Shown here: positions 1-64,000 of the stretch, piece by piece | Layout: each line of letters begins with the position of its first letter | Numbering within the stretch: position 1 is the stretch's first letter | Assembly: GCF_023150235.1 (NCBI RefSeq) | Contig: NZ_JAKLLH010000009.1 | Location: 1 to 64,000 of the forward strand | Length of the DNA stretch: 64,000 nt | Direction: 5' to 3' | DNA from: Azonexus sp. | GTDB lineage: Bacteria; Pseudomonadota; Gammaproteobacteria; Burkholderiales; Rhodocyclaceae | Notes under the pieces: model-generated | Database searches by the model: none | Told to the model about the DNA's origin: nothing | The model's input: only the letters and a program-made list of their open reading frames with translations | Made by a program: the position numbers and the translations under genes

Positions 1-2
1 CT

Positions 3-641
3 TGCGACGAAAGATGGAAAAAATGACAAAAACATAATCCGGAACCCGTTCTCTATGCGCCGGCAGCAAAAAATCGCTTGAAAACAGCGAATGGTGCGGC
101 GCAGCATCCTTCTCCACAGCGTTTTGCAAGAAGCTCATTTTTCATTGTCGACCGTGATCAAGGTCTGGCGCTGCGCCTGCGTGACCGCGATTGGGCGAAA
201 ACACGACCGTTTGCCGGTCTCGATTATTTTCCGCCACTCCCCGCGTGGCGGATCGAGGCGCGTTGGCAGGCGCTGGCCGAGCCGCTGCGGATCGAGGTAC
301 CGAATGTCACCGGTGAATTGCGACCGGTCGAAATCGCCTGGCAGGCGATATTTGTTCACGCCGGCGAGGAAGTCAGGCTATTGCCGATGAGCGTGGGAGA
401 AAACGAGGTGTTCTTTGTTTTTCGCGACCACGGCAGCGGTCGTGAAAGTTACGGTGCCGGCCGCTTCCTCAAGGCAGGGAGCGCGCAGGGCGGGCGCATC
501 GTGCTCGATTTCAATCGCGCTTATAATCCGCCCTGTGCCTTCACGCCTTTTGCCACCTGTCCCTTGCCGCCGCCGGAAAATTACTTGCCGTTCGTGGTTG
601 ATGCCGGCGAACGCAAGTACGGCGTTCAATCGCGCGCCTGA
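3..641 (+). CDS. DUF1684 family protein, probably 5'-partial
   Basis: The C-terminal two thirds match the DUF1684 family: a GLDYFP segment followed by the hallmark block FNRAYNPPCAFTPFATCPLP near the end. Function of the family is unknown. The reading frame is open back to the window edge, and the only start inside the window that keeps the conserved part is a TTG at position 78 with no clear ribosome site. Long-form DUF1684 proteins carry about 80-100 extra N-terminal residues that I do not see here, so the real start probably lies outside the window or the N-terminus is lost. Seen: the motif and the open frame. Inferred: that it is partial. Confidence 0.65.
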
Positions 642-725
642 CGATGCCCTGACCGAGGGTTCAGGTTTGTAGTTTAAATAATTGAATGCTAATATTTGGC
701 ATCAATGACTGATTGGAGAACTCGC

Positions 726-1148
726 ATGCTGCGTTTCGATATTCCCCCGGTGTGTGCCAACGCCTATCGTTTCCAGGCGGCGATGAGTTTTGCGATTGCC
801 GCGCTCTACCTGTTCACGCCGTATCGCTGGGTGGCTTTCCTGCTCGCCTTCGGCGCCCTGATCCGCGGTTTCGTTTCGCCGCACAAGTGTGTTTCCTACC
901 AGTTGTTCGCTAGCCTCAGCCAAAAGTTCGGCTGGCAGAAATTGCAGAATGCCGGCTCCAAGATGTTTGCCGACAAAGTGGTGATGCTCGCCGGCAGCGT
1001 GATGGCAGTCAGCTGGCTGCTCGATTCGCAGATCGGGATGATTCCGGCGGTGGCGATCCTGGTCTTTGCCTGCATCGATCTGCTCACCGGTTTCTGCGCC
1101 GCTTGCTGGGCTTACGGCCTCTGGTACCGGGTGCGCGGCACCGCCTGA
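726..1148 (+). CDS. DUF4395-type small membrane protein
   Basis: A 140-residue protein with several hydrophobic segments (about residues 18-50, 80-105 and 108-130), hence a predicted inner-membrane protein. It resembles DUF4395: an early PPVCANAYRFQ segment, RGFVSPHKC in the middle and a C-terminal CIDLLTGFCAACWAYGLWYR. Function unknown. I start it at ATG 726 because GGAG lies 7 bases upstream; an upstream TTG (696) and ATG (705) are in frame but lack ribosome sites. It is followed by a bidirectional terminator shared with the converging aminotransferase gene. Confidence 0.7.
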   Translation: MLRFDIPPVCANAYRFQAAMSFAIAALYLFTPYRWVAFLLAFGALIRGFVSPHKCVSYQLFASLSQKFGWQKLQNAGSKMFADKVVMLAGSVMAVSWLLDSQIGMIPAVAILVFACIDLLTGFCAACWAYGLWYRVRGTA

Positions 1149-1168
1149 TTGGCCGGGTTCAAACAGAC

Positions 1169-1200
1169 AAGGGCGACCCCGCGGTCGCCCTTTGTTTTTG
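1169..1200. terminator. Bidirectional Rho-independent terminator
   Basis: A hairpin with stem GGGCGACC/GGTCGCCC followed by a T-rich run, between the convergent DUF4395 gene and the class V aminotransferase gene. Confidence 0.75.
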
Positions 1201-1228
1201 CGGTAGCAGCTTTTGCCGCAGCCTTGCC

Positions 1229-2359
1229 TCAGGCGAGTGCCTGGTCGACCGCCCGGGCCAGGCTGGCCACCGTGCGTTCCGGGTGGTGCAGCTTGTCCAG
1301 GCCGAAGAGGCCGATGCGGAAGGTGCGGAATTCGCTGCCTTCATCGCATTGCAACGGCACGCCGGCCGCCGTCTGGACCCCGGCGCCGAGGAACTTGCGG
1401 CCGTTCTGGATCTCCGGGTCGCGGGTGTAGCTGACGACCACACCGGGCGCCTGGAAGCCGGCGGCGGCGACGCTGGCAAAGCCTTTTCCGACCAGCATTT
1501 CCCGGACCTGGCGGCCCAGTTCGTGTTGTTCCTGGCAAACCCGTTCAAAGCCGTAGGCTTCGGTTTCCAGCATCACCTCGCGCAGCGCGCAGAGGGCGTC
1601 GGTCGGCATCGTCGCATGGTAGGCGTGGCCGCCTTGCTCGTAGCTTTCCATGATCTGCAGCCACTTCTTCAGGTCGCAGGCGAAGCTGCTGCTGGTTGTT
1701 GTCTCGATCCGTTCGCGGGCGCGCTCGCCGAGCATCACCAGGGCGCCGCAAGGCGAGCCGCTCCAGCCCTTTTGCGGGGCGCTGATCAGCACGTCGACCT
1801 GGCTGGCAGCCATGTCCACCCAGACCGTGCCGGAAGCGATGCAGTCGAGCACGAACAGGCCGCCGACTTCGCGCACCGCCTGTCCGACGGCGAGCAGGTA
1901 GTTGTCGGGGAGGATCATTCCGGATGCCGTTTCGACGTGCGGCGCAAAGACTAGATCGGGTTTTTCGTGGCGGATGGTCGCCACCACTTCGGCAATCGGT
2001 GGCGGCGCAAACGGCGCTTCCGGTCCGTCGCCGACGCGGCGGGTCTTGAGCACCTCGATGGCTGCCGGAATCCGGCCGGTTTCGAGGATTTGCGACCAGC
2101 GGAAGCTGAACCAGCCGTTGCGGATGATCAGGCATTTCTTGTCGGTGGCGAACTGGCGGGCGACGGCTTCCATGCCGAAGGTGCCGCTGCCGGGAACGAC
2201 CAGCGCCGAGTGGGCGCGATAAACGGTCTTGAGAATCCGCGAAATGTCGCGCATCACGCCCTGGAAGCGTTGCGACATGTGGTTCAGTGCGCGGTCGGTA
2301 TAGACCACGGAGTATTCGAGCAGTCCGAGCGGGTCGGGTTGGGCAAGCAGGGCAGCCAA
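1229..2359 (-). CDS. Class V aminotransferase (alanine--glyoxylate type)
   Basis: PLP-dependent aminotransferase of the alanine-glyoxylate/serine-pyruvate group, 376 residues, the usual length. Seen: [16 protein letters not shown] at the N-terminus, [16 protein letters not shown] (phosphate-binding region), and the PLP lysine in [11 protein letters not shown] (about K197). The start is chosen at TTG 2359, where the reverse strand has GAGGAG 6-7 bases upstream and the protein then begins [17 protein letters not shown], as is common in this group. The reading frame stays open much further upstream, but that part is antisense to gdhA. It is divergent from gdhA; both are amino-acid transamination/deamination enzymes. 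The exact substrate cannot be read from sequence. Confidence 0.85.
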
Positions 2360-2488
2360 ATGGGTCTCCTCAGCGATATGATGGTTCAGCCGGCGAGAAA
2401 TAATGCCACGACCCGGTGCTTGCAAGGAACCCAGCAGCCGGCTTCCGGTCTGACCCGGCAAGGCAATAAGCAAACAGGGAGGCGCCAC

Positions 2489-3775
2489 ATGTTTAGCGAC
2501 CGAATACTGCCTTCGTACATTTCCCGTGAAAATGTCGGGCCTTGGCACATCTATCTCGAACAGGTCGACCGCGTCGCGTCGCTCCTCGACAAAGGCTTGC
2601 AGCCCTGGATCGAGACCCTGCGGCGGCCCAAGCGGTCCTTGATCGTCGATGTCCCGATCCGTCTCGACGATGGCCGGATCGAGCACTTCGAGGGCTATCG
2701 CGTGCATCACAACACCTCGCGCGGGCCGGGTAAGGGCGGCATCCGTTTCCATCAGGACGTGACCTTGTCGGAGGTAATGGCGCTGGCCGGCTGGATGACG
2801 ATCAAGAACGCCGTGGTCAATGTACCGTTTGGCGGGGCCAAGGGCGGCGTCCGGGTCGATCCGCGCCAGTTGTCGCAGCCCGAACTGGAGCGCCTGACCC
2901 GCCGCTATACCAGCGAGATCGTCTCGATGATCGGCCCGGACAAGGATATTCCGGCCCCCGACATGAACACCAACGCCCAGGTGATGGCCTGGATCATGGA
3001 TACCTATTCGATGGGCGAGGGGCGGACGGTGACCGGCGTCGTCACCGGCAAGCCGATTTCGCTCGGCGGTTCGCTCGGCCGCCCGGATGCGACCGGGCGC
3101 GGCGTCTATGTGGTTGCCCGCGAGGTCGGCCAGCGCCTGGGCCTGCCGATTGCCGGGGCACGCGTTGCGGTGCAGGGCTTCGGCAATGTCGGCGAGGCGG
3201 CGGCGCGGATTTTTGCCGAGGCCGGTGCCCGGGTGATCGCAGTCCAGGATGTTTCGGCGACCGTGTATGCACCGGCCGGGCTCGATATTCCGGCACTGCG
3301 CCAGCACTTGCGCAGCACCGGCTCGCTGCTGGGCGCCCCCGGATGCGAGGTGATCGAGCGCGAAGCCTTTTGGGGCCTGCCCTGCGATTTTCTCGTACCG
3401 GCGGCGCTGGAGGCGCAGATCAACCAATTCAACGCCGGCAAGATCGTCGCCCGGGTGATCGTCGAAGGCGCCAACGGCCCGACCACGCCGGAAGCCGAGG
3501 CGATTCTCGCCGATAACGGCGTGGTGGTGGTTCCCGACGTGATCGCCAATGCCGGTGGGGTGACCGTCAGCTACTTCGAATGGGTGCAGGATTTTTCCAA
3601 CTTTTTCTGGAGCGAGGACGAAATCAACCGTCGCCTGGAAAAAATCATGGCCGATGCGTTCGCAGCGATCTGGACGCTGGCCGAGGAGAAGCGTTGGTCG
3701 CTGCGGACTGCGGCGTTCGTGATCGGCTGCAGTCGGGTACTCGAAGCCCGCGCCATTCGCGGGCTGTATCCGTAG
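2489..3775 (+). CDS. gdhA: Glu/Leu/Phe/Val dehydrogenase (glutamate dehydrogenase)
   Basis: Interconverts glutamate and 2-oxoglutarate plus ammonia with NAD(P). The 428-residue length fits the small hexameric type. Seen: substrate-binding block [10 protein letters not shown], catalytic-lysine motif PFGGAKGG (K118), and the dinucleotide-binding [10 protein letters not shown] near residue 225, with the family C-terminal [18 protein letters not shown]. The ATG at 2489 has GGGAGG about 6 bases upstream. It stands alone, divergent from the class V aminotransferase. Coenzyme preference is not evident from sequence alone. Confidence 0.93.
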
Positions 3776-3844
3776 GCATTTCAGGGAAGCGGCGAAACGG
3801 CCGTTAACCTCCGCAGGAAAGCTTGACCGTCTAGGAGGTATGCG

Positions 3845-4078
3845 ATGCGCATGATCTACAGCAGTGAGCATTTCTGGATTTTGTCCTATCCGGCGCAGCA
3901 AGGCGTCGAACTGTTCGACAAGGAAAGGAAGCGGCTACTGTTCCTGCAAGGGGATGCGGCCTGGAGTTTTCGCTATGCGATGGAGCAGATTCCCGAAGCC
4001 GAGCGCGACGAGGAGACCATCGATGCCTTCCTCGACGACTATTGCGACGACAAGGCGCAGCCCATTGCCCTGCATTGA
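3845..4078 (+). CDS. DUF3567 family small protein
   Basis: A 77-residue acidic protein, MRMIYSSEHFWI at the start and a C-terminal DEETIDAFLDDY motif, resembling the betaproteobacterial DUF3567 family. Function unknown. A strong AGGAGG lies about 7 bases before the ATG. It sits between gdhA and a DUF3460 gene; both small families are typical of Betaproteobacteria, which supports the taxonomic call. Confidence 0.65.
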   Translation: MRMIYSSEHFWILSYPAQQGVELFDKERKRLLFLQGDAAWSFRYAMEQIPEAERDEETIDAFLDDYCDDKAQPIALH

Positions 4079-4130
4079 CGTGCTAGAATCGCGACCATTG
4101 TCTTCTACCTGCTTTAGGAAACCAGTCAAA

Positions 4131-4340
4131 ATGGGCGACGTGAATACCAGCTATGTCTCCGACCACACCCAGTGGATGAACGAACTCCTGGAAAAGAACC
4201 CGGAATGGGCCGAGGATCAGAAGGCCGGTCGTGCCCTGTGGTGGGACAAGAAGCAGGATGTCGATACCACCGCGCGCAATGCCGCGTCCAAGGTGCCGCA
4301 GAAACCCTATCCTTACGATGTGAATTTCTTCGGCGAATAA
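4131..4340 (+). CDS. DUF3460 family small protein
   Basis: A 69-residue protein ending KPYPYDVNFFGE, with the tryptophan-rich segment ALWWDKKQD, matching DUF3460. Function unknown. The ATG at 4131 is preceded by AGGAA about 9 bases upstream. A longer frame starting upstream at 3864 runs antisense-like through the DUF3567 gene and is not credible. A terminator follows directly. Confidence 0.7.
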   Translation: MGDVNTSYVSDHTQWMNELLEKNPEWAEDQKAGRALWWDKKQDVDTTARNAASKVPQKPYPYDVNFFGE

Positions 4341-4378
4341 GCGCGCTCGGGGTTTTTACCCGGCCCTTTCGCCTTGAT

Positions 4379-4403
4379 AAAACCGGCTTCGCGCCGGTTT
4401 TTT
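4379..4403 (+). terminator. Rho-independent terminator
   Basis: Hairpin AAAACCGGC/GCCGGTTTT with a T run, after the DUF3460 gene and just before the methyltransferase gene. Confidence 0.8.
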
Positions 4404-4422
4404 GCTTGATACGGAGCCTTGC

Positions 4423-5133
4423 ATGCAGATTGCCGACCCGACGCAGACCCTGGTGGTCAATGAAGTCAAACTACTGCTCGATACCCTGCCGCTCGATGCT
4501 GCCAGTGTGCTCGAGCTGGGTTGTGGCAAGGCCGACAAAACACGATTGCTGGCCGAGAGTGGGCGGGTGCGGGAGATCGTTGCACTCGAGGTCGATGCGA
4601 TCCAGCATGCAAAAAACCTGAAAATCGACGACTTGCCGCAAGTCCGTTTCGACCGTGGCGGCGCCGAGGCGATCCCTTTGCCGGATGCCAGCGTCGACCT
4701 GGTGCTGATGTTCAAGTCGTTGCACCACGTGCCGCTGGCGCAGATGGACCGGGCCTTGGCCGAAATCGCCCGGGTCCTCAAGCCAGGCGGGCTGGCCTGG
4801 ATTTCCGAGCCGGTCTATGCCGGAGAACTGAACGAGGTGTTCAAGCTTTTCCACGATGAAAAGATCGTCCGCGAGGCGGCCTTTGCCGCGCTTTGCCGAA
4901 CCGTCGATGGCGGGGTGCTGCAATCGCGGCAACAGTTGTTCTTCAACACCCGCAGCCATTTTGCCGACTTCGCGCAGTTCGACCAGCGGATGATCCAGGT
5001 CACCCATAGCGACCACCGCTTGTCGCCCGAGCTGTACGCGCAGGTCCGCGCCTGCTTCGAGCGCTATCTCGGGGCGGACGGCGCGACCTTCCTCAATCCG
5101 CAACGCGTCGACTTGCTGGCCAAGGCGGGTTAG
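4423..5133 (+). CDS. Class I SAM-dependent methyltransferase
   Basis: A 236-residue Methyltransf_11-type enzyme. Seen: motif I VLELGCGKADKTRLLA (about residues 31-46), an acidic motif at the end of strand 2 (VALEVD), and the post-motif block SVDLVLMFKSLHHVPLAQMDRALAEIARVLKPGG. The substrate is not recognisable. I use ATG 4423 with GGAG upstream rather than the in-frame TTG 4402, which lies inside the preceding terminator. It converges on the zinc-ribbon gene, with only 35 bases between the two stops. Confidence 0.8.
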   Translation: MQIADPTQTLVVNEVKLLLDTLPLDAASVLELGCGKADKTRLLAESGRVREIVALEVDAIQHAKNLKIDDLPQVRFDRGGAEAIPLPDASVDLVLMFKSLHHVPLAQMDRALAEIARVLKPGGLAWISEPVYAGELNEVFKLFHDEKIVREAAFAALCRTVDGGVLQSRQQLFFNTRSHFADFAQFDQRMIQVTHSDHRLSPELYAQVRACFERYLGADGATFLNPQRVDLLAKAG

Positions 5134-5168
5134 GCGTTTTGCCGCCGGTTTTGCGGGGTATTCGCTCT

Positions 5169-5882
5169 TCAATCGAGCAGGCGGAGGATGAAGCCGGCTC
5201 CGTCGACCAGTAGATCGAGTAGTTCAATGTCATTGTTCCGGTTGCCGGTTTTTTGCCGGAGCTGTTTGCGTTCGCGTGCGTTGGCAACGATCAGGTCGCC
5301 GAGCACTTCCGCGCCCGGTGCCACACGCTGCTCCTGCTCGGCCTGGCGGTAGCGGGCGAGGGCGTTGTCGACTGCCTGCGGGTCGAGTAGTGCGATCGGG
5401 GCGCGGCAATGCGGGCAGGCCGGGTCGCGTTGCAGGTCGACCGGGGCGCCGCAGCCGTTGCAGCGGATTTGTCTGACTTCGACCGCGAGGCGGGCGATTT
5501 CGGCCGGGTTGAGCTGGCGGATGAAGCCTTTTTCGATCAGAAACTGCGAAAAGGCGACGAAACGGCCGTGCTGCTGCGGGCAGCGATGGTAGTTGAAGCG
5601 GCCGCCGGGCTTGACCAGGTCCGTTCCGTGCCGCAGCCCGTCGCCGCAGCGCGGGCAGTGCAGCGCCGCCGGCAGCGGCAGGCGCGGCGTATCCCGTCGC
5701 GCATGGATTTCGCGGAACAGTTCGATGACGCCGCCCGGCGCGATCTGCTGGCTTTCGTGTTGATCGAACCATAGCCCCTGGCAGCTGTAGCAGAGGTCGA
5801 GCACGACCTCGCCGCCCTGCGTGCGCGGGCAGCGCAGCTTGGCCATGGTCTGGCGGCAGGCGGGGCAGGCGAGCGGTTGCAT
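5169..5882 (-). CDS. Zinc-ribbon (zf-TFIIB type) protein
   Basis: 237 residues with at least three putative zinc ribbons: CPAC...CYSCQGLWFDQHE at the N-terminus (the TFIIB-like ribbon signature), CPRCGDGL near residue 75 with CPQQHGRF, and CNGCGAP...CPHC near residue 140-160. The C-terminal third is charged. The role is unknown; it could be an accessory protein of the upstream rlhA gene, from which it is separated by 16 bases on the same strand. That link is inference from spacing only. Confidence 0.7.
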   Translation of the reverse strand: MQPLACPACRQTMAKLRCPRTQGGEVVLDLCYSCQGLWFDQHESQQIAPGGVIELFREIHARRDTPRLPLPAALHCPRCGDGLRHGTDLVKPGGRFNYHRCPQQHGRFVAFSQFLIEKGFIRQLNPAEIARLAVEVRQIRCNGCGAPVDLQRDPACPHCRAPIALLDPQAVDNALARYRQAEQEQRVAPGAEVLGDLIVANARERKQLRQKTGNRNNDIELLDLLVDGAGFILRLLD

Positions 5883-5898
5883 GGCGGGCCGGCCGGGC

Positions 5899-7794
5899 TC
5901 AGCCGCAGCTATTCGGGCGGATGCTGCCGAGGTTCAGCGTCACGCCCTTCTTCATCTTGCCGATCACGTGCATTTCGCAAGCCTGGCAGTCGAACTTGAG
6001 CACCAGCTTTTCGTTGCCGTTGATCAGCGTCATCGGGTCCGGCTTGATGAACTTCACCTCCTTGGGGCAGAGGTTGAAGCTGTAGCGCAGGCAGTGGCGG
6101 GTGATCATCAGCGAGACCATGCCCTTTTCGTTGCCGGTCTCGTAAGCCTCCTCAATCAGCTTGACGCCGTGTTTCTCGTAGAAGGCGCGGGCCTTGGCGT
6201 TGAAGACGTTGCCGAGGTAGGTCAGTTCGTCCTGCGGGTAGGGCACCGGGTCGGCCGCCGGCTGGTCGCGTTGCGGGCGCGGATGGCTGGCGACGCGGGC
6301 GGCGAGCAATTTTTCGGTTGCTTCGCGGCGCAGCGCATTGACCGCGCCGACCGGCAGGAACCACGGCTGCTTCAGCGCCAGTTCGACTTCCTGGCAGACA
6401 AAGGGCGTGTTGCCGAACTTGCCCAGGTTTTCCTTGAGCTTGGCCAGCGCTGTATCCGGATTCTGCGCCAGTTCACTGCCGATTTTTTCGCTTTTGGCCA
6501 GGTCGACCGTGACACTGACCTGATCCTCGTCGGTGAGCGTCAGCGCGAAGCCTTGCGCGTGTTCGGCAAAGTGGGCGTGCAAGGCGATGCGGCGCTCGGC
6601 CGAGTCCTTTTCCAGCGCCCGCTCGAATTCCTGGTCGCGGTTGCGGAACAGGCTGATGCCGGCGGCCAGGTCGGCGGGCATCTCGGCCGGGTAGAGCTTG
6701 CCGCCCTCGACCTTGTTGATCCGCATTCCCTGTACGTTGCCGTGCGCGTCGTGGAAGCAGACGCCGTCGCCGTTGTGGAATGCCTGCTCGCTATTCACCG
6801 TGATCCAGCCGTCGCCGACCTCGCTCACCTCGCCGATCAGTTCGCCAACGAAGGCCGGCGAATCGAAGGCGCCGATGTCGTCCTGGCGGCCGTCGGCAAA
6901 GTAGTCGGTATAGCCACGGTTGAAGGTCTTGTCCGGTTGCGGCGTGAACGTGAAGGTCGAGCGGCCGCTGGAGGCGCGTACGTATTGCGGGTTGGCGTCG
7001 ATGATTTGATCGAGCAGGTGACGGTAATGCGCGGTGATGTTCTTGACGTAGGAAAGGTCCTTCAGCCGGCCCTCGATCTTGAAGGAATTGACCCCGGCCT
7101 CGATCAGCGCCAGCAGGTTCTCGGACTGGTTGTTGTCCTTCATCGACAAGAGGTGCTGGTTTTCGGTGATCACCTTGCCCTTGTCGTCGACCAGCGTGTA
7201 GGGCAGGCGGCAGGCCTGCGAGCATTCGCCACGATTGGCGCTGCGCCCGGTGTGGGCGTGGCTGATGTAGCACTGGCCGGAATAGGCGACGCAGAGCGCG
7301 CCATGCACGAAATACTCCAGCGACAGCGTGGTCGCGGCGGCGACCTTCCTGATCTCGTCGATGCTCATCTCGCGCGCCAGCACCAGCTGCGAGAAGCCGG
7401 CGTCTTCAAGGAACCTGGCCTTGGCCGGGTTGCGGATGTCGGTCTGGGTCGAGGCGTGCAGCTGAATCGGCGGCAAGTCCATCTCCAGCAGGCCCATGTC
7501 CTGGATGATCAGCGCGTCGACGCCGGCCTGGTAAAGGTCCCAGCATAGCTGGCGCCCGGCTTCGAGTTCCTCGTCGTGGAGGATGGTATTGACCGCGACA
7601 AAGACCTTGGCCCGGTAGAGGTGGGCAAAGTCGCACAGGCGGGCAATCTCGGCCAGCTCGTTGCCGGCGCCGTAGCGGGCGCCGAAGGACGGGCCGCCGA
7701 TATAGACGGCATCGGCGCCGTGCTTGATCGCTTCGATGCCGAAATCGGCGTTCTTGGCCGGGGCGAGGAGTTCGATGGGGTGTTGGTAACGCAT
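5899..7794 (-). CDS. rlhA: U32 family protein, 23S rRNA hydroxylation protein RlhA
   Basis: RlhA (YdcP) is required for 5-hydroxycytidine formation at C2501 of 23S rRNA in E. coli. This 631-residue protein matches RlhA in length and along its whole sequence, unlike the shorter TrhP/YegQ. Seen: ELLAPAKNADFGIEAIKHGADAVYIGGP at the start (quoted in part: GADAVYIGG), the U32 cysteine signature YSGQCYISHAHTGRSANRGE, ECSQACRLPY, and the C-terminal FDCQACEMHVIGK. The C-terminal half distinguishes it from TrhP. Starts at ATG 7794. Downstream lies the zinc-ribbon gene, probably cotranscribed. Confidence 0.88.
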   Translation of the reverse strand: MRYQHPIELLAPAKNADFGIEAIKHGADAVYIGGPSFGARYGAGNELAEIARLCDFAHLYRAKVFVAVNTILHDEELEAGRQLCWDLYQAGVDALIIQDMGLLEMDLPPIQLHASTQTDIRNPAKARFLEDAGFSQLVLAREMSIDEIRKVAAATTLSLEYFVHGALCVAYSGQCYISHAHTGRSANRGECSQACRLPYTLVDDKGKVITENQHLLSMKDNNQSENLLALIEAGVNSFKIEGRLKDLSYVKNITAHYRHLLDQIIDANPQYVRASSGRSTFTFTPQPDKTFNRGYTDYFADGRQDDIGAFDSPAFVGELIGEVSEVGDGWITVNSEQAFHNGDGVCFHDAHGNVQGMRINKVEGGKLYPAEMPADLAAGISLFRNRDQEFERALEKDSAERRIALHAHFAEHAQGFALTLTDEDQVSVTVDLAKSEKIGSELAQNPDTALAKLKENLGKFGNTPFVCQEVELALKQPWFLPVGAVNALRREATEKLLAARVASHPRPQRDQPAADPVPYPQDELTYLGNVFNAKARAFYEKHGVKLIEEAYETGNEKGMVSLMITRHCLRYSFNLCPKEVKFIKPDPMTLINGNEKLVLKFDCQACEMHVIGKMKKGVTLNLGSIRPNSCG

Positions 7795-7860
7795 GTCTCG
7801 ATTCAGGCGTGCCGGTTCCGGCGGGAGGCTGGCAACGCGAAGGGGGTCAGGGATGGCTGC

Positions 7861-8715
7861 TTAGTAGCAAAAACGCGGCGCAAGTTCGCTCAAATTGAAC
7901 TCGCGCAGAATCGCTTCGGCGCGTTCGCGGGCATTTTTGCGTCCCCCAAGGGGACTTCCTGCGGGGCGCGGTTTGCCGCCGGGGCGCCGGGAGGCAATGA
8001 TCAGCTCGTTCTTCATCGAATGCTCCCAGCCGACCAGCTCGGTCACGGTCACGTCGTAGCCGTGCGACTCCAGCAGCAGGCAGCGCAGCACGTTGGTCAG
8101 GTGGCTGCCGAGCTCGCGGGTGTGGATCGGGTGGCGCCACAGTTCGGAGAGCGGGGTCTGCCTGAGCGACTCGTTCTTGCGGGCACGCATCGCGGCGGCG
8201 ACTTCGGCCTGGCAGCAGGGCACCAGCACGAGGTGGCGGGCGTTGCGGGTGAGCGCGAAGCGGATCGCGTCGTCGGTGGCGGTATTGCAGGCGTGCAGCG
8301 CGGTCACCACATCGACCGTCGCCGGCAGTTCTGCCGAAGTCAGTGAGTCCTCGACCGTGCAGGCGAGAAAGCGCATGCGCGGAAAGTCGAGGCGCTCGGC
8401 CAGATCGCGCGACTTGTCGACCAGTTCCTTGCGGGTCTCGATGCCGACGATTTCGCCGCTATCCAGCGCCTTGAAATACAGGTCGTAGAGGATGAAGCCG
8501 AGGTAGGACTTGCCGGCGCCGTGGTCGACCAGGGTCTGTGCATCAGCGAGCAGCGGCTCGATGAACTGGTACAGGTGATAGACCTGCTTGAGCTTTCTGC
8601 GGGTATCCTGGTTGAGCTTGCCGTCGCGCGTCAGGATGTGCAATTCCTTCAGCAAATCAATGGATTGGCCGGGACGGATCTCGGGGATGTCGGCGGGGGT
8701 GGTCTGCTTTTTCAT
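7861..8715 (-). CDS. SAM-dependent methyltransferase (METTL25/RRNAD1-like fold)
   Basis: 284 residues. Seen: motif I as VDHGAGKSYLGFILYDL, acidic strand-2 residue in EIVGIETRKELV, and the ALHACNTATDDAIRFAL plus VLVPCCQAEV pair that is characteristic of a methyltransferase group with a cysteine-pair motif. Target unknown. ATG 8715. It lies 66 bases upstream of rlhA on the same strand, so it may belong to the same transcription unit; a role in RNA modification is suggested by context only. Confidence 0.75.
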   Translation of the reverse strand: MKKQTTPADIPEIRPGQSIDLLKELHILTRDGKLNQDTRRKLKQVYHLYQFIEPLLADAQTLVDHGAGKSYLGFILYDLYFKALDSGEIVGIETRKELVDKSRDLAERLDFPRMRFLACTVEDSLTSAELPATVDVVTALHACNTATDDAIRFALTRNARHLVLVPCCQAEVAAAMRARKNESLRQTPLSELWRHPIHTRELGSHLTNVLRCLLLESHGYDVTVTELVGWEHSMKNELIIASRRPGGKPRPAGSPLGGRKNARERAEAILREFNLSELAPRFCY

Positions 8716-8872
8716 GGGATGGAATTATCGCATTTCCAGCGCTTGCCCCACCCGTTTTTGCACCCAGGCGGATATCTCCGCTTTTTTTGTGCAGTTGCTG
8801 TCAACCGGATGAAACACGGTACGTTATTCGGCTCATGGTGCCTTGCACCGCCTTTCAATCTCGGAGAAAAAA

Positions 8873-9151
8873 ATGGGCCATCTGAGCAACGAATCCTTTG
8901 AAGAATTCCTGGATTCCCTGAAGAAAGCTGGCATTACGATTTCCAACGAAGCCGAACTGCGCGAACGTCTGGCCGAAGCCCAGCGCTGGCGCTTTGCCTT
9001 CCAGACCCTGGCCGCCAACGGCAAGTCGATCGGCATCAGCTTTGCCGAAACCGCCGAAGGTCGCAACGACGCCGAAATCGAGCGTGCGTTCGCTGAATTC
9101 AGTCTCTCCGACCGGACCCGTGCAGTCTTCTCCGCCAGCCTGCGGCATTGA
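8873..9151 (+). CDS. Small hypothetical protein
   Basis: 92 residues, predicted mostly helical (EELDSL-like and ELRERLAEAQRWRFAFQTL segments), no signal peptide or membrane segment. I do not recognise the family. The start at ATG 8873 has GGAGAA 6-7 bases upstream, and a clean terminator follows, so it is a monocistronic gene. It stands between the methyltransferase and a cyclic-nucleotide-binding protein gene. Confidence 0.75.
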   Translation: MGHLSNESFEEFLDSLKKAGITISNEAELRERLAEAQRWRFAFQTLAANGKSIGISFAETAEGRNDAEIERAFAEFSLSDRTRAVFSASLRH

Positions 9152-9185
9152 GCAGGTAAAGCTTGCCGCAGTGTCGGCATGGCTC

Positions 9186-9213
9186 AGGGCGCCCCGGCGG
9201 CGCCCTTTGTTTT
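9186..9213 (+). terminator. Rho-independent terminator
   Basis: Hairpin AGGGCGCC/GGCGCCCT then TTGTTTT, following the 92-residue gene. Confidence 0.75.
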
Positions 9214-9313
9214 ACGTCGAAAGCTTGTCCTCTCCATTCTTTCTGCCTGGCTGCGGCGGTTCGCTGTCCCCGTTAGGTTTGCATAAAGTGCAGGCAAGCG
9301 GTGGAGGGAGTCC

Positions 9314-9796
9314 TTGGCCAGCATCCTGAAGTTGTCTTTTGGCGGCAAGGCGCCGGCGGCTCATCACCGTCTGGGAAAGACCTTTCTTTTCTCGGGTTTG
9401 ACTCGACGTCAGTTGAAAATCGTCGACGCACTCCTGCATGACCGGCATTACCTGGCGGGTGAAGTCGTTTTCGATCTTGGCGAGGAGGGGCAGGCGCTCT
9501 ATATCCTCCTGTCGGGGCGAATGGCGGTTTTGCACCCGGCTCAGGGTGAGTTGCCGCTGGCTGAGCTTGGCTCCGGTGATTTTTTTGGCGAAATGGCCCT
9601 GCTTGACGAGTTGCCGCGCTCGGCCCAGGTGCGGGCGCTCGAGGATAGTCATGTCGCTGTTCTCTTTCGCGGCGATTTCGAGAAATTGATGGAGTCGCAC
9701 GCCGAACTTGCTTCCCGGATCGCCATGCAGCTGGCACGCTATCTTGGCAATCGTCTGCGCCAGATGCTGGTGCAGCGGCCCGCGAGCGGCGATTGA
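9314..9796 (+). CDS. Cyclic nucleotide-binding domain protein
   Basis: 160 residues forming essentially one cNMP-binding (CRP-type) domain: FLFSGLTRRQLKIVDALL, GEVVFDLGEEGQALYILLSG, and the phosphate-binding cassette GDFFGEMALLDELPRSAQ. No DNA-binding helix-turn-helix follows, so it is probably a stand-alone sensor rather than a transcription factor. Start is TTG 9314 with GGAGGGAG directly upstream; no ATG alternative keeps the domain whole. Its stop overlaps the start of the AI-2E family gene, so the two are translationally coupled. The cassette has the conserved glutamate and arginine expected for ligand binding. Confidence 0.82.
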   Translation: MASILKLSFGGKAPAAHHRLGKTFLFSGLTRRQLKIVDALLHDRHYLAGEVVFDLGEEGQALYILLSGRMAVLHPAQGELPLAELGSGDFFGEMALLDELPRSAQVRALEDSHVAVLFRGDFEKLMESHAELASRIAMQLARYLGNRLRQMLVQRPASGD

Positions 9797-10923
9797 GTCC
9801 ACATTCCGTTCCGCTGCTGCCCTACCGGCCCGGCCCCGTTGCCTGGCTGGGAATCGTCGCCGCCACCTGCCTGATTCTTTTCCTGTTTGAAAAGATACTC
9901 TGGCTGGTTGTCCCCTTTGTCATGGGGCTGCTCATTCATTACGTGCTGTCGCCGCTGAAATACCGCTTGCTGCTTGCAGGCGTACCGCATAAGACAGCGG
10001 CGGCACTGGTTGCCCTGGGGGCTTTCCTGGCCCTGGGGGGGCTGCTTTTTCTTTCCGTGCCGCGCTTGAGTACCGAGCTTGGATCTTGGCCGGAGTTGAC
10101 CGCCCGTTATCTCGACGGGGGCATCCGCCTGCTGACCGACTCCGTGCGGCAACTGGAGAAGCGTTTTTCATTCCTTGCGCACGCCCATGTCAGTCGCGAA
10201 CTGGCGCTACAGATCGCCGATCTGACCAATAGTTTTGCCCACAAATATCTCCCGGCTGTGGCGGTAACCCTCGCAGCTTGGGCGCCGTCCCTTCTACTCG
10301 GCCCCTTCATTGCCTTCTTCATGCTGCGCGATGGTTGGCGCTTCAAGAAATTTCTCGGACGTTCGGTAGCCAATGCCTATTTCGAGCGAACACTCTACCT
10401 GCTCGATCAGGTAGACCGTACTGCCCGCGTCTATTTTGTCGGTTTGTTGCAGTTGACCGTGTTCGATACCCTCTGCCTGGCCTTGGGCCTGTGGGTGCTG
10501 GGAATGTCGAATCCCTTGCTTCTGGGTTTGCTGACAGCCGTTTTGGCCTGGGTTCCCTTCATCGGTTCGGTGATGGGCTGCGTCGTCGTGGTGCTGGTGG
10601 CTGCAACCGACTTTCCCGGCAACCCCGGAATGGCTTATGGAGCCGTGTTGCTGTTCGTGGTCGTCCGCTTGCTGGACGATTTTGTATTCATGCCGCTGAC
10701 GATTGGCAAAAGCCTGAAAATGCACCCTTTGCTGACAGTCCTGATGATCTTTGTCGGTGGCGCGGTAGCGGGCGTCCCAGGTTTGATGCTGGTCTTGCCG
10801 GTACTCGGGGTAGTGATGGTGCTTGGGGAAAGTATCGGGATGATCGTCACGGATGCCCGCTTGCGGGCTCGCCACGCACATGCGCGAACCCTGCGCGAAG
10901 CAGCGGCGCGTCGCGGCTTGTAA
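9793..10923 (+). CDS. AI-2E family transporter (UPF0118 permease)
   Basis: 376-residue integral membrane protein with about 7-8 hydrophobic segments (around residues 15-50, 62-82, 145-175, 205-240, 240-265, 270-300, 305-345). Family features include FIAFFMLRDG and the C-terminal VGGAVAGVPGLMLVLPVLGVV. Members export or take up varied small molecules; the substrate here is unknown. The TTG start at 9793 overlaps the TGA of the cyclic-nucleotide-binding gene, implying coupled translation. Upstream and downstream alternatives have no better ribosome site. Confidence 0.82.
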   Translation: MSPHSVPLLPYRPGPVAWLGIVAATCLILFLFEKILWLVVPFVMGLLIHYVLSPLKYRLLLAGVPHKTAAALVALGAFLALGGLLFLSVPRLSTELGSWPELTARYLDGGIRLLTDSVRQLEKRFSFLAHAHVSRELALQIADLTNSFAHKYLPAVAVTLAAWAPSLLLGPFIAFFMLRDGWRFKKFLGRSVANAYFERTLYLLDQVDRTARVYFVGLLQLTVFDTLCLALGLWVLGMSNPLLLGLLTAVLAWVPFIGSVMGCVVVVLVAATDFPGNPGMAYGAVLLFVVVRLLDDFVFMPLTIGKSLKMHPLLTVLMIFVGGAVAGVPGLMLVLPVLGVVMVLGESIGMIVTDARLRARHAHARTLREAAARRGL

Positions 10924-10934
10924 GCGTCCCCTGG

Positions 10935-11135
10935 TCAGTAGTGTGGAGGTATCTCGTCGCGCAAGCTGTGAGCCTCGTTGTCTGGCTGATTGCGAAGCTG
11001 TTCCCGAAGAGTGCGCAATTCGCCAATCAGAAAGTCGATTTGCTGCTGTTGTTTGTAAATTGCACGATTATGCTCGTCGACCGTATCCTCGAGATAGCTG
11101 ATCTTGATTTCAAGTTCGGTCATGCGATTTTCCAT
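10935..11135 (-). CDS. slyX: SlyX family protein
   Basis: 66 residues: an N-terminal coiled coil MTELEIKISYLEDTVDEHN followed by LNxxIYKQQQQID-like heptads and a C-terminal PPHY, the SlyX signature. Function unknown. I use ATG 11135 with AAGGA upstream; it overlaps the end of a 56-codon membrane-protein gene by 26 bases. Converges on the AI-2E family gene with an 11-base gap. Confidence 0.85.
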   Translation of the reverse strand: MENRMTELEIKISYLEDTVDEHNRAIYKQQQQIDFLIGELRTLREQLRNQPDNEAHSLRDEIPPHY

Positions 11136-11280
11136 GTTTTGTTTCCTTTTCCGGGTCATTCCCGACATCGTTGCACGGCTTGTCCGCGGGAGGTTTGCGA
11201 TAGCGGCCATGAAGTAACGGCAGGGTGGCGCCGATCAGTGTCAATGTGCAGAGTGCAAAGATAATCAAGCCTTGGCTCAT
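11110..11280 (-). CDS. Small single-span membrane protein upstream of slyX
   Basis: A 56-codon reading frame with a very good ribosome site, AGGAGG 8 bases before ATG 11280. It encodes one hydrophobic span (LIIFALCTLTLIGATLPLL, residues 5-23) then a charged, lysine/histidine-rich tail. Its stop lies inside slyX, overlapping the slyX start by 26 bases in another frame, as expected for translational coupling. I do not recognise the family. The strong ribosome site and membrane span make it likely to be real despite its length. Confidence 0.6.
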   Translation of the reverse strand: MSQGLIIFALCTLTLIGATLPLLHGRYRKPPADKPCNDVGNDPEKETKHGKSHDRT

Positions 11281-11369
11281 CCTTGGTTCCTCCTGTTGGC
11301 CGGCATCTTAACCGCTTGTCCCCGCGCTGCGGGAAAGTGCGATCGATGATGGAAATTCAAGAGGAAATA

Positions 11370-11398
11370 TTGACAGCATTCCTGGTGATTTATATAAT
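11370..11398 (+). promoter_or_regulatory. Sigma70 promoter of tRNA-Asn
   Basis: Perfect -35 TTGACA (11370-11375) and -10 TATAAT (11393-11398) with a 17-base spacer; the tRNA begins 13 bases after the -10. Confidence 0.9.
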
Positions 11399-11410
11399 CT
11401 TGGCTTCGAT

Positions 11411-11486
11411 TCCTCGATAGCTCAGTCGGTAGAGCGCCGGACTGTTAATCCGTAGGTCCCTGGTTCGAGCCCAGGTCGGGGAGCCA
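11411..11486 (+). tRNA. tRNA-Asn (GTT)
   Basis: 76-base cloverleaf. Acceptor TCCTCGA pairs with TCGGGGA (one T-G pair), D arm GCTCAGTCGGTAGAGC, anticodon GTT at 11444-11446 in loop CTGTTAA, T arm with GGTTCGAGCCC, discriminator G and encoded CCA at 11484-11486. It has its own consensus promoter and terminator and lies about 100 bases left of the accessory island. Confidence 0.97.
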
Positions 11487-11492
11487 AATTCA

Positions 11493-11527
11493 AACGCCCG
11501 CAAGATTACCTTGCGGGCGTTGCTGTT
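11493..11527 (+). terminator. Terminator of tRNA-Asn
   Basis: Hairpin ACGCCCGCAA/TTGCGGGCGT with a short T-rich tail right after the tRNA. Confidence 0.8.
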
Positions 11528-11591
11528 TCCGGGGCTGGTTTTTTCTGCTGCTGCGGCCGGAGGCGGGGATGTGCGAGCGGTATCGATAAAT

Positions 11592-11638
11592 AAAAAATGG
11601 CGGGATTGCTCCAAGCCGTTAACCGTTTCTGTTGAAAC
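11592..11638 (+). repeat. Left inverted repeat of the island
   Basis: 47 bases beginning AAAAAATGGCGGGA and ending with AAGCCGTTAACCGTTTC then TGTTGAAAC. The last 26 bases match the right copy perfectly in inverted orientation; the GGGATTGCTCC core between the arms is a small palindrome whose loop reads in the same direction in both copies. Confidence 0.8.
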
Positions 11639-11680
11639 GGATCGGCAAAGCCAGAACTGACGGGGCCTGCAAGGAAGAAG

Positions 11681-11711
11681 CCTGCCGAAGATTTTTTCGG
11701 CAGGTTTTTTT
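11681..11711 (+). terminator. Terminator inside the left end of the island
   Basis: Stem CCTGCCGAA/TTCGGCAGG, loop GATTTT, followed by seven T residues. It lies between the left inverted repeat and the transposase-like gene and should stop transcripts entering from the tRNA side. A near-identical hairpin recurs at 14455-14479. Confidence 0.8.
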
Positions 11712-11755
11712 ACGCCTGCTGTAAACAGAACGGATGCCAATGCGTTATTTAATAC

Positions 11756-13543
11756 ATGGCCTCTCAAAATCAAACCCCTCCGAAACCCGCTCGGCGCAAG
11801 CTATTGCGGGTGCCGCCACCGTCGAACGGGATCAACGTCAATTTCTGCAAGAACCCGATCTGTCCGAATTTCGGGGTTCCAATCGAACCTAAGGCCCAGA
11901 AGGGCCCGGGAGCTCAGAACCCCTACACGGTCGTCGCCAACGGGCCGAGCATGCCGGCGGGCAAATGCAACCATTGCGGCGAAATCTTCACCATCAAAAG
12001 CAACCAGGGCGTCTTCGAGGAAACCCACCGCATCCTCTCCAGAGTGGAAGGACTGCCGTGTTGCCCGGAGCTTCATTGTCCGAATCATCGGGTTTCGATC
12101 AATGTCCCCGGCGCCTACCATGAGTTCGGCGTTACTAGCGCCGGCTCAAAACGCTATCGTTGCAAGGCTGCCGGATGCGGCAAGATGTTCTCCGTAAAAT
12201 CCAGGGATCGCAACCCGATCGCCAAGCAAACGCAGTCGGACAAGAACCGATACATCTTTTCCCTGCTGGTGAATAAGTCCCCAATGCGCCGCATCTGCGA
12301 GGTGGCCAACGTCACTCCGAAGGTCCTATACGACCGCATCGACTTCCTGTTCGAACAGGCCACCGCTTTCCTGTCGGAGCGAGAGCGGCGCCTGTGCGAT
12401 ATGGAGATTCCTCGCCTGTTCATTGGCGTGGATCGCCAGGATAAAGTCATCAACTGGTCCCAGAGGGCTGACAAGCGGAACGTCACGATCTCCTCGGTCG
12501 CCGCGGCTGACAACGAGACCGGATATGTGTTCGGGATGGTCCCTAATTTCGATGGCGAGCCCAATTCGGCCGACATCAACGCCGAACTCAAAGCATTGGG
12601 CGAACTTCAAATGCCGGCTTGCCATCGAACCCACGCAAGACTGTGGCTGCAACAAGAATTCGACGAAAGGCTGAAGGCCTCCAAGAAATACATCGGTCGA
12701 GGAACGCTTCCGTCCGCCATCGCCGCTTCCTATGCGACCGCGGTCGCAAGGCCGGATGTTGAAGCCCCCGAACACGTCGTCCTAGAGGACATGCTCCCAA
12801 ACGATGGCATGCTGGTTCATGCGGAATACACCCTCTATGGATTCTTCATGGCGCTGCGCAAGATGTTCGGCAACGTCGAAAAAGTCCGCTTCTTCCTTGA
12901 CCAGGACTCGGGCATGCGCGCCGCCTGCCTGGCGGCGTTTCAAGAGAGGATTTCGGCGGGGACCTGCGACGCGTTCTATGTGCGGATATCCAAAGACTTG
13001 ATCATTGATGACAAACGGAAACTCATGCAGGAGGCTAAGGATCAGTTCGACATTGTCGCGGCGGCCAACCCGGGGCTGGATCAATCCGACGTCGAGCTAC
13101 TGATGCTCAAGGACCGAATCGCCAATGCCAGAACCTACGGCAAGTGGAATGATCGCTGGGTGTTCCATCCGCTGCCGACCCTTTCTGAAACCGAGAAGGC
13201 CGTTTGCCATTTGACTGACATCGGAGGCTACAACCCGGACCATCTCGCTCGCGTTTACGGCAAGGCAAGCCTCCATGCGGTCGATTCGTTCTTCAATCGC
13301 ATCCGTCGCCGCTCGTCGATGCTGGAGCGTCCCGTGCATTCGTCGGCGAACCGCGGCCGAGTGTTCAACGCCTATTCGGCCTACCTTCCGGAACAGATCG
13401 ACAAAATCCAAACGCTGATCCGCGCCTGCCACAACTACGTCTGGGTCGGCGAAGGGAAGAACGCACCGAAAGGGACTCCGGCAACCCGGCTCGGTCTGGC
13501 GAAGGCGCCGCTTGACCTGAACGACATCATTTACTTTAGATAA
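11756..13543 (+). CDS. Zinc-finger DDE-type transposase-like protein
   Basis: 595 residues. N-terminus: repeated cysteine pairs (C31/C36, C71/C74, C102-C103/C108, C136/C141) that look like two or more zinc ribbons, reminiscent of IS1-type InsA heads. A helix-turn-helix-like segment follows (about 179-197, CEVANVTPKVLYDRIDFL). Then comes an RNase H-like core with candidate catalytic D226 in FIGVDRQD, D382/D384 in FFLDQDSG, and E524 in RIRRRSSMLERP. That last block resembles the C-terminal signature of IS1-like transposases. The family assignment is not certain; it is much longer than IS1 transposase. The start at ATG 11756 has no clear ribosome site, which would keep expression low. A likely companion gene follows 85 bases downstream. 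Confidence 0.6.
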   Translation: MASQNQTPPKPARRKLLRVPPPSNGINVNFCKNPICPNFGVPIEPKAQKGPGAQNPYTVVANGPSMPAGKCNHCGEIFTIKSNQGVFEETHRILSRVEGLPCCPELHCPNHRVSINVPGAYHEFGVTSAGSKRYRCKAAGCGKMFSVKSRDRNPIAKQTQSDKNRYIFSLLVNKSPMRRICEVANVTPKVLYDRIDFLFEQATAFLSERERRLCDMEIPRLFIGVDRQDKVINWSQRADKRNVTISSVAAADNETGYVFGMVPNFDGEPNSADINAELKALGELQMPACHRTHARLWLQQEFDERLKASKKYIGRGTLPSAIAASYATAVARPDVEAPEHVVLEDMLPNDGMLVHAEYTLYGFFMALRKMFGNVEKVRFFLDQDSGMRAACLAAFQERISAGTCDAFYVRISKDLIIDDKRKLMQEAKDQFDIVAAANPGLDQSDVELLMLKDRIANARTYGKWNDRWVFHPLPTLSETEKAVCHLTDIGGYNPDHLARVYGKASLHAVDSFFNRIRRRSSMLERPVHSSANRGRVFNAYSAYLPEQIDKIQTLIRACHNYVWVGEGKNAPKGTPATRLGLAKAPLDLNDIIYFR

Positions 13544-13628
13544 CGACCCGGCTCCATCCGACGAGCGGCCTTGCCTTTTTTCCTTGGAATGCTATGTCTA
13601 TAGCATCAAAAACAACCTGGAGAATGAT

Positions 13629-14423
13629 ATGGAACGGGGCAATGACCGCAATGCGACTTTTTACAACGAGCTCCGGGGGATGGCTGCGCGCCTCAACCAA
13701 ATGGCCGAGCATCTCGACCAGGAAAGCGACCTCTTGGTGATTGGTGGAGATGCGGAGGAAGGTGAGTTTTCCGTGGATCTCCTGGACGGCCTCGCGCCTC
13801 AGTTGGTGGCCGACATCCTGAAATCAGTCGCTCGGCAATCTGGCGGCGGCGGAAACGCTGATTCGTTCTGGCCTGACATGGCCTCGGAAGTCGTTCGAAA
13901 CGTCGCTGTCGTCTCCCGAGCTTTTGACTTGACCGTCAAAGGGTTGGAATGGAAGAAAGAGCATGGAGAACGGCCTTACTCGCTGGCGTTCATCTACCAG
14001 TTGGCGATGAGCCCGGACACCTTGCTTGAAGTGGTTCTCAAAGGGATCAAAGACACCGTAGAGACTGACTTCGAAGTAATCAGCGAATACGTAACTCCCG
14101 AACTTTTTGATGCGATAAAGTTCCTCTCCGACACCTGGCTACCGATGACACCTGCAACCCAGGACGGCATTAAAGTCAATATCAGCAAAATCCTAGGGCC
14201 CTTCGCAGGCGATGTGGTTCTGCGCCGTAGATTCGCATCCGGCAACGGGGCGAGCCTCGCCGATAACCCGCAACTTTTGGCCAAGCTCGCACGCACGCAC
14301 TTCTCGGTTCTCGAATTCGGCGTCGCCGCCCGCCTCATGAATGTCTTCTTGACGACGCTGCTCATGAGTGCGGCGATTCATAGGGTGAAGGCCTCCAAGG
14401 CCAACCCAAGGGCGAGCAACTAA
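13629..14423 (+). CDS. Unrecognised island protein following the transposase-like gene
   Basis: 264 residues, mostly helical and acidic, with no Walker motif, zinc site or membrane segment that I can see. Features: an acidic run GGDAEEGEFSVDLLDGL near residue 40, a glycine stretch SGGGGN near residue 75, and a hydrophobic C-terminal helix VAARLMNVFLTTLLMSAAI. ATG 13629 has GGAG 6 bases upstream; an in-frame TTG at 13584 has no ribosome site. Its position directly after the transposase-like gene, inside the same hairpin-bracketed segment, suggests it belongs to the mobility module rather than the cargo. Function unknown. Confidence 0.7.
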   Translation: MERGNDRNATFYNELRGMAARLNQMAEHLDQESDLLVIGGDAEEGEFSVDLLDGLAPQLVADILKSVARQSGGGGNADSFWPDMASEVVRNVAVVSRAFDLTVKGLEWKKEHGERPYSLAFIYQLAMSPDTLLEVVLKGIKDTVETDFEVISEYVTPELFDAIKFLSDTWLPMTPATQDGIKVNISKILGPFAGDVVLRRRFASGNGASLADNPQLLAKLARTHFSVLEFGVAARLMNVFLTTLLMSAAIHRVKASKANPRASN

Positions 14424-14454
14424 CCACAAAAGCAGTCCTCATAGGAAGGAAAAG

Positions 14455-14479
14455 CCTGCCGAAAATTTTCTTCGGCAGG
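14455..14479 (+). terminator. Hairpin after the mobility module (possible terminator)
   Basis: Stem CCTGCCGAA/TTCGGCAGG with loop AATTTTC, the same stem as the hairpin at 11681-11704 and with the same AAGGAA lead-in. The tail is CCTATCTTT, so termination would be weaker than for the left copy. Confidence 0.6.
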
Positions 14480-14627
14480 CCTATCTTTATGAGGTCCGTC
14501 AATTTAGACGGCGTCTGCATTCAAAGGAATCTTGCTTGAAAATACCAAACAGCTAGCCCGTTCGCATTGGGTCACCTATGGCGGCGTGTTACCCTTTCAG
14601 GTTCTTGCACGACGGATATAGCACGCG

Positions 14628-15608
14628 ATGATCATCAAAGAAGCCGACGACAAAAAATCCTCGATTCGGGCACTGCAAGCCCTGCTGTCCCGTCCCGACT
14701 GCAGAGCAGATACCAGGAAGCGCATCGATCAGGAAATCCGCAACATTCAGGCAGGTATTCGGGGTGAAGAGGAAGCCGCCTACGAGATAAAGGTCCATTG
14801 GGGCGAGTCCAAAAACTGGATGGCCATCCATGACCTGCGCATCGAGCATGGCGGGCTGGTTGCCCAGATCGATCATCTGCTGATCAACCGTTTCATGGAA
14901 ATTTGGGTTTGCGAGAGCAAGCACTTCTCCGAGGGAATCGGTATCAACGAGCACGGCGAATTCGCCGCCTTCTTCGGCGGCAAACCCTACGGTGTTCCGT
15001 CCCCCATCGAGCAGAACACCAAGCACATCCTGATTTTGAGGAAGCTCTTTGACTCCGGCGCGGTCAAGCTGCCGACACGGCTCGGCTTCACCATCAAGCC
15101 TGATCTGAAAAGCCTCGTCCTCGTCTCCAAGGGCGCCCGCATCAGTCGCCCCAAAGCCAAGATCGACGGCATGGACGCGATCATCAAGAACGACCAAGTT
15201 TTCAAATACATCGACAAGTCCATCGACCAGAGCAACAACCCGCTATTGATGGCAAAGATCATCGGGCAGGACACGCTAGAGGCCTTGGCGCGCGACATCG
15301 CGAAACTGCACAAGCCTATCGCCTTCGATTGGACGGCGAAGTTCGGGCTGCCCAAGGAGCCGCCCGCGGCGCCTGTGGTGAAGCCCGAGCCTACTCCAGA
15401 GGCGCCCAAGGCGGAAGCCGCCGCACCGACGCCGGATGCTGCACAGCCTACCGAATCGCAGGAGCAGAAGCCCAAGCAGAAGCTCGTCTGCCATACCTGC
15501 GGAACCTCCGTCGGTTACAACGTGGCAAAGTTCTGCTGGTTCAACAAGCCGAAATTCGGCGGCAACATTTACTGCATGGACTGCCAGAAGACCGTCGCGG
15601 CGGCGTAG
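14628..15608 (+). CDS. NERD-domain nuclease with C-terminal zinc ribbon
   Basis: 326 residues. NERD (nuclease-related domain) features: GIRGEEEAAYEI (about 43-54, with the conserved early glutamate), QIDHLLI (D82), and CESKHF with the E96-x-K98 pair, i.e. the restriction-endonuclease active-site layout. A long proline/alanine-rich linker (about 240-285) leads to a C-terminal zinc ribbon, CHTC at 288 and CMDC at 316. NERD proteins occur in mobile elements and in several antiphage systems; a DNA-cleaving role is inferred. First gene of a three-gene cassette; 18 bases separate it from the next. Confidence 0.8.
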   Translation: MIIKEADDKKSSIRALQALLSRPDCRADTRKRIDQEIRNIQAGIRGEEEAAYEIKVHWGESKNWMAIHDLRIEHGGLVAQIDHLLINRFMEIWVCESKHFSEGIGINEHGEFAAFFGGKPYGVPSPIEQNTKHILILRKLFDSGAVKLPTRLGFTIKPDLKSLVLVSKGARISRPKAKIDGMDAIIKNDQVFKYIDKSIDQSNNPLLMAKIIGQDTLEALARDIAKLHKPIAFDWTAKFGLPKEPPAAPVVKPEPTPEAPKAEAAAPTPDAAQPTESQEQKPKQKLVCHTCGTSVGYNVAKFCWFNKPKFGGNIYCMDCQKTVAAA

Positions 15609-15626
15609 GCAGCAAAGGGGGAAAGC

Positions 15627-16568
15627 ATGATCCAGAAAATCACCCGCATCCCGCTTCGGGACGCGTTCAAGCATGAGGCGCTGGACTTCACGCGCTGGCT
15701 GGAAGAGAACATCGATGTCCTGAACGACTGCCTCGACATCACGCTTTCGAACGCCGAGCGCGAGCAGGCAGCCGGCGACTTCTCCGTCGATATCGTCTGC
15801 GAGGACGAGTCGGGCTCAAAGGTCATCATCGAGAACCAGTTGGAGAAGTCGAACCACGACCATCTCGGCAAGGTCATCACCTACCTCGTCGCCCTCGAAG
15901 CCAAGACAGCCATCTGGATCGTCTCCGATCCGCGCCCCGAGCATGTCTCCGCCATCACCTGGCTCAACGAGGCCTCGACGGCGAGCTTCTACCTCTTGAA
16001 GCTGGAAGCCATCCAGATCGGCGACTCCGCTCCGGCGCCGCTCCTGACGCTGATCGTCGGTCCGAGCGAATCGACCAAGGCTGTCGGCAAGGCCAAGCAG
16101 GAATTCGCCGAACGCTACGACCTGCGGCGCAACTTCTGGACGAAGCTCCTGACCTACGCCAAGACGAAGACCAAGCTCCATTCGGGCATCTCCCCCGGCA
16201 AGCAGAATTGGGTCGGGACGGGCGCCGGCAAGAGCGGCCTCGCCTACAACTATGTCGTTTGGGAGCACGAGGCGGCTGCCGAGCTCTACATTGACCGCGG
16301 CAAAGAATGCGACGAGGAAAACAAGGCGATCTTCGACGCCCTTCACGCCAAGAAGGAACAGATCGAGGCAGCGTTCGAAGGCAAGCTGGACTGGCAGCGC
16401 CTAGACAACAAGCGGGCCTGCCGCGTCCGCGTGCTGCTGGAAGGAGGCGGATACCGCGACGACGAGACGAAGTTCGAGGCGGTGCACGCCGCCATGGTCG
16501 ACGCCATGATCCGGCTGGAGCGTGCCTTCAAGCCGCATGTCCAGAAGCTCTCCATCGAGAGCGCCTGA
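15627..16568 (+). CDS. DUF4268 protein with N-terminal PD-(D/E)XK-like domain
   Basis: 313 residues in two parts. The N-terminal half resembles a PD-(D/E)XK nuclease: GDFSVDIVCED (D55), then VIIENQLEKSNHDHLG, where E69-x-Q71 stands in for the usual E-x-K and is followed by a helix leading to ITYL. The C-terminal half is DUF4268-like, with YNYVVWEHEAAAELYIDRG and later DNKRACRVRVLLEGGGYRD. Biochemical role unknown. GGGGAAAG lies just upstream of ATG 15627. Tight spacing on both sides indicates cotranscription with the NERD and CoiA-like genes. Confidence 0.78.
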   Translation: MIQKITRIPLRDAFKHEALDFTRWLEENIDVLNDCLDITLSNAEREQAAGDFSVDIVCEDESGSKVIIENQLEKSNHDHLGKVITYLVALEAKTAIWIVSDPRPEHVSAITWLNEASTASFYLLKLEAIQIGDSAPAPLLTLIVGPSESTKAVGKAKQEFAERYDLRRNFWTKLLTYAKTKTKLHSGISPGKQNWVGTGAGKSGLAYNYVVWEHEAAAELYIDRGKECDEENKAIFDALHAKKEQIEAAFEGKLDWQRLDNKRACRVRVLLEGGGYRDDETKFEAVHAAMVDAMIRLERAFKPHVQKLSIESA

Positions 16569-16586
16569 CCGCGGACGGGGTAGAAG

Positions 16587-17927
16587 ATGGCGGATACTTG
16601 CCTGTGCGTCGACGATCCCGAAATCGACGAGGTCATCAACCTCGAAACGGGCATCATTTCGACCGCTCGGGCGGTGATCGGTAGCGATTACGACCGGCTT
16701 GAGAAGCTGCGGATGGAACTTGCCGAGGCGAACGCGGCGGGCGACTCCCTCTACGCCTGCCCTATCTGCATGGTCGGCGTCTATCTCTCCTGCCGCAGGA
16801 AGGACGAGAAGCGCTTCTTCTTCAAGCACCGGACCGAGAACGGAAATTGCCCCGCCATCACGCGGGGAGAGCTTTCCAAAGACGAGATGCTGGCGCGAAA
16901 ATACAACGCAGCCAAAGAAAGCAGCGCTCACATCAGGCTCAAGGTGATCATCGCCGACAGCCTGCGGCGCGACCCGAACTTCTCCGAAGTCGAGGCCGAG
17001 AAGGTTTGGCGTGGCATGGACCGCACAAAGTGGCGCAAGCCTGATGTTCAGGCCTTATGGAAAGGCCAGACGCGGATTGCCTTCGAAATCCAGCTATCGA
17101 CGACCTTCCTGCATGTCATCGCGGAGCGGCGGAACTTCTACCGGCAAGAGGGCGGACTGCTCTGCTGGGTGTTCCGCACCTTCGATGAGTCGGAAGCCCG
17201 CATGACGCAGGACGACATCTTCCACAACAACAACCGCAACCTCTTCCTCGCAAGCGAGGAGACGCTGAAAGCATCCGTCGCGGAGAGCGCCCTGATGCTG
17301 GATTGCCATTGGCTGGAGCCAGCCGCTATTGGTGGCGAGGTTGTCGAAGCCTGGCGGCATGCCCGCGTGCCGTTCTCCGATCTTTCCCTCGACCAGGTAG
17401 GGCAGCGGGTGTTCTACCGCGACTGCGAAGGGCTGAAAGCCGGACTCGCCAAGGATGCCGGCGAGGAAGCTTTGAAGCAGCGTTTCTATCTCTGGTGGCG
17501 GCACTCGAAGCGCTCTTGGCAGGATATCGAATGGACCGAGGCGAAGCGGGAATTCAGGAGGCGCGGCGTCTTTCTGCCCGAATACCCGTCCGATGTCCTC
17601 GGCCTGCTTAACGCTCTCTATTCCGCCCGCGAGGGCGAAAGCATTGGCTGGAACCATCCGAATTTCATCTCGGCGGCAAACACGGTTGCCAACAGCTACA
17701 AGAATGTCGTCCGAGCTTTCCGCGCCGCCCTGCTTGTTTACGGACGAGGCGAGCAGTTGACGCAGGAAGACAAGAAAGGCAACTGGGCCAAGCGGGTCAA
17801 GGAATACAAGGAGCGGCTAGCCGCGGGCGATAAGGACTACGACAGAGATCCACAATATGACTCGCTGATCGCTTTCCTCTTTCCCGAGGTTTGGGGAACA
17901 CTTTCAGGCAGCAGCAATGGCGGATAG
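16587..17927 (+). CDS. DUF6035 / CoiA-like nuclease protein
   Basis: 446 residues. N-terminal zinc-like site CPICMVGVYLSC...FKHRTENGNC (C58, C61, H81, C88), as in CoiA-type proteins, where an N-terminal cysteine/histidine site precedes the nuclease. Then comes a PD-(D/E)XK-like core: ESSAHIRLK (about 111), KPDVQALW (D153) and AFEIQLS (E167, Q169), followed by helix AERRNFYRQEG. The C-terminal half is large and uncharacterised. CoiA is a competence-associated nuclease-like protein; here the context is a mobile island, not competence. Last gene of the cassette, 18 bases after the DUF4268 gene. Confidence 0.75.
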   Translation: MADTCLCVDDPEIDEVINLETGIISTARAVIGSDYDRLEKLRMELAEANAAGDSLYACPICMVGVYLSCRRKDEKRFFFKHRTENGNCPAITRGELSKDEMLARKYNAAKESSAHIRLKVIIADSLRRDPNFSEVEAEKVWRGMDRTKWRKPDVQALWKGQTRIAFEIQLSTTFLHVIAERRNFYRQEGGLLCWVFRTFDESEARMTQDDIFHNNNRNLFLASEETLKASVAESALMLDCHWLEPAAIGGEVVEAWRHARVPFSDLSLDQVGQRVFYRDCEGLKAGLAKDAGEEALKQRFYLWWRHSKRSWQDIEWTEAKREFRRRGVFLPEYPSDVLGLLNALYSAREGESIGWNHPNFISAANTVANSYKNVVRAFRAALLVYGRGEQLTQEDKKGNWAKRVKEYKERLAAGDKDYDRDPQYDSLIAFLFPEVWGTLSGSSNGG

Positions 17928-17992
17928 CAGTCGGATTGATCAAAGCCTTAGGCCTTCTTTGTCGTAGGCAAACCAGGAAATTCCTGGCTACC

Positions 17993-18023
17993 AAAAAAAT
18001 GAGCCCCAATCTCCGGGGCTCAT
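17993..18023 (-). terminator. Terminator on the minus strand
   Basis: Stem ATGAGCCCC/GGGGCTCAT with a 7-base loop; on the minus strand it is followed by a run of T. It lies downstream of the aminotransferase gene that ends at 18139, but on the island side of the right inverted repeat. It would also act against antisense transcription of the nuclease operon. Confidence 0.7.
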
Positions 18024-18073
18024 CTCGTAGCGGCCGTCTACCAAGCCGATTGGCCGTTTATGCCAAAGAAATT

Positions 18074-18121
18074 GTTTCAACAGAAACGGTTAACGGCTTG
18101 GGATTGCTCCCGCCATTTTTT
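18074..18121 (-). repeat. Right inverted repeat of the island
   Basis: Inverted copy of 11592-11638: GTTTCAACAGAAACGG then TTAACGGCTT, the GGGATTGCTCCC core, then CGCCATTTTTT. 26 inner bases are identical to the left copy. It starts only 17 bases from the stop codon of the neighbouring aminotransferase gene. Confidence 0.8.
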
Positions 18122-18138
18122 TTTGGCCTGAACAGCGC

Positions 18139-19344
18139 TTACTTGGTCACGGCGGCGATGGCCTTGGCGACGTAGTCGATGTTCTTGCTATTCAGCGCGG
18201 CCAGGCAGATGCGGCCGGTGGACACGGCGTAGATGCCGAACTCGTCTTTCATGCGCTCAACCTGGGCGGCGGTCAGGCCGGTGTAGGAGAACATGCCGCG
18301 CTGCTGGACGACGAAGGAGAAGTCCTGGGCGCAGCCGGTGGCCTTGATCGCGTCGACCAGACCGGTACGCATGGCACGGATGCGGTCACGCATGCCGGCC
18401 AGTTCGGCTTCCCACTGAGCACGCAGTTCGCTCGAGGCGAGTACGCCGGAGACCAGGGCGGCACCGTGGATCGGCGGGTTGGAGTAGTTGGTGCGGATGA
18501 CGCGCTTGACTTGCGACATGACGCGGGCCGACTCGTCCTTGGAGGCGGTGACCACCGACAGGGCGCCGACGCGCTCGCCGTACAGCGAGAAGTTCTTGGA
18601 GAACGAGCTGGAGGCGAAGAATTGCAGGCCGGAGGCAGAGAAGGCGCGGATGGCGACGGCGTCGGCATCGATGCCGTCGGCAAAGCCCTGATAAGCCATG
18701 TCGAGGAAGGGCACCAGGCCGCGTTCCTTGCAGATGCCCACGACTTCAGCCCACTGGGCGTCGCTCATGTCGGCGCCGGTCGGGTTGTGGCAGCAGGCGT
18801 GCAGCAGGACGACGGAGCCCGGGGCCATCTTGTTCAGGTCGGCGACCATGCCGGCGAAGTTCACGCCACGGGTGGCGGCATCGTAGTAGGTGTAATCCTC
18901 AACGATGAAGCCAGCAGCTTCGAACAGCGCGCGGTGGTTTTCCCAGGACGGGTTGGAGATGTAGACCTTGGCATCCGGGTTCAGGCGCTTCAGGTAGTCG
19001 GCGCCGATCTTCAGCGCGCCGGTGCCGCCGACGGCCTGGGCGGTGATCACGCGGCCGGCGGCGAGCAGGTCGGAACCCTGGCCGAAGAGCAGGTTCTGCA
19101 CGGCGCCGGTGTAGGCGGCCGGGCCTTCGATCGGCTGGTAGCCGCGCGGCGGGGCAGCCTTCAGGCGGGTCTCTTCGGCGGCCTTGACGGCGGCCAGCAG
19201 CGGAATCTTGCCGTTGTCGTCGAAGTAGACGCCAACGCCGAGGTTGACCTTGGTGTCGCGCGTGTCGGCATTGAAAGCTTCGTTCAGGCCGAGGATCGGA
19301 TCGCGCGGGGCCATTTCCACCGCTGCAAAGATCGAAGAGGACAT
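18139..19344 (-). CDS. aspC: Aspartate/aromatic amino acid aminotransferase
   Basis: 401-residue class I PLP aminotransferase of the AspC/TyrB group. Seen: [16 protein letters not shown] at the N-terminus, [11 protein letters not shown] (PLP pyridine-ring region), the PLP lysine in [16 protein letters not shown], and the substrate-carboxylate arginine near [10 protein letters not shown]. AspC and TyrB cannot be told apart reliably here. Start at ATG 19344 with GGAG 7 bases upstream; the longer frame to 19428 overlaps uvrB and is unlikely. Divergent from uvrB. The accessory island begins 17 bases beyond its stop. Confidence 0.9.
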
Positions 19345-19383
19345 AGGAACTCCGTGGAATAATAGGGACAAACTGACGATAAC

Positions 19384-19403
19384 GCGCGAAGCAGGCTTCG
19401 CGC
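19384..19403. promoter_or_regulatory. Perfect 9-bp inverted repeat between aspC and uvrB
   Basis: GCGCGAAGC AG GCTTCGCGC lies in the 82-base divergent intergenic region, 24 bases before the uvrB start and 40 before aspC. It is suited to be an operator; it is not a LexA-type CTG-N10-CAG site. Confidence 0.45.
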
Positions 19404-19426
19404 TGACAAAACCGCAAAATTCTAGC

Positions 19427-21505
19427 ATGACTGAAACGCCCGCATCCCTGCCTGACGCTCAGGTTGTTACTTTTCCCGACAGTCCCTTTCGTTTGCACCA
19501 GCCTTTTCCGCCGGCCGGCGACCAGCCGGAGGCGATCCGGCAACTGGTCGAGGGGCTCGACGATGGCCTCTCGTTCCAGACCCTGCTCGGTGTGACCGGC
19601 TCGGGCAAAACCTACACGATGGCCAACGTGATCGCCCGCAGCGGCCGGCCGGCCTTGATCCTGGCGCATAACAAGACGCTTGCGGCGCAGTTATATTCGG
19701 AGTTCCGGGAGTTCTTCCCGGAAAATGCCGTCGAGTACTTCGTCTCCTATTACGACTACTACCAGCCGGAAGCCTATGTCCCGTCGCGCGACCTGTTCAT
19801 CGAGAAGGACAGTGCGATCAACGACCATATCGAGCAGATGCGCCTGTCGGCGACCAAAAGCCTGATCGAGCGCCGCGACGTAGTGATCGTCGCCTCGGTA
19901 TCGTGCATCTACGGTATCGGTGACCGCGAGGAATACCACAACATGATCCTCACCATGCGCGTCGGCGACCGCATGGATCAGCGCGACATCATCAAGCGCC
20001 TGAGCGCGATGCAGTACGACCGCAACGAAGTGGATTTCCATCGCGGCACTTTCCGCGTCCGTGGCGACGTGATCGACATCTTTCCAGCCGAGCACGCCGA
20101 GCATGCGATCCGCGTTTCGCTGTTCGACGACGAAATCGAGGCCCTGCAGTTCTTCGATCCGCTGACCGGACAGATGCTGCACAAGGCCCTGCGGTTTACG
20201 GTCTTCCCGGCTTCGCATTACGTCACGCCGCGGGCGACGGTGTTGCGGGCGATCGAAGCGATCAAGGAGGAGCTGCGCGGGCGTGTCGAGCATTTCATTG
20301 GTCAGCAGCAACTGGTCGAAGCGCAGCGGATCGAGCAGCGGACCAAATTCGATCTGGAAATGCTCGATCAGATCGGCTTCTGCAAGGGGATCGAGAACTA
20401 CTCCCGGCATTTGTCCGGGCGGCGCCCCGGCGAAGCGCCGCCGACGCTGATCGACTATCTGCCGGCCGATGCGCTGATGTTCATCGACGAATCGCACGTC
20501 ACCATCGGCCAGGTCGGCGGCATGTACAAGGGGGATCGTTCGCGCAAGGAAAACCTGGTCAATTACGGCTTCCGCCTGCCTTCGGCGCTGGATAACCGGC
20601 CGCTGCAATTCAACGAATTCGAGGCGCATCTGCGGCAGACCGTCTTTGTGACCGCGACGCCCTCGGACTACGAGCAGAAACACGCCGGTCAGGTGGTCGA
20701 GCAGGTGGTGCGGCCGACCGGGCTGGTCGATCCGGAAATCATCGTCCGCCCGGCGACGACGCAGGTCGACGATCTGCTGGCCGAGGCGGCAAAGCGGATC
20801 GCTGTCGGCGAGCGGGTGTTGGTGACGACGCTGACCAAGCGGATGGCCGAAGATTTGACCGATTTTCTCGCCGATAACGGAATCAAGGTGCGTTATCTGC
20901 ATAGCGATATCGACACCGTCGAGCGCGTCGAGATCATCCGCGATCTGCGCCTCGGCGAGTTCGACGTGCTGGTTGGCATCAACCTGCTGCGCGAAGGCCT
21001 GGATATTCCCGAGGTGTCGCTGGTGACCATCCTCGATGCCGACAAGGAAGGCTTCCTGCGCTCCGAGCGTTCGCTGATCCAGACCATTGGTCGGGCTGCC
21101 CGGCACTTGCATGGAACGGCGATTCTTTATGCTGATAAGATAACAGACTCAATGCGTCGGGCGATGGCCGAAACCGAGCGCCGGCGCGAGAAGCAGTTGC
21201 GCTTCAATGCCGAAAACGGGATCACGCCCCGTGGCGTATCCAAGCGGATCAAGGATATTATCGATGGTGTACATGACGCGGAGAGCGTTGGCAGTGGCCT
21301 GAGGGCAGCCGAAAGGGAGGCTGTTTATCAGGTCATGGACGAGAAGGCGCTGGCCAGGGAGATCAAGCGTCTCGAAAAGGCAATGCAGGATTTCGCGAGA
21401 AATCTTGAATTTGAAAAAGCGGCGGCGGCGCGAGACGAGCTTTTCCGTCTCAGGGAAAAAGTGCTCGGCGCGGCGCGGCACGACCACGACAGGGAGATCG
21501 AATGA
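19427..21505 (+). CDS. uvrB: Excinuclease ABC subunit B
   Basis: Damage-recognition helicase of nucleotide excision repair, 692 residues. Seen: Walker A GVTGSGKT (near residue 60), the beta-hairpin [20 protein letters not shown] (about 110), [14 protein letters not shown] Walker [30 protein letters not shown] and a C-terminal UVR motif around [23 protein letters not shown] 19427 has no obvious ribosome site. Its last bases overlap the start of the phosphatase gene. Confidence 0.97.
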
Positions 21506-21984
21506 TGACATACCGGGTGTTGCTGGTTTGCATGGGCAATATCTGTCGTTCGCCTACCGCCGAGGGAGTATTGCGGCGGTACATCGTCAATCAGGGGCTG
21601 GGAGACAAAGTCGAAGTCGACTCGGCTGGGACCCACGGCTATCACGTTGGAGAGGCGCCTGATTCACGGACGCAGAGAGCGGCCAGAGCGCGTGGCTACA
21701 ATCTGTCGCAGTTGCGGGCACGCAAAGTGGCGCCGCAGGATCTCGATTATTTTGACCTGATCCTGGCAATGGACAAGAGCAATCTCGATAATTTGCGGCG
21801 GATGGCGACGCCGGAGCAGCGCGAGCGGATTGCGCTATTCATGGACTACGCCAGGAATTTCGACGATGAGGAAGTGCCCGATCCATACTACGGCTTGGGA
21901 CATGGCTTCGATCTGGTGCTCGATATGGTCGAAGATGCCTCCGAAGGTCTGGTCGATCACTTTCGCAAGGTCACTGGCCGCTGA
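21502..21984 (+). CDS. Low-molecular-weight protein-tyrosine phosphatase
   Basis: 160 residues. Active-site loop [14 protein letters not shown] (C10, R16) and the general-acid motif DPYYG near residue 129 define the family. In bacteria these enzymes often antagonise tyrosine kinases that control polysaccharide export, but no such genes are nearby. ATG 21502 overlaps the uvrB stop (ATGATGA), so the two are coupled. Preceded by GGGAG. Confidence 0.92.
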
Positions 21985-22003
21985 GGAGTTTTTTCCTCAT
22001 GAC

Positions 22004-22036
22004 AAAAAAAAGGGGTGCTCATGGCACCCCCTTTTT
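22004..22036. terminator. Bidirectional terminator
   Basis: AAAAGGGGTGC/GCACCCCCTTTT hairpin flanked by A and T runs, between the convergent phosphatase and rne genes. Confidence 0.88.
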
Positions 22037-22058
22037 GCTGCCGTCGAAAGCGCTGGCC

Positions 22059-24974
22059 TTACTTGTTTCCGGTTTCGACCATGACCAGCGGTTCGCTATC
22101 GACCTTGACGCTGTGCGTCTTGCGCGGGCGCCCCAGCTTGACCGGTGCCTCGGTCTGGACGGGGTGTGCCTGATTGCTTGTGGCGACCATCGTCAGACCA
22201 CTTTCGGCAAGTGCCTGCTCGACGTCAATGACAAGCTGTGCCGGCTGCTGCGACAGGAGCTCGCTGCTGGCTTTTTGCTCAACGGGCTGGTTGACCGTGG
22301 CGAGATCGTCGACTGTACTGCCCGAGGGGGTGTGCGTCTCTTCTGTCCGAGGTCCAGGCTCGGCGGGAGAGGGGGACGGAATGTCGACACAAGGCTCAGG
22401 GGCTACGGTCCCGGCAAGGACGGGTTCGGCCACCGGCTCGACCTGCGTCCCAATGCTGGCAGGCGCCTCGCTGCCCAGCGGTGCCTGCACTTCGGGGCTC
22501 ATGCCTTGTTGCGGCTCGATGCAGGGGGCTTCACCCAGTGCTACCGGACTCAGGGTTGCAGGTGCCTCGATGCTTGCCGTCGTCGCCACCTGAGTCAGCG
22601 GCTCGGCATGCGGTAAAGGTTGCCCTGCGGGTGGCGCGGCATTTGCCAGTTCGACCGTGGTTTCCGGTTGCGGTAGTGGGGCGGCCTCCTGGGTGAGAGG
22701 GGCGACAGCCGGAGACGGAGGCACGCTGCTTGCCAGCGGGGTCTCGTCCGCACTGGCGGGGATGACGACGACGACCGGCTCCTGAGTAAGATCGGCTTCG
22801 ACGACTGCTGCTGCCACGACCTGATTTTCGCCGGCCTCGGTTTCCTGGCGACGTTCGCCGCGATTGCGCCCGCCACGCCGGCCGCGTCGACGGTTACCCT
22901 GTTCGTCCGCATTGTTTCCTGGCTCGCTCGGCGGCAGGAGGGGAGAAGCGGTCAATGCAGCTGCCGGGGTTTCAATCGCGGGGCTGGCTTCCTGTTGCTG
23001 ACGTTCTCGTTTTTCCCGGCGCTGCTCGTTGTTACGCTGACGACGCTCCTGGCGTTCGGCGTTATTCACGGTCAACTCGTCGCGGGCCGGTTTTTCACCC
23101 CGTTCTCCACGCTCCTGGCGTTCACCGCGCGCTTCTTCCTCTCGGCGGGGGCTACGGCTGTTACGGCGGCTGCCGTCACGATTTTCGCTGCGTTCCCGAC
23201 GAGCTTCGCGTGGCTTTTTCGGTGCTTCGTCCGCTGCCGGAGGTGTGGCCACCGGTTGTGCTTCCGGAGAGCGGAACCAGGACATGATGCGGGCAAACAG
23301 GCCGACGCCGGGCTTGGCTTCCACGACTGGAACGGCAGCGGGTTTCTCGGCCACGACCGGGGCTGGTTGCTCCGGTGCAATTCCCTTGACTACGGCCTCT
23401 TGGCGGGGTTTGGCAGTTTCGTTCTGGCCATTGCGGGCAACTGCTTCCTCGACGGGCATCTCAACCATCTTGTACGAAGGCTCGCGGGCTTCGTCCTGGT
23501 TGAGATCGTCGTGACGCAGGCGGGCGATGGTGTGCGCCGGGGTTTCCAGGTGCACGTTCGGGATCAGCAGGATGGTGACCTTGTGGCGCAACTCGATGGC
23601 CTGGATATCCGGGCGCTTCTCGTTGAGCAGGAAGGTGGCGACATCGACCGGCACCTGGACATGCACGGCGCCGGTGTTTTCCTTCATCGCCTCTTCTTCG
23701 AGGATGCGCAGGATGTGCAGCGCCGCCGATTCGGTCGAGCGGATGTGGCCGGTGCCGGTACAGCGCGGGCAGGGGATGTAGCTGGTTTCGGCAAGGGCCG
23801 GACGCAGGCGCTGGCGCGACAGTTCCATCAGGCCGAAGCGGCTGATCTTGCCCATCTGGACGCGGGCGCGGTCGAAGCGCAGCGCGTCGCGCAGGCGGTT
23901 CTCGACTTCGCGCTGGTTCTTGGCGCTTTCCATGTCGATGAAGTCGATCACGATCAAGCCGCCCAGGTCGCGCAGGCGCAACTGGCGGGCGAGTTCGTCG
24001 GCGGCTTCGAGGTTGGTGCGCAGCGCAGTTTCCTCGATGTCGGCACCCTTGGTGGCGCGGCCGGAGTTGACGTCGACGGCAACCAGGGCTTCGGTGTGGT
24101 CGATGACGATGGCGCCGCCGGACGGCAGGTTGACCTGGCGGGCGAAGGCGGTTTCGATCTGGTGTTCGATCTGGAAACGTGAGAAGAGCGGCACGTCGTC
24201 GCGGTAACGTTTGACGCGACCGACATTGCCCGGCATCACCGTCGCCATGAAGGCACTGGCCTGCTCATGAATTTCGTCGGTATCGATCAGGATTTCACCG
24301 ATATCCGGCTGGAAATAGTCGCGAATGGCGCGAATCACCAGCGAGCCTTCCAGGTAAATCAGGAATGCACCGGATTGTTGCTGGGCTGCTCCCTCGATGG
24401 CACTCCACAACTGCAGCAGGTAGTTCAAGTCCCACTGCAGCTCTTCGGCCTGGCGACCGATGGCGGCGGTGCGGGCGATCAAGCTCATGCCTTGCGGCAC
24501 CTGCAGCTGATCCATGGTTTCGCGCAGTTCGGTGCGTTCGTCACCGTCGACGCGGCGTGAAACGCCACCGCCACGTGGGTTGTTCGGCATCAATACCAAG
24601 TAACGTCCGGCCAGTGAGACGTAGGTGGTCAGGGCGGCACCCTTGTTGCCGCGCTCGTCCTTCTCGACCTGGACGATCAACTCCTGGCCTTCCTTCAGGG
24701 CCTCGTTGATCTTGGCTTTACCGGGTTCGACACCGGACTGGAAATAGGCGCGGGAAACCTCCTTGAACGGCAGAAAGCCGTGGCGGTCGGCGCCGTAATC
24801 GACAAAACAGGCCTCGAGCGAGGGCTCGATGCGGGTGATCACCCCTTTGTAGATGTTGCTTTTCCGTTGTTCCTTGGCGGCGGATTCAATGTCGAGGTCG
24901 ATGAGTTTCTGACCGTCGACAATGGCGACACGGAGTTCTTCCGCCTGTGTCGCATTGAAGAGCATGCGTTTCAT
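22059..24974 (-). CDS. rne: Ribonuclease E
   Basis: Endoribonuclease for mRNA decay and rRNA/tRNA processing, degradosome scaffold, 971 residues. Seen: start MKRMLFNATQAEELRVAIVD, an S1 domain (about 35-120), the catalytic domain with VVDVNSGRATKG-like VAVDVNSGRATKGADIEE and GLIVIDFIDM (metal-binding aspartates), and the Zn-link CPRCTGTGHI near residue 405. The C-terminal half (from about 500) is low-complexity, rich in Arg/Glu then Pro/Ala/Glu, as expected for the disordered scaffold. Start chosen at ATG 24974, where GGAG lies 9 bases upstream and the protein begins like other RNase E proteins. Confidence 0.95.
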   Translation of the reverse strand: MKRMLFNATQAEELRVAIVDGQKLIDLDIESAAKEQRKSNIYKGVITRIEPSLEACFVDYGADRHGFLPFKEVSRAYFQSGVEPGKAKINEALKEGQELIVQVEKDERGNKGAALTTYVSLAGRYLVLMPNNPRGGGVSRRVDGDERTELRETMDQLQVPQGMSLIARTAAIGRQAEELQWDLNYLLQLWSAIEGAAQQQSGAFLIYLEGSLVIRAIRDYFQPDIGEILIDTDEIHEQASAFMATVMPGNVGRVKRYRDDVPLFSRFQIEHQIETAFARQVNLPSGGAIVIDHTEALVAVDVNSGRATKGADIEETALRTNLEAADELARQLRLRDLGGLIVIDFIDMESAKNQREVENRLRDALRFDRARVQMGKISRFGLMELSRQRLRPALAETSYIPCPRCTGTGHIRSTESAALHILRILEEEAMKENTGAVHVQVPVDVATFLLNEKRPDIQAIELRHKVTILLIPNVHLETPAHTIARLRHDDLNQDEAREPSYKMVEMPVEEAVARNGQNETAKPRQEAVVKGIAPEQPAPVVAEKPAAVPVVEAKPGVGLFARIMSWFRSPEAQPVATPPAADEAPKKPREARRERSENRDGSRRNSRSPRREEEARGERQERGERGEKPARDELTVNNAERQERRQRNNEQRREKRERQQQEASPAIETPAAALTASPLLPPSEPGNNADEQGNRRRGRRGGRNRGERRQETEAGENQVVAAAVVEADLTQEPVVVVIPASADETPLASSVPPSPAVAPLTQEAAPLPQPETTVELANAAPPAGQPLPHAEPLTQVATTASIEAPATLSPVALGEAPCIEPQQGMSPEVQAPLGSEAPASIGTQVEPVAEPVLAGTVAPEPCVDIPSPSPAEPGPRTEETHTPSGSTVDDLATVNQPVEQKASSELLSQQPAQLVIDVEQALAESGLTMVATSNQAHPVQTEAPVKLGRPRKTHSVKVDSEPLVMVETGNK

Positions 24975-25389
24975 ATTGTCGGGCTCCAGCTGGCCGGAAC
25001 GCCGCAGGGAAACGCCCATGCAGGCAGCGACAGTTTCAGCAATCGGGTTGCGTCATGTTTTTCTGGATATGGCGTCAAAAAGCGATGGTGAAAGTGCTGA
25101 TCAGTAAGTGACCGTGTGTTTTTTCTTGAAATGAACGGTCTGAAAAATCCTGCAACGGACAATCCGTGCGTGCTTGCGGCGAGCTAATCCATTAACATCA
25201 CTACTTTTGGTGAGTGAACTTAACCAGTCGTTTTGCGTTGGTCTGGCCTGCGCAATTGGCGCGGGTGGGAAGCGGAGCCTGCCTGGAGCCTGCCGTAGGG
25301 CGGTCGCGCTCGTGGCGCTAGGGCGAACGGTCTGACGGTTCGGCATCCCTTGCAAACCGAGACGCAAAACGGAAGCAGTATATTAAAAA
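24975..25389. promoter_or_regulatory. rne leader / rluC upstream region
   Basis: 415 bases without a convincing gene, between divergent rne and rluC. It has a direct repeat (GGAGCCTGCC twice, 25276-25296) and an imperfect palindrome CGAACGGTC TGAC GGTTCG (about 25323-25341). In E. coli the long rne leader mediates autoregulation by RNase E; a similar role here is inference. Small frames inside it are compositionally unconvincing. Confidence 0.4.
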
Positions 25390-26400
25390 ATGAAGCAGAC
25401 AGGGAATAAATCACTCAATCAGACCGTTGTTCGGATCGAAATTGGCGAGGAGGAAATCGGGCAGCGGCTCGACAATTTCCTGATCCGCCGTTGCAAGGGC
25501 GTACCCAAGAGTCATCTATACCGGATTTTGCGCAGCGGCGAAGTGCGGGTGAATAGTGGCCGGGTCGATGCGACCTATCGTCTACAACTCGGCGACAGTG
25601 TCCGGATTCCGCCGATCCGCGTTGCCGAACGGGTCGAGAGTGCAATCGACGAAGTCGCCAAGCAGCGGGTCGAACTGCCGATCATCTACGAAGACGAGGC
25701 GATGCTGGTGATCGACAAGCCCGAAGGGATTGCCGTTCATGGCGGCAGCGGCGTCAGTTTTGGCGTGATCGAAGCCTTGCGTCGGCAGCGGCCGCTGGCC
25801 AAGTTTCTCGAACTGGCGCACCGCCTTGATCGGGAAACTTCGGGCGTCCTGCTGGTGGGCAAGAAACGGCTGGCGTTGACGGCGTTGCACGATATGTTCC
25901 GCGAACACGGGGCCGGCGCCGACAAGCGCTATCTGGTGCTGGTCAAGGGGCGCTGGATGAATCAGACCCAGCATGTGCGCTTGCCGCTGCACAAATACCT
26001 GACCGAAAGCGGCGAACGGCGGGTCAATGTCGACGCCCAGGGCAAGCCGTCGCATACGGTATTCCGCTTGCTCGCTCGCTGGTCGGGCATGAGCCTGCTC
26101 GAGGCGCAGTTGAAAACCGGGCGTACCCATCAGATTCGGGTGCATCTGGCGAGCCTCGGTTTTCCGATTCTCGGCGACGAGAAATACGGGGATTTCGCGC
26201 TCAATCGCGATTTGAGGCGCGATGGCCTCAAACGCATGGCGCTGCATGCCTGGAATATCGCTTTCCGGCATCCCTTGAGTGCGGCGCCGCTGAGTTGTCG
26301 GGCGCCGTTGCCGGCCGGAATCGCCGATTACATTGCCACGGTCGACGCCCGTGAAGCACGGGAATTCGCCGTTGACGACTTGCAGGAGAGATTGCTGTGA
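25390..26400 (+). CDS. rluC: 23S rRNA pseudouridine synthase RluC
   Basis: 336-residue RluA-family pseudouridine synthase. N-terminal S4 RNA-binding domain (about 22-75: RLDNFLIRR...GEVRVNSGRV), then the catalytic motif HRLDRETSGVLL with D147, and LKTGRTHQIRVHLA. Length and the S4 domain fit RluC (23S positions 955, 2504, 2580 in E. coli) better than RluA. It lies opposite rne, an arrangement common in proteobacteria. Start ATG 25390 with GGAAG upstream. Its TGA overlaps the next start. Confidence 0.92.
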   Translation: MKQTGNKSLNQTVVRIEIGEEEIGQRLDNFLIRRCKGVPKSHLYRILRSGEVRVNSGRVDATYRLQLGDSVRIPPIRVAERVESAIDEVAKQRVELPIIYEDEAMLVIDKPEGIAVHGGSGVSFGVIEALRRQRPLAKFLELAHRLDRETSGVLLVGKKRLALTALHDMFREHGAGADKRYLVLVKGRWMNQTQHVRLPLHKYLTESGERRVNVDAQGKPSHTVFRLLARWSGMSLLEAQLKTGRTHQIRVHLASLGFPILGDEKYGDFALNRDLRRDGLKRMALHAWNIAFRHPLSAAPLSCRAPLPAGIADYIATVDAREAREFAVDDLQERLL

Positions 26401-27047
26401 ACTATTCGCTGGTGGTTTTTGACTGGGATGGCACCTTGCTCGACTCGGCGGCAGCCATCGTCCGGTCCATCCAGGCGGCTTGCCAGGATCTCGGCTTGCC
26501 GATTCCCGACGATGCGCGGGCGCGGCACGTGATCGGCCTCGGCCTGGCCGACGCCATGCGGCATGCCGTGCCGGAGCTGAAGCCGGAGCAGATTCCGGCG
26601 ATGGTCGATCGTTACCGGCATCATTACCTGGCGAGCGATCATCAACTGACGCTGTTCGCCGGGGTGCCGGCGATGCTTGAGCGCTTGCGTGCGGCGGGGC
26701 ATATGCTGGCGATCGCGACGGGCAAAAGCCGCATCGGCTTGGAGCGGGCGCTTGATCATTCCGGTTTGCGGCCGTTGTTCATGGGCTCGCGCTGTGCCGA
26801 CGAGTGTCATTCAAAACCGCACCCGCAAATGCTCGAAGAACTGATACTGGAATTTGGCGTCGAAGCAGCGTCGACCGTGATGATCGGCGATACCTCGCAC
26901 GACATGCTGATGGCGAGGAATGCCCGAGTTGACGGTCTGGCGGTGACCTACGGTGCGCATCCGCATGCGCATTTGCTGGATAGTGCGCCGCGGGCTTGCT
27001 TGCATTCGGTCGCGGAGCTTGATGCATGGCTGCGGCAAAACGCCTGA
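26397..27047 (+). CDS. HAD family hydrolase (phosphoglycolate phosphatase-like)
   Basis: 216-residue HAD-IA phosphatase. Motif I FDWDGTLLDS (about 8-17), motif II ATGKSR, motif III K in HSKPHPQ and motif IV GDTSHDMLMA. A helical cap domain lies between motifs I and II. The substrate is not certain; the neighbourhood after rluC is shared with many proteobacterial gph-like genes. GTG 26397 overlaps the rluC stop (GTGA), implying coupling. Its end overlaps the Rieske gene by 22 bases. Confidence 0.88.
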   Translation: MNYSLVVFDWDGTLLDSAAAIVRSIQAACQDLGLPIPDDARARHVIGLGLADAMRHAVPELKPEQIPAMVDRYRHHYLASDHQLTLFAGVPAMLERLRAAGHMLAIATGKSRIGLERALDHSGLRPLFMGSRCADECHSKPHPQMLEELILEFGVEAASTVMIGDTSHDMLMARNARVDGLAVTYGAHPHAHLLDSAPRACLHSVAELDAWLRQNA

Positions 27048-27394
27048 TCTGCCGTAGCGACGAATTGGCGGACGCGGGGCGGGGGGTGCGCTTTGTCGTT
27101 GAGCGGGCGGGGCGCGAGCATCCGGCTTTCGTTATCCGTTTTGCCGGGCGGGTGCATGCCTACCTCAACGAATGCGGGCATGTGCCGGCGGAGCTGGATT
27201 GGCAGCCGGGCGAATTCTTCGATTATTCAAGGCTATACTTGATCTGCTCGATTCATGGGGCATTGTATTCGCCGAGCGACGGGCGCTGTCTGGGCGGTCG
27301 TTGTCAAGGCAAGGGTTTGCAACCGCTGACGGTATGCGAAGAAAATGGCGGCGTGTGGTTGTGTCCGGACGATACCGGTCGGCCTGGTCGCTGA
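27026..27394 (+). CDS. Rieske [2Fe-2S] domain protein
   Basis: 122 residues forming one Rieske fold. Cluster ligands are visible as CGH (ECGHVPAELDW) and CSIHGALYSPSDG, i.e. Cys-x-His and Cys-x2-His. It lacks any catalytic oxygenase domain, so it is probably a ferredoxin-like electron carrier. Start ATG 27026 within the end of the HAD gene. It lies between the HAD gene and sppA on the same strand. The partner is unknown. Confidence 0.85.
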   Translation: MAAAKRLICRSDELADAGRGVRFVVERAGREHPAFVIRFAGRVHAYLNECGHVPAELDWQPGEFFDYSRLYLICSIHGALYSPSDGRCLGGRCQGKGLQPLTVCEENGGVWLCPDDTGRPGR

Positions 27395-27433
27395 GCAGTG
27401 TTTTTATCTGTATTCATCAAGAAATAAAGAAAA

Positions 27434-28417
27434 ATGAACGACCCTCAACAAACAGAATCCCGTTCGCAGATCGAGTCGAGTCCCGCCTCGTGGGAGCAGA
27501 AAACGCTGGAAAAGCTCGTCTTTGCCACCCTGGAAGAGCAGCGGGCGCGGCGTCGCTGGGGGATTTTCTTCAAGGCGCTGGGTTTTGCCTACTTGCTGGT
27601 GGTCTTGGTGGCCGTGGTCGATTGGGGTGTCGGGGCCGAGCAGCAGGAGCGGCATACCGCGATGATCAACGTCACCGGGGTAATCGATGCCAAGGGGCTG
27701 GCCAGTGCCGAGCACGTGATTTCGGCCCTGAACAGCGCGTTCAAGGAGAAAAACGCTGCCGGCGTGATCCTGCGGATCAATAGTCCGGGCGGCAGCCCGG
27801 TGCAGTCCGGCCTGATCAGCGACGAGATCATCCGTTTGCGTCAGGCTCACCCGGACAAGCCTTTGTTCGCGGTGGTCGAGGATATGTGCGCTTCCGGCGG
27901 ATATTACGTGGCGGCGGCTGCGGATCGTATCTATGTGAACAAGGCTAGTATCGTCGGTTCGATCGGGGTCTTGATGGACGGTTTCGGCTTTACTGGGACC
28001 ATGGATAAGCTCGGCATCGAGCGTCGCCTGCTGACGGCCGGTGAAAACAAGGGTTTCCTCGATCCGTTCTCGCCGCAGGCGCCGCAACAGCGGGCGCACG
28101 CGCAGGTTTTGCTCAACGACATTCATCGCCAGTTCATCGAAGTGGTCAAGCAGGGGCGCGGCAAGCGGCTCAAGGAATCGCCGGAAATGTTCTCGGGCCT
28201 GATGTGGACTGGTGCGCAGAGCGTCGAACTGGGCTTGGCCGACGATTACGGCAGTGTCGATAGCGTTGCCCGCGATGTGTTGAAGGCGGAGAAGGTCCTC
28301 GATTACTCGATCAAGGACAATATTGCCGAGCGTTTTGCCAAGCGCCTCGGTGCCGGCGCTGTTGGCAGTCTGTGGCAGGGCGTCGCGGAAAGCGCCGCCA
28401 GCCTCCGCTGGCAGTAA
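27434..28417 (+). CDS. sppA: Signal peptide peptidase SppA, S49 family
   Basis: 327-residue membrane-bound serine peptidase. One transmembrane segment (about 44-66), then the S49 protease domain: RINSPGGSPVQSG, nucleophile serine in CASGGYYVAAAADRI (S154) and the candidate catalytic lysine in TAGENKGFLDPF (about K206). Length fits the single-domain SppA form. It degrades remnant signal peptides or membrane peptides in the inner membrane. ATG 27434 with AAGAAA upstream, a modest ribosome site. Converges on the RsmI-like gene. Confidence 0.9.
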   Translation: MNDPQQTESRSQIESSPASWEQKTLEKLVFATLEEQRARRRWGIFFKALGFAYLLVVLVAVVDWGVGAEQQERHTAMINVTGVIDAKGLASAEHVISALNSAFKEKNAAGVILRINSPGGSPVQSGLISDEIIRLRQAHPDKPLFAVVEDMCASGGYYVAAAADRIYVNKASIVGSIGVLMDGFGFTGTMDKLGIERRLLTAGENKGFLDPFSPQAPQQRAHAQVLLNDIHRQFIEVVKQGRGKRLKESPEMFSGLMWTGAQSVELGLADDYGSVDSVARDVLKAEKVLDYSIKDNIAERFAKRLGAGAVGSLWQGVAESAASLRWQ

Positions 28418-28459
28418 ATCAATACGCCGAGGGCGCCTTGGCCGTGTCGCCGGCGACGC

Positions 28460-29194
28460 TCAGGCGAGGAGCAGGAAAACCGTGGGGCGCCGCTCGATTT
28501 CGGGCGGCGTTTCTTTTTTGATCTGCTGGCGCCACTCGCCGATCTTGCGGGTAAGGATCTTTTCGCTGCCGAGCGTCAGGTCGGTCGCCAGGCAGAGGCG
28601 GGTTTCCGGTTGGCAGGTGGCGAGCAGGCTGTCGAACAGTACCCGGTTGCGGTAAGGGGTTTCGATGAAGAGCTGGGTCATGCGTCGCTTGCGCGACTCG
28701 CTTTCCAGGTCGCGCAAGGCCTTGGTGCGTTCGGGTTCCTTGGCCGGCAGGTAGCCGTGAAAGGCGAAGCACTGGCCGTTGAGTCCCGAAGCCATCAGGG
28801 CCAGCAACAGCGACGATGGGCCGATCAGCGGCACGACGCGGATGCCATGTTGTTGGGCAAGAGCGACCAAGTTGGCGCCGGGGTCGGCGACTGCCGGGCA
28901 GCCGGCTTCCGAGAGCAGGCCGACATCGTGACCGGCGAGCAGTGGGATTAGCAGTTCCTTCAGTGCATCGGCACGGGTGTGTTCGTTCAGCTCCGAGAGT
29001 TGCAGTTGCTGCAGTGGCAGGTCGGTGCCGACGGCTTTCAGGAAGGCGCGGGCAGTCTTTGCTTGTTCGACGACAAAATGGCCCAGCGGTCGGATGGTGG
29101 TCAGTACGGGCGGCGGCAGGTTGTCGGCAACGGGGCTGGGGCCGAGTGGAACGGGAATCAGGTAGAGGGTTCCTGGGGCTTGGGTGGGATTCAT
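28460..29194 (-). CDS. RsmI-like SAM-dependent methyltransferase (tetrapyrrole methylase fold)
   Basis: 244 residues. Seen: TLYLIPVPLG at the start, LLSEAGCPAVADPG (the family SAM-binding loop), IGPSSLLLALMASGLNG and FHGYLP. These are features of the RsmI/COG0313 group, but it is shorter than RsmI (about 286) and lacks its C-terminal part. It may therefore be a paralog with another target. Start at ATG 29194, 16 bases after the maf stop; an upstream GTG at 29227 would overlap maf. Probably cotranscribed with maf. Confidence 0.8.
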   Translation of the reverse strand: MNPTQAPGTLYLIPVPLGPSPVADNLPPPVLTTIRPLGHFVVEQAKTARAFLKAVGTDLPLQQLQLSELNEHTRADALKELLIPLLAGHDVGLLSEAGCPAVADPGANLVALAQQHGIRVVPLIGPSSLLLALMASGLNGQCFAFHGYLPAKEPERTKALRDLESESRKRRMTQLFIETPYRNRVLFDSLLATCQPETRLCLATDLTLGSEKILTRKIGEWRQQIKKETPPEIERRPTVFLLLA

Positions 29195-29210
29195 TTTGGA
29201 ATTCGCCGGG

Positions 29211-29792
29211 TTACAACACGTCGACACCGGCAGCCCCCAGGATGTCGCATAGTGCGATCAGGGGCAGGCCGACCAAGGCATTCGGGTCGTCACCGCGCAT
29301 GCTTTGCAGCAGGGCAATTCCCAGTCCCTCGGACTTTGCCGAGCCGGCGCAGTTGTAGGCGGGCTCACGGTCAAGGTAGTTTTCGATGGCACGCTCGCTG
29401 AGCGTGCGGAAGGTGACCAGAGTCGGTACCCCGCGTACTTGCGCCAGGCCGCTGCGGCTGTCGAGCAGGCACAGGCCGGTGAAGAAATTGACGGTTTTGC
29501 CCGAAAGTTCCTTGAGTTGAGCGATGCCTCGTTCGCGGTTGCCGGGTTTTCCGTAAATTTTGCCGTCGACCGTGGCAACCTGGTCGCTGCCGATGATCAG
29601 GGCGTCGGGAAAATCCTTGGCGACCGCCCGCGCCTTGGCTTCGGCAAGGCGTAGCGAAAGAGCTTCCGGTGTTTCGCCGGGGTGCGGCGTCTCGTCGGTT
29701 TGTGGGTTGGCTACCGTAAAGGGCAGGCCGAGTCGTGCAAGCAATTCACGGCGATAAGGGGACGTCGAGGCGAGGATCAGTAGTCTGGGCAT
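29211..29792 (-). CDS. Maf family nucleotide pyrophosphatase (YceF-like)
   Basis: 193 residues. Maf motifs: [11 protein letters not shown] (SxxR), [17 protein letters not shown], and IGSDQVA. The sequence resembles the YceF subgroup (7-methyl-GTP pyrophosphatase), which is often placed opposite or next to yceD-rpmF. The start is ATG 29792; a longer frame to 29834 is possible but adds no conserved residues. It is divergent from yceD. Confidence 0.88.
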
Positions 29793-29857
29793 GGCGGCGG
29801 GAGGTGCTTGCGATGCAACGGAATGCTGTAACAAGCTGTTGCAAAGGCACTTTGTTT

Positions 29858-29886
29858 TTGACTTGGGGAAACAAAAATAATATCAT
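29858..29886 (+). promoter_or_regulatory. Sigma70 promoter for yceD-rpmF-fab operon
   Basis: TTGACT at 29858-29863, 17-base spacer, TATCAT at 29881-29886. Transcription would start near 29893, which rules out the longer upstream reading of yceD. Confidence 0.7.
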
Positions 29887-29908
29887 CCTGCGTTTAAGTC
29901 GAAGCAGC

Positions 29909-30403
29909 TTGAGATTGAAAAAGATTACAGACGCTTTCGTTTTTGCCCGCGAGGGGCGCGTTCTTGAGGGAGCGTTGCCGCTGGCGGTGCTTGAGCGACT
30001 GCACGATCTGGTGGCCGAGGCGACGGGAGAAGTGCAATTCCGTCTCTGCGGGTTTAAAGGTTCGCGTGGCGAGCTGATGCTGGAACTGCGGGTCACGGGA
30101 ACCGTTTCCCTGGCTTGTCAGCGCTGCCTGCAGGCCATTTCTTACGATCTTGAGGTCGATAACCGGCTGGAACTTGTTCCCGAAGGTGCCGATCTGTCGC
30201 AAGACGAGCTGGAAGACGACACCCGGGACTTTCTGCCGGTGGTGCGTGAACTGGATGTGCTTGAGTTGGTCGAGGATGAAATCCTGCTCAGTCTCCCGGT
30301 TGCGCCGCGGCACGAAAAATGTGGCTTGCCCGGAGCCGCCGAGTCTGGCGAACGGCCTAATCCGTTCGCGGCGCTGGCTGGCTTCAAGGGTAAACCGAAC
30401 TGA
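29909..30403 (+). CDS. yceD: YceD family (DUF177) protein
   Basis: About 164 residues. Seen: ITDAFVFAREGRVLEGALP at the start, CQRCLQAISYDLEVD with the CxxC pair, a strongly acidic middle and the C-terminal NPFAALAGFKGKPN. YceD is tied to 23S rRNA/L32 assembly in other bacteria and always precedes rpmF. No ATG is available: I place the start at TTG 29909 (TTG 29915 is equally possible), just downstream of the predicted transcription start. rpmF follows 18 bases later. Confidence 0.85.
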   Translation: MRLKKITDAFVFAREGRVLEGALPLAVLERLHDLVAEATGEVQFRLCGFKGSRGELMLELRVTGTVSLACQRCLQAISYDLEVDNRLELVPEGADLSQDELEDDTRDFLPVVRELDVLELVEDEILLSLPVAPRHEKCGLPGAAESGERPNPFAALAGFKGKPN

Positions 30404-30421
30404 TTTTTTTGGAGTGACATC

Positions 30422-30601
30422 ATGGCCGTTCAACAGAACAAAAAATCCCCGTCCAAGCGTGGCATGCACCGCGCCCACGACTTCCTCACCGCCCCTTCCA
30501 TCGCCGTCGAGTCCACTACCGGCGAGACGCACCTGCGTCACCACATTTCTCCGAGCGGTTTCTACCGCGGCAAGAAAGTCCTGAAGGGCAAGGGCGAGTA
30601 A
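30422..30601 (+). CDS. rpmF: 50S ribosomal protein L32
   Basis: 59 residues beginning [20 protein letters not shown], the L32 signature, with no zinc-binding cysteines (C-minus form). GGAG lies 6-7 bases before ATG 30422. Located between yceD and plsX, the conserved order. A hairpin terminator/attenuator separates it from plsX and probably reduces read-through into the lipid genes. Confidence 0.97.
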
Positions 30602-30612
30602 TCGTTCAACGA

Positions 30613-30652
30613 AAGGCAGGCGTCTCCAGTCGGGGCGCCTGCCTTTTCTTTT
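30613..30652 (+). terminator. Terminator or attenuator between rpmF and plsX
   Basis: AAGGCAGGCG/CGCCTGCCTT stem, 13-base loop, then a T-rich run. Likely partial, since plsX continues in the same operon. Confidence 0.75.
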
Positions 30653-30670
30653 GTCTTTTCGGACCCTGTC

Positions 30671-31699
30671 ATGACCCGCATTGCCATTGATTGCATGGGG
30701 GGTGACCACGGACCGTCGGTGACGGTGCCAGCGGCCATCCGTTTTCTTGCCGAGCAGTCCTCGGTACAGCTGTTGCTCGTTGGTCGTGAAGAAGTCTTGC
30801 GCCCCTTGCTGGGAGCGCAGGCCGATCATCCGCGCCTGCGTGTCGTCCATGCCAGCGAAGTGGTCGGCATGGACGAGTCGCCATCCCTGGCGTTGCGCAA
30901 CAAGAAGGATTCCTCGATGCGCGTCGCGATCAATCAGGTCAAGAGCGGCGACGCCGATGCCTGCGTGTCCGCCGGTAATACCGGAGCCTTGATGGCGATT
31001 TCGCGCTTTGTGCTCAAAATGCTGCCAGGAATCGATCGCCCGTCCCTGTGTGCTCCCTTGCCTACCAGTCGTGGTCACACCCATCTGCTGGACCAAGGGG
31101 CCAATGTCGATTGTACCGCCCAACAATTGCTTCAGTTCGGTGTGATGGGGACGGCGCTTGTTGCCGCGATGGAGAGGAAAGAAAAACCTACCGTCGGTTT
31201 GCTCAATATCGGCGAAGAGGATATCAAGGGTAACGAGGTCGTCAAGGCGGCCGCCGAACTCCTGCGCCGTTCCGATCTCAATTTTGTCGGTAACGTCGAG
31301 GGCGATGGAATTTATCGGGGTTGTGCCGATGTCATCGTCTGCGATGGCTTCGTCGGCAATGTGGCCCTGAAAACTTCCGAAGGACTGGCGCAAATGCTGG
31401 CCGGTTCGCTCCGTGACGAGTTCAAGCGCAACTGGCTGACCCGCTTGGCGGCGCTGTTTGCCATTTCCGTACTCAATCGTTTCAAGAAACGTTTCGATCA
31501 TCGCTGCTATAACGGAGCGATCCTGCTCGGTTTGAAAGGTATCTCGGTCAAGAGCCATGGTTCGGCCGACGAGCTGGCATTCGGCAATGCCATTCGCCGA
31601 GCTTTCGATGCCGCAGAGAATCGTGTTCTTGAACGCATCGCCGCGCAAATGGCGCAAATGACCCAGTTGCAGCCGCTTGCAGCCGAGGAGGTTCAATAA
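30671..31699 (+). CDS. plsX: Phosphate acyltransferase PlsX
   Basis: 342 residues. Makes acyl-phosphate from acyl-ACP for phospholipid synthesis; peripheral membrane enzyme. Seen: [12 protein letters not shown] at the N-terminus, [24 protein letters not shown] and [15 protein letters not shown]. Start ATG 30671. Its stop overlaps the fabH start (TAATG), indicating coupling. Confidence 0.96.
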
Positions 31700-32658
31700 T
31701 GTATGCACGCATTGTCGGTACCGGTAGTTGTCTTCCCGGTACTCCGGTCAGCAACCAGGATCTCGCCGCCCGAGGCATCGATACGAACGACGAGTGGATC
31801 GTCACCCGTACCGGGATTCGTACCCGTCACCTGGCCGAGGCTGGCGTGACTTCGAGCGAGCTCGGTTACATCGCTGCCCAGCGCGCGCTGGAAATGGCCG
31901 GGTTGCAGGTGAACGATCTCGACTTGATTATTGTTGCGACCTCGACCCCGGACTTCATTTTTCCCAGTACCGCCTGCCTGATTCAGGGCAAGCTGGGCAA
32001 CAAGGGCGCGGCTGCATTCGATGTGCAGGCTGTTTGCAGCGGTTTTGCCTACGCATTGGGAATTGCCGACAAGTTTATCCGTTCCGGCAGCCACCGGCGG
32101 GCGCTGGTGATCGGCGCCGAAGTCTTCTCGCGCATCCTCGATTGGAATGATCGCGGCACCTGTGTCTTGTTCGGCGACGGTGCCGGAGCCGTGGTACTCG
32201 AAGCGTCCGAAAAGCCGGGGATCCTGGCGACGGCGATGCACGCCGACGGCAGCCAGTTCGGAATTCTCAATGTTCCCGGCCAGATCAGCGGCGGCCAGGT
32301 GGTTGGCGATCCTTTCCTGCGCATGGATGGGCCGGCGGTATTCAAGTTCGCCGTGCGGGTGCTGGCCGAGATCGCCGAAGAGGTGTGCGTGGCGGCGGCG
32401 ATTCCGACCTCCGAGGTCGATTGGCTGATTCCGCACCAGGCCAATATCCGCATCATCGAAGCCACCGGCAAGCGACTCGGGATCGAGCGCGAGCGGGTGA
32501 TCGTCAGTGTCGACCGGCACGGCAACACCTCGGCTGCGTCGGTGCCGCTGGCACTCGACGAGGCGGTGCGCGACGGTCGCGTACAACGTGGCCACAAGGT
32601 ACTGCTCGAGGGGATTGGCGGCGGTTTTGCCTGGGGCGCGGCGCTGCTCGAGTTTTGA
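31699..32658 (+). CDS. fabH: 3-oxoacyl-ACP synthase III
   Basis: 319 residues. Condenses acetyl-CoA with malonyl-ACP to start fatty-acid synthesis. Catalytic triad visible: Cys113 in [11 protein letters not shown], His in IPHQANIRI and Asn in RHGNTSAAS, with the C-terminal [13 protein letters not shown] 31699 overlaps the plsX stop. An 80-base gap with a small hairpin follows before fabD. Confidence 0.97.
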
Positions 32659-32738
32659 TCGGTACGAGAAGCGAGAGCCGAAGGTCGTCGCTGGCCGACG
32701 ATCTTCCACTCTCTACTCTCCATTAGCTAGGAGTCTGT

Positions 32739-33665
32739 ATGTCTTTTGCGTTCGTTTTTCCGGGCCAGGGCTCGCAGAGCGTTGGCATGATGGCCGCCTA
32801 CGGCGATGCCGCCGTGGTTCGCGCCACTTTCGACGAAGCTTCTGCGGCGTTGGGGGATGATCTTTGGGCGATGGTTGCCGATGGTCCGGCTGAATTGCTG
32901 GCGCAAACCGTCAACACCCAACCGGTGATGCTGACGGCGGGTATCGCCGCCTGGCGCTTGTGGCAGGAAGAGGGTGGCAAGCAGCCGGCGGTGGTTGCCG
33001 GGCATAGCCTGGGCGAATACGCAGCGCTGGTGGCCGCCGGGGTGATCGAATTCAAGGACGCCGTGCCGCTGGTCCGCTTGCGCGCGGCCGCAATGCAGGC
33101 CGCGGTGCCGCTCGGTACCGGAGCGATGGCGGCAATTCTCGGGCTCGACAACGAGGGGATCGTTGCCGCTTGCGCCGAGGCGGCGCAGGGCGAAGTGGTC
33201 GAGCCGGTGAATTTCAATGCCAATGGACAGACTGTGATCGCCGGCCACAAGGATGCCGTCGAGCGGGCAATGGTCGCGTGCAAGGCGCGCGGGGCCAAGA
33301 TGGCCAAGGGCCTGCCGGTGTCGGCGCCGTTCCATTCTTCGCTGATTCGTCCGGCGGCGGAGCAACTCGCGGCACGTCTGAACGAGCTGAGCCTGCAAGC
33401 GCCGAAGATCCCGGTGATCAACAACGTCGATGTCGCGATCGAAACCGATCCGCTGCGGATCAAGGATGCGCTGGTCCGCCAGGCCTACAATCCCGTGCGC
33501 TGGGTCGAGACGGTCCAGAAAATGGCCGCGATGGGCGTGTCGACCGTGGCAGAGTGCGGCCCGGGCAAGGTTCTGGCCGGTTTGACCAAGCGCTGTGCCG
33601 ACGGTGTCAGCGGGGTTGCGCTGGCCGACCTGGCCTCGCTCGAAGCCAATCTGGGACTGGAGTAA
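32739..33665 (+). CDS. fabD: Malonyl CoA-ACP transacylase
   Basis: 308 residues. Transfers malonyl from CoA to ACP. Seen: FVFPGQGSQSVGM at the start, the nucleophile elbow AGHSLGEYAALVAAG (S90), and KGLPVSAPFHSSL with the catalytic His. TAGGAG lies a few bases before ATG 32739. fabG follows 3 bases after the stop. Confidence 0.97.
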   Translation: MSFAFVFPGQGSQSVGMMAAYGDAAVVRATFDEASAALGDDLWAMVADGPAELLAQTVNTQPVMLTAGIAAWRLWQEEGGKQPAVVAGHSLGEYAALVAAGVIEFKDAVPLVRLRAAAMQAAVPLGTGAMAAILGLDNEGIVAACAEAAQGEVVEPVNFNANGQTVIAGHKDAVERAMVACKARGAKMAKGLPVSAPFHSSLIRPAAEQLAARLNELSLQAPKIPVINNVDVAIETDPLRIKDALVRQAYNPVRWVETVQKMAAMGVSTVAECGPGKVLAGLTKRCADGVSGVALADLASLEANLGLE

Positions 33666-33668
33666 GCC

Positions 33669-34409
33669 ATGCTGAACGAAAAAATCGCGCTGGTTACTGG
33701 CGCCACCCGCGGTATTGGCCGCGCGATTGCGCTTGAGCTGGGCAAGCTCGGCGCTACCGTGATCGGGACCGCAACCAACGAGGATGGGGCGAGCAAGATT
33801 TCCGCTTACCTGGCCGAGGCCGGCATCGCCGGGCGCGGCGTCGTGCTCAACGTCACCGATACGGCCCAGAGCGATACCTTGCTGGCCGATCTCGGCAAGG
33901 AGTTCGGCGCCATCGGCATCCTGGTCAACAACGCCGGCATCACACGCGACAACTTGGCGATGCGCATGGGCGATGACGACTGGGATGCGGTGATCGATAC
34001 CAACCTCAAGGCGGTTTTCCGCTTGTCGCGTGGCGTCATGCGCGGCATGATGAAGGCCCGTTTTGGCCGTATCGTCAATATTTCTTCGGTGGTCGGCTAT
34101 TCGGGCAATCCGGGGCAGGCCAATTATTGTGCGGCCAAGGCCGGGGTGGCTGGGCTGACCCGTTCGCTGGCCCGCGAGCTGGGTAGCCGCAACATCACCG
34201 TCAATTGTGTCGCGCCGGGTTACGTCGCAACCGACATGACGCACGCGCTAACCGAAGAACAGAAAGCCGCCATGCTGGCCTCGATCCCGTTGGGGCGAGC
34301 CGGGATGCCGGAAGACATTGCCGGCGCGGTAGGCTTCCTGGCCTCACCTGCCGGCGCTTATGTGACAGGTACCACCATTCATGTCAATGGCGGTATGTTC
34401 ATGGATTGA
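33669..34409 (+). CDS. fabG: 3-oxoacyl-ACP reductase
   Basis: 246-residue short-chain dehydrogenase using NADPH to reduce 3-oxoacyl-ACP. Cofactor motif TGATRGIGRAIA, NNAGITRDNLAMRM, catalytic Ser-Tyr-Lys in ISSVVGYSGNPGQANYCAAK and the C-terminal VTGTTIHVNGGMFM. Position inside the fab operon leaves little doubt. About 75 bases of spacer precede acpP. Confidence 0.97.
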   Translation: MLNEKIALVTGATRGIGRAIALELGKLGATVIGTATNEDGASKISAYLAEAGIAGRGVVLNVTDTAQSDTLLADLGKEFGAIGILVNNAGITRDNLAMRMGDDDWDAVIDTNLKAVFRLSRGVMRGMMKARFGRIVNISSVVGYSGNPGQANYCAAKAGVAGLTRSLARELGSRNITVNCVAPGYVATDMTHALTEEQKAAMLASIPLGRAGMPEDIAGAVGFLASPAGAYVTGTTIHVNGGMFMD

Positions 34410-34444
34410 TTTCCAGAAGCCCTGGCTTTTTGGTACACTTCTAA

Positions 34445-34720
<276 letters not shown>

Positions 34721-34738
34721 TCCATTTCGGTTGAACCA

Positions 34739-34774
34739 GGCAAGGCCGGCCCACTCAGGCCGGCCTTGCCACAT
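34739..34774 (+). terminator. Hairpin between acpP and fabF
   Basis: 13-bp stem GGCAAGGCCGGCC/GGCCGGCCTTGCC with a weak T tail (ACATTT). Probably a partial terminator or mRNA-end stabiliser, giving acpP excess over fabF. Confidence 0.65.
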
Positions 34775-34793
34775 TTAGTATTCGGAGTGCACC

Positions 34794-36029
<1,236 letters not shown>

Positions 36030-36059
36030 TTCTCTTCGTAGCCAAGCGGAGCCAGAACG

Positions 36060-36482
36060 GTGCAGTTTCCGGTGCTGATCGGACTGCGCCGTTCTCTTTT
36101 ATTGCCGATGGCAGGTTTGTTGCTCTTCTTGCCAGTGCTGCCGCTGGCCTTCCTGGCGCCACACCCCTTGCCCTGGCGGATCGCCTATCTGCTGTGCTGC
36201 TTGCTGCTTCTGCTCACCGCCGCGCGCTCCTGGCTTTGGCAGCCCCCGTGCTTGGCCTTGCTGGCCGACGGGGGCATCCGTTTGGCCGATGAAGAGTCAG
36301 GGCGGCGGGTGCTCGGTGGGACTTGCATTCACCCCTGGCTGACTGTATTTCGCCTGGAAAATGGGCAAAAACGGCCGTTGACCGTGGTTGTCACGGTCGA
36401 CAGCCTGAATCGCGAAGATTTTCGCCGCCTGCGGGTCTTCCTCCGCTGGCGGCTACCGCTCAACGCAGCCGGCGGCGCTTGA
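36060..36482 (+). CDS. YgfX-like membrane protein
   Basis: 140 residues with two hydrophobic segments near the N-terminus (about 12-32 and 38-58), then a soluble part with [38 protein letters not shown] (quoted segment [17 protein letters not shown]). This resembles the YgfX/CptA-type family by layout and by the location beside nadB. Start GTG 36060 with GGAG upstream. Its 3' end overlaps the convergent nadB gene by 23 bases. Function unproven. Confidence 0.65.
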
Positions 36483-38034
36483 GCACCGTGTTGCGGGCTT
36501 GTTTCGCCAGTTCGGGGTAATCGCGTGAGAAATGCAGGCCGCGGCTTTCGCGGCGCTGCATTGCGCAGCGTACGATCAGCTCGGCCGTGACGACCAGGTT
36601 GCGCAATTCGATCAAGTCGTGGCTGACCCGGAAATTGGCGTAGAACTCGTCGATTTCCCGCTTGAGCAGGCCAATCCGGTGCTTGGCGCGCTTCAGGCGC
36701 TTGTTGGTGCGCACGATCCCGACGTAATCCCACATGAAGCGCCGCAACTCGTCCCAGTTGTGCGAGATCACCACTTCCTCGTCGGCATCGGTGACCCGGC
36801 TGTCGTCCCAGGAGGGGAGCGACGGCAGGGTGAAGGCTGGCTTGGCCAGCATGTCGGCGACTGCGGCTTCCGAGAAAACCAGGCATTCAAGCAGCGAATT
36901 CGAGGCCAGCCGGTTGGCGCCGTGCAGGCCGGTACAGGAGGCTTCGCCGGCGACGTAGAGGCCCGGCACGTCGGTGCGTCCGTGCAGGTCGCTGACGATG
37001 CCACCGCAGGTGTAGTGCGCTGCCGGGACCACCGGAATCGGGTCGCGGGCGATGTCGATCCCGAGTTCGAGGCAGCGGGCATGGATGTTCGGGAAGTGAG
37101 CGCGGATGAAATCCTCGCCCTTGTGGCTGATGTCGAGGTAAACGCAATCGAGCCCGCGCTTCTTCATCTCGAAATCGATGGCGCGGGCGACGATGTCGCG
37201 CGGTGCCAATTCGGCCCGTTCGTCGTGTTCGAGCATGAAGCGGGTGCCGTCGGGCAGGCGCAGCAGGCCGCCTTCGCCGCGTACCGCTTCCGAGATCAGG
37301 AAGGACTTGGCTTGGGGATGGTAGAGGCAGGTCGGGTGAAACTGGATGAATTCCATGTTGGCGACCCGGCAACCGGCACGCCAGGCCATCGCAATCCCAT
37401 CGCCGGTCGAGGTATCCGGGTTGGTGGTGTACAAGTAGACCTTGCCTGCCCCGCCGGTCGCGATCAGGGTGTTGCGGGTACCGATGGTCAGCACCTCGCC
37501 GTTGCGCGTATCGAGCACATAGGCGCCCAGGCAGCGCCGTTCGGGCAGCCCCAGCTTGTCGCTGGTGATCAGGTCGATCGCGATGTGGTCTTCGAGAATG
37601 GTGATGTTCGGGTGCTGGCGCACCTTGGGCGTCAGCGTGTCCTGTACTGCGAGACCGGTGGCATCGGCAACGTGGATCACCCGGCGGGCACTGTGGCCAC
37701 CCTCGCGGGTCAGGTGGTAGCCGGAATCGTCCTGGGTAAACGGGACCCCCTGTTCGATCAGCCAGTCGATTGCGCGGCGACCATTCTCGACGACGAAGCG
37801 CGTCGCCGCACGATCGTTGAGCCAGGCGCCGGCGATCAGTGTGTCTTCGATATGCGCCTCGATCGAGTCGCGGCTGTCGAGTACGGCGGCGATGCCGCCC
37901 TGTGCCCAACCCGACGCCGAATCCTCAAGGCGTCGCTTGCTGATCAGGGCCACGCGGCAGTGCTCGGCCAAGCGTAGTGCGGCGGATTGGCCGGCAAGCC
38001 CGCTGCCGATGATAAGGGCATCGAATGTCTGCAC
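36460..38034 (-). CDS. nadB: L-aspartate oxidase
   Basis: 524-residue FAD enzyme oxidising aspartate to iminoaspartate, first step of NAD synthesis. Seen: FAD site [62 protein letters not shown], and the C-terminal helical domain with [13 protein letters not shown]. The pathway partner nadC lies at 52.6-53.4 kb. It is divergent from rpoE and convergent with the ygfX-like gene. Confidence 0.95.
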
Positions 38035-38201
38035 TTTTCAGTATCCAGAGTGATGATTGCGGCGCGAAATATAGCACGCGGGCTGTTCAGCCAGCCGTTA
38101 CGAAGCGTCACAAATTTGTCTCGGGCTGTGCTGGGCAGGAAAATCGGCTGCGCTATACTGGCAGGACAAATATAAACATTGGTCCCCAGGGAATGAATGC
38201 C

Positions 38202-38801
38202 ATGAGTGAGCGCGAAATCGACCAGGCACTGGTCGAGCGGGCGCAGGGCGGTGATCAGCGCGCCTTCGATCAGTTGGTGGGTAAATACCAGCGCAAGCTG
38301 GGTCGTTTGCTTGCGCGCATGATCCGTGATGCCGCCGAAGTCGAGGATGTGACACAGGAAGCCTTTATCAAGGCTTATCGGGCCTTGCCGTCTTTTCGTG
38401 GCGATAGCGCCTTCTACACCTGGTTGTACCGGATCGGCATCAATACCGCGAAAAATTACCTGGTATCGCAAGGGCGGCGGGCGCCGACCTCGACGGAATA
38501 CGATGCCGACGAAGCGGAAACCTTCGAGGATGCGACCCAGTTGCGCGATATCAATACGCCGGAAAGCCTGCTGCTGTCCAAGCAGATCGGGCAGACGGTG
38601 AATTCGGCGATGGAGGCGCTCCCCGAGGATTTGCGGACGGCGATTGTCCTGCGCGAAATCGAGGGACTTTCCTACGAAGAAATTGCCGGCATCATGGATT
38701 GTCCCATCGGTACGGTACGCTCGCGCATTTTCCGGGCACGCGAGGCGGTCGCTGGCAAGTTGCGTCCGCTGCTCGATATTTCTCCCGACCGCCGCTGGTA
38801 A
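38202..38801 (+). CDS. rpoE: RNA polymerase sigma factor RpoE
   Basis: 199-residue ECF sigma factor. Region 2 (AFDQLVGKYQRKLGRLLARM...DVTQEAFIKAYRAL; FYTWLYRIGINTAKNYL) and region 4 (LREIEGLSYEEIAGIMDCPIGTVRSRIFRARE). Controls envelope stress responses. I choose ATG 38202 with AGGGA about 8-9 bases upstream, giving MSEREIDQALVERAQGG as in other RpoE proteins. rseC begins 4 bases after the stop; no rseA or rseB lies between. Confidence 0.94.
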   Translation: MSEREIDQALVERAQGGDQRAFDQLVGKYQRKLGRLLARMIRDAAEVEDVTQEAFIKAYRALPSFRGDSAFYTWLYRIGINTAKNYLVSQGRRAPTSTEYDADEAETFEDATQLRDINTPESLLLSKQIGQTVNSAMEALPEDLRTAIVLREIEGLSYEEIAGIMDCPIGTVRSRIFRAREAVAGKLRPLLDISPDRRW

Positions 38802-38805
38802 AACG

Positions 38806-39249
38806 ATGGAAAAGCCGACCGAACACAGTACGGTGCGCGGTGTCGTGCGCGCTGTCGAAAACGGCGAGGCGCTGGTCGAGATCGAGCAGGGCGGTTGCGG
38901 CCGTTGTCACGAGGAAGGCGGTTGCGGCGGGCAGAATCTAACCCAGATGTTCTGTGCTGGCCCCAAATCCTATCGTGTTGAAAATACCGTCGGAGCACGC
39001 CCCGGCGATCATGTGGTGGTTGCGGTTGCTGCCGGTAGCGTGCGGCGCACCGCAAACCTGGCCTACGGCCTGCCGCTTCTCGGCATCATCGGCGGCGCGC
39101 TGGCCGGAACGGCCTTCGCCGGCGATACCGGCGGAGTGGCAGGCGCACTACTGGGTGGGGGCTCGGTATTTTCCTGGGTTCGACACCGCACGATGGGGGC
39201 TGGGAATTTTTCTCCTCGTCCCCATATCGTCGACCGTGCCGATTCCTGA
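38806..39249 (+). CDS. rseC: SoxR-reducing system protein RseC family
   Basis: 147 residues. N-terminal soluble part with cysteine cluster GGCGRCHEEGGCGGQ and FCAGPKSYRV, then two hydrophobic segments (about 70-85 and 90-125: LAYGLPLLGIIGGALAG and GALLGGGSVFSWV). Family members act in the SoxR-reducing/Rsx system or sigmaE operon. ATG 38806 follows the rpoE stop by 4 bases, so it is cotranscribed. The C-terminus after the last span is short. Confidence 0.85.
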   Translation: MEKPTEHSTVRGVVRAVENGEALVEIEQGGCGRCHEEGGCGGQNLTQMFCAGPKSYRVENTVGARPGDHVVVAVAAGSVRRTANLAYGLPLLGIIGGALAGTAFAGDTGGVAGALLGGGSVFSWVRHRTMGAGNFSPRPHIVDRADS

Positions 39250-39319
39250 GCCATTGACCGATACAGTTGTCGACCCGTTGTTTCTTTTTTTCAGACCGTT
39301 CCCCGGAGGGTAATAGCCG

Positions 39320-40741
39320 ATGAAACGCCTTTCTGCGTTTTTTGCCTTTTTCCTTGCCTGCACCCTGGCGTTTGCGCAGGGGAGAAATTTGCCGGATTTT
39401 GCCGATCTCGCCGAGAAACAGGGGCCGGCGGTGGTCAATATCAGCACCACGCAGACCGTGCGTCGCGGTGGCCAGATGTCGCCTTTCCCCTTCGATGAAA
39501 ACGATCCGGCCTTCGAGTTTTTCCGTCGCTTCATACCGGTGCCTCCAGGTAGTGCCGTACCGCGTGAGTTTGAAAATAAATCCTTGGGTTCCGGCTTTTT
39601 CATCAGTGCCGATGGCTACATTCTGACCAACGCCCACGTTGTCGATGGCGCCGACGAGGTAACGGTACGTCTGACCGACAAGCGCGAATTCAAGGCCAGG
39701 ATCATTGGCGCCGACAAGCGTACCGATGTCGCGCTGATCAAGATCGAAGCGGCCAATCTGCCGGTGGCCAGGCTCGGCGATCCGCAGAAACTACGCCCGG
39801 GTGAATGGGTGGTGGCGATTGGTTCACCCTTCGGTTTCGATAATTCGGTGACGGCGGGTATCGTTTCGGCCAAGGGGCGCTCCTTGCCGCAGGAAAATTA
39901 CGTTCCCTTCATTCAGACTGACGTTGCGATCAACCCCGGCAATTCCGGCGGGCCGCTGTTCAACATGAATGGCGAAGTGGTCGGCATCAACTCGCAGATC
40001 TACAGCCGTAGCGGTGGCTACATGGGGGTGTCGTTCGCGATCCCGATCGACGTTGCGATGGATATCCAGAACCAGTTGCGCGCCAGCGGCAAGGTCAGTC
40101 GTGGGCGTCTCGGTGTTGTCATTCAGGAAGTCAACAAGGAACTGGCCGACTCGCTGGGCTTGCTCAAGCCGATGGGGGCCGTGGTCAATGCCGTGGAAAA
40201 AGGCGGCCCGGCCGACAAGGCGGGGCTCGAACCCGGCGATGTGATCCTCAGATTCGATGGGCGGCCGATCAATGCCTCGGCCGATCTGCCCCGTATCGTC
40301 GGGGCCACCCGTCCGGGAACCCGCTCGCTGGTGCAGGTCTGGCGCAAGGGTAGCACGCGCGACATTACCGTCGTCGTGGGCGAAATGCAGGAAGACAAGT
40401 CGGCGCAACGCCTGGCGAAAACCCAGCGTCCTCCCGAGCAGGCCGCTAACCGCTTGGGTCTGGTATTGAGCGAATTGACCGCCGAGCAGAAGCGCGAGCT
40501 GAAACTGGGCGCCGGTCTGGCCGTCGAGGAAATCCGCAGCGGTGCACCGCGCAGTGATCTACGTGTCGGCGACATCATCATCGCCGTGATCAGCAAGGGC
40601 GCCACCACCGAGTTGAAGAGCGTCGAGCAGTTCAACAAGTTGCTGCAGCAGTTCGAAAAGGGCGGCAACGTGACCCTGCTGATCCGGCGCGGCGAACTGC
40701 AGACCTTCATCACGATCAAGGGTATCAACGGAAGCAATTGA
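39320..40741 (+). CDS. mucD: DegQ/MucD-type periplasmic serine protease
   Basis: 473-residue Do-family protease/chaperone. Signal peptide (residues 1-20, ending AFA-Q). Catalytic triad H106 (TNAHVVDG), D136 (RTDVALIK) and S209 (NPGNSGGPLFN), then two PDZ domains (about 255-345 and 375-470). Degrades misfolded envelope proteins and is usually a sigmaE-linked gene; its place after rpoE-rseC fits. GGAGGG lies 8-9 bases before ATG 39320. Confidence 0.94.
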   Translation: MKRLSAFFAFFLACTLAFAQGRNLPDFADLAEKQGPAVVNISTTQTVRRGGQMSPFPFDENDPAFEFFRRFIPVPPGSAVPREFENKSLGSGFFISADGYILTNAHVVDGADEVTVRLTDKREFKARIIGADKRTDVALIKIEAANLPVARLGDPQKLRPGEWVVAIGSPFGFDNSVTAGIVSAKGRSLPQENYVPFIQTDVAINPGNSGGPLFNMNGEVVGINSQIYSRSGGYMGVSFAIPIDVAMDIQNQLRASGKVSRGRLGVVIQEVNKELADSLGLLKPMGAVVNAVEKGGPADKAGLEPGDVILRFDGRPINASADLPRIVGATRPGTRSLVQVWRKGSTRDITVVVGEMQEDKSAQRLAKTQRPPEQAANRLGLVLSELTAEQKRELKLGAGLAVEEIRSGAPRSDLRVGDIIIAVISKGATTELKSVEQFNKLLQQFEKGGNVTLLIRRGELQTFITIKGINGSN

Positions 40742-40742
40742 C

Positions 40743-40988
40743 ATGAGTATCGAACTGACGCTGATCAGCCGCGGCTACTGCCATCTCTGCCATGACATGG
40801 AAGAAGCCCTGAAACCCCTGGCGGCAGAGTTTGCGGCAACGGTCAGCGTCGTCGATGTCGATGCCGATCCGGCGCTCGAAGCGAAGTACGACGAACTGGT
40901 GCCGGTGCTGCTGCATGGTGACCGGGAGCTCTGTCACTACTTTCTCGATGTCGCCAAAGTCCGTGAATATTTGGCGGGAATCCGCTAG
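40743..40988 (+). CDS. Glutaredoxin-like thioredoxin-fold protein
   Basis: 81 residues, DUF836-like: LISRGYCHLCHDMEEAL with a CxxC pair (C13, C16) and VPVLLHGDRELCHYFLD in place of a cis-proline loop. Redox partner unknown. Starts one base after the mucD stop and ends in front of a terminator, so it closes the rpoE-mucD operon. Confidence 0.85.
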   Translation: MSIELTLISRGYCHLCHDMEEALKPLAAEFAATVSVVDVDADPALEAKYDELVPVLLHGDRELCHYFLDVAKVREYLAGIR

Positions 40989-41012
40989 AATTCAAAGTCT
41001 TCTGAACAAGGA

Positions 41013-41037
41013 AGGGCGCCGGACAGCGCCCTTTTTT
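41013..41037 (+). terminator. Rho-independent terminator
   Basis: AGGGCGC/GCGCCCT stem followed by six T, after the glutaredoxin-like gene. Confidence 0.8.
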
Positions 41038-41040
41038 ACT

Positions 41041-41085
41041 GGCAGCCTATTACGCGGCAGCCTACTAACCGGCAGCCTATCGCAG
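41041..41085 (+). repeat. Three 15-base tandem repeats in the lepA leader
   Basis: GGCAGCCTA recurs at 41041, 41056 and 41071 with exact 15-base period, filling the space between the terminator and the lepA start codon. No ribosome site is seen in it. Confidence 0.75.
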
Positions 41086-41086
41086 C

Positions 41087-42877
41087 ATGGATCACATTAG
41101 AAATTTCTCGATCATCGCTCACATCGACCACGGTAAATCGACCCTGGCCGACCGAATCATCCACCTTTGCGGCGGTCTTTCCGACCGTGAAATGGAAGCC
41201 CAGGTACTCGACTCGATGGATATCGAGAAGGAGCGGGGCATCACCATCAAGGCGCAGACCGCGGCCCTGTCCTACAAGGCCCGCGACGGCAAGGTCTACA
41301 ACCTGAACCTGATCGATACCCCGGGACACGTCGACTTCTCTTACGAGGTCTCGCGTTCGCTGTCGGCCTGCGAAGGGGCGCTGCTGGTCGTCGATGCCTC
41401 GCAGGGTGTCGAGGCGCAGACGGTGGCCAACTGCTACACGGCGCTCGACCTCGATGTCGAGGTGGTGCCGGTGCTCAACAAGATCGACCTGCCGTCGGCC
41501 GATCCGGACAGCGCCAAGCAGGAAATCGAGGACGTGATCGGGATCGATGCCAGTGACGCGGTCCAGGCTTCGGCGAAGACCGGCCTCGGTGTTCAGGACA
41601 TCCTCGAACAGGTCGTCGCCCGCGTGCCGCCGCCGGTCGGCGATGTCACGGCACCGCTCAAGGCGCTGATCATCGACTCCTGGTTCGACAACTACGTCGG
41701 CGTGGTGATGCTGGTCCGCGTTGTCGATGGCGAAATGCGTCCGAAGGACAAGCTGCACTTCATGGCCACCGGCGCCAATCAGCTGTGCGAGCAGGTCGGT
41801 GTGTTCACGCCGAAGTCGCTGCCACGCGACGCACTGCGCGCCGGCGAGGTCGGTTTCGTGATCGCCGGGATCAAGGAACTGAAAGCCGCCAAGGTCGGCG
41901 ATACCATTACCCATGCCGAGCGCAAGGCCAGCGAGCCGCTGCCCGGCTTCAAGGAAATCAAGCCGCAGGTGTTCGCCGGTCTCTACCCGGTCGAAGCCAA
42001 CCAGTACGACTCGCTGCGTGAGGCGCTGGAAAAACTCAAGCTCAACGATGCTTCGCTGCAATACGAGCCGGAAGTTTCGCAGGCCCTCGGCTTCGGCTTC
42101 CGTTGCGGCTTCCTCGGCCTGCTGCACATGGAAATCGTGCAGGAGCGTCTGGAGCGCGAATTCGACCAGGACTTGATCACCACCGCACCGACTGTGGTCT
42201 ACGAGGTCGTGCAACGCGACGGCTCGGTGATCCAGGTCGAGAACCCGGCCAAACTGCCGGAAATCTCCAAGGTCGAAGAGATTCGCGAGCCGATCATCAC
42301 CGCGACCATCTTCGTGCCGCAGGATTTTCTCGGCAACGTGATCACCCTGTGCAACCAGAAGCGCGGCAACCAGGTCGACATGCACTACCACGGCCGCCAG
42401 GTAAAGCTGGTCTACGAAATGCCGATGGCCGAAGTGGTGATGGACTTCTTCGACAAGCTCAAGTCCTGTTCCAAGGGTTACGCTTCGCTCGACTACGATT
42501 TCAAGGAATACCGCACCGCCGACGTGGTCAAGCTCGACATCCTGATCAACAGCGAGAAGGTCGATGCGCTGTCGCTGATCGTGCACCGCGCCAACTCGCA
42601 GTATCGTGGCCGCGAACTGGCGTCCAAGATGCGCGAACTGATCCCGCGCCAGATGTACGACGTGGCGATCCAGGCTGCCATCGGCTCGCACATTATCGCC
42701 CGCGAGAACGTCAAGGCGATGCGCAAGGACGTGCTGGCCAAGTGTTACGGCGGCGATATTTCGCGGAAGAAGAAGCTGCTCGAAAAGCAGAAGGCGGGCA
42801 AGAAGCGGATGAAGCAGGTCGGCTCGGTCGAAATTCCGCAGGAAGCCTTCCTCGCCGTGCTGCGCGTCGATAACTAA
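41087..42877 (+). CDS. lepA: Elongation factor 4 (LepA)
   Basis: 596-residue ribosome-associated GTPase. G1 [15 protein letters not shown]3 [13 protein letters not shown]4 [10 protein letters not shown], and the LepA-specific C-terminal domain ending [12 protein letters not shown]. Typical length. ATG 41087 is preceded by a 15-base tandem repeat rather than a ribosome site. First gene of the lepA-lepB-DUF4845-rnc-era-recO-pdxJ-acpS-nagZ run. Confidence 0.97.
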
Positions 42878-42895
42878 CCCGAGCCGAGACTGAGC

Positions 42896-43684
42896 ATGAA
42901 CTTTCCGCAGATCCTTTTGGTGCTGATGATCGTCACCGGCCTGTTGTACACGGTCGACGTGCTGAAATTCAGAAAACTGCGCGCGCCGGGTGGCAAGGAA
43001 CCGCTCTGGGTCGAGTGGGGCGCCAGCTTTTTCCCGGTGATCCTGATCGTCTTCGTGCTTCGCTCCTTTCTGTTCGAGCCGTTCAAGATTCCTTCCGGTT
43101 CGATGATCCCGACCCTGCTGGTCGGCGATTTCATCCTGGTTAACAAATTCACCTACGGCATCCGCCTGCCGGTGATCAACAAGAAGATCATCAGCATCAA
43201 CGATCCGCAGCGCGGCGATGTGATGGTCTTCCGCTTTCCGGAAGACCCTTCGCTCGACTACATCAAGCGCGTCGTCGGCGTCCCCGGCGACACCATCGCC
43301 TACCAGCACAAGAAGCTGAGCATCAACGGCCAGCCGGTGCCGGTGAAGAAGCTGGAGGATTACCAGCATCGCGAGCGCCTGTATTACTCCGAGCAGTACG
43401 GCGCCAAAATGGGCGAGGTCGAACATCGACTGCTCAACGACAGCGATGCCCCGGATTTCATTCCCGACGCCGGCCGCTTTCCGTTCCGCGAAAATTGTTC
43501 CTACAATGCCGCAGGCGTGGTCTGCAAGGTGCCGCCCGGGCATTACTTCATGATGGGCGACAACCGCGACAACAGCCGCGACAGCCGTTCGTGGGGCTTC
43601 GTGCCGGAAGAGAACATTGTCGGCAAGGCCTTCTTCATCTGGCTGAACTTGAGTGATCTGGGCCGTATTGGCTCGTTCAAGTAA
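42896..43684 (+). CDS. lepB: Signal peptidase I
   Basis: 262 residues. Two N-terminal membrane segments (about 4-21 and 44-60), nucleophile Ser69 in PSGSMIPTLLVGD, general-base Lys124 in YIKRVVGVPGD, and the box E motif GDNRDNSRDSR. Cleaves signal peptides of exported proteins at the periplasmic face. 18 bases after lepA. Confidence 0.96.
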   Translation: MNFPQILLVLMIVTGLLYTVDVLKFRKLRAPGGKEPLWVEWGASFFPVILIVFVLRSFLFEPFKIPSGSMIPTLLVGDFILVNKFTYGIRLPVINKKIISINDPQRGDVMVFRFPEDPSLDYIKRVVGVPGDTIAYQHKKLSINGQPVPVKKLEDYQHRERLYYSEQYGAKMGEVEHRLLNDSDAPDFIPDAGRFPFRENCSYNAAGVVCKVPPGHYFMMGDNRDNSRDSRSWGFVPEENIVGKAFFIWLNLSDLGRIGSFK

Positions 43685-43694
43685 GGAGAACGCG

Positions 43695-44048
43695 ATGAAA
43701 AGACAGATGGGTGTCAGTCTTTCCGGCCTGCTGCTCTGGCTGGTGGTGCTGCTGTCCGGTGCTTTGCTTGGACTCAAGGTAACACCGACGGTGATCGAGT
43801 ATTACTCGATTCTCAAGGATGCCAAGGCGGCGATCAACCAAGTCGGGCCGGATGCGACGGTGGCCGACGTGCGCAAGGCCTACGACAAATATGCGGAAGT
43901 CGATAACCTGGAACTGAAATCCTCGGAGTTGCAGATCGGCAAGGAAGGTAACCGCATCGTCGTATCCTTTGAGTACGAGAAGGTGATCCCGCTGTTTGGC
44001 AACGTCAGCCTGCTGATCAACTATCGCGGCAAGACGGCTGGCAAGTAA
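43695..44048 (+). CDS. DUF4845 membrane protein
   Basis: 117 residues: MKRQMGVSLSGLLLWLVVLL, a single N-terminal transmembrane segment, then a soluble alpha/beta part with VTPTVIEYYSILKDAKAAI. DUF4845 genes are typically found between lepB and rnc in Beta- and Gammaproteobacteria. AGGAGAA lies just before ATG 43695. Function unknown. Confidence 0.85.
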   Translation: MKRQMGVSLSGLLLWLVVLLSGALLGLKVTPTVIEYYSILKDAKAAINQVGPDATVADVRKAYDKYAEVDNLELKSSELQIGKEGNRIVVSFEYEKVIPLFGNVSLLINYRGKTAGK

Positions 44049-44051
44049 GGG

Positions 44052-44723
44052 ATGACGGCAGAACGTATCGCCGGAAAACTCGAACACACGTTTTCCGAAC
44101 CCGCGCTGTTGCGCACCGCACTGACGCATCGCAGCTTCGGCATCCCCAATAACGAACGCTTGGAATTTCTCGGCGACGGCATTCTCGATTTCGTGGTTGC
44201 CGATCTGCTCTACCGGCGTTTTCCCGAACTGCCCGAAGGCGACCTGTCCCGCTTGCGCGCCAATCTCGTCCGCCAGGACAGCCTGCACCAGCTGGCGCTC
44301 GGCATCGGCATCGGCGATGCCTTGCGTCTCGGTGAAGGCGAGTTGAAAAGCGGCGGCGCCAGTCGTCCGTCGATTCTCGCCGATGCGCTCGAAGCGGTCT
44401 TCGGCGCGATCTATCTCGATGCCGGTTTCTCCGCAGCGGCAGCCGTCATCGCGCGCCTCTACCAACCGCAGCTCGATGCGCTGAAACCCGGTGCGGCGCC
44501 GCAGAAGGACGCCAAGACCCGGCTCCAGGAATGGCTGCAGGGGCGCAAGAAGCCGCTGCCGCGCTACGAACTGTTGCAGACCTTCGGCGCTGCCCATCAG
44601 CAGCAGTTCGAGGTTGCCTGTATCCTGGCCAATCCCCCGCTGCGTACGGTCGGCGAAGGGGGCAGCCGACGTATTGCCGAACAGGTCGCTGCCGACCTGG
44701 CACTCAAGGAATTGAACGCATGA
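44052..44723 (+). CDS. rnc: Ribonuclease III
   Basis: 223 residues. Signature [15 protein letters not shown] (E38, D42, D46) and a C-terminal dsRNA-binding domain (about 150-220: [12 protein letters not shown]...). Processes rRNA precursors and dsRNA. Stop overlaps the era start (ATGA). Confidence 0.97.
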
Positions 44724-45604
44724 AAGAAATCCGCTCCGGCTACCTGGCCATCGTCGGCCGCCCCAACGTTGGCAAATCGACGCTGTTGAACCGTCTGGTC
44801 GGTGAAAAGATCAGCATCGTCTCGCGCAAGGCGCAGACCACGCGCCACCGCATCACCGGCATCCTGACCAACGACGATGCGCAATTCGTCTTCGTCGATA
44901 CCCCGGGTTTCCAGACCAAGTTCTCGAACGCGCTCAACCGGGCGATGAACCGCGGTGTGACGCAGACCCTGCACGACGTCGATGTCGTCCTTTTTGTCGT
45001 CGAAGCCGGGCGCTACGACGCCAAGGACCAGGCGGTGGTGCGCCTGCTGCCCAAGGACGTGCCGGTGATCCTGGTGGTCAACAAGACCGACCAGTTGAAG
45101 AACAAGGACGCCTTGCTGCCTTTCCTGGCCCAGGTCGCCGCCGATTTCGACTACACCGCCGTGGTTCCGGTCAGCGCCGCCAAGGGGCGCCAGACCGACG
45201 AACTGCTCAAGGAGGCGCGCAAGCACCTGCCCAACGAAGGCCTGATGTTCGGCGAGGACGAACTGACCGACAAGAGCGAACGCTTCCTGGCCTCCGAATA
45301 CATCCGCGAAAAGGTCTTCCGCCTGCTTGGCGACGAACTGCCTTACGCGACGGCGGTCGAGATCGAACGCTTTGAAACCGAAGGCGCACTGCGCCGGATT
45401 TTTGCCGCCATCGTCGTCGACCGTGAAAGCCACAAGGCGATCGTCATTGGCAAGGGTGGCGAAAGCCTCAAGCGGATCGCCAGCGAAGCCCGCCAGGACA
45501 TGGAACGCCTGTTCGACGGCAAGGTCTATCTCGAAGTCTGGGTCAAGGTGAAGTCGGGCTGGAACGACGACGAACGCCTGCTCAAGAGCCTCGGCTACGA
45601 TTAA
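44720..45604 (+). CDS. era: GTPase Era
   Basis: 294 residues. G1 [13 protein letters not shown]3 DTPGFQ, G4 NKTDQLK and a C-terminal KH domain with [13 protein letters not shown] for 16S rRNA binding. Needed for 30S assembly. ATG 44720 overlaps the rnc stop, so the pair is coupled. Confidence 0.97.
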
Positions 45605-45654
45605 GCCGGGCGCCGACGAGCGAAAGACGGAACGCCAGGGGCGAAGCCGGGACC

Positions 45655-46383
45655 ATGTCAGCGCGTAGCAAGGTCGATGCCCAGCCGGCCTGGGTATTGC
45701 ACAGCTATCCCTATCGCGAAACCAGCCTGATCGTCGAGGTGTTCACCCGCGATCACGGGCGGATCGCGCTGCTGGCGCGAGGTGCGCGCCGGCCGCGGGC
45801 GGCGATTCGCGGCTTGTTGCTGGCTTTCCAGCCGCTTGAAATCGGCTGGGCCGGCAAAGGCGAAGTGCCGACCCTGATGAAGGCCGAGTGGGTCGGCGGC
45901 CAGCCGCTGCTCGGCGGCGAGGCCCTGTTCTGTGGCTTCTACCTCAACGAACTGCTGCTCAACCTGCTGCCGCGCGAAGACGCGCACCCGATCCTCTTTT
46001 CCCGCTACGGCGCCTTGCTCGCGCACCTGGCCGGCGACCAGAACAGCGCCGAGCGCGAAGCCGACCTGCGCCGTTTCGAAAAGGCGATGCTGCAGGAACT
46101 CGGCTACGGCCTGACCCTCAGTCACGATGCCGCCGGCGAGCCGATTGCCGCCGAGCTTCAGTACAGTTACCGGATCGAGGAGGGCGCGGTGCCGTTGGCG
46201 CAGGGCGGTGGCGAGCCGCCGCTGGTGCTCGGGCAGACCCTGCTCGACCTCGACGCCGAAGACTTTTCCCGGCCGCGCACGCGGAGCGAAGCCAAGAATC
46301 TGATGCGCACCCTGCTGGCGCATTACCTGAGCGGGAACGAACTCGTGACCCGCAATATTTTCAAGGAGTTGCAAGCGCTATGA
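45655..46383 (+). CDS. recO: DNA repair protein RecO
   Basis: 242 residues. OB-fold N-terminus ([22 protein letters not shown], seen as [18 protein letters not shown]), LARGARRP, and a helical C-terminus. Acts in RecFOR loading of RecA. No zinc-binding cysteine set is seen, as in other proteobacterial RecO. Stop overlaps pdxJ. Confidence 0.93.
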
Positions 46384-47141
46384 TCGAACTCGGCGTCAAT
46401 ATCGACCACGTTGCCACCCTGCGCCAGGCGCGCCGCACCTACGAGCCGGACCCGGTCTGGGCGGCTTCCGAAGCCCACCTCGGCGGTGCCGACGGGATTA
46501 CTTTCCACCTACGCGAGGATCGCCGCCACATCCAGGACCGCGACGTCGAGCGGCTGGCCGAAACGACGCAGATCAAGCTCAATTTTGAAATGGCGGCGAC
46601 TGACGAGATGATCGCCATCGCTTGCCGGATCAAGCCGCAAATGGCGATGCTGGTGCCGGAAGGGCGCCACGAAGTGACCACCGAAGGTGGCCTCGACATC
46701 CTCGGCCAGGAAGCCCGGCTCAAGGACCAGATCGCCCGCCTGGCCGAGGCCGGCATCTGCACCAGCGTCTTCATCGACGCCGAACCGGCGCAGGTCGAAG
46801 CGGCGGCACGGATTGGCGCCCAGGTCTGCGAAATTCACACCGGTCCCTATGCCCACGCCTTTCATGACCGGGGGCGTGATGCCGAAGCATCGGCAGTGCT
46901 CGCCGAACTGGCCAAGATTCGCGCCGCCGGCCTGGCGGTCCGCGAACTCGGGATGCGCTTCAATGCCGGGCATGCGCTCAACTACTACAACGTGCAGCCG
47001 CTGGCCCGCCTGCCCGGCGTGCGCGAACTGCACATCGGCCACGCGATTGTCAGCCGCGCCGTTTTCGTCGGCCTGCGCGAAGCGGTGCGCGAGATGAAGG
47101 CGCTGATCCGCGAAGCCGCCGCCCGCCCCGAAGGCGTTTAA
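46380..47141 (+). CDS. pdxJ: Pyridoxine 5'-phosphate synthase
   Basis: 253-residue TIM-barrel enzyme, last step of the DXP-dependent vitamin B6 pathway. Seen: [15 protein letters not shown] at the start, [22 protein letters not shown] and the C-terminal [20 protein letters not shown] 46380 overlaps the recO stop. The longer upstream frame runs out of phase through recO and is a shadow. Confidence 0.96.
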
Positions 47142-47146
47142 GCCCG

Positions 47147-47524
47147 ATGATTTACGGCATCGGTACCGACATTGTCCGCGTCGAGCGGCTGGCGGCGATG
47201 TGGCAAAAGCACGGCGAGCGGGCGCTGGACAAGCTGCTCGCCGCCGACGAGCTGGCGGCGTTTGCCGCCGCCAGCGATAAAGGCCGCTTTCTCGCCAAGC
47301 GCTTCGCCGCCAAGGAGGCCTTTGCCAAGGCGCTCGGCAGCGGCGTGCGCGAACCGGCGACCCTGCCCAACATCGCCATCGGCCACGATCTGCTGGGCAA
47401 GCCGCAACTGCATTTCCACGGTCAACTCGCCGAATTGGTCAAAAACCTCGGCTTGACCGCGCATCTTTCGCTCAGCGACGAAGCCGAATACGCCGTCGCC
47501 TACGTGCTCCTGGAGCGTGCATGA
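47147..47524 (+). CDS. acpS: Holo-ACP synthase
   Basis: 125 residues. GIGTDIVRVERL and FAAKEAFAKALGSG are the AcpS motifs for Mg2+/CoA binding. Transfers phosphopantetheine to the acyl carrier protein encoded at 34484. Stop overlaps the nagZ start. Confidence 0.96.
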   Translation: MIYGIGTDIVRVERLAAMWQKHGERALDKLLAADELAAFAAASDKGRFLAKRFAAKEAFAKALGSGVREPATLPNIAIGHDLLGKPQLHFHGQLAELVKNLGLTAHLSLSDEAEYAVAYVLLERA

Positions 47525-48633
47525 CTACCGCTGCGTCCTCTTCCTCTACCTCGGCCGGGTTTGCCGAAGCCGCTGAATCAACCACGCTGGCCGCTTCCCC
47601 CCGCGCCTTGCCGCTCGGGCCGCTGATGATCGACATCGCCGGCCATCAACTCAGCGAACTCGACCGCGAACGCCTCTGCCATCCGCTGGTCGGCGGCATC
47701 ATCCTGTTCACCCGCAACTACCGCGACCCCGAGCAACTGCGCGCGCTCACCGCCGAAATCCATGCCTTGCGCCAGCCGCAACTATTGATCGCGGTCGACC
47801 ACGAAGGCGGCCGCGTGCAACGCTTCCGCGCGGGCTTCACCCGTTTGCCGGCGATGCGCAGCCTCGGTGAAACCTACGCCGCCGACTCGGAAGCCGGGCG
47901 GCAACTGGCGCGCGCCACCGGCCTGGTGCTCGCTGCCGAACTGCGCGCCCACGGCGTCGATTACGCCTTCACCCCGGTGCTCGACCTCGATTACGGCCCG
48001 TCGCGGGTGATCGGCGACCGCGCCTTCCACCGCGACCCGGCGGTCATCGTGGACCTGGTCAAGGCCCTGGGCGAGGGCCTGCGCGCCGGCGGCATGGGCA
48101 CCTGCGGCAAGCACTACCCCGGCCACGGCTACGTGATCCCCGATTCGCACGTCGAACTGCCGGTCGACGAACGGCCGCTGAGCGAGATTCAGGAAGACAT
48201 CAAGCCCTATCGCCAGCTGGTGCAAGCCGGCGCCCTCGACGGCGTGATGGCGGCGCACGTTATTTACCGTCAGGTTGACCCGGCCACCGCCGTCTTCTCC
48301 CGCCACTGGATCGACTATTTGCGCCAGGACGTCGGCTTTGCCGGCGTCGTATTCACCGACGACCTGTCGATGGCCGGTGCCGGCGTCGTCGGCGACATGC
48401 TCGCCCGCGTCGAAACCGCCTACGCCGCCGGCTGCGACATGCTGCTCGTGTGCAACTCGCCCGACGCTGTCGGTGATGTGCTGGCCCGCTGGCAACCGCC
48501 GCAAGACGCCGCCTACCAGGCGCGCAGCGCACGCATCGAACGGCTCGCCACCGCCATGCAACATCCGGTCGGCGACCTGCTCGCCAGCGCGGCGTATCGG
48601 GCCGCACAAGCCTTGCTGCCGGCGGTGGCTTGA
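47521..48633 (+). CDS. nagZ: Beta-N-acetylhexosaminidase
   Basis: 370-residue GH3 enzyme of cytoplasmic muropeptide recycling. Seen: GGIILFTRNYRDPEQL, AVDHEGGRVQRFR, GKHYPGHGYVIPDSH (catalytic His loop) and VVFTDDLSMAGA with the nucleophile Asp. The N-terminus has about 28 extra residues rich in Ser/Thr/Ala before the family start. End of the operon. Confidence 0.95.
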   Translation: MTTAASSSSTSAGFAEAAESTTLAASPRALPLGPLMIDIAGHQLSELDRERLCHPLVGGIILFTRNYRDPEQLRALTAEIHALRQPQLLIAVDHEGGRVQRFRAGFTRLPAMRSLGETYAADSEAGRQLARATGLVLAAELRAHGVDYAFTPVLDLDYGPSRVIGDRAFHRDPAVIVDLVKALGEGLRAGGMGTCGKHYPGHGYVIPDSHVELPVDERPLSEIQEDIKPYRQLVQAGALDGVMAAHVIYRQVDPATAVFSRHWIDYLRQDVGFAGVVFTDDLSMAGAGVVGDMLARVETAYAAGCDMLLVCNSPDAVGDVLARWQPPQDAAYQARSARIERLATAMQHPVGDLLASAAYRAAQALLPAVA

Positions 48634-48687
48634 AGGCTGACTGAACGCTGGCGGGCGCGCTTGCCGGCGATTGCCGGTGGGTTCAGG

Positions 48688-48731
48688 AAAAATGGCTGCG
48701 GTCACGGTCGACCGTGACCGCAGCCATTTTT
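48688..48731. terminator. 44-bp perfect palindrome (bidirectional terminator-like)
   Basis: Perfectly self-complementary for 44 bases with no spacer. It runs from AAAAATGGCTGC through central ACGGTCGACCGT to GCAGCCATTTTT. It lies between nagZ and the vapC-like gene, which converge. As RNA it would make a long GC hairpin ending in a T run in both directions. Confidence 0.8.
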
Positions 48732-48810
48732 GTCATTCAGCGAGGAAAAAGGTTTTTTTACCCGTTTGCGCCCATCAGGAAGCAGCCCTGGTTTTGCCCC
48801 TGGGCGTCGT

Positions 48811-49257
48811 TCAAGGCGTCGCTGATCCGCTGCGAGTGGCTGCCGCCAGCCAGGGGTTGATCACCGCCACATTGGCTGCCGCATAGGGGGCTGTATCCCG
48901 CGTCGCTACCGAAAAATGCCGCGACGAGGCAATCGCGGCGATATAACCGTCAGGCGTGGGGAAGCCTTTGCCTGCGGCTCTCGCAGTGATTGCCAGTTCG
49001 GCATAACACTGTGCGGCCTCGGCATCAAAAGGCAGGATTCGCCCTCGGAATAAGGCAACAAGCCCGCCAAGCGTTTGTGCCAGGCGCTCTTTCCGCTTGC
49101 CAGCAGGCAGGGAGCCGATCCCGAAGAGCAACTCAGCCAGGGTCACGCTCGACAAATAAAGTGTCTCGGCCGTTTGATCGTTCAGCCAGGCGATGACGTC
49201 AGGGTTCGGCTCGGGTTTCATTGCCTCTGAAACCACATTGGTATCGAGAACGATCAT
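48811..49257 (-). CDS. vapC: PIN-domain toxin (VapC/FitB type)
   Basis: 148 residues. PIN acidic residues are visible: D5 (VLDTNVVSE), E42 (LAELLFGI), D103 (PTPDGYIAA) and D121 (ATRDTAPY). A ribonuclease toxin acting on RNA when freed from its antitoxin. GTG/ATG region overlaps the antitoxin stop by 4 bases, the usual coupling. It reads opposite to nagZ. Confidence 0.88.
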   Translation of the reverse strand: MIVLDTNVVSEAMKPEPNPDVIAWLNDQTAETLYLSSVTLAELLFGIGSLPAGKRKERLAQTLGGLVALFRGRILPFDAEAAQCYAELAITARAAGKGFPTPDGYIAAIASSRHFSVATRDTAPYAAANVAVINPWLAAATRSGSATP

Positions 49258-49508
49258 TCAAGCCCCAAGGGCTCGGCGGGCGTTTTCTCCCGCTGCCGTT
49301 CAATCTGGTCAACATCGGCATTGCTTAACCCAAGCCCATGCCCCAGCTTGACCAAGGCATCGCCCAAGCGCAGGCGCGATTCAGGCTTGACCGCCGCCGC
49401 CAGAATCGCCCGGACCTCCGCTTCCGTACTCCGTCCATGCTGTGCCGCGAGCGCACGTAAACCCCGGTGCACCTCATCGGGAAGATTCCTGACTGTCAGC
49501 ATTGCCAT
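49254..49508 (-). CDS. FitA-like ribbon-helix-helix antitoxin
   Basis: 84 residues. N-terminal ribbon-helix-helix, AMLTVRNLPDEVHRGLRALA, then a C-terminal tail that should bind the toxin. Represses its own operon in related systems. ATG 49508 with AAGGTG about 6 bases upstream; a second ATG two codons in is equally possible. Precedes and overlaps the toxin gene. Confidence 0.85.
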   Translation of the reverse strand: MAMLTVRNLPDEVHRGLRALAAQHGRSTEAEVRAILAAAVKPESRLRLGDALVKLGHGLGLSNADVDQIERQREKTPAEPLGLE

Positions 49509-49549
49509 CGCAGCACCTTGTTCATCGTAAGACTAACTCCGGTTTGAAA

Positions 49550-49671
49550 CCCCACCCTTCAGGGGGTGGGAGCTGACCCCGGCCTGAAGGCCGGGTTTCA
49601 GGCGACCGTTTTGGGAGGGGATGCAAACCCCTTCCAAAACATGTTTGACCGACAGGCATGAATGCCTGTCG
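49550..49671. repeat. Cluster of four hairpins upstream of the toxin-antitoxin pair
   Basis: Four consecutive inverted repeats in about 120 bases: CCCACCC/GGGTGGG (49551-49570), CCCGGCC/GGCCGGG with loop TGAA (49578-49595), GTTTTGGGAGGGG/CCCCTTCCAAAAC with one mismatch (49608-49640), and CGACAGGCAT/ATGCCTGTCG with a 2-base loop (49650-49671). The pattern resembles ends of IS200/IS605-type elements or a MITE, but no transposase is present. Confidence 0.6.
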
Positions 49672-49797
49672 CTAATTTCTTGCTCAAAATTGGTTGCATG
49701 CATGTTATTGAAGTGCATGCGGCTCGGCAAGTTAGTGTCCCGGCAAGGCTGGCGGCGAGTGTGGGAAAAGCCATCCCGCCGCAGCCTCACCCCTTAT

Positions 49798-50499
49798 TCA
49801 ACTCGCGCTCTTGGCAACCCCACTCTTGCCGGCGTCGGCACTTGTGCTGCCGCCAACGTCACCACCGCCGGTCAGTTCCTTGGTCTTGCTGGCGATGAAG
49901 TCGTCGTAGCCTTTTTGCACCAGCGCGTAGGTCTGGTCGATGCTGCCCTTGATGTCGTCGCCGAGGGCGTTGAGGCCTTTGAGGATGTCGCTGGCTTCGT
50001 TGAAGCCGCGCTCGAAGCCGCCGCGGATGGTGGCGACGAAGTCCTTGACCAGGGTTTCCGGGTCTTTGTCCGGGTTTTGCTTGGCGTAGGCTTCAAAGAA
50101 GCCGGTGGACAGCGACAGGATGCGGTCGGCGGTGCCTTGCGGGCTGTTGTCCTGGCTCATCGCGTTCTGGATCGCGTCCGGCCCCAGCGTGGGCGCCAGG
50201 GCTTCGTTGATGCCTTGAATGGCGCTTTTCAGCATCAGCGCCAGCGGCTCGTTGCCGCTGCTGAGCGAGACGCTGACCGAAGACTGGACGATCTCGACAT
50301 TCTGCTGCGCCTTGAATTGCGCCAGCGCGGCGTTGGCGCTGGTTTTGGTGGCAGCGGTCGAGGTGGCCTGTTCGCTGTTGCCGGTCCGCTTGCTCGCTTC
50401 GGCGCCGTTATCGGTCCGGGTCGAGGCGGTAGCGGACGAAGTGCGCGCCGCCAGTGGAAGTTTGTCGCTCAAATTGCCGGATAGGGTGGTGCCGATCAT
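49798..50499 (-). CDS. DUF5610 family protein
   Basis: 233 residues. The N-terminal about 100 are Ser/Thr/Ala-rich and probably disordered. The C-terminal part is the DUF5610-type helical domain: AIQGINEALAPTLGPDAI, RILSLSTGFFEAY, FVATIRGGFERGFNEASDIL and IDQTYALVQKGYDDFI. Function unknown. I use ATG 50499 with GAGGAG on the reverse strand about 8 bases upstream, rather than the longer frame that runs into parB. Divergent from the parB-like gene. Confidence 0.75.
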   Translation of the reverse strand: MIGTTLSGNLSDKLPLAARTSSATASTRTDNGAEASKRTGNSEQATSTAATKTSANAALAQFKAQQNVEIVQSSVSVSLSSGNEPLALMLKSAIQGINEALAPTLGPDAIQNAMSQDNSPQGTADRILSLSTGFFEAYAKQNPDKDPETLVKDFVATIRGGFERGFNEASDILKGLNALGDDIKGSIDQTYALVQKGYDDFIASKTKELTGGGDVGGSTSADAGKSGVAKSAS

Positions 50500-50649
50500 G
50501 GTGATTCTCCTCGCGCAAGGCTGCGGCGAACCAAGGTGGTGCGCCTCTATCTTCTTTATCGGCATAAAAGGGCGGGCTGACAAGGGCTGGGGGCTTGTTT
50601 TTCGTCGCCGAATCGCGGAACATCCGGCCCCTTTTTGCCCGGAGAAGTC

Positions 50650-51714
50650 ATGGCCTTCAAGGATGCTGCCGCCGAATACCGTCTGCTCGACCTGTCGCTG
50701 CTCGACCCCGACCCCGAGCACCCGCGCCGTCAGCCGGACGAGGCCGCGCTCAAGGGCTTGGCCCACGCCATCGGCAAGAAGGGCGTGCTGCAGCCCTTGC
50801 TGGTGCAGCCGGCCGATGCCGCCGGGCGTTACCGGGTGATCGTCGGCGAGCGCCGCCGTCAGGCCGCGCTGCTGGCCGGCGAAACGCAGGTGCCGGTGCT
50901 GATCCGCGCCTGCCCGGTGGACGAGGTGCTGGAGGTGCAGGTGTTCGAGAATCTCGGTCTCGGCGTGCGCGCCGCGCTGGAGCCGCTGGACATGGCCAAC
51001 GCCATCCAGCGCATTGCCGACCGTTTCGAGACCCCGAATGCCGCCGCCGAGCAGTTCGGGCGTTCGCCGACCTGGCTCAACCAGGCGACCGCCGCCGCTA
51101 ACCTGTCGCCCAAGGTCAGCGCCCTGCTGGAGTCAGGCAAGATCGGCAGCGCGACCACGGCGGTGCAGATCGAGAAACTGGCGCAGAAGGACGAAGCCAG
51201 CGCCGAATCGCTGCTGGAAAAGATCGAGCAGCTGGCGGAAGGCGAAAAGCTGCCGCGCGAGCTGGTCGAGGAAGCCTTGACCGAGGCCGGCGTCAAACGC
51301 CGCAAGAAGGACAAGAAAAAGCCTGCTGCCGAGGATGAGGCCGCCGGGGCCGCGCCAGTGGCCGTAGCGCCATTGGCACAGCCGCTGCCGGCAGCGGGCG
51401 AGCCGGGTACGGCGCTTACCGGTGATCTGCCGCCGTGGGAGACCGGCGGTGCAGTGGCGGCAAGCCCGGCATCGGTTGCGGCAAGCCCGGCATCGGCGCA
51501 GGCTGGTTCAGCGGCGCCAGCGCAGTTTGCCGCCACCGGGGCACCGGCTCCGGCGCACACCTCGGCCAGAGATTCGGGCGCCGGCCCGCAGCTGGCCGTG
51601 CACCCGGACAAGATGCGTCAGGTCGCCGCCTTGCTCGGTCTGGACGATGGCGACGAAGCGACGATTCTCGACCGCCTGATCGACGAGTTCCTGGCACTCA
51701 AGGGCCACGCCTGA
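50650..51714 (+). CDS. Orphan ParB/RepB/Spo0J-like protein
   Basis: 354 residues. ParB N-terminal domain (about 10-105): LDPDPEHPRRQPDEAAL, the CTP-binding motif GERRRQAA (67-74), and ENLGL (100-104). A KorB/ParB helix-turn-helix follows (about 130-190: AAAEQFGRSPTWLNQATAAA). Residues 210-305 are a long Ala/Pro-rich linker, then a short C-terminal domain (307-354). No parA lies nearby. GGAGAAG lies just before ATG 50650. Several ACGGTCGACCGT palindromes are found within 2 kb and may be its binding sites; that is inference. Confidence 0.8.
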   Translation: MAFKDAAAEYRLLDLSLLDPDPEHPRRQPDEAALKGLAHAIGKKGVLQPLLVQPADAAGRYRVIVGERRRQAALLAGETQVPVLIRACPVDEVLEVQVFENLGLGVRAALEPLDMANAIQRIADRFETPNAAAEQFGRSPTWLNQATAAANLSPKVSALLESGKIGSATTAVQIEKLAQKDEASAESLLEKIEQLAEGEKLPRELVEEALTEAGVKRRKKDKKKPAAEDEAAGAAPVAVAPLAQPLPAAGEPGTALTGDLPPWETGGAVAASPASVAASPASAQAGSAAPAQFAATGAPAPAHTSARDSGAGPQLAVHPDKMRQVAALLGLDDGDEATILDRLIDEFLALKGHA

Positions 51715-51820
51715 GCGACGGGGGGCGGCGCAGGAGCGAGCCAGGGGCAACCGAACCAGGGTTGGTCGAGGCCAACTGGATGCAAGCGGGGCCTGCACAC
51801 GGTCGACTGGAAATTGGCCC

Positions 51821-52130
51821 ATTTTTACGGTCGACCGTGGCATTCCAATGTTTTTTCAGCTATCCACAAAAGCTGTGGATAAGTCTGTGAATGAGTCGTG
51901 GGGAAATGCGCTAAGTCCCCCAGCCGTAAGGCTTTTTCTTACTCTGCTGCAAACTTGTGCAGAATTGCAAGTCATTGATTTTAATGGATTTAAACCATAT
52001 GCACGGTTTGGCACGGCTTGCCGGCGTGTCAAGGGGTTGGATGAAAAATATATTTCGCCACCTGTGCGTAAGCCAGGCTTGACAGGCGTCCTGTCAAGGG
52101 CTCGGGGGTATTTTTTTCCACAGCCGGCAG
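51821..52130 (+). repeat. Tandem module, copy 1, with inverted DnaA-box pair
   Basis: Non-coding. In order: ACGGTCGACCGT (51827-51838), CTATCCACA (51860-51868) facing TGTGGATAA (51874-51882), GCGCTAAGT, AAGGCTTTTTC, an AT-rich stretch (about 51968-52005), TGTGCGTAAGCC (52063-52074), CCTGTCAAGGG, and a T run. The same blocks recur 407-408 bases further on with unchanged spacing. No gene is seen. Confidence 0.75.
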
Positions 52131-52227
52131 TGTAGGGCAGGGGGCCGCGCGACGGCGACCGCTTCTATCGACCCGCCCGGCCCGGCGGGGTGGGGTGGGC
52201 GCCACCCGGGCGGTCCGTTTTTCGCCA

Positions 52228-52530
52228 TCGGCTACGGTCGACCGTGGCGATCCGCCGGCCTTGGCCGCTATCCACAAAAGCTGTGGATAAGTCTGTGGGT
52301 GAAGCGGGGAGCGATGCGCTAAGTGCCGCTGCGACAAGGCTTTTTCCTGCCTTGCCACAATTTTTGGCAATTCTTCAACCTGTTGATTATCATGGATTTT
52401 TATTTTTGCTGCACTTTTTGGGCCGGTGGATGGCGTGGCAGAGGGGGCGGTGAGAATGGATCGTTTCACTTGTGCGTAAGCCCCGCCTGACTGAGCGCCT
52501 GTCAAGGGGGCACCGGGGTTTTTTGCTTGC
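52228..52530 (+). repeat. Tandem module, copy 2, with inverted DnaA-box pair
   Basis: Second copy: ACGGTCGACCGT (52234-52245), CTATCCACA (52268-52276) facing TGTGGATAA (52282-52290), GCGCTAAGT, AAGGCTTTTTC, an AT-rich stretch (about 52381-52413), TGTGCGTAAGCC (52471-52482), CCTGTCAAGGG and a T run. Between blocks the sequence has diverged by substitution but not in length. Confidence 0.75.
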
Positions 52531-52578
52531 GGTCTTCCTCCGGCGGACATGGCCGGCGGCGCCGCAAGCCTGGCGTGT

Positions 52579-53442
52579 TCAGCCGACAAAGCGCATCGAC
52601 AGGTCGAGTGCCTTGACGTCCTTGGTCAGCGCGCCGACCGAGATGCGGTCGACGCCGGTTTCGGCCACGGCGCGGAGGGTCTCCAGCGTGACGTTGCCCG
52701 AGGATTCGAGGATCGCCCGGCCGGCGTTGCGGGCCACCGCCTGACGCAGCAGTTCAGGGCTGAAGTTGTCGAGCAGGATCATGGTGGCGCCAGCGGCCAG
52801 CGCTTGGTCGAGTTCGTCGAGGTTTTCGACTTCGACCTGGATGAACTTGCAGCGGTCGGCTGCAGCGGCGGCGACTTGCCGCGCGGCGGCCATTGCGGCG
52901 GCGATGCCGCCGGCGGCGTGGATGTGGTTTTCCTTGATCAGGATCGCGTCCCACAGCGCCAGCCGGTGGTTGCCGCCGCCGCCGGCGCGGACCGCGTATT
53001 TTTGCGCGATGCGCAGGCCGGGCAGGGTCTTGCGGGTGTCGACCACCTGCGCGCGGGTGCCGGCAATTTCATCGGCGTAGATGCGCACCTTGCTGGCGAC
53101 GGCCGAGAGCAGTTGCAGGAAGTTGAGTGCGCTGCGTTCGGCGGTGAGCAGGGCGCGGCCGTTGCCTTCGATTTCGCAGAGCAACTGGTCGGCGGCGATG
53201 CGCTCGCCGTCAGCCACCTGCCAGCGCACTTGCGCGCTCGGGTCGCAGGCGGCGACGCAGGCGTCGAACCAGGCGCGGCCGCAGAGCACGCCGGCTTCGC
53301 GCGAGATCACCGTGGCGCGCACGCGGCGCTCGCCGGGGACCAGGCTGGCGGTGAGGTCGCCGGCGCCGACATCTTCGGCCAGGGCGGCGGCAACGTTACG
53401 GGCGATTTCTTCGGCGAGCGGGTAGTCGAATTCGATGCGCAT
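52579..53442 (-). CDS. nadC: Nicotinate-nucleotide pyrophosphorylase (carboxylating)
   Basis: 287 residues. Quinolinate phosphoribosyltransferase, third step of de novo NAD synthesis. Seen: EDVGAGDLTASLV, TAERSALNFLQ, DTRKTLPGLR, KYAVRAGGGGNHRLAL, KENHIHAAGG and EVENLDELDQAL, all family signatures. The pathway partner nadB lies 15 kb away. Confidence 0.97.
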   Translation of the reverse strand: MRIEFDYPLAEEIARNVAAALAEDVGAGDLTASLVPGERRVRATVISREAGVLCGRAWFDACVAACDPSAQVRWQVADGERIAADQLLCEIEGNGRALLTAERSALNFLQLLSAVASKVRIYADEIAGTRAQVVDTRKTLPGLRIAQKYAVRAGGGGNHRLALWDAILIKENHIHAAGGIAAAMAAARQVAAAAADRCKFIQVEVENLDELDQALAAGATMILLDNFSPELLRQAVARNAGRAILESSGNVTLETLRAVAETGVDRISVGALTKDVKALDLSMRFVG

Positions 53443-53579
53443 GGCAAGGGCGGTACGTGGAATGGTGGGGAAGGCTGCGGATTTTACCGGCAGTCACGCT
53501 TGAATGGGGGGTAAATGCCGGCGCTCGAATGGGGGAAATACAGGCAGCCAGGGTCAGGGGCGGTCCGGCGGGCGCAGCT

Positions 53580-55235
53580 TCAGTCGGCGTTGCTCAGAAC
53601 TTCCAGGCGGCTCATCAATTCCGAGAAGCGCGCTTCGCCCGGTGCGTGGGTGTTGGCGCTGCTCAGATGGCGGCGTACCTCGCGCAGCAGCTGCGGATCG
53701 GCACCGTTCTTTTCCATGTGCGAAAGCATGATGTGTGCCGCATTGAAGAGGAGGCGGACGTTGCGCGGCATTTTGTCCAGCGCCAGGCGGATTTTGCCGA
53801 CGGCGCTCTGAAAGTCGCCCGAACGGGAGAGCAGGGCGCTGCTGTTCATCATGTCGATGGCTTCGCGGCGCGAATTCTCAACCAGCTTGTTGCCTTCGTC
53901 GTTGAGCCCCTGTTTGCGCAGGATCTGGCGTACGGCTTCGAGGTTGGCGTGATCCTCGGGGTTGTTCATCACTTCGGTACGCAGCAACTGCAATGCTATT
54001 TCGGTTTCACCGAGGATGAGCAGGGTTTCCGCGACGTCGCGGGCCGTCAGCGGGCCGAGCTTGCCGGCTTCGCCGCGTTCGAGCAATTGCAGCAATTCGG
54101 CGGTCGATTTCTTGGCCTGCGTGTTGTTGCCACTGTCGGCAAAAATCCGGCATTCGACGCTTTTTGCCTGCAAGACCGCTTCATCGCTATCGAAAACCTT
54201 GTGCATCTGGTCGAGGATGTTCAGCGCCTCCTGGGCGTTGCCTCGGCTGTTGACCACCCTGGCCAGGCCAAGGTAACTGTCGGGTGATTTGTGCACCGAA
54301 TGTTCCGCCAGCTGGATCGCCAGGCGGAAAGCCTTTTCCGCGCGCTCCAGCTTGCCAGCGGCGAGGGCCATTTCACCCATCGCGCGCTGTCTCGTGTGCG
54401 AGCGCGGCGAGAGAGCCAGGGCACGTTCGACGATATGCTCGGCCTTTTCGTCGAGCGCCAGGATGCGATAGGTTTCGGCCAGGCAGTCGTAGGCTTCGAG
54501 ATAGCTGCGGCTGCGGTTGACCAGCTGTTCGAGCAGGTCGCAGGCGGTATCGGGGTCGCCAGCCTGCAGGAAGGTGCGAGCCAGCCCGAGTTGCGCCCAG
54601 GGAATCTCGCGGGCAGCCAGGACTTTTTCGTAGAAGGCGCGAGCCTTCTCGGCCTGGCCGGTCTGGATCAGCAGTTCGCATTTCAGGCGCAGCAAATCCA
54701 CGGCATTGGCCTTGTCGACCGTGGCGCGTTCGTCGCAGAGGGCAATGGCCTTCAGGTAGTCGTGGGCGAGCACTGCCTGGTCGATCTCCTTGAAGGCATC
54801 CTTGCGGGCCTTGATCTTGTTGATGCGCGAAACGAGTACGGCTTCCGTGACCGGCTTGATGAGGTAGGCATCGGGTTGCGCCTCGGCGGTCCCCATCACC
54901 GTTTCGACGGTCTTGTCGGCAGTGACCATCACCCAGCAGCAACTGGGGCCGATCAGCTGGCGGTGCCTTGCTTCCTCCAGAACCTGCATGCCGTTCTGAC
55001 CCGTCCCCAGGTTGAAATCGCAGAGCACGACGTCGTAGCGTTTGGAGGACATCAGGTGCAGCGCTTCGCGCCCGTCGGCGGCAAAGTCGATGGCCTTGGG
55101 GTTGGCACCACAGTTGCGCAATACCCCGCTGAGCATGGTACGCATGCCGGAAAAATCATCGATGATCAGGAAACTGCTGCTGGCGATGAACTTGTTTTCG
55201 TCTTCCTGCGAGAGCAGCGAGGTGATTTGCAGCAT
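53580..55235 (-). CDS. Response regulator with TPR domain, copy A
   Basis: 551 residues. Receiver domain (about 20-150) with acidic pair D26/D27, phospho-acceptor D73 (LCDFNLGTGQNG), T105 and K127. It is followed by about 400 residues of tetratricopeptide repeats (for example AQLGLARTFLQAGDPDTA and RAMGEMALAAGKLERAEKAF). No DNA-binding or enzyme domain, so output is probably through protein contacts. It aligns residue for residue with the next gene upstream in the operon. ATG 55235. Confidence 0.85.
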   Translation of the reverse strand: MLQITSLLSQEDENKFIASSSFLIIDDFSGMRTMLSGVLRNCGANPKAIDFAADGREALHLMSSKRYDVVLCDFNLGTGQNGMQVLEEARHRQLIGPSCCWVMVTADKTVETVMGTAEAQPDAYLIKPVTEAVLVSRINKIKARKDAFKEIDQAVLAHDYLKAIALCDERATVDKANAVDLLRLKCELLIQTGQAEKARAFYEKVLAAREIPWAQLGLARTFLQAGDPDTACDLLEQLVNRSRSYLEAYDCLAETYRILALDEKAEHIVERALALSPRSHTRQRAMGEMALAAGKLERAEKAFRLAIQLAEHSVHKSPDSYLGLARVVNSRGNAQEALNILDQMHKVFDSDEAVLQAKSVECRIFADSGNNTQAKKSTAELLQLLERGEAGKLGPLTARDVAETLLILGETEIALQLLRTEVMNNPEDHANLEAVRQILRKQGLNDEGNKLVENSRREAIDMMNSSALLSRSGDFQSAVGKIRLALDKMPRNVRLLFNAAHIMLSHMEKNGADPQLLREVRRHLSSANTHAPGEARFSELMSRLEVLSNAD

Positions 55236-55269
55236 GGAGGGTATCGGTCAGACGGTGGCGGGAGCTTGC

Positions 55270-56919
55270 TCAGCGTCCTTGCAGGGCATCGAGCCGCTGC
55301 ATCAGTTCGGCAAAGCGCGGTTCTGCAGGGGCCAGCTGGTTGGCAGCCAGCAGGTTTTTCTTGGCTTCGCGCAGCAGGGCGGCCTGCAGGCCGTCGTGCT
55401 CCATGTAACTCAGCATCACGTGGGCGGAGTTGAGCAGCAGGCGCACATTGCGCGGCATGCGCTCGAGAGCCGCCCGCATCTTGTCGATGGCCTCGGGATA
55501 ATTGCCGCCACGGGCCAGCAGGATGCCGGTATTCATCAGCTCGCCTGCTTCCTTGCGCGAACTCTCGACCAGGTTGCTGCCCTCCTCGGCCAGCCCGGCT
55601 TTGCGAAATATGGCCTGGACTGCGTCGACCGTGTGCGTATCGTCCGGATTGTTCATCACCTCGGCACGCAGCAGCGCCAGGCCCTTGTCGCGGTTGCCCG
55701 CCACCAGCAACAACTCGGCCATCTCGCGGCTGGCCTGTGGATCGGGGCGCACCGAGCTGCGGTCGAGCATGCCCGCCAGTTCGCGGGCCGCCTCCGCTGC
55801 CTGGCGCGCAAGGCCGTTCTGGTGATAAACGTAACCTTCGACCGACTTGCTGCGCAGACGCGCCTCGTCGTTATCGAACAGCTTGTCCATCTGGTGCAGC
55901 ACATTCAGCGCTTCCTGCGGGTCGGCCTTGGCGCCGACGGTACGGGCCAGGCCGAGATAGGCATCCGGCGTCTTGCGCGCCGAGTGCTCGGCCAGCTTCA
56001 GCGTTTTGCGGAAAGCCTTTTCGGCGCGGTCGAGTTTCCCGGTCTTGAGGGCCAATTCGCCAATGGCGCGCTGGCGGCTGTGTGAATTGGGTGAAAGCGC
56101 AACAGCCCGGTCGAGGATGGTTTCGGCCTTTTCGTTTTCGCCCAGCGCCTGGTAGCTCTCCGCCAGGCTGTCGTAGGCATCGAGAAAGCTGCGGTTTTGC
56201 TCGATCAGTTGCTCCAGCAGCTGGCAGGCGGCGTCGTGGCGGCTGGCTTGCTGATGGATGCGCGCCAGGCCGAGTTGTGCCCAGGGAACATCGCGGGCGG
56301 CGAGAATTTTTTCGTAGGTCTGGCGGGCTTTGTCCGATTGTCCGGACTGCATCTGCAAGTCGCACTTGATGCGCAGCAGTTCGATCGCGTTGGCCTTGTC
56401 CACGGCGGCGCGTTCTTCACAGAGGCGAATCGCCTTCAGGTAGTCGCGCGAGGAAATCGCCCGGTCGATGTCGACAAAGGCTTCCTTCTTGGCCTTGATC
56501 CTGGCGATGCGGGCGGTGAGCACGGCTTCGGTGACCGGTTTGATCAGATAGGCGTCGGGCTGGACTTCAACCGTGCCCATCACCGTATCGACGGTTTTTT
56601 CGGCGGTCACCATGATCCAGCAGCAACTGGGGCCGATCAGGTTCTTGAACTTGGCTTCTTCCAGCACCTGCATGCCATTCTGGCCGGCGCCGAGGTTGAA
56701 GTCGCAAAGCACGATATCGTAGCGGCGCTTGGCCAGTTGCTGGATGGCCTCCGGCCCGTTCGATGCCGTATCGATCGATTTTGGATGGGCGCCACAGTTG
56801 CGCAACACGCTGCTGAGCATGCCGCGCATGCCGAGGAAGTCGTCGATGACGAGAAAAGTGCTTTTGGCAATCAGTTGCGTATCGACATCGCCGCCGCCGA
56901 AAGTCGTGGCGGCGATCAT
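55270..56919 (-). CDS. Response regulator with TPR domain, copy B
   Basis: 549 residues, a paralog of the gene ending at 53580: receiver with D26/D27, D73 (LCDFNLGAGQNG) and K127, same spacing, then TPRs (AQLGLARIHQQASRHDAA, RAIGELALKTGKLDRAEKAF). Tandem duplication followed by divergence is the simplest reading. The start at ATG 56919 overlaps the stop of the histidine-kinase gene, so the kinase and this regulator are translationally coupled. Confidence 0.85.
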   Translation of the reverse strand: MIAATTFGGGDVDTQLIAKSTFLVIDDFLGMRGMLSSVLRNCGAHPKSIDTASNGPEAIQQLAKRRYDIVLCDFNLGAGQNGMQVLEEAKFKNLIGPSCCWIMVTAEKTVDTVMGTVEVQPDAYLIKPVTEAVLTARIARIKAKKEAFVDIDRAISSRDYLKAIRLCEERAAVDKANAIELLRIKCDLQMQSGQSDKARQTYEKILAARDVPWAQLGLARIHQQASRHDAACQLLEQLIEQNRSFLDAYDSLAESYQALGENEKAETILDRAVALSPNSHSRQRAIGELALKTGKLDRAEKAFRKTLKLAEHSARKTPDAYLGLARTVGAKADPQEALNVLHQMDKLFDNDEARLRSKSVEGYVYHQNGLARQAAEAARELAGMLDRSSVRPDPQASREMAELLLVAGNRDKGLALLRAEVMNNPDDTHTVDAVQAIFRKAGLAEEGSNLVESSRKEAGELMNTGILLARGGNYPEAIDKMRAALERMPRNVRLLLNSAHVMLSYMEHDGLQAALLREAKKNLLAANQLAPAEPRFAELMQRLDALQGR

Positions 56920-57605
56920 GGCAACCTCAGAATGAAACAGCCGCCGCCGAGTTTGCCGCCATTCTCCAGGCGAATGCTGCCCCGCTCCTTGCGGTTGCAG
57001 TGCATCTGCGCGACGACCGCCGCAAAATACAGACCCAGGCCGGTGCTGCCGGTGCTGAAATTGATTCCGCGCATGGCCGCAATGCCGTCGTCAACCATGT
57101 GTTGCGGAAAGCCGCGACCGTTATCCTCGATACGGATCTCGAGGGCATCGTCCACCGGCGCAATCTGCAGATGCAGGGCATCCCGGGTGTATTGCACGGC
57201 ATTGTTCATCGCATGCACGACAATGCCATTGACCAGATCGGCGTCGAATTCCCAATAACAGTCGCTGTCGATCTCGACTTCCAGCGCGATCTGGCGCGAG
57301 GTGAGCAGAGGGGTGACGTGTGATACCGCCGAGCGGGCGAATTCCGCGATTTCCTGGGTTTCCGGGTTGAACGGGTAGAGGTCGTGACCGAATTTATAAA
57401 GCGTCAGCAGCTGGATCAGGTTGCCGTTGATGCGCTGGGTTTCGTAGAGCATCTGCGACATTTCGCGGTATTCGCCACATTCGTCGGGCGGAGCCTTGAG
57501 CAGAAGCCGCCTTATGGTGTCCTGCAGCACGCTGATCGAATTCTTCATGTCGTGCACTGAGGAAGCGAGGAAAAGCGAGGCGTCGGGCTTGGGCAGGTGG
57601 CTCAT
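56916..57605 (-). CDS. Minimal sensor histidine kinase
   Basis: 229 residues, cytoplasmic, without membrane or sensor domains. H-box-like VHDMKNSISVLQ (H18), then an ATPase domain: N box AMNNAVQYT (N134/N135), G1 DNGRGF (161-166) and G2 GSTGLGLYF (186-194). Full kinase function is inferred; it probably phosphorylates the two receiver-TPR proteins encoded downstream in the same operon. ATG 57605. Confidence 0.85.
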   Translation of the reverse strand: MSHLPKPDASLFLASSVHDMKNSISVLQDTIRRLLLKAPPDECGEYREMSQMLYETQRINGNLIQLLTLYKFGHDLYPFNPETQEIAEFARSAVSHVTPLLTSRQIALEVEIDSDCYWEFDADLVNGIVVHAMNNAVQYTRDALHLQIAPVDDALEIRIEDNGRGFPQHMVDDGIAAMRGINFSTGSTGLGLYFAAVVAQMHCNRKERGSIRLENGGKLGGGCFILRLP

Positions 57606-57678
57606 GAAAGGCGGGCAGGGATCCTTGGTCAGCCCGCAATTCTAGGCAAATTTGCCATAAATGACAAAAAGACTTAAT

Positions 57679-59187
57679 TTATCTGAATGGCGTAGTCGAT
57701 TTGCGTATGCATAAAGAGTTGAGGCTGCGGCGTGCCGCCAGTAGTAGCTCGCCGGCGGTCAGTCCGATCGGGCCGTGACCTTCGGCCACCAGCAGGTCGG
57801 CGGCGGCGCCGTGCAGATGGACTCCGGCAAGTGCCGCCTCCCGTACTCGCCAGCCTTGCGCCAGTAGCGCTGCGATCAGGCCACCGAGAACGTCGCCGGA
57901 GCCGGCGGTGGCCAGTCCGGGATTGCCGGTGGAATTGATCCACCAACGGCCGTCGACCGTGGTGATCACGCTTCCGCAGCCCTTGAGGACGGCGGTGCAG
58001 GCATAGCGGCGAACCAGCTCGCTGGCTGCGGCGATCCGGTCGTCCTGGATGTCGCGGATGCTGCATTCGAGCAGGCGCGCGGCTTCCGCCGGGTGCGGCG
58101 TGATGATCGCTGGCGCGATGCGATGGTGGAGACAGGCTTCGAGACACCCGTTAGCGGCCAGCAGGTTGAGGGCATCGGCATCGAGCACCAGCGGCAGTGG
58201 GGATTTCAGCGCCTCTTCGAGGAGCCTGACGGCATCGGCGGAAGTCCCCATGCCGGGGCCGCAGGCCAGGGCTTGCAGGTCGGCCTGCCAGAGATGTTCG
58301 GGACGGCGCAACATCAATTCGGGCTGGACTGGGTCGACGGTTGGTGCCTCCGGGTCGAGCAGGCCGGCATAGACGCGACCGGCGCCCAGGTGCAGCGCGG
58401 CGCGGGCAGTGAGCAGGGCGGCACCGACCATCGCCTTGCCGCCGCCGAGTACGCCGACGCTGCCGAAACTGCCCTTGTGAGTATTGGCCCGGCGCGGCTG
58501 CAGGTATTCGGCAAAATCATCCCGGCTGACCAGGTGACCATCGGCGGGAATGGTGGCGAGGGCGGGCAGATCCAGGTCGGCAATGCGGATTTCACCGCAA
58601 TGATCCGGACCGTCGGCGGTCCAGAGTCCGGGTTTGCCGGCAATGAAACTGAGCGTATGGCTGGCCCGGATGGCGATGCCGGGGGTGGCTCCGGTATCGG
58701 TGTTGAGTCCGCTTGGGCAATCCAGAGCCAGGAGCGGGCAGGAGAGGGCGCTGGCCAGCCGGTTGGCGCGGGCGATCAGGTCCGCCAGATGAGCTTCGGG
58801 CGCCCGGTTGAGGCCGATCCCGAGCAGGCCGTCGACGATCAAGGCCCAGCGGCGCTCGGGAATGGCGTTTTCCAGGCGCCCGCCCGCAGCCAGGAAACGG
58901 GCATGGGCCGCGGCGGCGTCTGCTGGCCGTCCGGTCGAGGTCTCACTGGCGACAAGGCAGGTCTCGACACCCTCCGCCGCCAACAGGCGGGCGGCAACCA
59001 GCGCATCGCCACCGTTATTGCCCGGTCCGGCCAGCAACAAGACCGGGCCTTTGCTACCGGCAAGCAGTTCCATGCACTGCCGGGCACTGGCGGCGCCGGC
59101 GCGCTCCATCAGCGGCAAATCGACAAAGTGCGATTCGATCCGGCGCAGGCTGGCGGCAAGTCGCAGTGGCGGTGCGGAGGCTGACAT
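57679..59187 (-). CDS. nnr: Bifunctional NAD(P)HX epimerase/dehydratase
   Basis: 502 residues repairing hydrated NAD(P)H. N-terminal YjeF_N epimerase domain (about 1-210: LAGPGNNGGDALVAARLL, DCPSGLNTDTG) and C-terminal carbohydrate-kinase-like dehydratase domain (about 225-490: KGSFGSVGVLGGGKAMVGAA, ACGPGMGTS, DADALNLLA, TPHPAEAARLL, GSGDVLGGLIAALLAQG). Start at ATG 59187; the longer frame to 59298 has no homologous content. Confidence 0.93.
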   Translation of the reverse strand: MSASAPPLRLAASLRRIESHFVDLPLMERAGAASARQCMELLAGSKGPVLLLAGPGNNGGDALVAARLLAAEGVETCLVASETSTGRPADAAAAHARFLAAGGRLENAIPERRWALIVDGLLGIGLNRAPEAHLADLIARANRLASALSCPLLALDCPSGLNTDTGATPGIAIRASHTLSFIAGKPGLWTADGPDHCGEIRIADLDLPALATIPADGHLVSRDDFAEYLQPRRANTHKGSFGSVGVLGGGKAMVGAALLTARAALHLGAGRVYAGLLDPEAPTVDPVQPELMLRRPEHLWQADLQALACGPGMGTSADAVRLLEEALKSPLPLVLDADALNLLAANGCLEACLHHRIAPAIITPHPAEAARLLECSIRDIQDDRIAAASELVRRYACTAVLKGCGSVITTVDGRWWINSTGNPGLATAGSGDVLGGLIAALLAQGWRVREAALAGVHLHGAAADLLVAEGHGPIGLTAGELLLAARRSLNSLCIRKSTTPFR

Positions 59188-59367
59188 GGGCGGGCAAGAA
59201 GAACAATCAGGAAGGGAAAAGCCGTGGCGATGCAGACGACAGCGATTTGGCGCAACTTTCCGATGTTTCTGACGGGTATCTGGCGAGCCTTGCGGCAAGC
59301 GCCGGGCAGGATGGGGGAGAACCCGGGCTGTTCGGCGCCATCGGTGTGCGAAATGCGGATTGCGGAA

Positions 59368-62854
<3,487 letters not shown>

Positions 62855-62890
62855 AAGTCATTTATTCAAGTAGTTCTTTCAACCTTTTGA

Positions 62891-64000
<1,110 letters not shown>

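Follow-up and report, generated by a model that had tools for sequence, protein, structure and literature searches.

The locus examined here lies in a window of 64,000 nucleotides from Azonexus sp. (contig NZ_JAKLLH010000009.1, the whole stretch that was analysed), and it raises the question of what kind of unit is enclosed by its inverted repeats, where this unit has inserted, and what it carries. The reading reached, with a probability of roughly 85%, is that of a DDE transposon inserted in the loop of a terminator hairpin, with an exchangeable and often defence-type cargo. The ends, the target duplication and the target itself can be read directly from the DNA. Identical inverted arms of 28 nt are located at 11611-11638 and 18074-18101, and fitting ends and duplication jointly places the whole transposon best at 11612-18100 (+ strand, 6,489 bp), a result that was reproduced. 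In this fit the terminal inverted repeats (TIRs) agree at 24/24 positions and the target site duplication (TSD) at 9/9; the joint fit is 33/33, compared with 22 for the shuffled downstream control. Both TIRs are 27 bp long, the left one (CAAGCCGTTAACCGTTTCTGTTGAAAC) at 11612-11638 on the + strand and the right one at 18074-18100 on the - strand, and the 9-bp duplication GGATTGCTC is present as a left copy at 11603-11611 and a right copy at 18101-18109.

The preliminary description had reported near-identical inverted repeats of 47/48 bp. The repeats are real, but their true form is that of the 27-bp TIRs plus a split target: the additional ~20 bp on each side belong to the target and lie outside the element, with AAAAAATGGCGGGATTGCTC on the left (11592-11611) and GGATTGCTCCCGCCATTTTTTTTT on the right (18101-18124). 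These are the two halves of one terminator, and the hairpin formed from the joined flanks has a stem score of 14.5. Since a 9-bp direct repeat is combined here with both arms of one hairpin, the flanks look like inverted repeats that are nearly identical except in their middle part. Nor do the repeats belong to a dispersed genomic family, as only this one pair of arms was found in the organism's own genome (3.4 Mb, up to 3 mismatches allowed); a backward-read control pattern gave 0 matches in the same genome. Terminator-like hairpins are also found just inside the left end (11681-11704, + strand, score 9), followed by a T run, and inside the right end (17999-18023, + strand, score 9; ATGAGCCCC...GGGGCTCAT). 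Another inverted repeat, in the interval between genes 2 and 3 (14446-14488, + strand), shows a partial likeness to the left-end hairpin. The island had further been placed beside tRNA-Asn, which is located at 11411-11486; the insertion site proper is the terminator loop. The tRNA was rejected as the attachment site because the duplication lies 116 bp past it in a separate terminator, and because other family members insert in terminators elsewhere.

Five co-directional genes had been described, and open reading frames of 595, 279, 326, 313 and 446 aa were confirmed, all on the + strand. Gene 1 (11756-13543) encodes a DDE-fold transposase of 595 aa with a Cys-rich N-terminus. Among 45 sequences, D226 and D510 are invariant, and D382 and E524 are conserved in at least 90%; the third acid of the triad has more than one candidate. 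The fold relatives among the structure matches listed are the IS256-type ISCth4 and Tn5, with an alignment identity of only 10-13%; families absent from that list are not thereby ruled out. Gene 1 has no Pfam transposase-family match, and its NCBIfam zinc-domain match (13.9 bits) is under the cut-off of 27. When gene 1 was compared with solved structures by sequence, nearly all the matches listed were zinc-finger proteins aligning to the N-terminal part. Two family memberships were considered and rejected. Residues 125-229 match the NCBIfam IS1 transposase model at only 23.1 bits (cut-off 100), and the IS256 family gave no sequence-model match, the likeness being in fold alone. The RNase-H-like fold with conserved acids, together with inverted repeat ends and a direct target duplication of fixed length, shows the organization of a DDE transposon. 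Judged from sequence, the island is therefore such a transposon with terminal inverted repeats, and the differing sites of its relatives suggest that it has moved. The earlier suggestion of a transposon thus holds, as related elements with other cargo are found at unrelated sites.

Judging from its fold, the transposase would bind the 27-bp ends and join them to the target with a 9-bp stagger. The midpoint of the duplicated stretch coincides with the dyad of an intrinsic terminator hairpin. A stagger in this position accounts for the duplicated loop and for the terminator being split between both flanks. Across the family, a hairpin with a score of at least 7 is found at 28 of 37 insertion sites, compared with 1% of intergenic positions, and the duplication is centred on the hairpin dyad, typically within 1 nt. 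The threshold is missed at 9/37 sites, and six elements (L015, L016, L020, L021, L027 and L073) show no clear terminator. Terminators are mostly intergenic, so landings there should do little harm; when the flanks are joined, 9/37 insertions interrupt a mechanical ORF of 150 aa or more. The site data do not separate a palindrome from a terminator (stem plus T tract). It is possible, if rather doubtful, that the target is any palindrome or harmless intergenic position, with terminators merely the commonest intergenic palindromes and other insertions selected away. Roughly one site in four falls short of a hairpin score of 7, and selection on insertions is invisible in genomes; however, selection alone would not centre the duplication on the dyad, and the excess of hairpins over intergenic positions also argues against this alternative. 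The hairpins just inside the ends may insulate the neighbours and the transposon from each other.

Behind the transposase, gene 2 (13584-14423, 279 aa) belongs to no family; the similarity of its residues 37-267 is to an internal part of TraM-recognition/coupling-type proteins from plasmids. Gene 3 (14628-15608, 326 aa) encodes a NERD nuclease-related protein (4.4e-16; 59.8 bits, above the cut-off of 22.1) with conserved residues I81 D82 and E96. Gene 4 (15627-16568, 313 aa) encodes a DUF4268 protein (9.3e-33) with conserved D55 and E69 N70 Q71; it also matches the PADLOC profile PDC-S11 over its full length (E 1.3e-139, residues 2-309 of 313). Gene 5 (16587-17927, 446 aa) has the domains DUF7830-DUF6035-DUF7829 and encodes a CoiA-like nuclease: the DUF6035 match (45.2 bits) is above its cut-off of 22.6, and the CoiA_nuc match (19.4 bits) is just below its cut-off of 20.3. 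Its conserved residues are P152 D153 and E167 Q169. Genes 4 and 5 had no matches among solved structures searched by sequence. The nuclease-type motifs noticed earlier in genes 3-5 are borne out: the three look like nucleases of the restriction type, and restriction-modification genes are frequent cargo in this element family. The cargo comprises gene 2 and three predicted PD-(D/E)XK-type nucleases. Their likeliest target is DNA of phages or plasmids entering the cell, and each would probably act alone.

Alike ends surround related transposases at unrelated sites. The search presupposed a transposase near the left end (sought up to 700 nt upstream) with cargo behind it; 78 loci were examined for ends and duplication, and 39 of them did not pass. 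Of 149 near genomes, 8 gave a match, as did 5 of 369 across the class; the own genome is included in both counts. None of 46 pattern stretches on viral contigs was a relative. The search for ends with a duplication was negative in L189-L192, distant relatives from Vibrionaceae, and the claim of terminator targeting does not extend to them. The cargo of the elements is exchangeable, and restriction-modification or other defence-type genes are often part of it. Of the elements that carry genes, half (15/30) show no defence-type domain; this count includes L086, whose 239-aa ORF is unlike any transposase here. L040 carries metabolic genes. PADLOC families are about as many in total in flanking host ORFs (166 vs 155), and of different kinds. 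The window element is a member of an apparently undescribed transposon family, many members of which carry restriction or other defence-type genes; in the openly licensed literature, no report was found of transposons that target terminator loops and carry restriction genes.

Whether such cargo serves the cell might be questioned. Fic, AbiEii and HepT genes are also found as cargo in the family, and one report describes how linkage of restriction-modification to a mobile element can lead to selection of cells with the integration (PMC3031569). These would be consistent with genes that aid persistence of the element, for instance through the death of cells from which it has been lost or through keeping rival elements out. 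This seems unlikely for the window element, as its genes 3-5 have no obvious modification or antitoxin partner.

The trio had been proposed as one undescribed system. Both gaps within it (genes 3/4 and 4/5) are indeed 18 nt, the direction is shared, and all three genes have restriction-nuclease-type conserved residues, as might be expected of a dedicated three-nuclease defence system spread as a unit by the transposon. Recurrence makes this improbable. A survey of 300 genomes of the order, the own genome among them, detected gene 5 in 1 further genome, gene 4 in 8 and gene 3 in 15, with zero overlap, and thus no second genome has even two of the three. No second trio was found in these genomes (genes 3-5) or on the plasmids searched (genes 2-5), and a conserved operon was rejected. 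Relatives of gene 5 occur without genes 3 and 4 as cargo in two other elements (L052 and L174) and in four examined plasmid regions; the best-looking plasmid relative of gene 3 has no defence context around it. Moreover, PADLOC already has an entry for gene 4, the candidate PDC-S11. A stable, immobile genomic block with accidental inverted repeats, as the single copy in the own genome might suggest, can be dismissed in view of the 9-bp duplication, the perfect TIRs, the similar ends that flank related transposases at unrelated sites, and the uninterrupted hairpin in a relative (L110, half an empty site, its tRNA side being unmatched).

The evidence leans modestly towards a wider model, in which an unnamed transposase family from Pseudomonadota to Bacillota reads the geometry of terminator hairpins rather than sequence and places its 9-bp stagger on the loop. 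Its own end hairpins would replace the lost terminator, and the element would be a dedicated vehicle for single compact restriction-modification or other defence systems. If true, an element with one transposase that lands in terminators and brings along one compact system would provide such a vehicle in concrete form, and its integration reaction would tend to spare genes. New defence genes might then be reached through the content between the transposase and the right end, and transposases reading hairpin or cruciform DNA could be tested directly.

Comparison with known systems showed some similarities. ISCth4 and Tn5 share the fold of gene 1, whereas gene 1 has its own Cys-rich N-terminus, and the target and cargo habits of IS256 and Tn5 differ from those of the window element. 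A 9-bp duplication, as found here, is usual in the IS1 family; the window element differs in its 595-aa transposase, its terminator target and its cargo. Tn7 likewise inserts harmlessly next to a terminator, and defence genes are among its cargo; however, it reaches one fixed site via a dedicated protein, and has several transposition proteins and a 5-bp duplication. IS1272 is described as targeting inverted repeats able to form stem-loops, and the drawing of its model allows loop-only duplication as a possibility (PMC5678879). In the same account the stem-loop is replaced with no duplication; such replacement was rejected for the window element, because its loop is duplicated and both arms of the stem are retained, though split. 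Group IIC introns use terminator stem-loops as insertion signals (PMC7923331); these are retroelements, which insert via RNA at the stem-loop or after it, whereas the window element is a DNA transposon in the loop. PMC9208149 deals with terminators located within insertion sequences and does not treat them as targets. In a survey of 2,261 genomes, plasmids and prophages are reported to have restriction-modification systems only rarely (PMC4176335), which leaves the carrier of many chromosomal systems to explain. Restriction-modification genes are described as moving with transposable elements, there through resident IS1 or IS5 copies used in a laboratory selection (PMC3031569, PMC4176335), whereas the window element is a dedicated transposon, with the genes between its own ends.

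The ends of the element in the window were located at 11612-18100 by a joint search for ends and target duplication. Its terminal inverted repeat (TIR) is CAAGCCGTTAACCGTTTCTGTTGAAAC, and the direct repeat GGATTGCTC is found at both flanks. The flanks joined with a single copy of the duplication give AATAAAAAATGGCGGGATTGCTCCCGCCATTTTTTTTT. This is a bidirectional intrinsic terminator that separates tRNA-Asn from a convergently oriented aminotransferase gene (a label read from the sequence of the gene). The ORF coordinates bear out the preliminary description of five ORFs in a shared direction with two 18-nt gaps. The inverted repeats of 47/48 bp that it reported also exist, but their anatomy is different; since the joined flanks form one terminator, the outer 20 bp belong to the split target, one arm on each side, outside the TIR.

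Empty sites in relatives had been suggested as support for mobility, and one was found on the aminotransferase side only. In the relative G064 (locus L110), the hairpin AAAAATGGCGGGATCGCTCCCGCCATTTTT is unbroken and adjoins an aminotransferase gene 95% identical to that of the window; the tRNA side of the window has no match in L110, so the site is one-sided rather than a full empty site. A hairpin (score of at least 8) with an A/T tract lies within 110 nt of the aminotransferase stop in 26 of the 30 same-genus loci, and the window, counted among the 30, is one of the four without it. The tRNA-Asn is within reach in just two of these loci (L116 and L132), inverted in both.

A plasmid search returned 127 records, from which six regions were opened, and a four-sequence alignment scanned over the species-genome collection gave 71 loci; 78 loci were examined, including the window. 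The end search presupposed a left end no more than 700 nt before the transposase and a right end after it, and required a TIR of at least 18/26 and an 8-11-bp duplication, with a score of at least 26. This was passed by 39/78 loci, versus 0/78 when the sequence downstream was reversed as a control. The boundaries under which L012 passed are wrong (its ends are probably near 8877 and 18996, with an imperfect duplication), and L026 and L027 are identical, which leaves 37 distinct elements. The 39 non-passing loci include short fragments; L014, L063 and L075, which have TIRs without a matching duplication; and L038 and L049, whose contigs start and finish within the repeat, a pattern that multi-copy elements produce in assemblies. 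Of seven additional regions checked, L174 (same genus, 5.9 kb) and L186 (3.0 kb) show complete ends with a duplication inside terminators; the same search of L175, L176, L177, L187 and L188 yielded none. The near-identical elements L055 and L061 (transposases 99.8%) occupy two different terminators in two Noviherbaspirillum species, probably by recent movement. The flanks of L014 (8875-14956) resemble halves of two different terminators, with no duplication, and it is perhaps a product of recombination between two copies. Distant transposase relatives (23-26% identity) on Photobacterium, Salinivibrio and Vibrio replicons lie directly behind deoD in all four opened loci (L189-L192), with no detectable ends, and are perhaps a domesticated copy; the Salinivibrio one is annotated 'lactate dehydrogenase'.

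A stem scoring at least 7, with its centre no more than 2 nt from that of the duplication, was found at 28/37 sites, versus 156/16,183 intergenic positions; requiring an A/T tract as well gave 24/37 versus 33/16,183. Random host positions, run for 38 sites with L026 and L027 both counted, gave 104/14,400 for the stem and 13/14,400 for stem and tract. A clear hairpin is absent among the 37 at L015, L016, L020, L021, L027 and L073; L031 and L055 fall narrowly below the criterion, and L013 resembles a terminator on visual inspection, with a dyad outside the tolerance. The insertion point lies within a mechanical ORF of 150 aa or more at nine of the 37. The element from Pontibacillus (Bacillota), whose transposase shares 22.5% identity with that of the window, is likewise centred in a terminator.

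The elements carry hairpins of their own. With L026 omitted, a hairpin (score of at least 8) with a tract was found within 140 nt inside the TIR at 25/39 left and 27/39 right ends, versus 11/780 interior stretches. These hairpins likely serve insulation, the element disrupting one terminator and supplying its own. At many left ends (e.g., L020, L032, L041 and L058) a hairpin such as AATCCCC...GGGGATT starts at an apparent -10 box immediately before the transposase gene; therefore, read-in transcripts would form it, whereas the element's own transcripts might not.

Cargo was compared in 40 elements (38 with TIR and duplication, plus L012 and L014). No further ORF of 90 aa was present in 11/40, at least one lies behind the transposase in 28/40, and L086 combines the remains of a transposase with a 239-aa ORF of no recognised kind. 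With L174 added, 30 elements have a further gene, L055 and L061 being near-identical copies, and 15/30 carry defence-type domains. Restriction-modification or restriction-endonuclease domains occur in 9/30: methylase with a NotI-type (L018) or BsuBI/PstI-type (L031) enzyme, type III (L019), type IIG-like (L020), type I M and S (L021), methylase whose partner has a weak PADLOC restriction-enzyme match (L032) or a weak specificity match (L041), Mrr (L073), and EcoRI methylase with GmrSD/HNH (L081). NERD, DUF4268 or CoiA-like nucleases occur in 3/30 (the window, L052 and L174), and Fic (L053), AbiEii (L035) or helicase-Toprim with HepT (L012) in 3/30. The L012 element (8877-18996), about 10 kb on a Polaromonas plasmid, encodes a 1,414-aa AAA helicase-Toprim protein, an annotated HNH protein and a HepT/nucleotidyltransferase pair. 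The remaining 15 carry SpoIIAA-like (L055, L061), RNase T with a weak PADLOC PDC-S48 match (L044), Sel1 (L064), DUF192 (L078), IS21 genes (L043), AcrB and Tn3 debris (L014), metabolic genes (L040) or ORFs with no Pfam match (L048, L072), and include L017, L029, L045, L060 and L086, whose ORFs had no Pfam scan. The 7-kb L048 element (2126-9178) has four co-directional cargo genes matching no Pfam or PADLOC family, a candidate new system.

For 62 of the 73 cargo ORFs, 23 of the 25 PADLOC families listed were methyltransferase or restriction-enzyme families, each with at most four members and many matching the same proteins. For 62 of the 66 flanking host ORFs there were none among the 25 listed, which were mostly helicase and reverse-transcriptase models. 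The total families matched were 166 for host and 155 for cargo ORFs, and therefore the contrast is in kind, not amount. L044 and L048 have unrelated cargo behind transposases that share 81% identity. Six different cargoes lie behind the transposases of L018, L020, L021, L031, L032 and L053 (59-70% identity), the sole similarity being a weak methylase likeness between L020 and L031.

In the window, the residues conserved in relatives of genes 3 (NERD), 4 (DUF4268/PDC-S11) and 5 (CoiA-like, DUF6035) are of a type that, from family knowledge, we take to be PD-(D/E)XK. No two of these genes occur together in any other of the 300 genomes searched. Three of the four opened plasmid regions with gene 5 relatives place them beside type I restriction genes or AAA/UvrD and AbiJ-like genes; the fourth is without such neighbours. 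Gene 2 is similar to an internal part of plasmid coupling-type proteins, and a guess would be that it interferes with conjugation. Downstream of the transposase relative in L033, a 28-residue stretch (12581-12664) is 86% identical to gene 4 and may be what is left of the same cargo.

The literature searched yielded no description of an unclassified DDE transposase that combines a loop-centred 9-bp duplication in terminators with exchangeable defence-type cargo. The separate aspects have precedents: hairpin targeting is already known for IS1272 (PMC5678879) and group IIC introns (PMC7923331), and IS-linked movement for restriction-modification genes (PMC3031569).
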